In this document: positions 1-64,000 of the stretch, piece after piece | Position numbering within the stretch: the stretch's first letter is position 1 | How the letters are laid out: every line of letters begins with the position of its first letter | From: Mimachlamys varia | Taxonomy: Eukaryota > Mollusca > Bivalvia > Pectinida > Pectinidae | NCBI GenBank assembly: GCA_947623455.1 | Contig: OX392545.1 | Location: 21,798,001 to 21,862,000 of the forward strand | DNA: 64,000 nucleotides | Direction: 5' to 3' | Notes under the pieces: model-generated | Told to the model about the DNA's origin: nothing | Database searches by the model: none | The model's input: the letters and a program-made list of their open reading frames with translations, nothing else | Position numbers and translations under genes: made by a program

Positions 1-49
1 GATGCGATGCATCCTACGTCGACGATTGTTATTTATTCTTTACAGATTA

Positions 50-560
50 TATCTTATTTTGCAAAACTCGAGGCTTTGCCGGGAACTTTTCCGATTTTGA
101 AAACTACAAAAGTGGAATTTTACACTGATATTTGGTCATGAAGGAAAAGTTTTTGTTCATAACAACTACCTGAATACGCTCATAAACCACGGAAATACGT
201 TTTGGCTTGTAACCATTTTAAAAATGTAAACCTTTTCTTTGAGCTTTTTTGACGAAAACGAATCAGACAGCGAGATTAAGCATATTCCCATATTTTCAAA
301 AACATTTGCGCCGAATTTTTAGTTTTTTTTTTTTTTAAATGTTTACGTTAAAAATTTTGTGAAAGATTTTAATTATCCCGTCGTCGTTTCCACTTTTCGG
401 CATAAGGGTTTATCGTATTCGTGACAGCACGTCATTTTTGAGTCTTTATGATGTCATGTCGCGTGATATACCTTGTAAGATATATTTCTCTTACAAAATG
501 ACAAACTCTATCCAATATTGCAAGATATGAGTGAAATATATTTCGTTCTTCGTATTACTC
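50..560 (-). repeat. Dispersed repeat family 4, copy 1
   Basis: Read on the minus strand, this segment matches 9935-10400 on the plus strand in blocks. Shared landmarks are TTGGATAGAGTTTG, GTCACGAATACG, TATGCTTAATCT, TTTTCGTCAAAAA and GTAGTTGT followed by a TCATGA block. The two copies lie in opposite orientation about 9.4 kb apart and have diverged by substitutions and small indels. No coding capacity or terminal repeats are evident. The boundaries are approximate and the family is unnamed. Confidence 0.6.
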
Positions 561-627
561 CGTTCTAATTCCTAGCACCGCACTTTGCAATGATTCAATG
601 ACCTACGTTCGCCTAGTTCGTCCTATT

Positions 628-739
628 TCAACGCCGAGACCTACTAATTCTATCAGAAATCGTAGTTATTGTACCAAGTCTGATTGATTTCAAGGCCGAA
701 ACCTACAAATGCTGTCAGAAATCGTAGTTAATATACCAT
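628..739. repeat. Two-copy tandem repeat, period about 61 bp
   Basis: Positions 628-678 and 689-739 share a TTCAA-GCCGA-ACCTAC block followed by the exact string TCAGAAATCGTAGTTA. It is a short local duplication in otherwise featureless AT-rich DNA. Confidence 0.6.
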
Positions 740-2760
740 GCTTAACGTTCGCTTAAGGTTTTTATTAACAATTTCCTCGTGAAAATGTGGAAAAATTAAA
801 TGCGTATAGAAAAAAACCAAAACCTGCTACTGCCAGTATTTCTAGACAACTGATCTATGTATTTGGTTAGACTTACGATGCACAATTAAAAGTTGTAAAC
901 ATCATTATTTTCCAGAACCACATAATTGTTTCCTGGATACATGTCACGTAACCTATAGCAGTGTTAGGTTATACTCATAGATTTTTGACATAAGCTTAGG
1001 GGCATGGTACAGCTGCATATGTAAACAACCGCTTACCAAAATGTTTATTTTATTAAGTTTAAAAATAACAATTGATAACAATACACTCTGATCTCGATCT
1101 ACGCGAGATAATTTCGATCTATGCGTAGAAATTTAACAAGCGGAACAAAACACCAGTCCATAAATCAAAGTACTGAAACACTAAAACTTCTAACAAAAGT
1201 ATTATTTTTCGACAGCTATTGAAGGGATTTTTGTTTGTTTGAGCGACTTTGTTTTTGATATTGGAAAATAAGGATTGAACAAGTGTTGAGAGTAAGCTCA
1301 GTAGCAAGTCATTTGTTTAGATTGACGAAATGTAATTGAAGCTACAATTGTGTGCATATTTTACCATTTTTACTAAAATATCAATGTCTATTTCAAATGA
1401 ATATTTATCCATGCATGAAAGCGAATAAGTTCATTTTTAATAATGCATTGGAATAAAACGATATAAGCGTGTTAGACACAACATTTATTTTAAGATCCAT
1501 CCTGCAACACTATCATGTGGAGGAAGGCGCATGAATAATAGAAATCTATGCTATAAGGTACAAAAGTCGCAAAAATCTCTCGCCTTTCAAGTTACAAGTT
1601 ATAGCTCGAAATATCTCAGTTGACATAAAACCACACAGTTAACAGTCTAATTTTTGTCCCAAAAGAACGACGGGCTATTACAAATATCTTAACCTTGTAT
1701 GTAAATATGTGATATTCACTTACTTCTCTAGACCTAATTATCAAGTTCATACACAAAGCAAAGAAAAGTACATGTATGTTGACTGTTGCCCATATAGGGC
1801 AACACCGATACATGTATATGGGCCACACAGAATAACGGGTATTTACGTCATAAAGGTTTTTACAAACCAGATAATAATATACATGTAAGTGTTAATTCTA
1901 CTAAATAACCTACACTTTGTCCATTGCTATATACATTGTGCAAGTGCTGATGAAGTTCCATTGAAACAAAATGTGTACCCTAAAGTAAGAAATCAATGCT
2001 GCAATATGTGAAGCAGACAAGTCTACATCCAGAGTCTTTCGCTCTCAAAGAAAAGTAGAAGTGTTATTATTCCGTGATGTTATTTTCAATAAATCACTTG
2101 TTTTGACGATACTTCTGAGGTAGACCAGAGTTGCATGTATTTATATGTATAAGGGAAAACCAATTTTGTAGGCTTAAAAAAATAGGTTCTCACTCGAAAT
2201 CCTAATAGATTTTTCTCAGCATGCCCCAAATACTTCATGTTGGAGAAGAAATTTTTCAAGTTATATATTGGCCATTTAAAAAAAAACCGATATTTTGGGC
2301 TCGGGAACACGTTTAAAACCATTAAAAAATCGAAATGCGCTCTGATTGGCTGAAATGTTTCTGCGTTGCTATTAACGACGTGGAAGGGTGAATTAACTGA
2401 ACACACAGGGCATTGGCTACATGGTATCTAATTATCAAGCACCCGTTCTTTTGTTTAATATATGTGTTTCATTCTAGTTGATTAAAACAAGTTTGTTTGG
2501 TCTCTGACCCCGGGGCGGACGCTCTAAAGAAGGCACTGTCCAGGAGACATTAAGAATAAAAAATTAGTTAAAATCCGAAATTAAGTGGCCTTTTACGATC
2601 ATTTACGTGCTAACAGTGGAGCATTTGTCGATGTGCAAATAGCAAACACCATACGATGACTACTGCCGAATAGAATTACTAAGATTAAGGTGTATCAGTA
2701 GAAATCGCTAAAATGAGCTCAACCATAATTATGTTGAGAAGAGACGGCCAGCAGTACTTC
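740..2760. other. Gene-free AT-rich stretch
   Basis: I see no convincing exon, RNA gene or tandem array here. The short open frames lack splice signals, recognisable motifs and coding-like composition. Positions 2413-2500 resemble 52452-52540: both have GGCTACA-GGTAT-TAATTATCAAG and then TTCTAGTTGATT. They are probably remnants of one dispersed element. Confidence 0.5.
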
Positions 2761-2761
2761 C

Positions 2762-2789
2762 CGCCCCCCCCCCCCCCCCAAAAAAAAAA
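2762..2789. repeat. Poly(C)/poly(A) homopolymer tract
   Basis: A run of C interrupted by one G near its start is followed directly by a run of A, immediately upstream of the 45-bp minisatellite. Its exact length is likely to be unreliable in assembly. Confidence 0.85.
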
Positions 2790-2792
2790 ATT

Positions 2793-3484
2793 TCGGCTGA
2801 ATTAATTTTTTAGAATCGCAATATATTAAGAACAATTTCGGCTTCATTAAGTTTTTGAAATCACGATTTATTTCGAACAATTGCGTATTAATTTAATTTT
2901 TAGAAGCACAATATATTTCGAACAATTTTCGCTTAATTCAGTTTTTAGAATCACAATTAATTTGAACAATTACGGCTTAATTTACGTTTTACAATCACAA
3001 TATATTTCGAACAATTTCGGCTTAATTCAATTTTCAGGATCACAAAAGATTTCGATCAATTTTGGCTTAATTAAGGTTTCAGAACCACAATATATTTCGA
3101 ACAATTTCAGCTCAATTAATTTTTTAGAATCACAATATATTTCGATCATTTCGGCTTAATTAACGTTTTAGAGTCACAATATTTTTCGAACACTTTCGGC
3201 TTAATTCAGTTTTTAGAATCACAATATATTTCAATCAATGTCGGCTAAATCAACGTTTTAGAATCTCAAAATATTTCGAACAATTTCCGCTTAATTAACT
3301 TTTTAGAATAACATTTCGCCTTAATTAACGTTTTAGAATCACAATATATTTCGAACAATTTCCGCTTAATTAAGTTTTAAGAATCACAATATATTTCGAC
3401 CAATTTCAGCTTAATTAACGTTCTAGAATCACAATATATTTCGAACAAATTCGGCTTAATAAACGTTTTAGAATCAACAATATC
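2793..3484. repeat. Diverged 45-bp minisatellite, about 15 copies
   Basis: The unit contains TTCGGCTTAATTAACG, then TTTTAGAATCACAA, then TATATTTCGAACAA. Units differ by many substitutions and some indels. Because the period is divisible by three, it creates a spurious 92-codon open frame with a 15-residue repeat (ISNNFGLI-like). It lies just upstream of the candidate ETS exon. Confidence 0.85.
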
Positions 3485-3589
3485 TAACGAGTTACAGCCA
3501 ATTTACGGAAGTGCAAGTTTTCCAGCAGAAGTAATCGTTTTTTTTCGTTTTATGTAATTCATTATGAAAATGTTATTGGTTTTTTGCAG

Positions 3590-3655
3590 CTGCTCAGAGG
3601 CAGGTATCTGAATACGGAGAAGCTCACCTGAGACAACTAGCTTCGCTCCTGGCAG
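3590..3655 (+). CDS. Candidate upstream exon of the ERG/FLI-like ETS gene
   Basis: The 66-nt segment has a strong acceptor (GGTTTTTTGCAG) and a strong donor (GGCAG|GTAGGT). Only one of three frames is open. In that frame the exon begins and ends in phase 1, and its last base joins the phase-1 ETS exon at 6572 to make a Gly codon. The product is an AQRQVSEYGEAHLRQ-type segment ending LASLLAG, running into GGQVQLWQF. Vertebrate ERG and FLI1 have, from memory, a small phase-1/1 exon at the same place directly before the ETS exon. The sequence itself is not one I recognise, so the call rests on splice signals, phase and position. The intron to the next exon would be about 2.9 kb. Earlier exons, including any Pointed domain, are not visible. 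Confidence 0.5.
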
Positions 3656-3775
3656 GTAGGTGACTTACCTGTAAATAATTGCTCAATTGTATACTGCGAA
3701 GTTTCTTACGCGTTTTATTGCAATCTGATTGAAATACAGATCCTTTCTCCCACTCCGTTACATATAGATCTGACG

Positions 3776-4190
3776 AAAGAATTGTACCTGCTGCCCCCAT
3801 TGCATTATCTTAAAAGGTGCCTTTACTTGGGTCTTATCTTTTCCATCCTTTCTAAGAATTTTTCTCTTTCCTCATGCCTCCCTTGACACAACCTCACTTT
3901 GGTTGAGCATTCGCCCCTGTGAGGGAGGCTATGGGTCCTGTCCTCAAGCCAAGACATATCAGAGTCTCTAACAATGGTAGTTATTACTCCCTGCTTGACG
4001 CTCAGCATTCGGGGAGTGGAACAACAGGTTCGCCCGTTGTCAGTAAAATATGACCGGGTGGGGGGTTCTGCTTGGGGCCGTCTGCAGAATACGTCAGTGT
4101 TGTAGCACTTTAAATAGGCAAAAGATCGGGACTATCGCAAGGAGGTTCACACGAACATACTGCAGCCTCCCAAATACAGATTAACGTGCA
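3776..4190 (+). repeat. Dispersed repeat family 1, plus-strand copy (left arm of an inverted repeat)
   Basis: This copy contains the family landmarks in order: AAGAATTGTACCTGCTGCC, a TTGACGCTCAGCATTCGGGG block, TGTCAGTAAAATATGACCGG, a block ending GTAGCACTTTAA, then GACTATCGCAAGGAGG and GCCTCCCAAATACA. Other copies lie at 4611-4935, 7408-7511, 18993-19335, 22765-22900 and 25440-25575. It lies in the large intron upstream of the ETS exon. The family looks SINE-like in size, but I see no clear pol III box. Confidence 0.75.
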
Positions 4191-4365
4191 ACTTGAATAG
4201 CATTATATTATATTATATAGTTCGGTATCATCATTTTCGCTTCACATTTGACCCAATTGAAGATAAATGACCCTTAATGTAAATTGACCGTATGGTCAAG
4301 GGCAATAAAGGATTATATACGTCTACGAAGGTTGGGGGGTTGGGGTACGAGTTATCCTACGGATG

Positions 4366-4458
4366 GCAGTTCTTTCCTTTGGCCAAATTTTGCCCCTTGT
4401 TTAATCGATTTTGAGTTTGGATTATGATTATGTTGACGCTTCGGTATTCTCTCATTTT
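4366..4458 (+). repeat. Fragment of dispersed repeat family 2
   Basis: This carries the 3' portion of family 2: TTTAATCGATTTTGAG, then TTTGGATTATG and GACGCTTCGGTATTCTC. It sits in the loop between the two inverted family 1 copies. Confidence 0.7.
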
Positions 4459-4610
4459 ATTTGTCATATTAATATCTTTGACTGATCAAAGCACAAAAAC
4501 GAGCACACTGACATATCATTATCTTTGCATTTGCTGTCATGCATTGAACTTCCTTAATGAGAAAAAAAATTTATACAGGAAAATTTTGACTTCTCAGTGG
4601 TGTACATCCT

Positions 4611-4935
4611 TAAAGTGCTACCACACTGAATTATGTTGCCGAAGGCCCATCAGAAAACCAGCCCGGTCATATTAAACCGTCAAAGGACGAACTAGTCGTT
4701 CCACTCCCATAATGCTGAACGTCAAGCAGGGAGTAATAACTTCCATTGTTAGAGACTCGGCCTGTGGACAGAACCCATAGCATTCTCCACAGGGGCGAGC
4801 GCTCTAATAAAGGCCAAAAGTGAGGTTGTGTCAAGGGAGACATTAGGAAGGAGAAAATTGTTTAGAAAGATGAGATCCCAAGTTTGATCCCTTTCTACGA
4901 TCATACATTGAGGGCAGCTGGTACAATTCTTACGC
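4611..4935 (-). repeat. Dispersed repeat family 1, minus-strand copy (right arm of an inverted repeat)
   Basis: The reverse complement of 3776-4113, diverged. It carries TTAAAGTGCTACCACACTGA, CCCGGTCATATTAAACCG, ATGCTGAACGTCAAGCAGGG and GGTACAATTCTTACG. With the left arm it forms a long inverted repeat of about 330 bp per arm with a loop of about 500 bp. Confidence 0.75.
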
Positions 4936-5663
4936 CCTAACTGTAGGGCTGAGTGTGCCGTACCGATGGTTTAAGGGATTAGCCGAGGAGCTGATGTCCA
5001 TATTTTTTTAACCATGGTTCTGATATTTTCCTTTCATTTAAACAAGTCATCAGCATGATTAATCCAGCCTTTACTTTTTTCTCACTGATAAATAATGATA
5101 TTGGTAGCTATATTAACTTTTTGGAAAGCTAATATACTTGTTATGGAATTACAACTGTAATTGGCTTTGTTTCCAGCATTAACCAGATGACCTAATGTGA
5201 TAGATCAGTGTAAAATTGAAATATTACATACCACACATTTTCACATAGGCTTTATAGGACTGTTGAAGGTCAATTTTATAAAGTTGAATAAAAACTATGA
5301 GCAAATTACATGGTCAACATTTAGGTATCATTGATAATTATTCGGTATCCTTGTATGGTATAAGGTTGGACGTTTTAAAATATGATCTTTAGTATGTCTC
5401 ATTTTTAGTATTATGACATGATCATAACAAAAACTTTCCTAGAAACGCGAGAGAGACACATCAAACCAATCATTCTTTGTGTGGATACGTTTACTTCATT
5501 GTAATAGCACATTTAGACAACCCTACGCGACATAAAATACACCACTTCGTTTTTTAAAATGAAATATAAAAAAAGCATCACTAACTGTTTTTCATTAATA
5601 AAAAAGTGTATAAAACTTCATATCTTAAATACACAAGCTAAATTACAATCATAACGTAGTCCC

Positions 5664-6066
5664 GTTAAAGGCCCAATATACATAACTTTCGGCAAAACGT
5701 GAAACGAAAATCAACCCTTATAACTTATTATATTTATAGATTTAGTTAGGATTAACTGTTATCACCAATCCGCAATATTCAAGATGAATTCTTACGTGGT
5801 TACCGGTACAGCAGTAGTGGAAACTCGGTATTTGTAAACACGCGTCAAGTTTGAATTGTCTTCTAACTTCGGTTAGTTGTTGAATAGGGCCAGACCTGAT
5901 TATTTTCAGTTCTTTGTATTTTTCTCTTAAGGGTTTCTTGTTAGTTACCGCTCGGGTTTACTTCGTTTTAGACTTATTTTTGCATGAATATTCACTAGAT
6001 TTGTTTTTTCAGAATTTTTCAGAATCACGAAAAATTTTCTGAAGTTACTTACATTAGGCCTTTAAC
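5664..6066. mobile_element. Putative non-autonomous element with GTTAAAGGCC termini
   Basis: The ends are GTTAAAGGCC and GGCCTTTAAC, a perfect 10-bp terminal inverted repeat about 403 bp apart. The interior is AT-rich and non-coding. No clear target-site duplication is visible, so it could be a MITE (miniature inverted-repeat element) or a chance pair of ends. It sits in the intron before the ETS exon. Confidence 0.5.
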
Positions 6067-6571
6067 AACTCCGATAAATAAGCGTTGTTGATAAGGGCAA
6101 AATCTGCAAATAGTAGGGGGTAGACAAAATTACTTTGACGCCACTTACCAAATGTGTTAAAAAATCATCAAACTTTTGTCAGTTTCACTAAGTCTTATTC
6201 CCTGTCAGATAGACCCTGGTTCCCCATTAAAATCGGTTAGCCTTGTGACCTCGAGACGGTGTGGCCAGCGTGCGTCGTTTGCAAGAGTTCATTTCGATCA
6301 AATAGATAGATAGAACTGCCAAATACATAGTGAAAGTTAAATGTGCAATTTAACCACAGCCTTCGAATTGTTAAGATTGTCAGAAGGACGGCTTTTAATT
6401 TTGCCCCATTGCCGTTTATACTATAAACATGTTTTGATTGGTCAAACCATGATTACGTTAATGAAAGATATGACATGACTCATTAGTGAAAAAATATCAC
6501 CGTACAGGTGGAAATAATGAGCTTCAATATTTCAATGGTACAAGTATTTTTTTAAATTCATTTCGTTTCAG

Positions 6572-7272
6572 GCGGCGGACAGGTCCAGTTGTGGCAATTC
6601 CTCTTGGAACTTCTAACAGATGGGGCGAATGACTGTTGTATCAGGTGGGAGGGACCTAACGGCGAGTTCCGTATGACTGATCCTGAGGAAGTTGCCAAAC
6701 GATGGGGAAGCCGCAAAAACAAGCCTAACATGAATTACGACAAGTTGAGCAGAGCTTTACGATATTACTACGACAAAATGATACTAACTAAGGTTCAAGG
6801 AAAACGGTATACATATAAATTCAATTTCAAAATGATACTTGAATCAAATAAAACAGTATCTGGCTCGAATCCCTACTCCCTCGATTTGAACTCTCGTGTT
6901 GGAATGGAAAGTCGCTTTCTCCAACACCTGCAATTCCGTGACACGGTATCATCTTTACTACCGGTTGACCGATACGTTCAGTGTCGACTAGATAGTAGGA
7001 TGCCTAACCCGATGTCTAGTTTCGATCGCGGACCTCTTCCATTCCGGTCGTTGGAACAGGATCGCTCACCTCCCCGCGAAATGTTTGGTTTTCCATCGCC
7101 AGGATCCTCCTACGGACGCGTCTCGCCTAGTTACTCGGTGACCTCAAGCTCTCTGCATCAGGACCCGCCCACTTACGTCACGGCACAATATCAAAGCGAG
7201 TACCTTCCTCAATGTGACTGCTACCCGGCCTGTCAGTCAGGACATAGTTCAATGCCTTACCCGCATTACTAA
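6572..7272 (+). CDS. ETS-domain transcription factor of the ERG/FLI/FEV group, last exon
   Basis: This exon encodes a nuclear sequence-specific DNA-binding domain that would recognise GGAA-core sites. Acceptor TTTCGTTTCAG precedes 6572, and the frame enters in phase 1. The ETS domain occupies the first 85 or so residues: LWQFLLELL (helix 1), [21 protein letters not shown] (helix 2 region), and [12 protein letters not shown] (recognition helix 3, with both guanine-contacting Arg residues), ending in [26 protein letters not shown] and GKRY-YKF point to the ERG/FLI1/FEV subfamily. Departures from the usual vertebrate sequence include [17 protein letters not shown]. The remaining 145 or so residues are Ser-, Pro- and Tyr-rich and end in PYPHY, as in other ERG-group C-termini. 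The open frame only appears to start at 6589; TTG there encodes Leu inside the domain. Stop is TAA. Which of ERG, FLI1 or FEV it is orthologous to cannot be settled from one exon. Confidence 0.95.
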
Positions 7273-7407
7273 TTAATAATTAAAACGTGTCATGAATGTA
7301 ATGGTCATTTTGGGGGACTAAACATCGCGTTGACTTAATTTCCTTGTGCATATTCTTTCTACTTGGAATACCTTATTGATTCGGTTGGTTGATTTAACAT
7401 TCCATTA

Positions 7408-7511
7408 ACAGCCAGGGTCATTTAAGGACGGCGTCCCGGTGTATGTGATTGGAGCGTGTGTATTTGGAAGGCTACGGTTTGTCCGTGTATGTCTTCTTGC
7501 GAGAGTAGGAA
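7408..7511 (-). repeat. Dispersed repeat family 1, 3' part, in the presumed ETS 3' UTR
   Basis: Contains CAGCCAGGGTCATTTAAGGA, CCCGGTGTATGTGAT and CTTCTTGCGAGAGT, matching the reverse complement of 22765-22900 and the 18993-19112 part of another copy. If the transcript ends near 7560, this element is part of the ETS 3' UTR in antisense orientation. Confidence 0.7.
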
Positions 7512-7537
7512 AGGGGCCTAGACTTACGTGTATCTTA

Positions 7538-7543
7538 AATAAA
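7538..7543 (+). promoter_or_regulatory. Candidate poly(A) signal for the ETS gene
   Basis: AATAAA lies 266 nt after the stop codon and is followed within 10 nt by a T-rich run (GTTTTTTTTC), the usual downstream element. Later AT-rich DNA holds other AATAAA strings, so longer 3' ends are possible. Confidence 0.5.
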
Positions 7544-7559
7544 ACGATCGTTTTTTTTC

Positions 7560-8390
7560 TAATAATTTAGTTCATCATGGGTATATTTAAAGTAGCAAAA
7601 CGCTATCTGGTCTTTCGATTTGAAGCATTTGAAATTGAGCATTCTTCGAAATTGATAGACTATTCACATTCCATTGTTTTTTTTATTGTGAGGACATGCC
7701 CCATGATATTTTGAAGTTTTAAAAGTGAAAACTCGTTATTGTTTTGTGTTCAAGATTTCGAATCGATAGAAACTAGTTAATTAATGCTTTAAAAATTAAA
7801 TCTTCGAAAATGTACTAGCATGTTATCTTATCAATACATTGAGTGAACATATTTGTTGTAGGGATTGTTTTATTTTCAATTTCAAAGTGACTACGTTTAG
7901 GATTGTATATAATGATTAAGTAAAAACATTTTATCACAATGAGTGTATACATTTCGGGATCGTGGCCAGTACTATCTATAATCTCAAACATTCATTTTTT
8001 TATATACAAATCATTATTGTTTTGTTGTTTTACGATGACGAAACGCAACTATTTAAATAAATCATTTATTTTTTTGTGAATAGTTACGTAAACAATGTTT
8101 TTTTTATATACACTTTGTATTCCATATCATGTATTCTTCACACAAATGATTTGTTAGTGACGTGTTAGTAACTTTTTTTATTTAAAATCGTCCATGGCAT
8201 ACAAAGTATCACAATATAGCAAGGTTTGAATTGTTTTAAAACTTACTACATTGTCAATATCATTTGTTTGAATTATACAATCTGTTAAACTGTATCTTAA
8301 TCAATAGTTAAATAGTCCATACAGCTTGTGAAAATCTTTCTCCCTTTTCAACAGATTTTTTTATTTTGTTCCTTTTAAATATTCATTTCC
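7560..8390. other. AT-rich stretch without recognisable features
   Basis: Composition is strongly A+T, with many T runs. I see no splice-flanked open frame, RNA gene or repeat family copy here. Confidence 0.5.
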
Positions 8391-8399
8391 CCTTTCAAA

Positions 8400-8795
8400 T
8401 GCCACTTTTAAGGGTGGTATTGCGTATTCCTGACTGCTATGGATTGCTGACGAACAAAGTTACAGCACAGGGATTTGAGAGATGCACGTCGACGAAAGCC
8501 ATGAGTAGCTTTTACAGTTTCATTCAGAGATATTCTGTATCCTATGATACCAAGGTATTTTGAACACATGTTGCCTTTCTTGTTGTGAATGGTGTCAAAG
8601 TTCTAACTTTATGGCGGTTGTTTTCGAAGAAGCAGAAGACGCTTACTCATTTAGATCACCTGGTCCCATTTTCCCGCACTATTTCGATGGTTTCCATGAA
8701 AATCCTGTCTTTGTTCATATTTTGCCTCTGGTTTAATCGCCTTTGAATTTTGATTATGGTTTTATTCACGCTTCAATATTCTCTTGAGATTTCAG
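8400..8795 (+). repeat. Dispersed repeat family 2 copy
   Basis: Landmarks in order are GCTGACGAACAAAGTTACAG, GAGAGATGCACGTCGA, ATTCAGAGATATTCTGTA, GAAGCAGAAGACGCTTACTC, ACCTGGTC and TTTTGATTATGGTTTT. Other copies are at 11765-11965, 14040-14475, 17800-18275 and 37505-37885 (plus), 15108-15535 (minus), with fragments at 4366-4458 and 38125-38225. One segment of the family reads as VVDEAEDAYSSGTPG-like, but every copy has stops or frameshifts. Confidence 0.75.
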
Positions 8796-8929
8796 TGAAT
8801 GTATAGCAAGTTAGTGATGTATTACTAACTACTGTTGTAAAGAAGTACTTTATTTGGCACATTTGATATGTATATTGTGTAACATGAAATATTCGTGCGT
8901 AATTTCATTCGTGGTTTCGATCTTTTACA

Positions 8930-9050
8930 TTAGTTTAGAAATTTTGGATTCCAACCTTTTGGCCCCTAGCATCACTGAAGAGTTCTAGGAGGACAAAACA
9001 GCTGTATGATGCAGTTTAATTCATTTGTTCGGCATACTCTATCTATAACT
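8930..9050 (+). mobile_element. Fragment of hammerhead-ribozyme element
   Basis: Shares TTAGTTTAGAAATTTTGGAT, GGCCCCTAGCATCACTGAAG and CAGTTTAATTCAT with the reverse complement of the two units at 53.5-54.2 kb. It contains one degenerate hammerhead motif, annotated separately. Confidence 0.65.
8969..9012 (+). ncRNA. Degenerate type I hammerhead ribozyme
   Basis: Stem I strands GCATCA (8969-8974) and TGATGC (9007-9012) pair perfectly. The CUGANGA core is present as CTGAAGA. Stem II is GTTC/GGAC with one G-U pair. Stem III is the short palindrome ACAGCTGT, and the cleavage triplet is GTA before 9007. The conserved G12 of the GAA box is A (AAAA in place of GAAA), so this copy is predicted to be inactive. 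Plus-strand transcript. Confidence 0.7.
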
Positions 9051-9264
9051 AAATTTTAAATGTGCATCACATGTTATGTCATCTTTCTAATTGTTTTGTA
9101 GATACAAACTTCAGATTCAGATTTACCTTGTACATTCCTAGAATCATTGGTAAACTATCAAAAACATTTGCGGTGTGTTTCAAAAGGGCAGAGTAGCGCT
9201 TATCGTTTTTCTCGATTAATGTCTAACAATCAAAATGAATATCACTTAGGTTGAGTGACTACAG

Positions 9265-9365
9265 TCAATCTGATTAAAATTATATCTTGATCTCTGGGCC
9301 GTTCCATAACCTTCTCTCTCATGCGTCAAGGTCCTTATAGTTTTAACAGTCTACAGTTATTGTTC
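9265..9365 (+). repeat. Left-end fragment of dispersed repeat family 3
   Basis: Begins CAATCTGATTAAAAT and continues ATCTTGATCTCTGGGCCG, TTCCATAACCTTCTCTC and GCGTCAAGGTC, matching the left end of the complete copy at 10745. Confidence 0.7.
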
Positions 9366-9369
9366 GGAG

Positions 9370-9930
9370 GAAACATTAGGGATTAGTAGTTTTTACCCTT
9401 TGTACATGAATGATAACGGAAGTTTATACACCAAGAATATTTCATGCTATACAGTAATTCTTGTTCTGACACCTCCTTGCGGTATGGAATCATTGTTAAA
9501 TAATGAAGCATTGGAGTGATTTGATATGTGTTTATGGTCGATATCAAGGACAAAGCTATGCAGCCATATGTACATTTTGCGCGCTATCCTGCAAAGTTCG
9601 GTCATTTACAACGATTTGATGAAATTATGATAAATGCTTCATTATCGACAACGTCATTTTGACGGGAATCATCAAAGTTTCTATGTCAAAAATGACGTCA
9701 TCCGCTTGGTGTTATTTTATTGTCTTTTAAATCGCACGTCTGTCTGGTTAATTTATATATTCTTTTGCTTCACTTGTGTAAATAGTTAAGGATTAACCTT
9801 TTTTGTTTAGTTTATGATATCATAAATCTACTGGAGCACGAGGTACATTGCTTAACCGCGAATCGTTAACGTTAAATTTCTCCGTTGGATTTATGATCTT
9901 ATAAAGTAAGCAGAATAAAGCTTTTTCTCT
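9370..9930. other. Non-coding stretch
   Basis: Mixed AT-rich sequence with several ACGTCA-type strings near 9650-9700. No gene, RNA or tandem repeat recognised. Confidence 0.4.
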
Positions 9931-9934
9931 CATA

Positions 9935-10400
9935 TCACGTCATGTTGGATAGAGTTTGCCCATAGATCAAAGCTATGTAAGAAAAATCTCTTGCATAGCA
10001 TATTATGCGACGTGAAGTCACAATGTCTCAACGGTGACGTGACGTCACGAATACGTTGAACTGCGATGTCGAAAAGAGAAAACGACGACTGGATGAAATT
10101 AAAACTTTACGCAAAATTTTAATTGTAAACAGAAGAAAAACGAGATCAATTTATCGCGGAAGCTACGTTTTTAGTTATGGGGTATGCTTAATCTTGTTGT
10201 CTTATTAGTTTTCGTCAAAAACAATGGTAGCCACTCAAAAGGTAGTTTAATGGTTTTTGAGCTTATTCGGGTAGTTGTCATGAAAGAAAAATACTCTTTC
10301 ATGACCAAAGGTGTAAAATAGGGGATTTCCAACCTCGGGGTTTTGAAATTTGGCAACACCCTCGGGTTTGAACAAATTTGAAAATCCCTCGGATAGAATA
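9935..10400 (+). repeat. Dispersed repeat family 4, copy 2
   Basis: Inverted relative to the copy at 50-560, sharing TTGGATAGAGTTTG, GTCACGAATACG, GTATGCTTAATCT and TTTTCGTCAAAAA. The open frame on the minus strand inside it (62 codons) has no coding signature. Confidence 0.6.
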
Positions 10401-10744
10401 TTCCTATCTTACATCCCTGGTCATGACAAGGGTCTTATAATCCTTATATTTGCAGTATTGTTTCGTGAATAATTCATAACTTTTTGGTTCATTTTTATCC
10501 CATCTGTGGACATATATTTCATTTTATTTTATTTTCAATTCAGTTAATGTCAGTGTAGACCGTAAAAGTTACAAATTTTGAAACATCTGTGTTGTGTAGT
10601 TCCAAGTGTGACACATCAGTGTTGCTTATTCCAATAGTGATCTAATTGTGAGATTATTTTTTTATCAGTATTGTTTTATTGTATTGTAAGTTGCTGCTAC
10701 TGATGTATTTTAGTGTAAAATTTGATATCACACAATTGTTCCAT

Positions 10745-11136
10745 CAATCTGATTAAAGTAATATCTTGATCTTCGCTCCGTTCCATAAACCTCTCTCTGC
10801 TGCGTCAAGATCTGAGTACATCCCACGTTAAGAGGACCTTTGTCGCTTCTTTACTTAACACTAAAATAATTTCCCAATGACCTGTCATCTTGCAGCAAGT
10901 CAGTCATTTCATCACATTAACTTATTGGTGACTAAATGACAAAATGTACAAATTCAATTATGCTAGCTTTGTCGCCTGAAAAATCCACATTTCAGATTCT
11001 GAAAGTAGTAATTTGATTGGCTAAAACAAAAAGTCATCTGAACGTGACACCCTACGGGCTGTCCTCAGATCTTGACGCAGCAGGGGGAAGTTTTATGGAA
11101 CGGCGCGGAAATCAAGATATGAATTTAATCAGATTG
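10745..11136. mobile_element. Family 3 element, complete, with long terminal inverted repeats
   Basis: The ends are CAATCTGATT and AATCAGATTG. The inverted similarity continues inward for about 65-70 bp: ATCTTGATCTTCGCTCCGTT and CTGCTGCGTCAAGATCTGAG on the left against CTCAGATCTTGACGCAGCAG and CGGAAATCAAGATAT on the right. The interior holds TGACCTGTCATCTTGCAGCA and TCATTTCATCAC. At about 392 bp with no coding capacity it is a MITE. Partial or diverged copies are at 9265, 12200, 14505 and 40478. Confidence 0.75.
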
Positions 11137-11212
11137 TTGTTCCGTTAACCAGGTCGGCTATTGTTTATAAAGCACAGTTACTACCGCTGTTTGCTGTAGA
11201 GAAGGTAACGTT

Positions 11213-11378
11213 TGTGGCTGCTAGTCTATGGACTGAAGTTTAACATTCCAGTTAACCTTTATATACATTTCATACTGCTGCCATCTTCTCAGCCGAAATG
11301 TAGTGTTATTTTGTGGCCACTAGGCTATGGTCTGAGGCTGAACATTCCAATTTATCTTCAAGATATATCTCATACTAA
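11213..11378. repeat. Two-copy tandem repeat, period about 100 bp
   Basis: GTCTATGG-CTGA-G-T-AACATTCCA followed by an ATATA-TTCATACT block recurs at about 11225 and 11325. It produces an open frame of 85 codons with no recognisable motif; I consider it non-coding. Confidence 0.55.
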
Positions 11379-11764
11379 TGTTATTTCCAAAACCAAAAAA
11401 GGTTTTATTTGTTATTATCACACGACACTTAAGAAATATTGTTTGTTACAAAACAGTAGAAATCTTTAAAAAAATACGCACATAATTACATAAGTGTTTA
11501 AAGGTTGCATAGTTCATCTCAACGCCTTAATCCCGAGATGATCTACTAAGCGTACATAGAGTCATTATAACCATTATTTTTGCTATAATTTAACGATTTG
11601 TGGTCATATATTTGACATTTATAGGTGCACCTACATATTGAATGATGTATATAAACCTTATTCCTTAACATTGTTATTCGAACTGGGAATGAAGGTCGAA
11701 TCCAGCATCCTAACCATTGCAGCTGTTATTCATCCTTAGATATATAAGCAATGCAAGTTCAGTT

Positions 11765-11965
11765 GATATAAGATTTACATGGTGGGTGTCGTCGATAAAG
11801 CAGAAGACGTTTATTCTCCCGGAACATCTGGTCTTATTCTCTTGTACTTGTACTCGTTGGTCACCTTGTAAAAAAATCCTTCCTTTATATTTTGCCCATA
11901 GTGAAATATATTTTTAGTTCGGTTATGGTTTTGATGACGCTTCGGGATCCCCTCATTCTTAACCT
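11765..11965 (+). repeat. Dispersed repeat family 2 copy
   Basis: Contains AGATTTACATGGTGGGTGTC, AAGCAGAAGACGTTTATTC, CATCTGGTCTTATTCTCTTG and GGTTATGGTTTTGATGACGC. Confidence 0.7.
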
Positions 11966-12199
11966 TACGCGGACGTCGCTGGGTATAGAGACATTCCCTC
12001 CCCGTTAATGTCGTTTAGATGAGCTAAAGCAAATATTTCTATTGGCGATATAAGGTTCCATGGACGTTCAAATGGTAATCAGACTTAATCTACTGCTTTT
12101 ATTATTTTAACTAGGCTATGACTGCAATTTTTATATTTATACTACTTTTAAAAACTGTAGACAACAGGATTTTAAAAGATGTTGGTTTATTCTAAATTA

Positions 12200-12538
12200 C
12201 TTATCCTTGTTCTCGCTCCGTTTTACAAGGATGTTCTGATGACCTTCGTGGCCTCCGCTCTAGTAGAATTTTCTAATGCCGCTGTTATCTGCAGCAAGTC
12301 ATTTCGTCACAATAAGTACATCAGCTTGTTGTAACGAAATGACTAAACGTAAAACGATACAATTACGCAAGCTTGGTCACCTCAAAAATTCACATTTCAT
12401 ACTCTAAAAGTAGTAACTTGATTGGCTAATGCAACAGGTCATCTGCACGTAACCCCCTATGGGATGTCCTCAGATATTGACGCAGCAGAGAGAAGTTTAC
12501 GGAACTGCGCGGAGATCAAGATATGATTGAAATCAGAC
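12200..12538. mobile_element. Family 3 element, diverged
   Basis: Contains GTTCTCGCTCCGTTTTACAA on the left, an internal inverted pair AAGTCATTTCGTCACAA / TTGTAACGAAATGACT around 12300-12350, and CAGATATTGACGCAGCAGAG with GGAGATCAAGATATG on the right. The left terminal repeat has decayed more than the right. Confidence 0.65.
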
Positions 12539-12544
12539 CGAATC

Positions 12545-13415
12545 TGATACAACATTTAAACTGTACTTGATAAGTTATTAAGCATACGATAACATTCCTT
12601 TGTGAGAAATCAGTTTCACATACGATCTCGTTGACGTAGTGTTTTGTAGTGTTTTATGTTTAAGTTGCAATGTATTGTTTACAATACAATGACTTCAGTT
12701 TACAATGTGACATTGACATGTAATAGTTACAAGGTAATCTCTAACAATGATTTTTTTACAGTGTTCGAGTTCTATATTAAGTGTTGAGTTTTCAGCTCGG
12801 CATGCTATTCCGTTTTTCTGTGTGGATTAAAAAAACTTATTGTCCCGAATCACACATTTCTGTTGCTAACAAACTGACTAGCCTTCTATTGGCATTATCA
12901 AGTTTATTTCAATGTGTGTTATAGGACCATAATAGCATTGGCTAAAACATCCATTACTTAAATGAATATAAGTAAAACACTGCGATCAGTTTAGTAAATT
13001 TTAACAAAGGACAACATTTCCATTTTTCAAGTATATAACATAATCACTGTGTCATTTTATTGCTCTTTGTACTGTGGATTCATAATGAGAATATTATGTT
13101 TGTTCAGAATAAAATATTTTTAAATAAAACACTTTCGTTTTGGTTAGTTGTTACTTCACGTCCTTATCTTACAGTCAAAAAATGATGATACTATTACTTT
13201 CATAGTTTGTTAGTAACCCGATACGGAAAAAACAATCTAATTACAAGAGATCCCAGAAGGATCTTGGCGCCAACCATAGATGCTTTTTCAATCATTCTTA
13301 GAAAAATGGACATTTTCCCTTCTTAATTTAACTTTCATTTATGTATATCTTAGTTCTTAAAAATTTATACAACTTGAAAGAAGGTCTCTTTCCACGAATT
13401 TTGTTATTGTGATCA
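12545..13415. other. Gene-free AT-rich stretch
   Basis: I find no exon with paired splice signals, no RNA gene and no tandem array here. Confidence 0.45.
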
Positions 13416-13419
13416 GTTC

Positions 13420-14000
13420 TAAATTCCAAATCCATCTTGTATTTTCAAAAATAAAAGTTGGTTGTCTGCAGGCCATATTGTCCCCTGAACCAATCCAAAT
13501 ATCAGAACCTTCTTATGGAATTTGATCCATCCAATAAGTGTCAAGAAATAGCAATCACAAAATCTCACTGTCAAAATCCAAGATAGCTGCTCGTCAGCCA
13601 TATTGCTTATCGGATCTGTCCAAAATGGACCATGCACAACTAAGCAACATAGGGGAGCCAACATATGAAATTTGAGATTGATCCATCTAGTATTCACTTA
13701 TCCAAGATGGCTGCCTGTCAACCATATTGGTAATCAGATCTGTCCTTAAATGGAACATTCACAAGGAGGAAACAAGAGGAACCTATTATGAAATTTGAGA
13801 ATGATCTATCCAGTACTTCTCAAGAAATAGCAGTAACGAACTGTTTCCAACAAATCGAAGATGGTCATCTTTCGGCCATATTGTTTTACCGGATCTGTCT
13901 GAAAAGTGACTATGCACAAAAACGCACCAAGAGAAACCTGCTTATGAAACTTGAAAATGATCAATCCAGTGCTTCTGAAGATACGATTTTCCGATCGTGA
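13420..14000. repeat. Family 5 tandem repeat, about 4 diverged units
   Basis: Units of about 125-155 bp carry TCCAAGAT-GCTGC, a GCCATATTG block, GGATCTGTCCAAAA, CATGCACAACTAAG and CAAGAAATAGCAATCAC. The same unit recurs at 19490-20285. The open frames on both strands here are by-products. Confidence 0.75.
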
Positions 14001-14039
14001 ACTTTCCCTTTCTTGATAGTAACATTCCTGTTCTCCATC

Positions 14040-14475
14040 CTATGGTGTTTACATGTCGCAGTTTTCGTTTTCGTTTTCTAGGGCTTTCTCTGAATATCGA
14101 GAATTTCGTGATAGAAATCAACTGCTGAAGGCCATATTCATCTCATCGGAAAAAATCCTGTATATTGTGTGATATGAAGATGGACTTTTTTGAGTTTGCT
14201 TATTAGTGTGCTTACTTGTTGTGATTACCAATGATGACTCGGTTCTCATTTTGCGGATTGATGCTTACTTGGATGTGACCAAGATTTACATGGCAGATGT
14301 CGTCGATGAAGCAGAAGACGCTTACTCTTCCGACCCACCTGGTCGTGTTCTCTTGTGCTTTTAAGAGGGTCTCCATGTTAACCTTTTCTTTGTTCCTATT
14401 TTGCCTTTAGCTTAATCTATTTTGAGTTCGGATTATGGTTTTGTTGATGCTTTAATATTCTCTGATTTTTTATTA
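14040..14475 (+). repeat. Dispersed repeat family 2, long copy
   Basis: One of the longer copies: TGTCGCAGTTTTCG, GGGCTTTCTCTGAATATCGA, GATATGAAGATGGAC, GATGACTCGGTTCTCATTT, GATGAAGCAGAAGACGCTTA and the TTGAGTTCGGATTATGG tail. It lacks the GAGAGATGCA segment seen in the 8400 and 17800 copies. Confidence 0.75.
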
Positions 14476-14504
14476 GCTTTTGTGTCGGAATGACTTAACG
14501 CACG

Positions 14505-14675
14505 GGTAGGAGTATGCAAGCTTTTTCGCCCACCAACATTCACTCCGAAGATTTTATAAGTGGGAATTTGATTGGCGAATGCAAATGGTCACCAGAACGT
14601 GATCCCCTATGGCATGTTGTCAGATCTTGACGCAGCAGAAAGAAGTTTACGGATCGGCACTGAGACAAAGATTTC
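14505..14675. repeat. Family 3 fragment (right half)
   Basis: Contains TATGCAAGCTTTTTCGCCCA, TTGATTGGCGAATGCAAATG and CAGATCTTGACGCAGCAGAA, matching the right half of the 10745 element. Confidence 0.65.
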
Positions 14676-14859
14676 ATTATAGTTGTTGGCTCATATCTGT
14701 ATTTAACTTCACACAGCGAAACATATGCTATACGTACAACAAATCTGTGTGCAACATCAATGTCCTTTGAATCTATAGGGACTTTCAGCCTTTTTCCTAT
14801 GAATTTTAACGCTGTTCACTGTCTCTTCGGTCGATTCTTTTTTATAGGGATAATCTAGT

Positions 14860-15090
14860 TAAACACTTGTCCCTCCATTCTGTCCACTAACTCTTTATTC
14901 TCCCTCTTTTTATTTCCTCTTTTGTGGTTTTATCTGTCTATATCATATTTCATCAAGTTTTGCAAGTACTGAAAATATATTATCCAGTTTTTCATGTGTG
15001 TTCCTTTTGTGTCCGTGCTTCAGTGGTTAGTACCTAAAGTGGTAATCGTATTTACTTTCTTCGTGTGTATAACAAATATCATGCTAGGCA
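14860..15090 (-). pseudogene. Decayed coiled-coil gene fragment, copy 1
   Basis: Read on the minus strand, part of this segment encodes KKRENKELVDRMEGQVF before a stop. It is a diverged duplicate of 15800-16085, which carries QLVDRLEARLFELEEVNSE in the aligned place. The Leu and Ile spacing suggests a coiled coil. Stops and a one-base offset between copies show decay. The parent protein is not recognised. Confidence 0.4.
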
Positions 15091-15107
15091 AATAAATAAG
15101 AGAATAC

Positions 15108-15535
15108 CGAAGCGTTAACAAACTCATAATCCAAACTCAAAATCGATTAAACCGGCGGCAAAATATGAACAAAGGAAATATTTACATGGAGACTCTTGTA
15201 AAAGTACAAGAGAATAAGACCAGGACCCGTATTCATGAAACTGTTTTCATGCTCAAGCATGGATTCTGTGCTCAAGCCAGCTTTCTTGAAACTCACCTGA
15301 ATTATGTCGAAGAGTCAAAAAGTAATTATAAATGTTAAAAACAGCTTTTGACTTCATGGCTCTTCAAATTTTTACCAAAATATCGACAACTTTAGATTGT
15401 TTTAATCATTTATAGCCAGAACAATAAATAAGGCTTGAGCATGAGAACGGTTTCATGAATACGGGCCCTGGTGTTCCGGAAGAGTAAGCGTCTTCTGATT
15501 CATCGACGACACTCGCCATGTAATGGAAAGTACTG
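15108..15535 (-). repeat. Dispersed repeat family 2 copy, split by a MITE
   Basis: The minus-strand copy runs from the GTGTCGTCGATGAATCAGAA end (near 15510) to the AAACTCATAATCCAAACTC end (near 15130). It is interrupted at 15225-15466 by a separate inverted-repeat element. Removing the insert and one 5-bp flank rejoins ACCAGG to TGTTCCGG exactly as in uninterrupted copies. Confidence 0.75.
15225..15466. mobile_element. MITE nested in a family 2 repeat
   Basis: The ends are ACCCGTATTCATGAAAC and GTTTCATGAATACGGGC, a 17-bp inverted repeat with one mismatch. CATGCTCAAG and CTTGAGCATG follow inward. The flanks are CCAGG (15220-15224) and CCTGG (15467-15471), consistent with a 5-bp CCWGG target duplication. 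At 242 bp it has no coding capacity, so it depends on an enzyme encoded elsewhere. Superfamily not assigned. Confidence 0.7.
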
Positions 15536-15539
15536 GAAG

Positions 15540-15640
15540 CAAGTTCGCCAAACAATGTGTTGCACAATTACAGTTGAATCCAATACATTAACAATAAATA
15601 TTTTCTGAATTTGAAAAGCGCATATATATCATTTATCTTG
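15540..15640 (-). pseudogene. Decayed exon fragment, paralogue of 16170-16310
   Basis: CAAGTTCGCCAAACAATGTG followed by TTGCACAATTACAGTTG corresponds to CAAGCTGACCAAAAAGTTTG with TTGCGCATTTCAATTG at 16215-16250. The minus-strand frame that is open there is broken here by a stop. Confidence 0.35.
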
Positions 15641-15753
15641 TATCATGAAACTAATTAATCTAAAACTAATATTATCCCAATAATCCATTAATTAGACGAT
15701 TGCTTCCTGTGGCAATATACTTCTGAATTATTCGTTTGTTTATGATTCCAGTT

Positions 15754-15820
15754 TACTCTCTCTCTCTCTCCCTCTCTTTCTCTCTCTCTCTCTCTCCCTC
15801 TCCCTCTCTCACTCTCTCTT
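15754..15820. repeat. (TC)n microsatellite
   Basis: An interrupted CT/TC dinucleotide run with CCC interruptions. Confidence 0.9.
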
Positions 15821-16410
15821 CCATGCTGCTTCTAAGCTAATGACAGTTTGTTTCAATTCACTATTTACCTCTTCTAATTCAAACAAACGTGCCTCCAGCC
15901 TATCCACTAACTGTATTTTCCCTCATGATTTCCTCTTTTTTGGTACTATCTGTCTAAATCATCTTTTATCACAAGGGTTGCAACTAGTGAAAACAAATCA
16001 TGCAGTTTTTCATTTGTGTTCATTATGTCTCTATGTGCTTCAAGTATTCATACTTACTTTCTTTGCAGTCTATAACAATTATAATAAGAAAAAGAAAAGT
16101 AACAGATCGTTTTAACAACAAATATACCAAAAATATTTTAAACTATCAGCTTTAAGGACTGTACAGATAAATAACATGTGCGTTCACTTTCTGTGCAATC
16201 GCCGATGATGTAAACAAGCTGACCAAAAAGTTTGTTGCGCATTTCAATTGTCCTCAACACCTGAACAATAATATTATCCTGAAATGGAAAAGGAGCATCT
16301 ATCTCGTTACAAAATATATATTGTTGGTCACACATTATTTGATTAAAGCCCTGCGGGAAAGTCTTTGTTGTGGACAGTTTGAGTAAATTGATTTTCCGCA
16401 GGTGGAACAT
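15800..16410 (-). pseudogene. Decayed coiled-coil gene fragment, copy 2
   Basis: On the minus strand, 16410-16138 is open for 90 codons and includes DNIIVQVLRTIEMRNKLFGQ after an acceptor-like TTTCCATTTCAG. Further along, a second segment encodes QLVDRLEARLFELEEVNSE followed by LKQTVISLEAAWKRE and a stop. Both have coiled-coil-like heptad spacing. A GTAAGT donor-like site lies between them (near 16055), so they look like two exons. An in-frame stop and an indel precede the second segment, and the duplicate at 14860-15640 is more damaged. A retained functional copy cannot be excluded. No family recognised. Confidence 0.4.
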
Positions 16411-16419
16411 GTCGCTGAC

Positions 16420-17780
16420 TCCATGGGGAAACTTGTGCGAGTTTTAAAACTAACAAAATGTTAATAAATCAACATCTAAACCATAAAAACAGTATACAAT
16501 TGGAGAAACTATTGAAAAATGGCGTTGAAGTGTTCGGTATTAAACGATCGCTCGAGCTGCGAAAAGAACAATATTAAAATTGCCAAATACAAATAAAGCG
16601 ATACAATCGATCACATACAAAGTACAACACTATCTTCTTGTTTCATTATCTCTGTAAATTTACTTTAATTCAAGATTCTTTCCACATCAATCACGTAACA
16701 GTTTTCTCCACTTTATTTTAATCATTTTTGACCTCTAAATATGTGTGTGCGGGAGGGGGTCAATCAGGTTACCGGAGTCGAATCCGGCCATCTTGATGAC
16801 TTACAGACGAGCGATTTATCTACTGACAGAACATACACTATATTTAAATCTACTTTATCTGCGACAGGAAGTTATCTTGTGGATATGCTTTACTTATCAA
16901 CCATTCATACATAAAGTCTACCTATTATTGTATTTTCTCACCGACTGTGCTATTTATCCAGTGCTATCACGCTGTCTATATAGAAAATAAAAAACAAACA
17001 ATATGAGGCTGTCTGCCCGCGACATATAACTCCAGAGACATTCCGGACGCCAACTGGACGACCCTCGGAACACATATATACACAGTTTCATTTCACAAAG
17101 ATTTTATTGAATAATATTCACTAGGATTGGGCAAAAGGCAAAAGCCTATAAAGCCTTCTCCTTACAGACCGACATATGAATTTTACATATTTACATGTAT
17201 ATAGTCTGACAATTAGACAACACACACACACCCTCGCACATACACTCTCACCCACAACTTAACATATATAACCTAATATAAATGCTAGCATTACACCACA
17301 TACCAGTCCGATACACAAGGTATCTCCCGTCGCAGTCAAGCGTATTTGGTACATTGATAAGGCCTTTTTTGTAGTGGAGGAGAACAGCATGGGAAGTTAC
17401 ATTGTTTTGTAGGATGCCTCTTATAATAAAACAGCAGCAGATATATGGTAGGAACACTGGAGGAGAGCAAAGGATGATTATACACAGTACACCTATTTAC
17501 ATCATACAACACTATTTAAACCAGGAGGAGATCAGCCACGTAAAGACAATATGTTTTTAAGCTTATATTTACCTTTTCAAATATCTTACCAGTTTAGTTG
17601 TGTGGGTATTCACAAGAAATATTGTCCAGGAAAGTTCTTAATATATTTTCAGGAAAAATAATAATTTTGAACAAGCAGAATGAAAACACTTTTTGTAAAC
17701 ATAATTCTACCTTTCTATGCCCAAAGGTGTCACACAGACAAAACGGTATACACAAAAAGGATTAATAAAAACTATCGCAT
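16420..17780. other. Gene-free stretch
   Basis: No intact gene recognised. The open frames at 16745-16990 and 17248-17457 have no motif or splice support. A CACACACACAC run lies near 17220. Confidence 0.45.
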
Positions 17781-17799
17781 CGTCATTGTGTTAACCTGT

Positions 17800-18275
17800 C
17801 GCAGTTGATTCGTTATTTTAGGGCTTGCTCTGAATATCGATATTTTCGTCATAAATGTCGACTGCTGACGAACCATTTTACGGTACAGGGGTTCCAAGAG
17901 ATGCAGGTTGATGAAGTCTACGGGCAAGTTTTATGGTCGCCATCTTGATCTCATCGAGAAATATTCTGTACCTTTAAAATGTGTGTGATATGAAGATGGA
18001 CGTTTTTGAGCTTGCTTATTAGTGTGCTAACTTGTTGTGATTGGCAATGCGATTCGGTTCCCATTTTGAGGAGTGATGCTTACTTGAATGTTACCAAGAT
18101 GTACATCGTTGATGTCGTCGATGAAGAAGAAGACGCTTTCTCTTCCGGAACACCTGGTCTTATTCTCATGTCGTTTTCATGGGACTCCATGTAAATCTTT
18201 CCTTGTTTTTATTTTGCCTCTTATTTGATCGATTTTGAGTCCGGATTATGGTTTTCTTGAAGCTTTGGTATTATC
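17800..18275 (+). repeat. Dispersed repeat family 2, long copy
   Basis: Includes GGGCTTGCTCTGAATATCGA, CTGCTGACGAACCATTTTAC, GAGATGCAGGTTGATGAAG, GATATGAAGATGGACG, TCGATGAAGAAGAAGACGC and the TTTTGAGTCCGGATTATGG tail. The 62-codon frame reading VVDEEEDAFSSGTPG is inside it. Confidence 0.75.
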
Positions 18276-18992
18276 TGATTATTGTTATTATGATGTCATG
18301 ACTTAGCTGATTCATCAGTCTATCCAATCTTCTTTTAGGAAAGGTACATTATTTTTGAAAACAATGGACATGAACCAGACATCAACGTGTGGATTTTAAA
18401 TTATGGAAACCTGGCCTCATTCTGAATCAGTAAATGCGAACCTGAGCAATTCTCACTGGATCTAAATATCAGATAAACGATTCGCTCTTTTAGGCTTTGC
18501 CTTTTTTAGATAAATAGTCTGCGCTCTGGTAGTACTGATAGTACCAGTAGTTACCTGGGTTTTTTACCTTTATTCCTCTGTGATAAACTGTTCTCTGGAA
18601 GGTTTGTATCCAAATATGTATGAGACGATATTTTAGAGTAAGATTTGTCAAAACTACTACAAAATTGAACATTTTTGTTTTATTGTGTAGCGATTGTGTT
18701 TATGATATGATATGCGATAAAATGGTGTATTTCATTTCATTGTGATTTTATCGTTTACTCACATTATCAAGATGTTGAAATTTTTCTTACAATCCAGATA
18801 AAAAGTGTATACGTGACTGAACGCGTTAATATTGGTTTGTAATTTATAATAAAATAAGAAAAGAAAAAAATACGAACACACCCATTCCACACACCTGCAC
18901 GCAAGTGCTGACTGCTGGAATCACCAGAGACCTATATGGTCTTTTGCAAGTACAATATCTAAGGATGGTTTGATTTGGCTGTTTTTTAAGTC

Positions 18993-19335
18993 CTATTAAC
19001 AGTAATGGTAATTTAAGGGCGGTCTCCCGGTGTATGTGATGTGTGTGTTGAATGCTTGTGTATTTGTGAGGTTGCGGTATGTTCGTGTAAGCCTTCTTGC
19101 GATAGTCCGGATCTTTTGTCGATTTAAAGTGCGTCACACTGAAGTATACTGCCGGTCACGTTATACTGACAATAGGTGAGCCAGTCGTTCCAATCCCGTT
19201 TTGATGAACGTCAAGCAGAGATACGCCAATTGTTTAAGACATTGGTATGTCTCGGGCAGAGGAGAGCATCCAAAGAATTCCTCACAGGGACGAACACTCA
19301 AGTATAGAAAACAAGATATCCCAGAGGTATCTTTA
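18993..19335 (-). repeat. Dispersed repeat family 1, near-complete copy
   Basis: On the plus strand it reads GGTAATTTAAGGGCGGTCTC, CTTCTTGCGATAGTCC, GCGTCACACTGAAGTATACT, CACGTTATACTGACAATAGG, then GATGAACGTCAAGCAGAG and a CCTCACAGGGACGA block. It shows that the segments present separately at 7408, 22765 and 25440 belong to one family. Confidence 0.75.
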
Positions 19336-19489
19336 CGCCCACCAAAGATAATCTTCATTTTGTCTTAAAAAGTTTGGTCTCTCCCTTCTTTTCTATTCTC
19401 TTTCATGTATTTAAGTTCAGTTACATGGCTTTTTTCAGTTCTTCTTAAGAAAAGGCTATACTAGTTGAAAAATAGTAGCCTGTGAGCAA

Positions 19490-20285
19490 TTTTTTTTTAT
19501 CCCAAAAAGATCCCTTCAGTATTTCCCAAGAACTAGCAAGAACAAACTCAAAATCCAAGATGGCCGGCTGTCAGCCATTTTGTTTTTCTGACTAGTCTCT
19601 TATCAAAAAGACATAACTAAGCACTAAGAGCCACATATACATGAAATTTGACAAATAGCAATCCATTACTTCCCAATTAATAACAATACCAATGTATAAC
19701 TGTATAAATCAAAGATGGCTGCATATCGGCCATATTGTTTTTCTGATCGACTTGAACATTTGACAATGCACAACTTTGAATGAAGGGGGGGCTTGCATAT
19801 GAAATTCGGGAAGGATCCATCCAGCACTTCTCAAGAAATAGCGGTCACAAACTATTAATGTTAAATCCAAGATGGCTGCCTGTCGGCCATGTTTTTTTCG
19901 GATTGGCTCAAGAACTGAACAATGCACAACTTGGTACTTAAGTTCATCTACACTTGAAATTTTAGAAAGATCAATCCAGTACGTCTAAAAAAACAGCGAT
20001 CACAAACTATTACTGCAAAATCCAAGATGGCTGCCTGTCGGTCATATTTTTGTCGGATCGGCTCAAAAATGAACAATGCAAAACAAGGTACCAAGGGTCA
20101 TCTGTACTTAAAATTTGAGAATGATCAATCCAGTACTTCTCAAAAAATAGCGATCACAAATTATTACTGCAAAATCCAAGATGGCTGCTTGCGACCATAA
20201 TGTTTTGAGGATCGGCTTAAAATTTGGCAATGCACAACTAAGTAACAAGAGAAACTTGTATATGATCAATCCAGTACTAGAAGAA
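19490..20285. repeat. Family 5 tandem repeat, about 5 units of about 155 bp
   Basis: ATCCAAGATGGC-type strings recur at about 19555, 19712, 19867, 20022 and 20175, each followed by a GCCAT-TTGTTTTT block, a GGATCGGCTCAAAA block, CAATGCACAAC, and CCAGTACTTCTCAA-AAATAGCG. The last unit breaks off after CCAGTACTAGAAG, where an unrelated coding-like segment starts. Confidence 0.8.
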
Positions 20286-20550
20286 AAATGTTTTGGCTGC
20301 AATGTCAGTGGAATTTATGTCATCAGAGGAGGAGAATGAGTCAGATGATGGCACATTCATTGTTAAACAAATTCCTTGGAGAAGTTCAGCAATGAACACA
20401 ATCTGTGCAGAGTTGGATGAAAAGTGGAAGTTAATGCAATCATCAAAGTCCAGGAAACAGACATCTAAGAGAATATCTGTGGAAGATATTGAATCAAAAC
20501 ATGGACCACCAGCAAAGAAGGAAGCAACGGCATGGGCGTTCAAATCTTGA
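20281..20550 (+). pseudogene. Orphan coding fragment with an acidic SSEEE/PWRSS motif
   Basis: An open frame abuts the family 5 array. From the ATG at 20302 it reads MSVEFMSSEEENESDDGTF, then VKQIPWRSSAMNTICAELDE and KSRKQTSKRI, and ends at a TGA in 20550. The acidic start, conserved-looking PWRS and basic SRKQTSKR run suggest a true protein fragment rather than random sequence. Such tails occur in proteins linked to invertebrate mobile elements, but I cannot name the family. There is no upstream domain, so it is probably a transposon-carried 3' fragment. Confidence 0.4.
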
Positions 20551-20559
20551 ACTTTTTAG

Positions 20560-21270
20560 TCCCCTGCCGGCAAAGCCAATGGGGACTATTAGTTCAACTG
20601 CCGTCCGTCCGTCTGTACGTACGTCAATCTGTCTGTCACCTTTTTCGTGTTTCCGTGCATTATCTTATACGTGTTACCCATTCCCGTCCTGTCCCATAGT
20701 AATAAAACCTGCTAATCTCTGCGACTATATAGGTACAATTACCAAACTTTGCATACATAATAAGTTTGATGTCAGTTGTGGAACTTACTCTTTTTTCATG
20801 TCTTCAGTATCCAAGATGTCCGTCGCAACCTCTGATTGGCTGAAATAATATGCAGTAATAACTTCTATTCTGTTTGATTGATCTCAATTAAACTTGGTAT
20901 GACTAGATGATAACATTACAGCCCTCATTTTGAATGAAAAAAACAAATGCTTTATTATGATTCAATATGGCCGCCAAATGGAGGCTTCTGATAAGTCAGA
21001 ATTCAGATAATGTCCCATTTTAATGAAAATTGTGGTAAAACTAACACAATGGTGGTGTTAAAATTGATGAAAAAAACAAAATGGCTCTCTGATTGACTGA
21101 AAGCATATCCAGTAATAACATTGTTATGCTATTGTTTGACCCTAACCTTGGGCATAAAGTGTTGGCCATGTCCATAGTGTCATGTCACATCCCCATGTGT
21201 CTCATCCTGTTGCATCCTGTTTAGGTGGTGGGGTTGCGAGGGCTTTTATGTTGTACCAACATTTCTAGTC
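20560..21270 (+). repeat. Dispersed repeat with GTCC-rich start
   Basis: Starts CCCCTGCCGGCAAAGCCAAT and GGGGACTATTAGTTC, followed by CCGTCCGTCCGTCTGTACG. Three internal blocks then carry a CTGATTGGCTGAAA or GATTGACTGAAAGC string with AAACTTGG or AACATTG. It ends near CATCCTGTTTAGGTGGTGGG. The arrangement resembles common molluscan dispersed repeats. The 119-codon frame across its start is not a gene. Confidence 0.5.
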
Positions 21271-21279
21271 TTTTCTATT

Positions 21280-22115
21280 TCCTTTATTAGATTTTTTTAA
21301 AGAATTATGGTCTGGAAAACAATGTTAGAAAAATGATCAGGATTACGTTTGAAGAGTCAGTATCATTTATCAATATTACTATATATCATTAAGTTATTGA
21401 GGTGTATAAATATTGTATGAGATTCAATACATTAAAAACGAGCTGTTTTTTTATGACAATTTTCTATAATTCCTACAAAAGTTCATCAGGGTTCGTGCTG
21501 GGTTTTTTATAAATGGGGTCCTTTCCAAAATAAATGGGAGTCCTTCTGCATAGTTTTAATGGGAATCCTGAAAATTAGTGAGGTCCTTTTTAATTTCTGG
21601 GCTTGAAAAGATATAGGGACAGCTTCAACGCAAACACTGTTCATTACAGATTATCATGAGCGAGAATCAGATGTGAGCGAGATGTTTCCTTCCAAAGACC
21701 AATAATAATTATTTGTGCAGCTTCAATCTGTACTGATTAAATCACATGTTAGGATGTGTTAATAGTTCCAGTATTGGTCTAATGAATGCCATTTGTATAG
21801 ATAATGTTTTCCTATCTTTATATTTGTTTGCCTCTACAATTTTGAACATATATGTCAAATGATAAAGGTCAGAGTAACCTTTAAAATGCATAAATAAGTA
21901 TATTTTAATATAGTAGGCCTTTGTGTTATATCTGTATTTATTTGTGTAGATTAATGAAATAAAAAAAATTGAAATGAATTGCAGCATTTTGTTAACAATT
22001 GACTGAATTTAAAAAAAAGCTGAGCCAAGTGTAGATGTAGGTTTAGATTGTGGATAATAATTTAAAACTTGGGTTTATAGGTGAAAATACAAGATGTAAT
22101 TGGTTTTCCAAAGAA
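21280..22115. other. AT-rich stretch without features
   Basis: No gene, RNA or array recognised. Confidence 0.45.
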
Positions 22116-22119
22116 TTAA

Positions 22120-22575
22120 AAAGAAGTTTAACTGAATTTATATTCAGAGTTTATAGTTTAATAGAAGTTTAACTTTATTTATATTCAGAATTTAATAGAA
22201 GTTTAACTGAATTTATATTCAGAGTTTATAGTTTAATAGATGTTAAACTGAATTTATATTCTGAGTTTTATTATTTAAAAGAAATTTATATTGAATTTAT
22301 ATTCTGAGTTTCAGAATTTAAAAGAAGTTTATGTTGAACTTATATTCAGAGTTTCAGATATTTATAGAAGTTTAATTGAATTTATATTCTGAGTTTTATA
22401 ATTTAAAAGAAATTTACATTGAATTTATATTCTGAGTTTCAGAATTTAAAAGAAGTTTACATTTCACTTATATTCAGAGTTTAAGAATTTAAATAAGTTT
22501 ACATTGAATTTATATTCAGAGTTTCAAAATTTAAAATAAGTTTACATTGAATTTATATTCAGAGTTTACATGGGA
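22120..22575. repeat. AT-rich minisatellite, period about 43 bp, about 11 copies
   Basis: The unit is GAATTTATATTCAGAGTTT, a variable TATAG/CAGAATTT block, AAAAGAAGTTTA, and ACTG/CATT. Substitutions CTGAG/CAGAG and several indels separate the copies. Confidence 0.85.
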
Positions 22576-22764
22576 AATAAAGTGACCTGGAACCTCCGAA
22601 GTTTACACTTTCAGTAAACACCATTTAAACTAGGAATATAGAAGCTGATTAAATTCCACTTATTTCTTTAATCCTCAAGTATAAATAGGACATAAATGGC
22701 ATATAAAAGTGATATAAATGCCTTGTTTCATGCAGTGATACTTCAATATCGGAGCACTTCAAAA

Positions 22765-22900
22765 TGTCAAGAATCCGGTCTATCGCAAGAGGGCGTCAAA
22801 AAACATATCGGCGTCTCCCAAATACACGCTCTGAACACAGACAACCACATCGCATACACCGTTATACCGTCCTTAAACTACCCTGGCTGTCAACAGGACG
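22765..22900 (+). repeat. Dispersed repeat family 1, 3' part
   Basis: Contains TCTATCGCAAGAGGGCGTC, CGTCTCCCAAATACACGCT, CACATCGCATACACCG, CCGTCCTTAAACTACCCTGG and CAACAGGACG. The two overlapping open frames here are repeat-derived. Confidence 0.7.
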
Positions 22901-22992
22901 TAAAAACAACCAACAAACAAACAAAAAAAATCGTCTGTTCTTCGAAGGGTAAAAGTCTCTAGACAAGGGTGATACCTGCATGAAGGGGTTCA

Positions 22993-23075
22993 TTTAAGGA
23001 TTGAATCCTGTTCTTTTGAGGTATATGTGGGGATATACACTCCATAAGCCTCAACAAAACAGGATTCAATCCTTA
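22993..23075. repeat. Hairpin repeat of about 80 bp
   Basis: AAGGATTGAATCCTGTT and AACAGGATTCAATCCTT are perfect inverted copies. TTTTGAGG and CCTCAACAAAA extend the stem. The loop is about 20 bp. It is probably a tiny hairpin element. Confidence 0.7.
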
Positions 23076-23079
23076 TATT

Positions 23080-24510
23080 TGTATTTACATTCAGGTTGAT
23101 TTTGTTAGTTTGGGTCAATTTCCCAAAAAAAGTTGGACTTGTGCAAGTCTATGCAGCGGAAGTTGCCGCGATGTGGTGTGATGTCTTCACTGTGTGACGT
23201 CATCCAAATGAAATGATTAGCTATTTTCGTATTAATGGCGACTTTTAACTGGTACAAAACAAACACGGGTATTCAATCTGAAACAAAACAGTTTGGAAAA
23301 AGTTACTAATTCCTGCAATACTTTACCGATGTATTTATACGCCAACTGCGAAGTTCATCGAAAAATAACCTGGAAACACCTTGGTGGGTATGTTGAGTCC
23401 AAGTTCACTAGAAATGTGAATATTTAGTTTTTCTTCCAAAAGTCTTTGGAAAAAAAAATTGAAAATCGCTGCAAGTCGGACAATAGATAACATATAAATG
23501 ACATTTTATGATAATCTTGTTTCATTATTTTTTCTCATATATGACATTAATAAGTACCGAATACTTGACGTTTTAAAAGAGCTGTGCTATTAACAATGTA
23601 CATTTGCGTGCTGTGATGCACTTTTTGAGTGAGAATAATACAACTTTTATGATAATGAGTGTCAATAGGATAATTCTGACAGGAAGAATTATACAATGAA
23701 TACTATAATTTTAATTCGATAAATCAAAGTACGCGTTTGCCTGTACAGGTACATTCTAACGTTGATTTGACACTGTAAGTAAGTCATTTTAACTAACAAG
23801 AATTTGTGTCAAGCAGCTTTGCTGCATTTTATTGTTTAATATGGCGAATGTTTCATTTCGTTAAATAATATCACTCCCTTATTTCTATTTGAGTCCATCT
23901 TCAGAAGACGAATACAGTATGACACTCGTATAAAATTAAATAGTGTTGGATTGAAGCTGTGTAAAGGAGGACTACTAAGAAGTTACTGTGATTTCAGGGG
24001 ATGTCATATTCAAGTAGACTTAAAAAAGGCTCAAATAAGCAACATTCGCGATAGCAAGGCAGGGGATTCGGGGACTTCAGTGATGACGATGGCCACACAT
24101 AGGGGAAACAAAGTCACTTGGTAGAATGTTGTATACTGGATACCAAGCAAAACTTTGGAAATATGTGTGTATCTTAGCACTTTCGGTAAGTTCTTTCAAA
24201 ACAGATGAGGTAAGCGTTTAGAACTTACACATAATTGCTAGCCAGAAATTCTATAAAAAATATTGATCTTGTGTCACAAATGATCTATCTGATGTATTAT
24301 TAGTATTTGAGTCCGGTGTAGATGAACTTGCATGATCAGTATCGGTAAAATGTATTAAATTTATAATAACATATAGCATTGAAGAACTAAGACATCAGGT
24401 CATAGAACAGTACTCTCGACTCCATTGTAGTGTTCGGCCTTTGCTTTCTTCAAAGGTCAGACACGTTATCTCTAGCAATCCCAGGTAAAGCACACTGACG
24501 ACCTTACCTG
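23080..24510. other. Region upstream of the three-finger/IgGFc gene
   Basis: This would hold the promoter and 5' UTR of the gene starting at 24516. I see no TATA box I would defend. GTGTGACGTCATCC at about 23200 contains a CRE-like TGACGTCA, but it lies in a dispersed-repeat-like stretch. Confidence 0.35.
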
Positions 24511-24515
24511 TTCTC

Positions 24516-24519
24516 ATGG
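24516..24519 (+). CDS. Three-finger/IgGFc-binding-type gene, exon 1 (start codon; 4 coding nt)
   Basis: ATGG is followed directly by a strong donor, GTGAGT. The single base after ATG puts the intron in phase 1. It fits the phase-1 exon at 25302, giving an N-terminus MGISILPMALLAFLV that looks like a signal peptide. No other ATG before a donor in this stretch fits as well. A first exon with only one codon plus one base is unusual but known for secreted proteins. The alternative start is the ATG at 25319 inside exon 2, which would leave a very short hydrophobic stretch. Confidence 0.45.
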
Positions 24520-25095
24520 GTGAGTACGTGTACATGTATGTGTTATATAATTACATGATATTAAACGTATGTTCTGTTTATTTAACTTTTTTATATCATA
24601 TATATATTTTTAATGTACATTAATGCTCCAGAGACAATACATTAATTACTGATAAATCTTCAATTTATGAGCATAAATATACCGATCCGTATATGGTATC
24701 TTAATTCGCAAACTTCCAGAGTTCAAAGATCAAAATGAGAGCTTTGTACACCTTTGGGTATAATTAATTTTTTTTTTATCTGATAGCGTGTTATGGCGTA
24801 AATATAATCACCTCTTGCGTATTACATTTATTTTATATGACCCTTTGATTGGTTGTTAAATCCAATTGTTCTTATTGTGACAATAACATGACGTCATCGA
24901 CTTTCATATTTACGTCATAAAAGCTGCGTTTTACATCGCAATGTTGCATGTAAATAGTCGTTTAACAGAAATAATTGAAACAATATAAATGATTCGATAA
25001 AACAACACTACAATCTTTCTGTTACTTATGAGACAGAAACTCATGTTGTGGTTCTACATTAGTTTAAAACATCGATTCCCATCGTTTGGTTCCTA

Positions 25096-25138
25096 GCATC
25101 ACTGACGAGTCCTAGAAGGCAAAACAGCTGAATGATGC
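25096..25138 (+). ncRNA. Degenerate type I hammerhead ribozyme
   Basis: Stem I strands GCATCA (25096-25101) and TGATGC (25133-25138) are intact and CTGACGAG follows. Stem II has lost a base (AAGGC for AAGGAC), G12 is missing or changed, and the cleavage triplet is GAA rather than GTA. It is a relic in intron 1 of the three-finger/IgGFc gene. Confidence 0.65.
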
Positions 25139-25301
25139 AGTTTAATTGATTTTTTAAGATACTGTATATATTGCTCCAATTTACGGGTGAAGCATATGTT
25201 TGTGTGTGTGTGTTACTCCATTTGTCCTATAGAAACATTGGATCAAAATTTAATATACATACATCCAAATCTGACTGATTTTACAGAATGTTGTTCTTTA
25301 G

Positions 25302-25352
25302 GTATTTCCATTTTACCCATGGCCTTACTGGCCTTCCTGGTGAGGATTGAAT
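25302..25352 (+). CDS. Three-finger/IgGFc-binding-type gene, exon 2 (signal peptide)
   Basis: The 51-nt exon has acceptor TTGTTCTTTAG and donor GAAT|GTAAGT and is phase 1 at both ends. It encodes ISILPMALLAFLVRIE: a hydrophobic core followed by charged residues. The trailing T joins AT of exon 3 to give Tyr, so the junction reads RIEYMTALRCLSC. The core and the position just before the first cysteine module fit a secretory signal peptide. An earlier internal GTGAGG could act as a donor but gives phase 0 and an immediate stop with exon 3. The intron that follows is about 9.8 kb and mostly a tandem array. Confidence 0.55.
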
Positions 25353-25439
25353 GTAAGTGTATTTTTTATTTACCTTTTTATAACCTTTTACGGTATCCGT
25401 GTCCATAATAAACTATAATTCAAAATATTTATGTTTATT

Positions 25440-25575
25440 GATGTCGTAGGTACTTCCCGCTTGACACTCAGCGTTATGGGAGTGGAACGGCTACTTCACC
25501 TGTTGTCAATATAATGTGACTGATTGGTGTTCTGCTTGGGACTACCAGTAGTATACGTCAGTGTGGAAGCACTTC
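25440..25575 (+). repeat. Dispersed repeat family 1 fragment in intron 2
   Basis: CCCGCTTGACACTCAGCG, ATGGGAGTGGAACG, CACCTGTTGTCAATATAATG, GTTCTGCTTGGGACTACC and GTGTGGAAGCACTT follow the same order as at 3950-4113. Confidence 0.75.
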
Positions 25576-26236
25576 CAATCTCCAATAAGAAAGACAATAA
25601 AAGATAAAATTCCTTATTTAGGCAACTTCACATTCATGCATTGGGACAGTACAGTTAGTGTAGGTATAATTTGTCTTGTTAAAAAAAGACAATATCTGAA
25701 TGACATACAAATGTGAATCGGATTTTTCAATTTCGCCCTATGGTATATATTACAGTTTTAATGACTATATGAGGTCTTTACGAGGCTTTTAAAAGTATCT
25801 TTCAAGAAGATTATCTTGAAACATTAAATAATTTGATAAATACAATTTATGAAATAGAAATTAATATTATTTTTTTTATATATATAATTTTGTTACTGTT
25901 TGGATATTTTCCTATATGATCACAACATAGATAAAGGAATGACTGCTTGACCTAAGCCTATTTTGATAACCTACTTAATAGTCAGAAAATACACATATGT
26001 CATATCAAAATGGATTTATTTTAGCTACTACTGAGCGATACTATCCTTTCTTTACTTTTTTTTTTTTTAATGTACAATATTTTATAATTATAACGAATAT
26101 CTATTCTAACGCGATATAAATCGAATACTTACAAAAGTGACAATGCCGCTAATTAAAGGAGAGGAAATATACACTGTTTGTGACTTTATACATAGCTACA
26201 TAGATTAGATACATAGATTATATACATATAAATGTT

Positions 26237-29200
26237 TATATTGTATATCAAACCACACAGATATGACCGCCCTACGATGTTTGTGACTTTATATATTGTA
26301 TATCAAACCACACAGATATGACCGCCCTACAGTGTTTGTGACTTTATATATTGTATATTGTATATCAAACCACACAGATATGACCGCCCTACGGTGTTTG
26401 TGACTTTATATATTGTAAATTGTATATCAAACCACACAGATATGACCGCCCTACAGTGTTTGTGACTTTATATATTGTATATTGTATATCAAACCACACA
26501 GATATGACCGCCCTACGATGTTTGTGACTTTATATATTGTATATTGTATATCAAACCACACAGATATGACCGCCCTACGGTGTTTGTGACTTTATATATT
26601 GTATATTGTATATCAAACCACACAGATATGACCGCCCTACGATGTTTGTGACTTTATATATTGTATATTGTATACCAAACCACACAGATATGACCGCCCT
26701 ACAGTGTTTGTGACTTTATATATTGTATATTGTATATCAAACCACACAGATATGACCGCCCTACGATGTTTGTGACTTTATATATTGTATATTGTATACC
26801 AAACCACACAGATATGACCGCCCTACGGTGTTTGTGACTTTATATATTGTATATCAACCCACACAGATATGACCGCCCTACGATGTTTGTGACTTTACAT
26901 ATTGTATATTGTATATCAAACCACACAGATATGACCGCCCTACGATGTTTGTGACTTTACATATTGTATATTGTATATCAAACCACACAGATATGACCGC
27001 CCTACGATGTTTGTGACTTTACATATTGTATATTGTATATCAAACCACACAGATATGACCGTCCTACGGTGTTTGTGACTTTATATATTGTATATTGTAT
27101 ATCAAACCACACAGATAGGACCGCCCTACGGTGTTTGTGACTTTACATATTGTATATTGTATATCAAACCACACAGATATGACCGCCCTACGGTGTTTGT
27201 GACTTTATATATTGTATATTGTATATCAAACCACACAGATATGACCGCCCTACGGTGTTTGTGACTTTATATATTGTATATTAAACCACACAGATATGAC
27301 CGCCCTACGATGTTTGTGACTTTATATATTGTATATCAAACCACACAGATATGACCGCCCTACGGTGTTTGTGACTTTATATATTGTATATTGTATATCA
27401 AACCACACAGATATGACCGCCCTACGATGTTTGTGACTTTATATATTGTATATTGTATATCAAACCACACAGGTATGACCGCCCTACGGTGTTTGTGACT
27501 TTATATATTGTATATTGTATATCAAACCACACAGATATGACCGCCCTACGATGTTTGTGACTTAATATATTGTATATTGTATTCCAAACCACACAGATAT
27601 GACCGCCCTACGGTGTTTGTGACTTTATATATTGTATATCAAACCACACAGATATGACCGCCCTACGATGTTTGTGACTTTATATATTATATATCAAACC
27701 ACAAAGATATGACCGCCCTACGATGTTTGTGACTTTATATATTGTATATTGTATATCAAACCACACAGATATGACCGCCCTACGATGTTTGTGACTTTAT
27801 ATATTGTATATTGTATATCAAACCACACTGATATGACCGCCCTACGGTGTGTGTGACTTTATATATTGTATATCAAACCACACAGATATGACCGCCCTAC
27901 GGTGTTTGTGACTTTATATATTGTATATTGTATATCAAACCACACAGATATGACCGCCCTACGGTGTTTGTGACTTTATATATTGTATATTGTATATCAA
28001 ACCACACAGATATGACCGCCCTACGATGTTTGTGACTTTATATATTGTATATTGTATATCAAACCACACAGATATGACCGCCCTACGATGTTTGTGACTT
28101 TATATATTGTATATTGTATATCAAACCACACAGATATGACCGCCCTACGATGTTTGTGACTTTATATATTATATATCAAACCACAAAGATACGACCGCCC
28201 TACGATGTTTGTGACTTTATATATTGTATATTGTAAATCAAACCACACAGATATGACCGCCCTACGGTGTTTGTGACTTTATATATTGTATATTGAATAT
28301 CAAACCACACAGGTATGACCGCCCTACGATGTTTGTGACTTTATATATTGTATATTGTATATCAAACCACACAGATATGACCGCCCTACGGTGTTTGTGA
28401 CTTTATATATTGTATATTGTATATCAAACCACACAGATATGACCGCCCTACGATGTTTGTGACTTTATATATTGTATATTGTATATCAAACCACACAGAT
28501 ATGACCGCCCTACGGTGTTTGTGACTTTATATATTGTATATTGAATATCAAACCACACAGATATGACCGCCCTACGGTGTTTGTGACTTTATATATTGTA
28601 TATTGTATATCAAACCACACAGATATGACCGCCCTACGGTGTTTGTGACTTTATATATTGTATATTGTATATCAAACCACACAGATATGACCGCCCTACG
28701 ATGTTTGTGACTTTATATATTGTATATTGTATATCAAACCACACAGGTATGACCGCCCTACGGTGTTTGTGACTTTATATATTGTATATTGTATATCAAA
28801 CCACACAGATATGACCGCCCTACGGTGTTTGTGACTTTATATATTGTATATTGTATATCAAACCACACAGGTATGACCGCCCTACGATGTTTGTGACTTT
28901 ATATATTGTATATTGTATATCAAACCACACAGATATGACCGCCCTACGGTGTTTGTGATTTTATATATTGTATATCAAACCACACAGATATGACCGCCCT
29001 ACGGTGTTTGTGACTTTATATATTGTATATCAAACCACACAGATATGACCGCCCTACGGTGTTTGTGACTTTATATATTGTATATTGTATATCAAACCAC
29101 ACAGATATGACCGCCCTACGGTGTTTGTGACTTTATATATTGTATATTGAATATCAAACCACACAGATATGACCGCCCTACGGTGTTTGTGACTTTATAT

Positions 29201-32200
29201 ATTGTATATTGAATATCAAACCACACAGGTATGACCGCCCTACGGTGTCTGTGACTTTATATATTGTATATTGTATACCAAACCACACAGATATGACCGC
29301 CCTACGGTGTTTGTGACTTTATATATTGTATATTGTATATCAAACCACACAGATATGACCGCCCTACGGTGTTTGTGACTTTATATATTGTATATTGTAT
29401 ATCAAACCACACAGATATGACCGCCCTACGGTGTTTGTGACTTTATATATTGTATATTGTATATCAAACCACACAGATATGACCGCCCTACGGTGTTTGT
29501 GACTTTATATATTGTATATCAAACCACAAAGATATGACCGCCCTACGATGTTTGTGACTTTATATATTATATATTGTAAATCAAACCACAAAGATACGAC
29601 CGCCCTACGGTGTTTGTGACTTTATATATTGTATATTGTATACCAAACCACACAGATATGACCGCCCTACAGTGTTTGTGACTTTATATATTGTATATTG
29701 TATATCAAACCACACAGATATGACCGCCCTACGGTGTTTGTGACTTTATATATTGTATATTGTATATCAAACCACACAGGTATGACCGCCCTACGGTGTC
29801 TGTGACTTTATATATTGTATATTGTATATCAAAACACACAGATATGACCGCCCTTCGGTGTTTGTGACTTTATATATTGTATATTGTATATCAAACCACA
29901 CAGATATGACCGCCCTACGATGTTTGTGACTTTATATATTGTATATTGTATATCAAACCACACAGGTATGACCGCCCTACGGTGTTTGTGACTTTATATA
30001 TTGTATATTGAATATCAAACCACACAGATATGACCGCCCTACGATGTTTGTGACTTTATATATTGTATATTGTATATCAAACCACACAGATATGACCGCC
30101 ATACGGTGTTTGTGACTTTATATATTGTATATTGTATATCAAACCACACAGATATGACCGCCCTACGATGTTTGTGACTTTATATATTGTATATTGTATA
30201 TCAAACCACACAGGTATGACCGCCCTACGATGTTTGTGACTTTATATATTGTATATTGTATATCAAACCACACAGATATGACCGCCCTACGATGTTTGTG
30301 ACTTTATATATTGTATATTGTATATCAAACCACACAGGTATGACCGCCCTACGATGTTTGTGACTTTATATATTGTATATTGTATATCAAACCACACAGA
30401 TATGACCGCCCTACGGTGTTTGTGACTTTATATATTGTATATCAAACCACACAGATATGACCGCCCTACGGTGTTTGTGACTTTATATATTGTATATCAA
30501 ACCACACCGATATGACCGCCCTACGATGTTTGTGACTTTATATATTGTATATTGTATATCAAACCACACAGATATGACCGCCCTACGGTGTTTGTGACTT
30601 TATATATTGTATATCAAACCACACCGATATGACCGCCCTACGATGTTTGTGACTTTATATATTGTATATTGTATATCAAACCACACAGATATGACCGCCC
30701 TACGATGTTTGTGACTTTATATATTGTATATTGTATATCAAACCACACCGATATGACCGCCCTACGGTGTTTGTGACTTTATATATTGTATATTGTATAT
30801 CAAACCACACAGATATGACCGCCCTACGATGTTTGTGACTTTATATATTGTATATTGTATATCAAACCACACAGATATGACCGCCCTACGATGTTTGTGA
30901 CTTTATATATTGTATATTGTATATCAAACCACACAGATAGGACCGCCCTACGGTGTTTGTGACTTTATATATTGTATATTGTATATCAAACCACACCGAT
31001 ATGACCGCCCTACGATGTTTGTGACTTTATATATTGTATATTGTATATCAAACCACACAGATATGACCGCCCTACGATGTTTGTGACTTTATATATTGTA
31101 TATTGTATATCAAACCACAAAGATATGACCGCCCTACGGTGTTTGTGACTTTATATATTGTATATCAAACCACACAGGTATGACCGCCCTACGATGTTTG
31201 TGACTTTATATATTATATATCAAACCACAAAGATACGACCGCCCTACGATGTTTGTGACTTTATATATTGTATATTGTATATCAAACCACACAGATATGA
31301 CCGCCCTACGGTGTTTGTGACTTTATATATTGTATATTGTATATCAAACCACACAGATATGACCGCCCTACGATGTTTGTGACTTTATATATTGTATATT
31401 GTATATCAAACCACACAGATATGACCGCCCTACGATGGTTGTGACTTTATATATTGTATATTGTATATCAAACCACACAGATAGGACCGCCCTACGGTGT
31501 TTGTGACTTTATATATTGTATATTGTATATCAAACCACACAGATATGACCGCCCTACGATGTTTGTGACTTTATATATTGTATATTGTATATCAAACCAC
31601 ACAGATATGACCGCCCAACGGTGTTTGTGACTTTATATATTGTATATTGTATATCAAACCACACAGGTATGACCGCCCTACGGTGTTTGTGACTTTATAT
31701 ATTGTATATTGAATATCAAACCACACAGGTATGACCGCCCTACGATGTTTGTGACTTTATATATTGTATATTGTATACCAAACCACACAGATATGACCGC
31801 CCTACGATGGTTGTGACTTTATATATTGTATATTGTATATCAAACCACACAGGTATGACCGCCCTACGGTGTTTGTGACTTTATATATTGTATATTGTAT
31901 ACCAAACCACACAGATATGACCGCCCTACGATGGTTGTGACTTTATATATTGTATATTGTATATCAAACCACACAGATATGACCGCCCTACGGTGTTTGT
32001 GACTTTATATATTGTATATTGTATATCAAACCACACAGATATGACCGCCCTATGGTGTTTGTGACTTTACATATTGTATATCAAACCACACAGATATGAC
32101 CGCCCTACGGTGTTTGTGACTTTACATATTGTATATTGTATATCAAACCACACAGATATGACCGCCCTACGGTGTTTGTGACTTTACATATTGTATATCA

Positions 32201-35159
32201 AACCACACAGATATGACCGCCCTACGATGTTTGTGACTTTATATATTGTATATCAAACTACACAGATATGACCGCCCTACGGTGTTTGTGACTTTATATA
32301 TTGTATATTGAATATCAAACCACACAGGTATGACCGCCCTACGGTGTTTGTGACTTTATATATTGTATATCAAACCACACAGATATGACCGCCCTACGAT
32401 GTTTGTGACTTTATATATTGTATATCAAACTACACAGATATGACCGCCCTACGATGTTTGTGACTTTATATATTGTATATTGTATATCAAACCACACAGA
32501 TATGACCGCCCTACGGTGTTTGTGACTTTATATATTGTATATTGTATATCAAACCACACAGTTATGACCGCCCTACGATGTTTGTGACTTTATATATTGT
32601 ATATTGTATACCAAACCACACAGATATGACCGCCCTACGGTGTTTGTGACTTTATATATTGTATATTGTATATCAAACCACACAGATATGACTGCCCTAC
32701 GATGTTTGTGACTTTATATATTGTATATTGTATATCAAACCACACAGATATGACCGCCCTACGATGTTTGTGACTTTATATATTGTATATTGTATACCAA
32801 ACCACACAGATATGACCGCCCTACGGTGTTTGTGACTTTATATATTGTATATTGTATATCAAACCACACAGATATGACCGCCCTACGATGTTTGTGACTT
32901 TATATATTGTATATTGTATATCAAACCACACAGATATGACCGCCCTACGATGTTTGTGACTTTATATATTGTATATTGTATATCAAACCACAAAGATACG
33001 ACCGCCCTACGATGTTTGTGACTTTATATATTGTATATTGTATATCAAACCACACAGATATGGCCGCCCTACGGTGTTTGTGACTTTATATATTGTATAT
33101 TGTATATCAAACCACACAGATATGACCGCCCTACAGTGTTTGTGACTTTATATATTGTATATTGTATATCAAACCACACAGATATGACCGCCCTACGGTG
33201 TTTCTGACTTTATATATTGTATATTGTATATCAAACCACACAGATATGACCGCTCTACGGTGTTTGTGACTTTATATATTGTATATTGTATATCAAACCA
33301 CACAGATATTACCGCCCTACGATGTTTGTGACTTTATATATTATATATCAAACCACAAAGATATGACCGCCCTACGGTGTTTGTGACTTTATATATTGTA
33401 TATTGTATATCAAACCACACAGATATGACCGCCCTACGATGTTTGTGACTTTATATATTGTATATTGTATATCAAACCACACAGATATGACCGCCCTACG
33501 ATGTTTGTGACTTTATATATTGTATATTGTATATCAAACCACACAGATATGACCGCCCTACGGTGTTTGTGACTTTATATATTGTATATCAAACCACACA
33601 GATATGACCGCCCTACGATGTTTGTGACTTTATATATTGTATATCAAACCACACAGATATGACCGCCCTACGATGTTTGTGACTTTATATATTGTATATT
33701 GTATATTAAACCACACAGATATGACCGCCCTACGATGTTTGTGACTTTATATATTGTATATTGTATATCAAACCACACAGGTATGACCGCCCTACGGTGT
33801 TTGTGACTTTATATATTGTATATCAAACCACACAGATATGACCGCCCTACGATGTTTGTGACTTTATATATTGTATATCAAACCACACAGATATGACCGC
33901 CCTACGATGTTTGTGACTTTATATATTGTATATTGTATATTAAACCACACAGGTATGACCGCCCTACGATGTTTGTGACTTTATATATTGTATATCAAAC
34001 CACACAGATATGACCGCCCTACGATGTTTGTGACTTTATATATTGTATATTGTATATCAAACCACACAGATATGACCGCCCTACGATGTTTGTGACTTTA
34101 TATATTGTATATCAAACCACACAGATATGACCGCCCTACGATGTTTGTGACTTTATATATTGTATATCAAACCACACAGATATGACCGCCCTACGATGTT
34201 TGTGACTTTATATATTGTATATCAAACCACACAGATATGACCGCCCTACGATGTTTGTGACTTTATATATTGTATATTGTATATCAAACCACACAGATAT
34301 GACCGCCCTACGATGTTTGTGACTTTATATATTGTATATTGTATATCAAACCACACAGATATGACCGTCCTACGATGTTTGTGACTTTATATATTGTATA
34401 TTGTATATCAAACCACACAGATATGACCGCCCTACGATGTTTGTGACTTTATATATTGTATATCAAACCACACAGATATGACCGCCCTACGATGTTTGTG
34501 ACTTTATATATTGTATATCAAACCACACAGATATGACCGCCCTACGGTGTTTGTGACTTTATATATTGTATATTGTATATCAAACCACACAGATATGACC
34601 GCCCTACGATGTTTGTGACTTTATATATTGTATATTGTATATCAAACCACACAGATATGACCGCCCTACGGTGTTTGTGACTTTATATATTGTATATCAA
34701 ACCACACAGATATGACCGCCCTACGATGTTTGTGACTTTATATATTGTATATCAAACCACACAGATATGACCGCCCTACGATGTTTGTGACTTTATATAT
34801 TGTATATTGTATATTAAACCACACAGGTATGACCGCCCTACGGTGTTTGTGACTTTATATATTGTATATTGTATATCAAACCACACAGATATGACCGCCC
34901 TACGATGTTTGTGACTTTATATATTGTATATTGGATATCAAACCACACAGATATGACCGCCCTACGGTGTTTGTGACTTTATATATTGTATATTGTATAT
35001 CAAACCACACAGATATGACCGCCCTACGATGTTTGTGACTTTATATATTGTATATTGTATATCAAACCACACAGATATGACCGTCCTACGATGTTTGTGA
35101 CTTTATATATTGTATATTGTATATCAAACCACACAGATATGACCGCCCTACGGTGTTTG
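26237..35159 (+). repeat. 62/55-bp tandem array of a duplicated intron-exon boundary, about 150 units
   Basis: The long unit is 62 bp: 39 bp of intron-like sequence (TGACTTTATATATTG, TATATTGTATATC, AAACCACACAG), then 23 bp identical to the first 23 nt of exon 3, which read ATATGACCGCCCTACGGTG and TTTG. A 55-bp form lacks one TTGTATA block. Common variants are CGG/CGA in the exon-like part (both Arg), CAG in its place (Gln), and AGATATG changed to AGGTATG. The last unit runs without a break into exon 3 at 35137; every other unit has TGACTT where the exon has AGCTGT. The count is estimated from length. A lone TGTTTGTGACTTTATA at about 26175 precedes the array. The array fills about 91% of intron 2. 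Its length in the assembly may be wrong. Confidence 0.95.
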
Positions 35160-35222
35160 AGCTGTAATGGTTTCACACAGCCTCATCAGTGTTCCAACAT
35201 CGAGGTCTGTCCTGAAGGAGAC
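35137..35222 (+). CDS. Three-finger/IgGFc-binding-type gene, exon 3 (module 1, first part)
   Basis: The acceptor is CACACAG at the end of the final array unit; the donor is GAC|GTAAGT. It enters in phase 1 and leaves in phase 0. It encodes MTALRCLSCNGFTQPHQC, then SNIEVCPEGD: the N-terminal CxxC and two more cysteines of a Ly6/uPAR-type (three-finger) module. The acceptor has a poor pyrimidine tract. The only competing AG just upstream, at 35160-35161, would cut off the first Cys and give phase 2, unlike the other exons. The first 23 nt are the segment amplified in the array. Confidence 0.85.
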
Positions 35223-35564
35223 GTAAGTTAAACATTTTATTACATAATGCATTTGGTTTTCTTTAACTATACGCATCAGCTATATTTTGAACCATTTACT
35301 AGTGAAATGAACTATTGCATGGCTAAAATGACTATTGCACGGTCACGTGCGAACTATTCAACACCGCGTGACGTTTCCTACCCTTTCAAGCGCCGAAGTC
35401 AGTCAGATGTCAATGCTGCCAGACAATAGGTATGACGACTGCTACAGGAAAGTTGATATTTGGAGTCACCAATAAATACGGATTGATATTTTTGTGGTTA
35501 TTACGAAGAAAACAATTTCAGTGATTCAAAGTGTGTTTAAGTGATTATGTAATAAAACAAGTAT

Positions 35565-35725
35565 ATCATGGGTGTCAGTGCAATAGTCCAGAATATTTGA
35601 CCCTCGGTAATGGTAATCGACTGATATTCTATTGCACTCGGCCTTCGGCTTCGTGCAAAAGAACATCGATCGATTACCAGTACCTCGTGTCAAATATTCT
35701 TGACTATTATACAGACACCCATGAT
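35565..35725. mobile_element. Hairpin MITE in intron 3
   Basis: ATCATGGGTGTC and GACACCCATGAT form the ends. The arms continue with CAGTGCAATAGTCCAGAATA / TATTCTTGACTATTATACAG and a GTAATGGTAATCGA / CGATTACCAGTAC stretch. Arms are about 75 bp with a few mismatches, and there is no coding capacity. The 68-codon frame in it is spurious. Confidence 0.7.
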
Positions 35726-35729
35726 TTTT

Positions 35730-36850
35730 TTGTATAATATAGTTATCTTTGTAGAATAAAGGGGTTTAATTTCCAAAAATAGCGAAAATAATACACATTG
35801 GGCATAGCACTAAAGCATGTACCATTCCGTTCTCATAGCATTCCAATACGACCCCCCATCCGTTAAACAGTGTTAAACAACGGAAATAAAACAGAGAAAA
35901 CGTCACAAATGGAACAGCCATCTTAAATCAAGGTTTTTGCAAAAAAAATATTAATCTTTAAATGCTGATGGTCGCGCTTCTGGAGGATGAATTATATATT
36001 TGCTACGAGTTATGCTAAATGACGGTAATATTTATTGGTGATTTCCCTGTAGTTGAGTTATCGGATAATAGACGTTTCTGTCGGCGACTTCAATTTAAAC
36101 ATATACAGGGAAGTTCTCTTTCAAGATTAGCTACATTCTACATGTGACGTTGTAATTAACTGTGATGGTGCAACGGTTCAGAATAAAAATATGCAATTTA
36201 TATTTGTTTGATATTATTATTTAAATTAATGAGAGGTTGGTTTTAAAATATGCGAATGGTGGCACTAAATAAATTAATTACACGCATCTTTGTCTGCTTG
36301 AAATTATTCAATATTTGAAAACAAATCTGACTTCAGCCCCTTTTTCAATTTGTTTTTTCTCTCAGCTTTCAAATTTCATGATAGAAAAAATTCAATGGCA
36401 AGTTGGTGCCTTGTTTGTGAACCCGTTTTGTGCATCATTGAATTAAATTATTCTTTGTAAATCAAGCAATTTTTGTCTCGATAAAACCTAACATTTTCTT
36501 GTTTGGATGTCACTTGGATTTGCAATTTAAAAAGCATCCCTCTGGTTTTTTTTGGGTTTTTTTTTTTTTGTCTATTTGTTTTTTCATTTTCCTTTGTGTA
36601 GAAGTGTGTTGACCATACCGTTGTAGCAGCAATTTTAACAAGTTGGTTTGATTTGGACACTCAGTTGTGTTTTTTTATGGCGAATTCAAGTGACAATCAC
36701 CAGTGAAAGCCACATGGGTCAAATGTGTAAATAGCTTTTGCAAATAACCAACAAAAAAAAACTATATATAGTTAGATGGCAATTAAGCCCCATGGGCCTC
36801 TTGTTACAGTTCTTATTTCCCTGTGGCCTTCTGGGCTTCACATTTAAGGC
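35730..36850. other. Intron 3 sequence without recognised features
   Basis: AT-rich intron DNA with a poly(T) run near 36560. Nothing gene-like is seen. The minus-strand frame at 36448-36660 is low complexity. Confidence 0.45.
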
Positions 36851-36859
36851 CTTTGCTCA

Positions 36860-36906
36860 GCATCACTGACGAGTCCGAGAAGGACGAACAGTTGTATGTT
36901 GTAGTT
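36860..36906 (+). ncRNA. Degenerate type I hammerhead ribozyme in intron 3
   Basis: GCATCA, CTGACGAG and a perfect stem II (GTCC/GGAC) are present. The GAAA box has lost an A (GAAC) and the second strand of stem I is TGTTGT instead of TGATGC, so cleavage is unlikely. Confidence 0.65.
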
Positions 36907-36973
36907 TAATACACTATACGACTCCACTGTATGATATCATCAATTAACAATTGCCCTTCATTCCTGTGTCCAG

Positions 36974-37045
36974 GTATGTGTAACTGAGTCTTTCCGGAGT
37001 GAGAATGGGGAAACCTTGTTTCAGGTTGGATGTTCGTCTTCAGAT
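36974..37045 (+). CDS. Three-finger/IgGFc-binding-type gene, exon 4 (module 1, middle)
   Basis: Acceptor TCCTGTGTCCAG, donor GAT|GTAAGT, phase 0 at both ends, 24 codons. It encodes VCVTESFRSENGETLF and then QVGCSSSD. Its two cysteines align with those of exon 7 in module 2 (VCYVEE then TGC). Length and phase match exon 7 (69 nt). Confidence 0.85.
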
Positions 37046-37504
37046 GTAAGTAAACGTAAATATGATTACTCTTGATAGGGCGGTCCATCACCTATCCCAG
37101 CGGAGGTATCATACATACTGATAGTAACACAATAAGATAATTGCGTTATTAAGGTTTCCTGTTGTGTAGTCTTTCTGGTATGTAAAATTACGCCGTAAAA
37201 AGTAATGGACCACAAGAATATATATTCAATCCCATATGTCGAACCTTGGACATATGTCTATCGACTCGTAGTTTAAAACTCAACCGAGCGGTATATTGCA
37301 GTAAGTATTGACCAGGGTCACACTTGCCCTTTTTTAAAAAGCAAATTAAGAAATTTGACAACGATATAACCTCCTTTTTCAACCGCAAACGAAGTAAAAT
37401 ACAATAGGAGAGTATTTTGTAGGCTTTATTAGCGGTCCACTTCCATTTCAATGTGTGTACGTAAAGTGATTGGCAAGCCACTGGCTAGTTAGAATTTAAA
37501 ATTA

Positions 37505-37885
37505 ATTGTCTTTTTTGTCTCATAGAGAAATATTCTGTTTCTTTTATGTGAAATGAAGATGGACGTTTTGAGTATGCTCATTAGTGTGATTACTTCTTGT
37601 GATTGACAATGATGACTCGGTTCTCATTTCGAGGACTGGGTGTTTACTTGGACGTGACAGAGATTTACATGGCGGGTGTCGTCGATGAAACAGAAGACGC
37701 TTACACTTTCGGAACACCTGGTCTTATTCTCTTGTACTTTTACGAAAGTTGCAATTGGAATTTTGCCTTTATTTTCGTATCTTGCCCCTGGTTTGTCTCC
37801 ATGTAAATCTTTCGTTTGTTCCTATTGTGCCTCTAGTTTTGATATTATGGTTTTGATGACGCTTTGGTATTCTCTTTTGTTTTTG
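37505..37885 (+). repeat. Dispersed repeat family 2 copy in intron 4
   Basis: Carries AGAGAAATATTCTG, GAAATGAAGATGGACG, AATGATGACTCGGTTCTC, GTCGATGAAACAGAAGACGC and GGAACACCTGGTCTTATTC. The two overlapping open frames here (67 and 76 codons) belong to it. Confidence 0.75.
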
Positions 37886-37975
37886 TTTTTCATTATCAAC
37901 AAATGATATTTTACGATTCATGTTATATATGGGGTTTCTGACGTTATTTGTATTTTTACCAACCTCATGTTGTAG

Positions 37976-38111
37976 AGATGTAGCTTGACCAGCCGTGGTA
38001 AACGTTTTACAGATATCATTCGGACAGATAGTTTCGGAACACCTCCGCGTCCTCTATGTACTGAGTGTTGCCACAGTGACCTTTGTAATGTCGCGGGCTG
38101 TCGAATGGGTG
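37976..38111 (+). CDS. Three-finger/IgGFc-binding-type gene, exon 5 (module 1, last part)
   Basis: Acceptor CTCATGTTGTAG, donor GGTG|GTAAGT; enters in phase 0 and leaves in phase 1. It encodes RCSLTSRGKRFTDI, an extended loop, then PLCTECCHSDLCNVAGC. The CC-x4-CN ending is the signature C-terminus of Ly6/uPAR/three-finger modules. With exons 3 and 4 it completes a 12-cysteine module spaced C-x2-C-x8-C-x5-C-x5-C. Confidence 0.88.
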
Positions 38112-38124
38112 GTAAGTTAGAATT

Positions 38125-38225
38125 CTCCATGTAAATATTTCCTTTGTTCCTATTTTGCCCCTAGATTAATCGATTTTGAGTTTGGATTATGGTTTTTTTG
38201 ACGCTTTGGTATTCTCTGATTTTTT
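38125..38225 (+). repeat. Family 2 fragment right after exon 5
   Basis: CTCCATGTAAATATTTCC, TTAATCGATTTTGAG and CGCTTTGGTATTCTCTG match the 3' third of family 2. It starts about 14 nt after the exon 5 boundary. Confidence 0.7.
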
Positions 38226-38455
38226 TTCAAACAGTAGCAAGGACCCATGTGTGTAGCAATTCATCTATTTAAATTAGGTTATTCGCTAAAATGCGAGTGT
38301 CCCAAAATATGTATGTTTCCAATAAACAAAAGTACAGACACTAAAGTTTAATTCTACATCTATGCATAAATTTCATGTTCAACATCCAACTGGTTTAAAA
38401 CGAACCGAAAGACACCATTATCTTTTCTTATTTTAAATAAATCCACTTTATATAG

Positions 38456-38550
38456 GATTTCAAAAACAAAGAGGCCCGGTATGTTTAGATTGTCAGCAAT
38501 CACGTGACCCTCGTGAGTGTGACGCTATAGCTGTCTGTCATCAAGGCGAG
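38456..38550 (+). CDS. Three-finger/IgGFc-binding-type gene, exon 6 (linker and module 2, first part)
   Basis: Acceptor ACTTTATATAG, donor GAG|GTAAGG; phase 1 in, phase 0 out. The split Gly codon joins exon 5. It encodes a short linker (GFQKQRGP), then VCLDCQQSRDPREC and DAIAVCHQGE. The cysteine spacing C-x2-C-x8-C-x5-C equals that of exon 3. Confidence 0.88.
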
Positions 38551-38853
38551 GTAAGGATACATATTAAAATCGATGCAACTAGAAATTATTGCCTTTAAAA
38601 CACCTTCATTGAATTTCAAAAGTGAATAGAGAAAGCAATTGCATTTAGAAAGATAAATGAAAAAAGAAGCTTAAGGGAACTTTTCAGATATCGCGGAAGT
38701 GAAAGCCTGTTATGTAACATATCACGCCATAAATAAGGAATACCAATTGTACGATTATATGAAATAGTTAAAGAAACAAAAACAAGTGTTCATCTATTGT
38801 TTGCCTTGCGTTTCATATGTGTTTAGGCTTGATAATGTAATATTTCATTCTAG

Positions 38854-38922
38854 GTGTGTTACGTTGAGGAAATGATAAAGTTCGGCGATATCTTTTACAG
38901 AACAGGCTGCTTACCGAATACC
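38854..38922 (+). CDS. Three-finger/IgGFc-binding-type gene, exon 7 (module 2, middle)
   Basis: Acceptor ATTTCATTCTAG, donor ACC|GTGAGT, phase 0 at both ends, 23 codons. It encodes VCYVEEMIKFGDIFYRTGC and then LPNT, matching exon 4 in phase, length and cysteine position. Confidence 0.88.
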
Positions 38923-39214
38923 GTGAGTGTGCAATTACATTTACGAGTGTGGGCTTTTTAATAATAATTATATGCATTATAGTCTGTCAAAGTATCACAA
39001 ATATATAGATATTGCTTATTTCAATGAGTTATTTTAATTATTGTTTCCTGTCATCATAATCTTGAAAATGAAACTAAAATTTACTTAAGAAACCTTGCTA
39101 ATTCAGGAAGCAGACTTTCGTGTCAGCCACATACATGATATAGGTACCTAAAAGGTAAAAGCCAATAATACGGTGGTCCATTATATATATTGAAGCGGGA
39201 TATGATTGATATAT

Positions 39215-39405
39215 TCGTTCAGAGGTTATGGGTTCAAAGATTATGAGTACAAAGATTATGGGCTCAAAAGTTACGAGTACAAAGGTTATGGGTTCAAAGG
39301 TTATGGGCTTAAAGGTTATGAGTACATAGGTTCTTGATTCAAAGATTATTGACTCAAAAGTTACGAGTACAAAGGTTATGAGTACAAAGGTTATTGACTC
39401 CACAC
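39215..39405. repeat. 15-bp minisatellite in intron 7, about 12 copies
   Basis: The unit is GGTTATGAGTACAAA, with variants in the GAGTACA/GGTTCA/GGCTCA part. Because the period is a multiple of three, it yields a spurious 101-codon minus-strand frame. Confidence 0.85.
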
Positions 39406-39772
39406 TTTACACATTTTCGTCCGGGATTTAGCCAATAAATATGTTGTCCATCCATCCTACTCAGCAAAGAAACGAGTTTTTGTTCTGATATATTCTTCAT
39501 GACCTTATGTAATTCATCATGTTAAAGACATGGCGATTCCGAACAGAATTCACTGACATATTCACGGTTTTTTTCAATCTCATTACAACGATTATATTGA
39601 TTTTGTTAAATTCACATTCGAATTCATAACAAAAAAGAAATTTAACATCGCCAGGGGTTGTTTTATTTAACACTCTTATATTGTAATGGCAAACAGATTT
39701 CATGCATATTCTTCAAACCTAAAAGTTAAACATTTATGGTTCAAAACCTTTGATGTTTAATGTTTGTTTTAG

Positions 39773-39881
39773 GATCAACGATGTTTTCCTCCCACATTTA
39801 ACCCTGTGGAAGTGGGAAAGCGGTCAGACCAACATGGAACCTGCTTTTCGTGCTGCCCTTACGACCTCTGTAACACCAAAT
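39773..39881 (+). CDS. Three-finger/IgGFc-binding-type gene, exon 8 (module 2, last part)
   Basis: Acceptor TTTGTTTTAG; donor AAAT|GTAAAA, slightly weak; phase 0 in, phase 1 out. It encodes DQRCFPPTFNPVEV, then GTCFSCCPYDLCNTK. The split last codon joins exon 9 to give Cys, completing a second 12-cysteine module. The CC-x4-CN motif matches exon 5. Confidence 0.9.
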
Positions 39882-40477
39882 GTAAAATCAGCATTGTTTT
39901 AAATCATATACATTTTAGGCTAACCATAAATATCACAATTCAATTAATAATAAAAAAATCATTTGATAACGTTATCAAATATTCCAATGAAAACTGTTTA
40001 ACCCATATATAACTTGAATACGTTTAATACAGACCTATGAAAAAGGTAGTCCTCTGTCAATTTTGAGTTACCTGACGTTGAAACATGCTATGATTAATAA
40101 AATGGATTAGTTTGCATCAACTGTATGTTGATGAACAAGAAAGGTAAATATTATATTGGTTGATATAATTTTGACATGCATTAATATGTAACACACATCG
40201 TATTACATTCATAGTCAACATGGTGAGCTATATTCACCATTCAATAAGTAGATACGCCAAGGTATGTTACACACCGATGAATGTCAAATAATAAGTATTG
40301 GTGTGTTACAAATGACCAGGTCACCCTTCCGCAGCGTTCCTGCTAACAACGTTACCGTCGACAACACAGTCACCGAAAACCCCCGGTAAATACGAAACTT
40401 TAAATGCATTTGTTAAATAGCTAACTTCGAAAGGGGTTCCATATAGATAGATTGGGAATATTTCTCAATCTTATTAT

Positions 40478-40830
40478 AATGCAGATCACTAAGCATCTGT
40501 CAACCCCCTTAAGAGGTCGTGTTCTTGTGACCTTTGTAGCCTTTAATTTCACATTCCAGTAGCATTGTCTACTTGATGACAGTTGACGCTGTCATCTGCA
40601 GCAAGTCATTTCGTCACAAAATACATATGACCTTCTTGTGACGAAATGGCTAAGCGCACAGATAGGTTATGCAAGCTTCTCCCCTCCCACAAGCATTAAC
40701 ATTAAATATTCTGGAAGCAGTAATTTAATTAGTTATGGCAAAAAAATCACCAGAACATAACCGCATATGGGATGATGTCAGATCCTTACAGAACGGGGTG
40801 AGAATAAGGATCAGCATTTTAATTAGATTT
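40478..40830. mobile_element. Family 3 element, diverged, in intron 8
   Basis: Contains GCAGCAAGTCATTTCGTCAC and a reversed CTTGTGACGAAATGGCT around 40600-40650, TATGCAAGCTTCTC, and a decayed right end (GATGTCAGATCCTTACAG). Confidence 0.65.
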
Positions 40831-40973
40831 GAATAAACAGATGAAATGGTTATATCATCAAATATTCATTTTTAGTCTAATGTTTCCATTATTTCACTTT
40901 ATCTCCCTTCCTTCTCTCCGAACTGCACTTGTATATAGGATTCATATGTTATAAATGTTAAATTTATATAGGG

Positions 40974-41620
40974 ATTGAATGGCGCTTTTTATCCCCCGTC
41001 AAACGAAGTTGGTGGGGTATATACAAATTGGTTCCGTCTTTCCGTTCGTCCGGATTCGCTTTGACGGAATGATTAGGATTTCGATGAACCTTGTTAAGTA
41101 CATTTATTATCTAAACCCCTTGCTCGAGTTTGATCAACGGTATATTCTGATCATATTTAATGAGGCTGTTGTGACATTTTGGCTGATTGCTTTCCGCGCG
41201 ATATCTTTTTAAGGAATGATCGGATTTTGATGAAACTTACTTGGTTCACAAGCTACCTAAACCCTCGTTCAAGTTCAATTACCGGCATTCTCCGCACATA
41301 TTTAATGAGGTTGCTGTGACCTGATCGGCTAATTGCTTTCCACGTGATATCTTTTGGAGGAATAATTGTAGTTGGATGAAACTTGCTTGGTAGACTTATT
41401 ACCTAAACCCCTCGCTCAGGGTCGATCATCACCATATTCCATGCATATTTAATGAAGCTGCGGTGGCCTGATTAGTCGATTGCCTACTATAAATGTAATG
41501 CATATAAATGCTATATTTTTTGAAGGAATGATCAGATTTTGAGGAAACTTGTTTGGTAGACTTATTATCTAATCCCCCTTGCTCAAGTTCAATGCTTATT
41601 TAGTGTCGCGTATTTTAACG
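40974..41620 (+). repeat. Dispersed repeat with about 146-bp internal tandem units
   Basis: GGAATGAT-type strings followed by GAT(T/G)-GATGAAAC recur at about 41067, 41213, 41357 and 41524. Each is followed by ACTTATTA-CTAAACCCC, GCTCAAGTTC and CATATTTAATGAGG. The left end (CCCCCGTCAAACGAAGTTGG) resembles the start of the 20560 repeat. Non-coding; lies in intron 8. Confidence 0.65.
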
Positions 41621-42318
41621 ATATTTGCATGAGCGGGAGATCGTAACGAATATGTTCTTGTTGATGTTCATACCAGTATGAATGTAAAGCGGTTACATCC
41701 ATATTGCATGAAGCCTTCATGGTCAATATGAATGTAACCGATTTGCATGAATATTAAAACAACGCCGTTCAATCTATATATTTACAGTTTTACTATTATG
41801 CAATTGTTTAATTAAATTTCTTTTTTCTTGAACAACTGGTTAATCAACTGCGTTTGTTATTGCGCCTTCCGTAAAAAGAAAAAGGCAGAACAGCCATAAT
41901 TTGAGTAAAATTGGCGCCAATAATTTACAGTATAGTCATTTGAGTGTTGGACGCGGGGCGTGCTTCATATTATCTGAAGCAGAGTGACAAGACTCTCATT
42001 GAACAAGACAAATGTATTACGTCACATGTAATTCACGTGAAAGGATGTTTTCATACTGTATTCGAGCTGTATTCATAGTCTAGTTTTTGTTGTTTTCAGT
42101 TCAGAAAAGTAAATCAGAATGTAAATATAAAAATGTATTTTTCATATTTCACCATATTCATCTACAAGACGTCATTACTAAAATATGATTTGTTTTTGCC
42201 TAATTTTGTATATAGAATAAGGAAAAGAACTGCTACCCACGTGTATGAATAATCTTAGTTATATCACTGCAGTATCATTGTTGTATATAAATGAATATTA
42301 CTGTTTTTCATTTGACAG

Positions 42319-43562
42319 GTTTCAAAGGGGAGAGCTTTTTCTTGATGTTCATGCGAAATCATGAGTATAGCTACAGCACACAAAAACTAAGTGTTCATGT
42401 AGCATTCATGGCTCCTTATGCGCATATAGAGGTGATCACACGACATAACACAACATCACAAAATGTTTCTGGTCCAGCAACTTACATTGATATCGACGCA
42501 GACTTGACCATACGAGAAAACGGGAAGACAGATAAAGGAGTCGTTCTAACATCCGACACACCGATGTCTGCAACAGTGTTTAACAGTAATACTCGTGGAT
42601 CAACGGACGGATACCTTGCCTTACCTACAGAAGATCTTGGAGACTCTTATATTGTGGGAACATTCAGGCCTAATAACAACAATTATGATATATTTGGAAC
42701 TGTTTTTGCTGTAGGTGCACCATACGACAACACAGAGATCAATATCACTTTCAGTACATCAGGTGTCACTGTTCCTGGCCAGTATCACAGAGAGGGAGAC
42801 TCAATCACCGTTGTACTGGACAAACTCGACACATTCTACGTTGAGACAAAATCAACCAATAAGGACTTGACAGGTACGCGTATCATTAGCAATAAACCAG
42901 TAGCAGTCGTGTCCGGTAATGTCTGTTCATACAGAAATGGATGTAACCATCTTGTGGAGTATCTACCTCCGGTGTCTAAATGGGGGACCAGGTTCATGGT
43001 ACCACCTATAAAGAGAAGTACCAGTGGTATAATTAGGATTGTCTCGTCGGAAAATAACACACATGTCGTTGTCACTTCAAAAACATCGAACCAAACGTAT
43101 GTTATCTCAATTTTTGTGGATATAGAAATAGATGCCACTCCGACGTACGAAATTTCTAGTGATAGACCTGTTCTTGTACTACTGTTTTTTAATAAAGAAA
43201 AAGTTGGAATGACAATTATACCGTCAACAAACCAGTTTTCCAATGAACCCGTATTTGTGTCGCCTCCTAGACTTTCCTATTACCAGACCATTCCGTTCGA
43301 TAACTATATCGTTGTCAGTATCCGTAAAAGCGAGCAGGCTGGTCTACAACTTCGTTCGGCCGATGGTTCAGAACTTCCACGAGTTGGATCAGTGACTTTT
43401 GCTAGTGTTGAAGGTCAAATATATAGTTTTATATCTGTCCACTGCAACAACAACCAGACGTGTTCCGTTCAGCATACCAACCACGACGTGGAATTCGGTG
43501 TTATCGTCTACGGTTATACCACCTATGAAACGTATGCATATCCTGCAAATCTCAGTTTGTAA
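42319..43562 (+). CDS. Three-finger/IgGFc-binding-type gene, exon 9 (IgGFc-binding-protein N-terminal-type domain)
   Basis: Acceptor TTTTTCATTTGACAG, phase 1; 413 residues to TAA at 43560-43562. The whole exon is one domain of the type found at the N-terminus of vertebrate IgGFc-binding protein and in many invertebrate proteins. It starts FKGESFFLMFMRN. Internal features are PTEDLGDSYIVGTF, GTRIISNKPVAVVSGNVC, VEYLPPVSKWGTRF and ISSDRPVLVLLF, and it ends VEFGVIVYGYTTYETYAYP. Several N-x-S/T sites fit a secreted protein. No transmembrane segment, GPI signal or mucin/VWD repeats follow, so the protein is far shorter than vertebrate FCGBP. Function unknown; a mucosal or immune-type extracellular role is only an inference. 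The apparent ATG at 42291 lies in the intron. Confidence 0.95.
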
Positions 43563-43576
43563 AACCAGACATTGAG

Positions 43577-43582
43577 AATAAA
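43577..43582 (+). promoter_or_regulatory. Candidate poly(A) signal for the three-finger/IgGFc gene
   Basis: AATAAA begins 15 nt after the stop codon and is followed by AT-rich DNA. This would give an extremely short 3' UTR. I saw no equally good signal further on that I would prefer. Confidence 0.45.
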
Positions 43583-43589
43583 TCATTTT

Positions 43590-44760
43590 AGACAATTCTA
43601 TAGAGTGAAATGCCTCTTTTGGAATATTGAAGTACCTTTTAGAATATATAAAAAGAGTGTTTAAGATTGATATTTCATCAGATGGTGGGCTCTTCAAATC
43701 ATCCTGCGTCCGTGATCCGTTCATTCAATAATACAATTCTCGAGTTCGCTATTCCTAGAGAATTAAGTACTAAGTGGGTCATTTCAAATTTCATATACAG
43801 GTTCCCTTTGGTTCGTGGTTGTTCATTAACCAGTTTTGAGCCGAAAGACAGTCATCAAGCATTCAGACAATTTTTATCGCTATTCTTGAGAACAACTGGA
43901 TGGATTTTTTTTTTTAATGTCAAAGGGAAGTTCCACTTCGCCCATTATTCAGCGTAGTTCCATTTTGTGACAGATCCGGGTGGGGGGGGGGGGGGGCAAA
44001 ATTGCCGACAGGCCCCTATCTTGTATTTTTACTATGAAAGTACACTGTGGTTATTTTTCCAGAAATGCAAGAAGGATCTTTCTTATATTTCATTTGTAGC
44101 ATTTTCGTGGTCCCTAGCTGTGCTCTGTTGATTTTGGAATTGAGCAGAAAAACAAATCCAAACAACAGACCTTCTTTCATCAATTATTAATTAAATACGT
44201 AATTAAACGGGGAAAGGAAAGGAGAAAAGATGCTACATTTTCAAAACAAATGAAAATCAAAGATGGCGGGCGCAAAGATCCCTTGTTTTGCGTTTTGAAA
44301 CTATCGTTTGTCATTTTCATATAATCATTAATTGAACTGGTCTTTGACAAAATTAATTAACTATGGTTTCACGAGAGTTTCCGTTTACTACTCTGCGAGA
44401 GGGATCAATTTATAATGTATAATTATATTGCATTTCAACACTTTGTTAAAATCTTGATCAATTTGAAAGTTTACTAACAAATGGGCGACTGATATTCTGG
44501 AGTTGTACATGTAGCATACGGATAATCGTCATTGTTTCATAGTTTGATAACATGCATGTAACTTGACCCTTCCTGACAGGTATAGACGTGGTACATATGT
44601 CGAGTTCTGTGGTGGTGATAAATTGGAATGAAAAAGGGGGAAAACATCGACCTATGGCCAATACATTGTTCCTTGAGAACATTAGTTTTCCTTAGGGTAA
44701 AAGAAGAAAAAACGTGAACATGATGTTATTTATAGACTACATGCAACAACGTATAAGCAC
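43590..44760. other. Intergenic stretch with a poly(G) tract
   Basis: A G run at about 43979-43996 (GGTGGGGGGG-type) is the only clear feature. The open frames at 43667-43957 and 44458-44682 have no support. Confidence 0.5.
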
Positions 44761-44852
44761 CAAATACATGTGAAAAATACACTTTATTACATTTTTACCA
44801 GTGAAATACCGAAAATTATTCATTCTTTAAAAGTGATATTAAGTGAGAAATA

Positions 44853-44880
44853 TGATATTTTTCACTAGTGAAAAATATCA
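44853..44880. repeat. Perfect 28-bp palindrome
   Basis: The half-site TGATATTTTTCACT is followed directly by its exact reverse complement, AGTGAAAAATATCA. A related imperfect palindrome recurs in each unit of the adjacent 107-bp tandem repeat. Followed by TTTGACCAATCAGAACG, typical of a dispersed hairpin element. Confidence 0.85.
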
Positions 44881-45020
44881 CTTTTTCTGATTTGACCAAT
44901 CAGAACGCTGCTTATAAACGACATTTTGGGAAATCAAAAGTTACCACAGTAGATTTTGCTACTAAATGTAATGAAAAGAATATCTAACAGTATCTTAAGT
45001 AATACCAAATATATTTCATT

Positions 45021-45341
45021 CGTGTGGCTAATATTTTGATATTTTTCACTCGTGCTGCGCACTTGTGAAATATATCAAATATCAGCCCCACTCGTGAAAT
45101 ATATTTGGTTTTACTGAAGATACTGTTCGTGTGGCTAATATTTTGATATTTTTCACTCGTGCTGCGCACTTGTGAAATATATCAAATATCAGCCCCACTC
45201 GTGAAATATATTTGGTTTTACTGAAGATACTGTTCGTGTGGCTAATATTTTGATATTTTTCACTCGTGCTGCGCACTTGTGAAATATATCAAATACCAGC
45301 CCCACTCGTGAAATATATTTGGTTTTACTGAAGATACTGTT
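45021..45341. repeat. Three tandem copies of a 107-bp unit
   Basis: Copies at 45021-45127, 45128-45234 and 45235-45341 are almost identical; one TACC/TATC difference is visible. Each begins CGTGTGGCTAATATTTTG and holds TTTTTCACTCGTGCTGCGC, ACTTGTGAAATATATC and GGTTTTACTGAAGATACTGT. Frames on the minus strand are by-products. The near-identity shows a recent triplication. Confidence 0.95.
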
Positions 45342-45793
45342 AGATATCCTCTATACATTCAGATAAAGGGATTGAAACCTGTTTTCTACAGCGACGTCCC
45401 ACATTTAGGCCTTATAAATACGATCATACGGAATGCTTGTAAATGTCAGTCTTTAATTGATGCTTTAAAGAAATGTCAGTATTTTGTCAGACCGAGTATT
45501 TTAAAATCTGTCTTTGATATACTACTGGCATTTTTCATTGTCATGTAAAACAGCTATTTTACGTGTGAAGTAAGCCTGTATACAACGTTACCCTCACGAT
45601 ACATTGTTGTAAAAAACGCGTGTCCCACTCACTTCATCGGGGAATGAAGTGATCGGATTTTACTAGTTTCATTGGGCGGAGCGAAACGGAAATATAAATA
45701 TAATGCGTACAGTTATATGTAACAAAAGATAGCATGATGCATCAATTAATGAAATTCCGTTACTCTGAGCAGAGTATGCAATGGTAATATAAT

Positions 45794-45938
45794 ATTATTG
45801 ATTGGATAATTCTATATTGGCCTTGTTATTTGTCCAAGGCCTGCTATATTTGTCTGGGGCGAAGCCGAGTGCCAATAGAGCAAGCCTTGGACCAATAACT
45901 AGGCCAATACAGGAATAACCAATCAAAAATGAATTATT
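45794..45938. mobile_element. Hairpin element of about 145 bp
   Basis: ATTGATTGG, TATTGGCCT and TTTGTCCAAGGC on the left are mirrored by GCCTTGGACCAATAAC, AGGCCAATA and CCAATCAAAAAT on the right. The loop is GC-richer (GTCTGGGGCGAAGCCGAGTG). Non-coding. Confidence 0.65.
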
Positions 45939-46465
45939 AATTAACTCTTTGACAATTAAAATGAAAGTAATGACAAGCACAGCATCAAAACACAAGACAT
46001 CTTCTTTATTATTTCATCATTTTGACCTATCAAAAGCTCAGTATATTCAAAATTAATCACGTCGTTTTGAAACTCCGTGCAAGTGACGTTAGAATCGATA
46101 ATGTAAAATACCGACGTCACTCTCAGAAATAAATGTTTAGGTTGTTGTCTAGGCTACGGAGTACAGTGAAGAATCAACTCTGCCCGAAAACAAAATCTAC
46201 AGAATTCATCTCGGTTACCTGGAAGTTATTATTATTCAAGACATTCATCATCCACCTTGTTATCTCCTTCGTACAGTAGTTATACCGAATAGGGTCTGCA
46301 GCCATTCTCTCCGCCATTTTCTCCCCATTTAACATTCGTTTTCCCTTTGTTAACCTCGGTCCGTCACTTCTGAAACATTTCTCCTGGGGTTACGATACGA
46401 CGCCTATGACGCAACTTACGGTCGTCGTTACAGTGTAACGTACATGTCTTGTATTGTCTGTATTG

Positions 46466-46735
46466 ATCGATCTTTTCTGTATTGGCCGACTCTTTCTGTA
46501 TTGGTCGACTTTTTCTGTAATGGTCGACTTTTTCTGTATTGGCCGACTTTTTCTGTATTAGCCGACTTTTTCTTGTATTGGTCGACTTTTTTCTGTATTG
46601 GTCGACTTTTTCTGTATTGGTCGACTTTTTCTGTATTGGTCGACTTTTTCTGTATTTATCGACTTTTTCTGTATTGGTCGACTTTTCTGTATTGGCCGAC
46701 TTTTTCTGTATTGGTCGACTTTTTTGTATGTATTG
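46466..46735. repeat. 19-bp minisatellite, about 14 copies
   Basis: The unit is CTGTATTGGTCGACTTTTT with GTCGAC/GCCGAC variants and occasional one-base length changes. The repeated frames (FLYW/VDFF-like) are not genes. Confidence 0.9.
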
Positions 46736-46779
46736 CCTGAGCCGATTACTTGTATTGCGACAATATGAAGCTAGCTAAT

Positions 46780-48870
46780 TAATAATACTGAGTAACGTAA
46801 TAGACCGTGTCACATAATCCAGGTGCGAGGGTGGGGATGGGGAGTGAATAGAGTTGGAGAAAATGTTGGAAAAACTTAAGTCTGGCTCTACTGACGGACT
46901 TCAGGCTGAAGTTTTGATTTAAAGAGGCATCACGGTAAAACTTTATTTTTTTATGCTTATTTAGAATTATTGTACATATGAATTAAACCTATTATCTTGT
47001 GGAAAAGCAATGGGTGATTTACGCTGAAATATGTTCTCAAAAACATTAATTAATTTTTTAAAAAAGGGGAATCACTATTTGTTGATCAACGATTGGGACA
47101 TGTTAATTTTTTGCGTCACATATGAAAACGCATGCGCATTACAAGCTATATCGGTAAACAAAAAAAAATGGCGTGACCTACATGTAACTACCACGCAAAA
47201 AGTTGCCGAATGCATGTAATGGTCAAAACATAACACAAGGATTATATTACGGAAGCATAATTAGGGATGGGAAGTATTCAAGGGAGAAACTAACTGCCCC
47301 ACTGTTTGCATGTTACAGTTTTCTTCTGTCTGAACGCGTGGCCGCGAGTACAAACAGCTTTGATTTGGTTTCGGGGCCTCCCAAGGGATAACTGTTGCAT
47401 GAAATGCGTATGGCTCCAATTTGGACAAACTGAATATATTTATGTCATCATGCGCGGAAAAAATTGCTTTTCATACCTAATCTATAAAATACGGAAGGTC
47501 CAAAAATTATCGGGTTGGGACCCCGGTATTGAATTTGATACGAATCAAAATATATGCATAACCGAAGTCATTAATTTAAAAAAATCCATATATATGTATG
47601 TCCCATGCCTGGAGTTGTGTTGAAAATGTCAACGAACCCTTTAAAATTAATTTACGAAAAGAAAAAAAAAAGAAAAATGAAAACGAAGCTATCATAATAT
47701 ATTGAAATGGATTAAGTATTGGACAATCATATAAGTATCTCGACAAGTTCCAAATTTGATATACATGTATTCTACAGAATGTACATGTTTAGTTTGTGGT
47801 GCGTCATATGAGTGCACGGATTTCTGTGATATATAATTAAAAGTGTTAACGTATGCTGACGCTGAAAGTTGAATAAAATTTAGAATATATAAATAGTCTG
47901 AAAACAAAATCTTCAAGACATTGAGATGTAAAAAAAAAAATTGGAATCATTTCGTTGTTGTACTTTTCAATGCATGCATACCTTTTATGAAACCATTCTA
48001 AATGAGGATCCGTAAATCTATCTTTTTACAGAAACTATAAGGTTTGCCCTATGGTTGTCATCGTCGGTAACCCACATGATACTGCATTTAGACGTAAGAG
48101 TGCAGTGTCATGTGGGTTTCTGACAATGCATGGTTGTATATATATCCCGTACCCATTTGTACCGGTCTAAGTCAGGTACTGGTGTCGATAAATGATGCGA
48201 AGCTGCTGACATGTGTTTCTTCATATAAATTTCGTATGTAATTAACGTCTGATTATCAATGCTAATGTGATTCAATAAATGTATACACAGACTTTGTCTC
48301 CGTTTCATCATCGGACGTATATACATTACGCGTCCCCTTCGTCAAATTGACCGACAACGCTGTCACTTTACGCGTGATCATCGCTATTTTTATCGGGCTT
48401 TCCCGAGGAATGCAATTTTGCAGGTAGCTAATAAAGACATTTTGAGTGGACTTTGAATATTGGAATTACAGGAAAATGGAAATGGAAGTGCAGACAGCAT
48501 TTACATTCAATAACTTCACTGTAGGTTTTCCCGGGATGCCCCTTTAAAGAAAGATGATTTGTATTTCACAAACCTCCTGCATACACACCAACGAATGCTC
48601 CTGAATACATCATCTCCATTATCCCATGCTTTAGAAACTGTGTCGATGATCGTGACAGAATAATGGAATATTTATGAGCTTAACGGCAACTCCGAGCAAA
48701 CCTTTCGGTGTCTTTGGTTTAATACTGGTAACCTTCCTTTAGACAGATACAAAGACCATTTATCTGACTTAGCAATATTATCTTATTTGCATATTATATA
48801 TACATTACATTGACTACATAATACATCTAACACTTATGTAAACTAAACCACTGTATCACAATAAATCCAG
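46780..48870. other. Gene-free stretch
   Basis: The frames at 47031-47623, 47692-47916 and 48108-48326 have no recognised motif or splice partner. An ACCCACATGA / TCATGTGGGT inverted pair flanks about 48070-48115. Confidence 0.45.
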
Positions 48871-48898
48871 TATGGAGAGTAAATATTCTGTTACCTAT

Positions 48899-50612
48899 TT
48901 CCCGCGACACCGATGGATCAACCTCTTGAGCACGACATCCATGACTTTGTATCCATTTTCAGCGACACCCATGACTGCGAACCAAATTACCGTGACACCT
49001 ATAGATGTGTACCCCTTTATCGCGACACCCATGATTGCGTATCCCTTTACCGTCACACCTTTGACTGTGTACACCGGGCCCGTTGTCATGACGCCCATGA
49101 ATTTGTACCCCTTTACCGCGACACCTAAGAATGTGTACCACTTTACCGCGACAGCCATGACTGTGTACCCATTTACTGCGACAGCCAAGACTGTGTACAC
49201 CTAGAACGCGACATCCAAGACTGTGTACCCCTTTACCGCGACACTAATGAATGCTTACCTCTTTACCGCGACACCCATGACTGCGTACCACACTACCGTG
49301 ACACCCATAGATTTGTACCCCTTAACCGCGACACCCATGATTCTGTCCCACTTTACCACGACACCCATGGTTGTTTCCCACTTTATCGTCACTCCTTTGA
49401 CTGTGTACACCGTTGCCACGACATCCATAAAATTGTAACTCTTTATCAATGATTGTGAAGCCATTAAACACGACACCCATGACTGTGTCCAACTTTACCA
49501 CGACACCCATGACTGTGTCCCACTTTACCACGACACCCATGACTATGTCCCACTTAAACACGACACCCATGACTGTGTCCAACTTTACCACGACACCCAT
49601 GACTGTGTACCCCTGTACCACGACACCCGTGATTGTGTCCCACTTTACCACGACACCCATGACTGTGTCCTACTTAAACACGACACCCATGACTGTGTAC
49701 CCCTTTACCGCGAAAACCAAGATTGTACCCGTTTATCGCGACATCCAAGACAGTGTACCCCTTTACCGCGACACCCATGACTGTGTACCCCTTACCACGA
49801 CACCAATGGCTGTGTACCACTTTACCGCGACATCCAATATTGTGTACATGTACCACTTTACCGCGACACCCATGATTGTATTCCACTTTATCGCGACACC
49901 CAAGATTGTATACCACTTTACCGCGACACCCATAATTGTGAAGCCCTTAAACACGACACCAATGACTGTGTTTCCCTTTACCGCAACACCCATGACTGTG
50001 TCCTACTTAAACACGACACCCATGACTGTGTACCCCTTTACCGCGATATCCATGACTGTGTTCCCCTTAACCGCGACACCCATGATTGTGTCCCACTTTA
50101 CCACAACACCCATGACTGTGTCCCACTTTACCACAACACCCATGACTGTGTCCCACTTTACCACAACACCAATGAATGTGTACACCTTTACCGCAACACC
50201 CATATATTTGTTCCCTTTTACCACGACACCCAAGACTGTGTACCACTTTACCACGACATCCATGATTGTGTACACCTTTACCACAACACCCAAGACTGTG
50301 TACCCCTTTACCACGACACCCAAGACTGTGTACCCCTTTACCACGACATCCATGATTGTGTACCCCTTTACCACAACACCCAAGACTGTGTACCCCTTTA
50401 CCACGACACCCAAGACTGTGTACCCCTTTACCACGACATCCATGATTGTGTACCCCTTTACCACAACACCCAAGACTGTGTACCCCTTTACCACGACATC
50501 CATGATTGTGTACCCCTTTACCACAACACCCATGACTGTGTACCACTTTACCGCGACATCCAAAATTGTATACCACTCTACCACGACACCCAAAATTGTA
50601 TACAACTTACGA
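48899..50612. repeat. 30-bp minisatellite, about 57 copies
   Basis: The unit is ACCACGACACCCATGACTGT followed by GTACCCCTTT, with CGCGAC/CACGAC/CACAAC and CCCATGA/CCCAAGA variants. The period is 10 codons, so frames stay open for long distances on both strands: 395 codons on plus (TTTPMTVYPF-like), and 200 and 169 on minus. Indels in the first 550 bp and after 49700 shift those frames, and there is no start context, signal or splice support. I treat it as non-coding. Confidence 0.9.
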
Positions 50613-50912
50613 AAGAAAGTCCATTCGGATCTATAGTTACAAAAGCGTTCAATTCTGTATAATTTAAAACTTAACTAAAATACCTTTAACAACATATTAT
50701 ACATCACGTAGCAAACAAAGCTTGGCCGTGTTGGTATCAAATATTCTTAATATCATTGCGCTCAGAACGATATGTCATTCCGTATGTGTTTATCATTACA
50801 CAATATTTATACAATGATATATGGTTTTGCATAGTGGGACGCATAATCAATCTGATTGAAATGCACAATTAAATAAGCCTGTCAGCAAGTGTTTCATTAA
50901 AGGAGCAATTAA

Positions 50913-51926
50913 GGATGTACACCTCTGAGAAGTCAAAATTTTCCTGTATCAAACTTTTTTTCACATATACATTTTTGGATAAGGGAGTTCAAGGCATGAC
51001 AGAAAATGCAAAGATAATGATATGTCAGTGTGCTCGTTTTTGTGCTATGATCGGTCAAAGATACCAATTTCACATCATAAGCAATTTAAGTGAATTTTGT
51101 AGTTTTGACCAATTGCGGGATATCTTCATACAATATCTTACAAATTTGTGATCCGAAATGTATGAAAGTTTGCAGAAATGACAAAATTAGTGTTTTCTTT
51201 TAAGTTATGGAAGTAAAATATCTCTAACTTAATATTTTTACTCAAGAAAGCAATTTGAGTTACCCCTATCCCTTATTTTTTAATGAGAAAATGATAATTG
51301 TTTCACCATTTTTTGCAGATTAACTGCTTAATAAAAAAAGTTCTGATATCAAACTTTTATTAATATTTAGTGTATGAAAAGAAAATGGGTTTCTTTATCT
51401 GAAACCGTCATAAAAATGGGGGGTTAGTGTGCTTAATTTTTTGTACCTTTATTATTTGTGTTATTTTTCACAGTTTTGAGTTCAAAAGTAAAAATGCTTG
51501 CAGTTACACTAAATATATGAAAAAAAATACTAAAATTGTATAATTATCCACTTTATAGCATAATATTTCTATAAAATTGAACATAATAAAGTTGTACAGC
51601 AAAAATGGGCTTGCTTTAATTAAAAATGGCTGAACACTGATGTTTTAAAGAGAGTGATATAGCATCAAAAAGGTGAAATTTTGGCCTTTCGCGAAGTGCA
51701 TAAAATAGACAGAAATTTGCATTTTCAAAATGGCCGTCAAATTGGTAATTTTGTAAAATTCAAGTAAAAATAGTTCTACAAGCAACAGACACTAATATTT
51801 TTGACACATTTTTCCGATGCATATTTGCTATTAAAATTGATAATAATTTCTTCAATATAACAAAAAATCTTTAACTAAGACAGAAACGAGACTTGAACGT
51901 GACTGAAACCTCAGAAGTGTACATCC
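50913..51926. mobile_element. TTAA-flanked 1.0-kb element with terminal inverted repeats
   Basis: The ends are GGATGTACACCTCTGAG and CTCAGAAGTGTACATCC, inverted with one mismatch. Both sides carry TTAA (50909-50912 and 51927-51930). A TTAA target duplication is typical of piggyBac and Kolobok-type DNA transposons. The 1,014-bp interior is AT-rich with no transposase, so it is non-autonomous; the 78-codon frame near the left end is not recognised. Confidence 0.75.
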
Positions 51927-51939
51927 TTAAGTGAAGTTT

Positions 51940-53290
51940 GTTTACTTTTTTATTATATCACCGAATATTTTATAAAATTGTAGGCCGATAATACTTATGA
52001 ACTATTCACACCAACATTTTGACAAAACTTGATGATTTCCATGCGTTTTTCAATTCATAATAAGGAAATCCTTAATCGTCCAACTCATGCAAATGGGACA
52101 TATGTTTACAAACATCTCTGAGCACTTTGACCCAACAGCGCATGCGTGTTTTCAGGTTAACACATTTCCCTTCATAGGGCCCCTGTGTGTGCGAGCTTTC
52201 AATAATATCCGCTGTTGGTTAGTTCGAAGTAAACCAACACAATTTCTCGTGGGATTTGATAATACATATATATATATCATAAATTGTTGGCAACTTATTT
52301 CGTTAATCTAACATACCTTGAAAGAAGTATGTGTGAAATCAGACTCCTCGTGATCTCCTGTCCAATTGTTTACAATACGCATACCATGTGGTCATGCCAG
52401 GTGGCGCGGTTATTTCGTGCTTTATTTTGATGTTGCTATATTTGGCTACATCGGCTACACGGTATATAATTATCAAGTACTTATTCTATTGTCTTAATAA
52501 AGTTATTGTTTTTTCTAGTTGATTTTAAAAAACACGTGGTCCACTAAATTGCCTCTTTAATGTCCCTACCGAAACTTTGTCCGGCCAAACGCAATGCCCC
52601 AGAGTTATTTAAATATATAAACTTTATTTTATAACAATTATAAAACAAGATATCTAACTTGTAGTAATAACTCTTGTTGGCCTGGATGTGTTAGCGTGAG
52701 GGGGTCTCATTGTGGAAAAACCGAGAGTACCTGGAGAAAACCTATGACCCCATAACTTTTCAGGCCCGATCGGGGAATTGAACACTGCACCACGCGCATG
52801 TACAGTATGTGGTGAAATATTTTTTATTTGATGATATCTATAAATAGCTAACTTTACAAAAATGTATATTTGTGGTATATTTAATATGTAATAGCGTATT
52901 GATATGTGGAGAAGGGGATGAACTACAGTGTAGTCAACCTTTTAGAGAGTTCACCGGGTTGACAGGTCACCTTACACTCATAGCGCAATTAAATGCCTCT
53001 AAACAAAAATCCATTTCAAACTTTTTTTCTGGTATGTATCAATGACCCCAAAGAGAGTTTAGTAGAGTTGAACTTCAAAATTTAGAGATATTAGCTCATA
53101 AAATTCAGCAATAACATTTTTTTAACATATAAAGTTGTGCGAGTCCAATATCCAACTGTCTAATTTAGAGCTTCGAACTTACTTCTCCTAACATTATATT
53201 ATACTGACAGGAGCTAACCATTAATACTAATCACATATATACAATGTTAAACGTGAAACAAAGAGAAATGAGATAAAATCATAACGACGT
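51940..53290. other. Intergenic stretch without gene
   Basis: Only a remnant at 52452-52540 that resembles 2413-2500 is noted. No exon or RNA gene recognised. Confidence 0.45.
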
Positions 53291-53304
53291 CTGATTGCCT
53301 CAGT

Positions 53305-53470
53305 AATTAAGGATTAACGTTCTATTTTGTTTAGGTTATCGGGGGATAACTACAATGAAAAACAGGTAAATTTGTAATAACTGGGGAAGCCGATTATGTA
53401 TAATTTACCCGTTTTCCATTGTAGTTATCCCCCAAATACCTAAACAAAATAGAAAGTTTATCCTAATATT
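53305..53470. mobile_element. Hairpin MITE
   Basis: TTCTATTTTGTTTAGGT and ACCTAAACAAAATAGAA, GGGGGATAACTACAATG and CATTGTAGTTATCCCCC, and the outer AAGGATTAACG/GTTTATCCT form arms of about 65 bp. The loop is about 30 bp. The arms are nearly perfect, suggesting recent insertion or strong folding. Confidence 0.8.
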
Positions 53471-53626
53471 TACAATATCTTTCTGTGAAATGTTCGTAAC
53501 TATTTTGTTCATTATAGTCCAATCTTCGGACACATATTTCATTTCAAAGATGTCGTAACACACATATATGTTGCACCTCTTAAATTTAGTAATAGATACA
53601 GTATGCCGAAAAAAATGAATTAAACT

Positions 53627-53670
53627 GCATTATACAGCTGTTTCGTCCTCCTAGGACTCTTCAGTGATGC
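53627..53670 (-). ncRNA. Type I hammerhead ribozyme with short palindromic stem III
   Basis: On the minus strand: stem I GCATCA; core CTGAAGA; stem II GTCC/GGAC with loop TAGGA; GAA box; stem III ACAGCTGT; cleavage triplet GTA; then TAATGC closing stem I with one mismatch. All catalytic core bases of the consensus (CUGANGA, GAA, NUH) are present. Stem III is self-complementary, so activity may need a dimer, as reported for ribozymes of Penelope-like elements. Confidence 0.8.
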
Positions 53671-54007
53671 TAGGGGCCAAAAGGTAGGAATCCAAAATTT
53701 CTAAACTAATGTAGAAGCAGAAGGGTCAGGTGCGTAATACCCCTTTAATTTATGAATTTAGAAGTAAAATTAAACTTGTTCTGTATAATTTCCCATCGTG
53801 TACTACGAAAATGTGTATATTATGTACCGTGCCAATACTCAAATGAGATTAACTGTGGCTATGGAGGCTCCAGCAAACCTCGGGGACTAAAAAAACCACC
53901 AGCAGAGTCTGCCACCCCCTATCATAAAGATGACGTAACACACACAAATGCTGCACCTCTTAACTTTAGTAATAGATACAATATGCCGAAAAAAAATGAA
54001 TTAAACT

Positions 54008-54051
54008 GCATAATACAGCTGTTTCGTCCTCCTAGGACTCTTCAGTGATGC
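54008..54051 (-). ncRNA. Type I hammerhead ribozyme, second tandem copy
   Basis: Same layout as the copy 381 bp away. The core CTGAAGA, stem II, GAA box and GTA triplet are intact. The closing stem I strand is TTATGC, with a C-U mismatch at the same stem I position where the other copy has C-A. Confidence 0.8.
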
Positions 54052-54179
54052 TAGGGGCCAAAAGGTAGGAATCCAAAATTTCTAAACTAATGTAGAAGCA
54101 GAAGGGTCAGGTGCGTAAAACCCCTTTAATTTATGAATTAAGAAGTAAAATTAAACTAGTTCTGTATAATTTCCCATTA

Positions 54180-55285
54180 TTAAAATGATCGTAATTGTTG
54201 TGAATTATAGAAAAGTATGAACAGATATATACATAGACAGTCTCCACAGAAGATAGATGGGTACAAGGTACACGGATTTCCTCGGTTTGTGCATGTGAAC
54301 CAGTACATTTGTATCTGTGAATGTAAAGGATACAAGACATGTACTCCAATTATATCATATTTGTTTTATAGACTTGGATATATTTTAGTTTATCAATGTC
54401 TGCCACCAAATTAAAATGCGTACAAAAGTAGTGCGAGCGACGAACACTTATAAAAATGATCCATACATAGAGGATATTTATATTAAACTAGTTCAATAAA
54501 TTAACATGTTGTGCGTCATGGCGAGTGACAGTTGCTTAACCAGACTCGCCAGTGACATAACGTTTGGTCTGTCACTCCAACCTGTATAAGTAACAAGAAA
54601 TAAACGATTATTGAGAGCAGTAAGTTTTTCTGTTATTTGTGTTTTGATCTTATGTCTACATATTCAGATTCGTTATTTGCTTAAGTTTTACAGCTCATCG
54701 CATAAACTACGTATACATACATTTGAATCTGGATCACATTTTACCTAAACTAAGGTGGAAAGCGTCATGTGTTTTCATAATTGTTCATTATCATCACATT
54801 TGAACAAAAATCTTATATTTAACCGCAATTAAACAAAGAAAAACTATTCGTAATATTTATATTTTATTTCTTCTGGAATTCCAAATTTGAAGCAAAGCAG
54901 TATAATATTCCATCATATCCACGAGTTGTTTCTTAATTCTCTGCAAAAAAAAAAAAAATGCGTTATCAATAGTAAATACATTAGTATTTAGTTTAGTTTT
55001 ATAAGGTTCATCATCCTAATATATGAATTCATTCTGTAAAGGGTTTAAATCGTTTATTAACAAAATATTAGATGTGAACAATGTGGTATGCCGCAATGAT
55101 AACGGGTACATAATATTTGTGCCGCCGGTAAATCACTCATTACAATTTTCAAGATTTCATGATCAGTTTCGACTTCATTTATATAACTCGTTTTCATATT
55201 TTCTTTTATTTCTCTCTCAATTCTTGAATTACACTTTGAAATGATGAGACGTAAGAAGCCCTTGTTCAATAAAGTATCCAGGAAA
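54180..55285. other. Gene-free AT-rich stretch
   Basis: No gene recognised. A poly(A) run lies near 54945. The overlapping frames at 55023-55269 on opposite strands have no support. Confidence 0.45.
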
Positions 55286-55290
55286 AAGAA

Positions 55291-58200
55291 TGGACCACTG
55301 TCAGTATAAAGTGTCCGGGTGGAGATGTTAGACCACTGTCAGTATAATGTGTCCGGGTGGAGATGTTAGACCACTGTCAGTATAATGTGTCCGGTTGGAG
55401 ATGTTAGACCACTGTCAGTATAATGTGTCCGGGTGGAGATGTTAGACCACTGTCAGTATAATGTGTCCGGGTGGAGATGTTAGACCACTGTCAGTATAAT
55501 GTGTCCGGGTAGAGATGTTAGACCACTGTCAGTATAATGTGTCCGGGTGGAGATGTTAGACCACTGTCAGTATAATGTGTCTGGGTGGAGATGTTAGACC
55601 ACTGTCAGTATAATGTGTCCGGGTGGAGATGTTAGACCACTGTCAGTATAATGTGTCCGGTTAGAGATGTTAGACCACTGTCAGTAATATGTGTCCGGGT
55701 GGAGATGTTAGACCACTGTCAGTATAATGTGTCCGGGTGGAGATGTTAGACCACTGTCAGTATAATGTGTCCGGGTAGAGATGTTAGACCATTGTCAGTA
55801 TAATGTGTCCGGGTGGAGATGTTAGACCGCTGTCAGTATTATTTGTCCGGGTAGAGATGTTAGAACACTGTCAGTATAATGTGTCCGGGTGGAGATGTAA
55901 GACCTCTGTCAGTATAATCTGTCCGGTGGAGATGTTAGACCACTGTCAGTATAATGTGTCCGGATGGAGATGTTAGATCACTGTCAGTATAATGTGTCCG
56001 GGTGGAGATGTTAGACCGCTGTCAGTATAATGTGTCCGGGTGGAGATGTTAGACCACTGTCAGTATAATGTGTCCGGGTGGAGATGTTAGACCACTGTCA
56101 GTATAATGTGTCCGGGTGGAGATGTTAGACCGCTGTCAGTATAATGTGTCCGGGTGGAGATGTTAGACCACTGTCAGTATTATTTGTTCGGTTAGAGATG
56201 TTAGACCACTGTCAGTATAATGTGTCCGGCTGAGATGTTAGACCACTGTCAGTATAATGTGTTCGGGTGGAGATGTTAGACCACTGCCAGTATAATGTGT
56301 CCGGGTGGAGATGTTAAACCACTGTCAGTATAATGTGTCCGGGTGGAGATGTTAGACCACTGTCAGTATAATATGTCCGGCTGAGATGTTAGACCACTGT
56401 CAGTATAATGTGTCCGGGTGAGATGTTAGACCACTGTCAGTATAATGTGTCCGGGTAGAAATTTTAGACCACTCCCAGTATAATGTGTCCGGTTGGGGAT
56501 GTTAGACAACTGTCAGTATAATGTGTCAGGGTGGAGATGTTAGACCACTGTCAGTATAATGTGTCCGGGTGGAGATGTTAGACCACTGTCAGTATAATGT
56601 GTCCGGGTGGAGATGTTAGACCACTGTCAGTATAATGTGTCCGGGTGGAGATGTTAGACCACTGTCAGTATAATGTGTCTTGGTAGAGATGTTTGACCAC
56701 TGTCAGTATAATGTATCCGGGTGGAGATGTTAGACCACTGTCAGTATAATGTGTCCGGGTAGAGATGTTAGACCACTGTCAGTATAATGTGTCCGGGTAG
56801 AGATGTTAGACCACTGTCAGTATAATGTGTCCGGGTTGAGATGTTAGACCACTGTCAGGATAATGTGCCCGGGTGGAGATGTTAGACCACTGTCAGTATA
56901 ATATGTCCGGGTAGAGATGTTAGACCACTGTCAGTATAATGTGTCCGGGTGGAGAAGTTAGACCACTGTCAGTATAATGTGTCCAGGTAGAGATGTTAGA
57001 CCACTGTCAGTATTATGTGTCCGGTTGGAGATGTTAGACCACTATCAGTATAATGTGTCCGGGTGGAGAGGTTAGACCACTGTCAGTATAATGTGTCCGG
57101 GTGGAGATGTTAGACCACTGACAGTATAATGTGTCCAGGTAGAGATGGTAGACCACTGTCAGTATAATGTGTCCGGGTGGAGATGTAAGACCTCTGTCAG
57201 TATAATCTGTCCGGTGGAGATGTTAGACCACTGTCAGTATAATGTGTCCGGATGGAGATGTTAGATCACTGTCAGTATAATGTGTCCGGGTGGAGATGTT
57301 AGACCGCTGTCAGTATAATGTGTCCGGGTGGAGATGTTAGACCACTGTCAGTATAATGTGTCCGGGTGGAGATGTTAGACCACTGTCAGTATAATGTGTC
57401 CGGGTGGAGATGTTAGACCGCTGTCAGTATAATGTGTCCGGGTGGAGATGTTAGACCACTGTCAGTAAAATGTGTCCAGGTGGAGATGTTAGACCACTGT
57501 CAGTATAATGTGTCCGGGTGGAGATGTTAGACCACTGTCAGTATTATTTGTTCGGTTAGAGATGTTAGACCACTGTCAGTATAATGTGTCCGGCTGAGAT
57601 GTTAGACCACTGTCAGTATAATGTGTTCGGGTGGAGATGTTAGACCACTGCCAGTATAATGTGTCCGGGTGGAGATGTTAAACCACTCTCAGTATAATGT
57701 GTCCGGGTGGAGATGTTAGACCACTGTCAGTATAATATGTCCGGCTGAGATGTTAGACCACTGTCAGTATAATGTGTCCGGGTGAGATGTTAGACCACTG
57801 TCAGTATAATGTGTCCGGGTAGAAATTTTAGACCACTCCCAGTATAATGTGTCCGGTTGGGGATGTTAGACAACTGTCAGTATAATGTGTCAGGGTGGAG
57901 ATGTTAGACCACTGTCAGTATAATGTGTCCGGGTGGAGATGTTAGACCACTGTCAGTATAATGTGTCCGGGTGGAGATGTTAGACCACTGTCAGTATAAT
58001 GTGTCCGGGTGGAGATGTTAGACCACTGTCAGTATAATGTGTCTTGGTAGAGATGTTTGACCACTGTCAGTATAATGTGTCCGGGTGGAGATGTTAGACC
58101 ACTGTCAGTATAATATGTCCGGGTAGAGATGTTAGACCACTGTCAGTATAATGTGTCCGGGTAGAGATGTTAGACCACTGTCAGTATAATGTGTCCGGGT

Positions 58201-61200
58201 GGAGATGTTAGACCACTGTCAGTATAATGTGTCCGGGTTGAGATGTTAGACCACTGTCAGTATAATGTGCCCGGGTGGAGATGTTAGACCACTGTCAGTA
58301 TAATATGTCCGGGTAGAGATGTTAGACCACTGTCAGTATAATGTGTCCGGGTGAAGAGGTTAGACCACTGTCAGTATAATGTGTCCGGGTGGAGATGTTA
58401 GACCACTGTCAGTATAATGTGTCTGGGTGAAGATGTTAGACCACTGTCAGTATAATGTGTCCGGGTGGAGATGTTAGACCACTGTCAGTATAATGTGTCT
58501 GGGTGAAGATGTTAGACCACTGTCAGTATAATGTGTCCGGGTATTGATGTTAGACCACTATCAGTATTATGTGTCCGGGTGGAGATGTTAGACCACTGTC
58601 AGTATAATATGTCCGGGTGGAGATGTTAGACCACTGTCAGTATAATGTGTCCGGGTGGAGATGTTTGACCACTGTCAGTATAATGTGTCTGGGTGGAGAT
58701 GTTAGACAACTGTCAGTATAATGTTTCCGGGTTGAGACGTTAGACCGCTGTCAGTATAATGTGTCCGGGTGGAGATGTTAGACCACTGTCAGTATAATGT
58801 GTCCGGATGGAGATGTTAGACCACTGTCAGTATAATGTGTCCGGGTGGAGATGTTAGACCACTGTCAGTATGTGTCCGGATGGGGATGTTAGACCACTGT
58901 CAGTATAATGTGTCTTGGTAGAGATGTTAGACCACTGTCAGTATAATGAGTCCAGCTGAGATGTTAGACCACTGTCAGTATAATGTGTCCGGGTGGAGAT
59001 GTTAGACCGCTGTCAGTATAATGTGTCCGGGTGGAGATGTTAGACCACTGTCAGTATAATGTGTCTTGGTAGAGATGTTTGACCACTGTCAGTATAATGT
59101 GTCCGGGTGGAGATGTTAGACCACTGTCAGTATAATATGTCCGGGTAGAGATGTTAGACCACTGACAGTATAATGTGTCCGGGTAGAGAAGTTAGACCAC
59201 TGTCAGTATAATGTGTCCGGGTGAAGATGTTAGACCACTGTCAGTATAATGTGTCCGGGTGGAGATGTTAGACCACTGTCAGTATAATGTGCCCGGGTGG
59301 AGATGTTAGACCACTGTCAGTATAATATGTCCGGGTAGAGATGTTAGACCACTGTCAGTATAATGTGTCCGGGTGGAGAAGTTAGACCACTGTCAGTATA
59401 ATGTGTCCAGGTGGAGATGTTAGACCACTGTCAGTATTATGTGTCCGGGTGGAGATGTTAGACCATTGTCAGTATAATGAGTCCGGGTAGAGATGTTAGA
59501 CCACTGTCAGTATTATGTGTCCGGGTAGAGATGTTAGAACACTGTCAGTATAATGTGTCCGGGTGGAGATGTTAGACCACTATCAGTATAATGTGTCCGG
59601 GTGGAGAGGTAAGACCACTGTCAGTATAATGTGTCCGGGTGGAGATGTTAGACCACTGTCAGTATAATGTGTCTGGGTGGAGATGTTAGACCACTGTCAG
59701 TATAATGTGTCCGGGTATTGATGTTAGAACACTGTCAGTATTATGTGTCCGGGTGGAGATGTTAGACCACTGTCAGTATAATGTGTCCGGGTGGAGATGT
59801 TAGACCACTGTCAGTATTATGTGTCCGGGTGGAGATGTTAGACCACTGTCAGTATAATGTGTCTGGGTGGAGATGTTAGACCACTGTCAGTATAATGTGT
59901 CCGGGTGGAGATGTTTGACCACTGTCAGTATAATGTGTCCGGGTGGAGATGTTAGACCACTGTCAGTATAATATGTCCGGGTAGAGATGTTAGACCACTG
60001 TCAGTATAATGTGTCCGGGTAGAGAAGTTAGACCACTCCCAGTATAATGTGTCCAGTTGGGGATGTTAGACAACTGTCAGTATAATGTGTCAGGGTGGAG
60101 ATGTTAGACCACTGTCAGTATAATGTGTCCGGGTGAGATGTTAGACCACTGTCAGTATAATGTGTCCGGGTAGAAATTTTAGACCACTCCCAGTATAATG
60201 TGTCCGGTTGGGGATGTTAGACAACTGTCAGTATAATGTGTCAGGGTGGAGATGTTAGACCACTGTCAGTATAATGTGTCCGGGTGGAGATGTTAGACCA
60301 CTGTCAGTATAATGTGTCCGGGTGGAGATGTTAGACCACTGTCAGTATAATGTGTCCGGGTGGAGATGTTAGACCACTGTCAGTATAATGTGTCTTGGTA
60401 GAGATGTTTGACCACTGTCAGTATAATGTGTCCGGGTGGAGATGTTAGACCACTGTCAGTATAATATGTCCGGGTGGAGATGTTAGACCACTGTCAGTAT
60501 AATGTGTCCGGGTAGAGATGTTAGACCACTGTCAGTATAATGTGTCCGGGTGGAGATGTTAGACCACTGTCAGTATAATGTGTCCGGGTTGAGATGTTAG
60601 ACCACTGTCAGGATAATGTGCCCGGGTGGAGATGTTAGACCACTGTCAGTATAATATGTCCGGTTAGAGATGTTAGACCACTGTCAGTATAATGTGTCCG
60701 GGTGGAGAAGTTAGACCACTGTCAGTATAATGTGTCCAGGTAGAGATGTTAGACCACTGTCAATATTATGTGTCCGGTTGGAGATGTTAGACCACTATCA
60801 GTATAATGTGTCCGGGTGGAGAGGTTAGACCACTGTCAGTATAATGTGTCCGGGTGGAGATGTTAGACCACTGACAGTATAATGTGTCCAGGTAGAGATG
60901 GTAGACCACTGTCAGTATAATGTGTCCGGGTGGAGATGTAAGACCTCTGTCAGTATAATCTGTCCGGTGGAGATGTTAGACCACTGTCAGTATAATGTGT
61001 CCGGATGGAGATGTTAGATCACTGTCAGTATAATGTGTCCAGGTGGAGATGTTAGACCGCTGTCAGTATAATGTGTCCGGGTGGAGATGTTAGACCGCTG
61101 TCAGTATAATGTGTCCGGGTGGAGATGTTAGACCACTGTCAGTAAAATGTGTCCAGGTGGAGATGTTAGACCACTGTCAGTATAATGTGTCCGGGTGGAG

Positions 61201-64000
61201 ATGTTAGACCACTGTCAGTATTATTTGTCCGGTTAGAGATGTTAGACCACTGTCAGTATAATGTGTCCGGGTGGAGAAGTTAGACCACTGTCAGTATAAT
61301 GTGTCCAGGTAGAGATGTTAGACCACTGTCAATATTATGTGTCCGGTTGGAGATGTTAGACCACTATCAGTATAATGTGTCCGGGTGGAGAGGTTAGACC
61401 ACTGTCAGTATAATGTGTCCGGGTGGAGATGTTAGACCACTGACAGTATAATGTGTCCAGGTAGAGATGGTAGACCACTGTCAGTATAATGTGTCCGGGT
61501 GGAGATGTAAGACCTCTGTCAGTATAATCTGTCCGGTGGAGATGTTAGACCACTGTCAGTATAATGTGTCCGGATGGAGATGTTAGATCACTGTCAGTAT
61601 AATGTGTCCGGGTGGAGATGTTAGACCACTGTCAGTATAATGTGTCCGGGTGGAGATGTTAGACCGCTGTCAGTATAATGTGTCCGGGTGGAGATGTTAG
61701 ACCACTGTCAGTAAAATGTGTCCAGGTGGAGATGTTAGACCACTGTCAGTATAATGTGTCCGGGTGGAGATGTTAGACCACTGTCAGTATTATTTGTTCG
61801 GTTAGAGATGTTAGACCACTGTCAGTATAATGTGTCCGGCTGAGATGTTAGACCACTGTCAGTATAATGTGTTCGGGTGGAGATGTTAGACCACTGCCAG
61901 TATAATGTGTCCGGGTGGAGATGTTAAACCACTGTCAGTATAATGTGTCCGGGTGGAGATGTTAGACCACTGTCAGTATAATATGTCCGGCTGAGATGTT
62001 AGACCACTGTCAGTATAATGTGTCCGGGTGAGATGTTAGACCACTGTCAGTATAATGTGTCCGGGTAGAAATTTTAGACCACTCCCAGTATAATGTGTCC
62101 GGTTGGGGATGTTAGACAACTGTCAGTATAATGTGTCAGGGTGGAGATGTTAGACCACTGTCAGTATAATGTGTCCGGGTGGAGATGTTAGACCACTGTC
62201 AGTATAATGTGTCCGGGTGGAGATGTTAGACCACTGTCAGTATAATGTGTCCGGGTGGAGATGTTAGACCACTGTCAGTATAATGTGTCTTGGTAGAGAT
62301 GTTTGACCACTGTCAGTATAATGTGTCCGGGTGGAGATGTTAGACCACTGTCAGTATAATATGTCCGGGTAGAGATGTTAGACCACTGTCAGTATAATGT
62401 GTCCGGGTAGAGATGTTAGACCACTGTCAGTATAATGTGTCCGGGTGGAGATGTTAGACCACTGTCAGTATAATGTGTCCGGGTTGAGATGTTAGACCAC
62501 TGTCAGTATAATGTGCCCGGGTGGAGATGTTAGACCACTGTCAGTATAATATGTCCGGGTAGAGATGTTAGACCACTGTCAGTATAATGTGTCCGGGTGG
62601 AGAGGTTAGACCACTGTCAGTATAATGTGTCCGGGTGGAGATGTTAGACCACTGTCAGTATAATGTGTCTGGGTGAAGATGTTAGACCACTGTCAGTATA
62701 ATGTGTCCGGGTGGAGATGTTAGACCACTGTCAGTATAATGTGTCTGGGTGAAGATGTTAGACCACTGTCAGTATAATGTGTCCGGGTATTGATGTTAGA
62801 CCACTATCAGTATTATGTGTCCGGGTGGAGATGTTAGACCACTGTCAGTATAATGTGTCCGGGTGGAGATGTTAGACCACTGTCAGTATAATGTGTCCGG
62901 GTGGAGATGTTTGACCACTGTCAGTATAATGTGTCTGGGTGGAGATGTTAGACAACTGTCAGTATAATGTTTCCGGGTTGAGACGTTAGACCGCTGTCAG
63001 TATAATGTGTCCGGGTGGAGATGTTAGACCACTGTCAGTATAATGTGTCCGGATGGAGATGTTAGACCACTGTCAGTATAATGTGTCCGGGTGGAGATGT
63101 TAGACCACTGTCAGTATGTGTCCGGATGGGGATGTTAGACCACTGTCAGTATAATGTGTCTTGGTAGAGATGTTAGACCACTGTCAGTATAATGAGTCCA
63201 GCTGAGATGTTAGACCACTGTCAGTATAATGTGTCCGGGTGGAGATGTTAGACCGCTGTCAGTATAATTTGTCCGGGTGGAGATGTTAGACCACTGTCAG
63301 TATAATGTGTCTTGGTAGAGATGTTTGACCACTGTCAGTATAATGTGTCTGGGTGGAGATGTTAGACCACTGTCAGTATAATATGTCCGGGTATTGATGT
63401 TAGACCACTGTCAGTATTATGTGTCCGGTTGGAGATGTTAGACCACTGTCAGTATAATGTGTCCGGGTGGAGATGTTTGACCACTGTCAGTATAATGTGT
63501 CCGGGTGGAGATGTTAGACCACTGTCAGTATAATATGTCCGGGTAGAGATGTTAGACCACTGTCAGTATAATGTGTCCGGGTAGAGAAGTTAGACCACTG
63601 TCAGTATAATGTGTCCGGGTGGAGATGTTAGACCACTGTCAGTATAATGTGTCCGGGTTGAGATGTTAGACCACTGTCAGTATAATGTGTCCGGGTGGAG
63701 ATGTTAGACCACTGTCAGTATAATGTGCCCGGGTGGAGAAGTTAGACCGCTGTCAGTATAATGTGTCCAGGTGGAGATGTTAGACCACTGTCAGTATAAT
63801 GTGTCCGGGTGGAGATGTTAGACCACTGTCAGTATAATGAGTCCGGGTAGAGATGTTAGACCACCGTCAGTATAATGTGTCCGGGTAGAGATGTTAGAAC
63901 ACTGTCAGTATAATGTGTCCGGGTGGAGATGTTAGACCACTATCAGTATAATGTGTCCGGGTGGAGAGGTAAGACCACTGTCAGTATAATGTGTCCGGGT
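55291..64000. repeat. 38-bp satellite array, about 229 copies, continues past the window
   Basis: The unit is GACCACTGTCAGTATAATGT then GTCCGGGTGGAGATGTTA. Most copies differ by one or two substitutions (GGTAGAG, GGTTGAG, ATATGTCC) or small deletions. Variant blocks recur in the same order at distances of about 1.0, 1.3 and 4.2 kb, showing higher-order duplication. The segment TGTCAGTATAATGTGTCCGG resembles TGTCAGTAAAATATGACCGG in dispersed family 1 (4035-4060). No open frame of note. Confidence 0.97.

Follow-up and report, generated by a model that had tools for sequence, protein, structure and literature searches.

A minisatellite carrying 148 copies of the exon 3 splice acceptor in a gene of the scallop Mimachlamys varia

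How is a coding exon recognised when its splice acceptor and first nucleotides stand before it in many near-identical tandem copies, and is such an array put to use by the gene or simply tolerated? Here, we examine a locus of M. varia that raises this question, in a window comprising the whole stretch of 64,000 nucleotides that was analysed (contig OX392545.1, positions 21,798,001 to 21,862,000 of the forward strand).

The host gene was modelled from phase-matched exons and splice sites as ten coding exons encoding 643 amino acids, separated by nine introns of 303 to 9784 nt (table 1). The predicted protein consists of a signal peptide, two Ly6/uPAR-like three-finger domains, a Thr/Pro linker and an IgGFc-binding domain. 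A model of 621 amino acids lacking the linker exon (exon 9) matches PF17517 with 158.8 bits against a cut-off of 25.6, and PF00021 (Ly6/uPAR) with 23.2 bits, just under the cut-off of 24.8; PF00021 is annotated (precomputed) in the relatives P0003, P0005, P0012 and P0038, and the three-finger cysteine pattern is largely kept among the aligned relatives. The protein search, run with the same 621-residue model, gave 37 matches, of which the best 11 are scallop proteins (M. yessoensis, Pecten maximus and Ylistrum balloti), while those beyond the twelfth (at most 128 bits) have the IgGFc-binding domain in common and, where named, are bacterial or, once, sea urchin; a second search with the first 208 residues of this model returned a single match, from M. 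yessoensis. Judged by these features, the host gene looks real and its product looks secreted.

Table 1. Predicted exons of the host gene and components of the array (positions in the window).
Feature	Position	Strand	Remarks
Exon 1, coding part (ATGG, start codon)	24516..24519	+	Donor GTGAGT; MG start as in M. yessoensis P0038; coordinates cover the coding part only
Exon 2 (signal peptide)	25302..25352	+	Donor GTAAGT at 25353
Intron 2	25353..35136	+	9784 nt, of which the array makes up about 8.96 kb
First copy, ancestral type	26175..26277	+	103 bp, starts TGTTTG; acceptor AG at 26259-26260
Array (147 decoys and the real site)	26253..35159	+	Core anchoring, TRF, unit alignment
Last copy (protein-fitting acceptor and unit-shared exon part)	35129..35159	+	TGTTTG microhomology at 35154-35159
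Exon 3 (end of signal peptide, start of first three-finger domain)	35137..35222	+	86 nt; donor GTAAGT at 35223
Exon 4	36974..37045	+	Splice sites, P0038 alignment
Exon 5 (CTECCHSDLCN, end of first three-finger domain)	37976..38111	+	
Exon 6 (second three-finger domain)	38456..38550	+	Splice sites, P0038 alignment
Exon 7	38854..38922	+	Splice sites, P0038 alignment
Exon 8	39773..39881	+	Splice sites, P0038 alignment
Exon 9 (Thr/Pro-rich linker)	40320..40385	+	Its inclusion gives a gap-free P0038 alignment of 275 residues
Exon 10 with stop codon (IgGFc-binding domain, PF17517)	42319..43562	+	

Anchoring on the acceptor core yields 148 tandem cores, the first at 26253 and the last at 35155, and TRF reports a 62-bp array at 26292-35159 (146.8 copies, 93% matches, score 14929). 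The first-pass annotation, made from the letters of the DNA, had put the array at about 150 copies, which is close to the count, and its start at 26237, which has to be moved to about 26175 to take in the 103-bp first copy. The two unit lengths that it had given, 62 and 55 bp, account for all 147 core-to-core intervals (113 and 34, respectively). Its description of the unit as the end of intron 2 (39 bp) joined to the first 23 nucleotides of exon 3 is likewise borne out for the 62-bp form: the unit consists of TGAC...CACACAG, 39 bp in that form and identical to the 3′ end of the intron, followed by the 23-bp exon start ATATGACCGCCCTACGRTGTTTG. The 147 aligned units have a mean pairwise identity of 96.8% and fall into 60 distinct types that are interspersed along the array. 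The order of the types shows weak periodicity, with the autocorrelation of the CGG state exceeding 2 sd at lags 2, 6 and 11 and that of the short, 55-bp unit at lag 1.

The 147 copies that precede the last are termed decoys, since each offers an acceptor-like edge in the frame of exon 3. The earlier claim that every copy presents the same acceptor holds for the 142 decoys with an intact AG and fails for five, all within 27829-30997, in which position -2 is altered (four C, one T); position -1 is altered in none, and the six decoys closest to the real site, which step evenly by 62 nt, all have AG. The exon side of the edge was also said to be shared; the first exon base is that of the real site in most decoys and differs in 18 of the 147 (17 G, one T). 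The predicted reading, in frame and then at once into a stop, is found throughout: all 147 decoys arrive at TGA as soon as eight codons have been read, and in 104 of them these codons spell YMTALRCL exactly. The variable CGA/CGG site (A in 76 and G in 72 of the 148 cores) is synonymous in the exon frame, as had been noted.

Which of these acceptors serves the coding sequence was assessed at the protein level against P0038 of M. yessoensis. This protein and the gene product align without gaps over 275 of 275 residues at 69% identity (73%, again gap-free, over the first 208 residues of the 621-residue model), and the alignment spans the exon 2/3 junction, where P0038 reads MGAYTIFVTFLVFLVIIQYITALRCLSCNGF opposite MGISILPMALLAFLVRIEYMTALRCLSCNGF of this gene's product. 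The junction falls on a shared Y, at the AG of the last copy (35135-35136), the sole core that runs on into exon 3, and [AS][IL]RCLxC stands at the same place in all six further aligned relatives. By homology, the last copy is the predicted coding acceptor of exon 3, because the P0038 alignment is collinear across the exon 2/3 junction; the gap-free 275-residue alignment thus agrees, on grounds of homology, with the first reading of the final unit as the true exon boundary. The same collinearity through the junction rules out another coding acceptor for this exon.

What, if anything, distinguishes the last copy from the others? With generic matrices, which give approximate acceptor and donor scores, the real acceptor scores 1.9. 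Among the AGs examined outside the array, 23% reach this value, and of the 147 decoys 82% match or exceed it; the acceptor of exon 6 scores below that of exon 3. The pyrimidine tract of the exon 3 acceptor has 9 pyrimidines in 16 positions, as do those of exons 2, 6 and 7. The sequence upstream of the real acceptor is free of AG for 60 nt, and the consensus unit is free of AG from TGAC, which we take to be a branch-point-like motif, to the acceptor. A predicted RNA fold of the last two units with exon 3 is unremarkable (z -1.32; 21 of 200 shuffles fold as well or better), and Rfam gave zero matches at gathering score within the window.

In the strength of its sequence the last copy does not stand out from the rest; in its position it can. 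Of all the copies, it is the one with a good donor 86 nt away, and it would therefore be recognised by exon definition, so that mRNA should still be made from it. The successive decoys would extend the exon to 148, 210, 272, 334, 396 and 458 nt, measured to the exon 3 donor; those closest to it probably serve as acceptors for a minor share of transcripts, which would stop at codon 27 and should undergo nonsense-mediated decay. From these features we infer exon definition, decoy leakage, decay and the lack of a regulatory role. Published data bear on the first of these in both directions. With introns as long as those of this gene (303 nt or more), the splice sites that lie closest to each other over the exon are usually the ones selected (PMC9225289), but this exon-centric rule holds less well for acceptors: in that study, upstream acceptors are preferred over all events, and exon definition leaves this preference 'significantly reduced' without plainly reversing it. 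When Reed and Maniatis duplicated an acceptor, as the same study cites, it was the upstream copy that was favoured. Taken together, the 3′-site data and the Reed and Maniatis result would count against a choice of the last copy by exon definition.

The origin of the array can be read from its edges. Relatives share the exon part, which is ancestral coding sequence, so that the gene gave rise to the repeat; derivation of the exon start from the repeat is ruled out on this ground. At 26175 in intron 2 the hexamer TGTTTG precedes TGACTTTATA; its counterpart in exon 3, at 35154, precedes AGCTGT. At the unit junctions, a few point variants apart, the hexamer has exon sequence before it and intron sequence after it. 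This pattern marks a tandem duplication at a 6-bp microhomology, and the positions of the two hexamers therefore determine where the unit begins and ends, exon edge and stop codon included. Removal of 48 bp from the 103-bp first copy gives the 55-bp unit, which is 7 bp shorter than the 62-bp unit. From these relationships we infer the sequence of growth steps: a tandem duplication between the intron 2 and exon 3 hexamers would have doubled the acceptor and the first 23 nt of the exon, loss of 48 bp within the array would have produced the 55-bp unit, duplication of 7 bp would have led to the 62-bp form, and the expansion to 148 copies would have come about through unequal exchange or slippage. 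The original acceptor context is most likely that of the 5′-most copy, and the acceptor now in use would be a derived copy that retained the exon.

If the decoys mattered to the gene, selection might have left its mark on them. The AG pair has five changes, all at -2, across the 147 aligned units, in which a site changes 1.7 times on average (CGA/CGG site excluded), and its conservation is not above average. Variant types in the exon part of the decoys comprise 13 nonsynonymous, 5 synonymous and 1 stop, close to a neutral 59:27:6, and the number of variant types per site is 0.79 in the exon part, taken as 19 sites that omit the four exon bases TTTG placed at the start of the unit alignment and counted as intron part, against 0.51 over the remaining 43 sites. 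Two apparent signs of function fare no better. The synonymous CGA/CGG change is ruled out as such a sign, 13 of the 19 decoy exon variant types being nonsynonymous, and the unbroken TGA is compatible with selection though not striking, as 6 of 60 three-base windows are invariant. No selection on the decoy AG or frame was detected in the variant counts of the 147 aligned units, and these tests are limited because homogenisation of the array blurs them; on these counts, the decoys are neither visibly preserved nor visibly removed.

The most probable reading, in which we place good confidence, is neutral minisatellite growth at a splice acceptor, tolerated as exon definition favours the last copy, with some decoy leakage and decay and with no regulatory role. 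The first-pass annotation had offered accidental minisatellite growth as its own alternative, and, given the microhomology and the undetected selection, this is the reading that fits best.

Of the other explanations, the one that fares best, while still unlikely, is that the array acts as a length-dependent brake, in which poison acceptors capture splicing factors and the exon 2 donor, the resulting transcript is decayed and more copies mean less protein. In its favour, AG is present in 142 of the 147 decoys and the in-frame TGA in all of them, 82% equal or exceed the real site on the generic matrix, and AG is absent from TGAC to the acceptor in the consensus unit and from the 60 nt before the real site. 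In humans, a longer ABCA7 VNTR goes with lower expression (PMC5954066). Against a brake stand the undetected selection on AG or frame, the small number of copies within usual exon length of the real donor (the last few, with extended exons of 148-458 nt) and the constancy of one-unit retention across array lengths in ABCA7, as given in the same report. The stronger version, a heritable rheostat in which 142 in-frame poison acceptors, 17 of them acceptor-donor hybrids, let array length tune an immune-type secreted protein, so that length alleles grade its expression, is slightly less likely still. A regulatory role of either kind is possible, and what speaks for it is the anatomy of the array; the slower splicing, lower expression and length dependence put forward in the first-pass annotation are likewise hypothetical.

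The hybrids just mentioned suggest a further alternative, dual-specific or recursive splicing, with stepwise removal of the intron or cassette pseudo-exons between a plain decoy and an AG/GT unit. CAG/GTATGA, an acceptor joined to a donor, occurs in 17 of the 147 decoys; UBC-type arrays, which have AG/GT in each unit, differ in this respect, and the real site here lacks it too. Dual-specific site arrays such as that of UBC are spliced (PMC10809524). As donors, the AG/GT units score 8.61 on the generic matrix, which places them among the best 0.8% of GTs outside the array and exceeds the scores of five of eight real donors, those of exons 1 to 8; the array offers 84 acceptor-donor pairs 40-320 nt apart. 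The pyrimidine tract, however, is weak (its 9/16 is reached by 43% of AGs outside the array), and the scatter of AG/GT along the array lies within 2 sd of shuffles at lags 1-12. G at the first exon base is a derived state, because the first copy and the real site carry A. With a weak tract and an unordered scatter, AG/GT splicing is a minor rival, which we regard as improbable.

Near-identical tandem arrays are a weak point of assembly, but we consider it very improbable that the true array is far shorter or longer than the assembled one. The 60 interspersed types among 147 units and the distinct first and last copies speak for the existence of the array, although its exact length may be off.

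With 148 near-identical acceptors before one exon, the locus is a natural test of splice-site choice, a subject previously approached through built duplicates (Reed and Maniatis, cited in PMC9225289) and natural pairs of alternative sites (PMC9225289). The 147 decoys have a common frame and stop, and many are marked by variants, so that junction counts could measure first-come against nearest-to-donor choice. The locus also shows clearly how a minisatellite arising at a microhomology can take in the edge of an exon, and in genomes of this kind both gene prediction and the mapping of RNA call for care.

How new is such an array? Among the literature matches listed, none describes an array amplifying one acceptor together with an exon start, and the parts examined of two papers on minisatellites within introns do not describe an amplified acceptor (PMC12783039, PMC4039745). 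The first-pass annotation had known of no acceptor amplified to this extent; for the acceptor this agrees with the matches listed, whereas the donor mirror image has been published (ABCA7, PMC5954066) and arrays of dual-specific sites are known (UBC and VCX3A, PMC10809524). A minisatellite carrying a host splice site is thus already known in kind, from ABCA7 and in another form from UBC and VCX3A.

The closest parallel is the VNTR in intron 18 of human ABCA7, a 25-bp unit in about 12 to 427 copies that amplifies a splice donor (PMC5954066). There, as here, the minisatellite unit carries the exon's own splice site (in the present unit, the exon 3 acceptor) and one copy is the normal site; the cryptic donor one unit further on leads to a premature stop, and the decoys here are likewise in frame to a stop. 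One-unit retention amounts to 2 ± 1% of ABCA7 transcripts and is unaffected by array length, while skipping of exon 19 rises with length and expression falls. The two differ in that the ABCA7 array is described as intronic and repeats a donor, whereas the present unit repeats an acceptor and adds 23 nt of exon with a reading frame and an immediate stop; the effect of length is established in ABCA7, and the M. varia array is known from its sequence. In human UBC and VCX3A every tandem unit also holds a splice site, but these sites are both donor and acceptor and lie in coding repeats, in contrast to an intronic array in which 17 of the 147 decoys have AG/GT. In the view of the authors of that work, splicing may soften the harm of repeat growth (PMC10809524). 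Internal tandem repeats at exon-intron boundaries in human segmental duplications (PMC2812944) are a further instance of minisatellite expansion over such a boundary that is able to alter splicing, although they are described as forming novel introns in recent paralogues, and the parts examined do not describe an array of one acceptor. Finally, the juxtaposition of acceptor and donor within a long intron in 17 units resembles the ratchet points of recursive splicing, for which the sections of PMC8605326 drawn on here mention no array origin; the 17 units of the M. varia intron are candidate counterparts, put forward from sequence.

Three arrays longer than 1.6 kb lie in the window, namely the acceptor array at the start of exon 3, an array of 30-bp units and a second very long minisatellite with a 38-bp unit (see table). 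Because the window holds three such arrays, it becomes more plausible that the acceptor array came to sit at an exon edge by chance. By eye, a stretch of intron 2 of the host gene (~25496–25560) is similar to the motif of the 38-bp minisatellite. The 30-bp array is open in several reading frames, one of them of 401 codons, for which a Pfam search returned no match. The three copies of the 107-bp repeat are probably of recent origin.

Features of the window outside the host gene
Feature	Window position	Strand	Description
ETS DNA-binding domain	6556–7272	+	PF00178, 119.2 bits
107-bp repeat	45019–45341		three copies, 99% matches
30-bp array	48931–50592		unit CACGACACCCATGACTGTGTACCCCTTTAC
38-bp minisatellite	55293–64000		~230 copies, reaching the window end

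The ETS domain belongs to a separate gene, upstream of the host gene. Three Mizuhopecten yessoensis proteins related to the host gene product (P0001, P0008 and P0038) appear to be incomplete gene models. The first residues of P0001 correspond roughly to exon 6, P0038 stops short, and P0008 has a late start; the contigs given for P0038 and P0008 are of equal size (416063).
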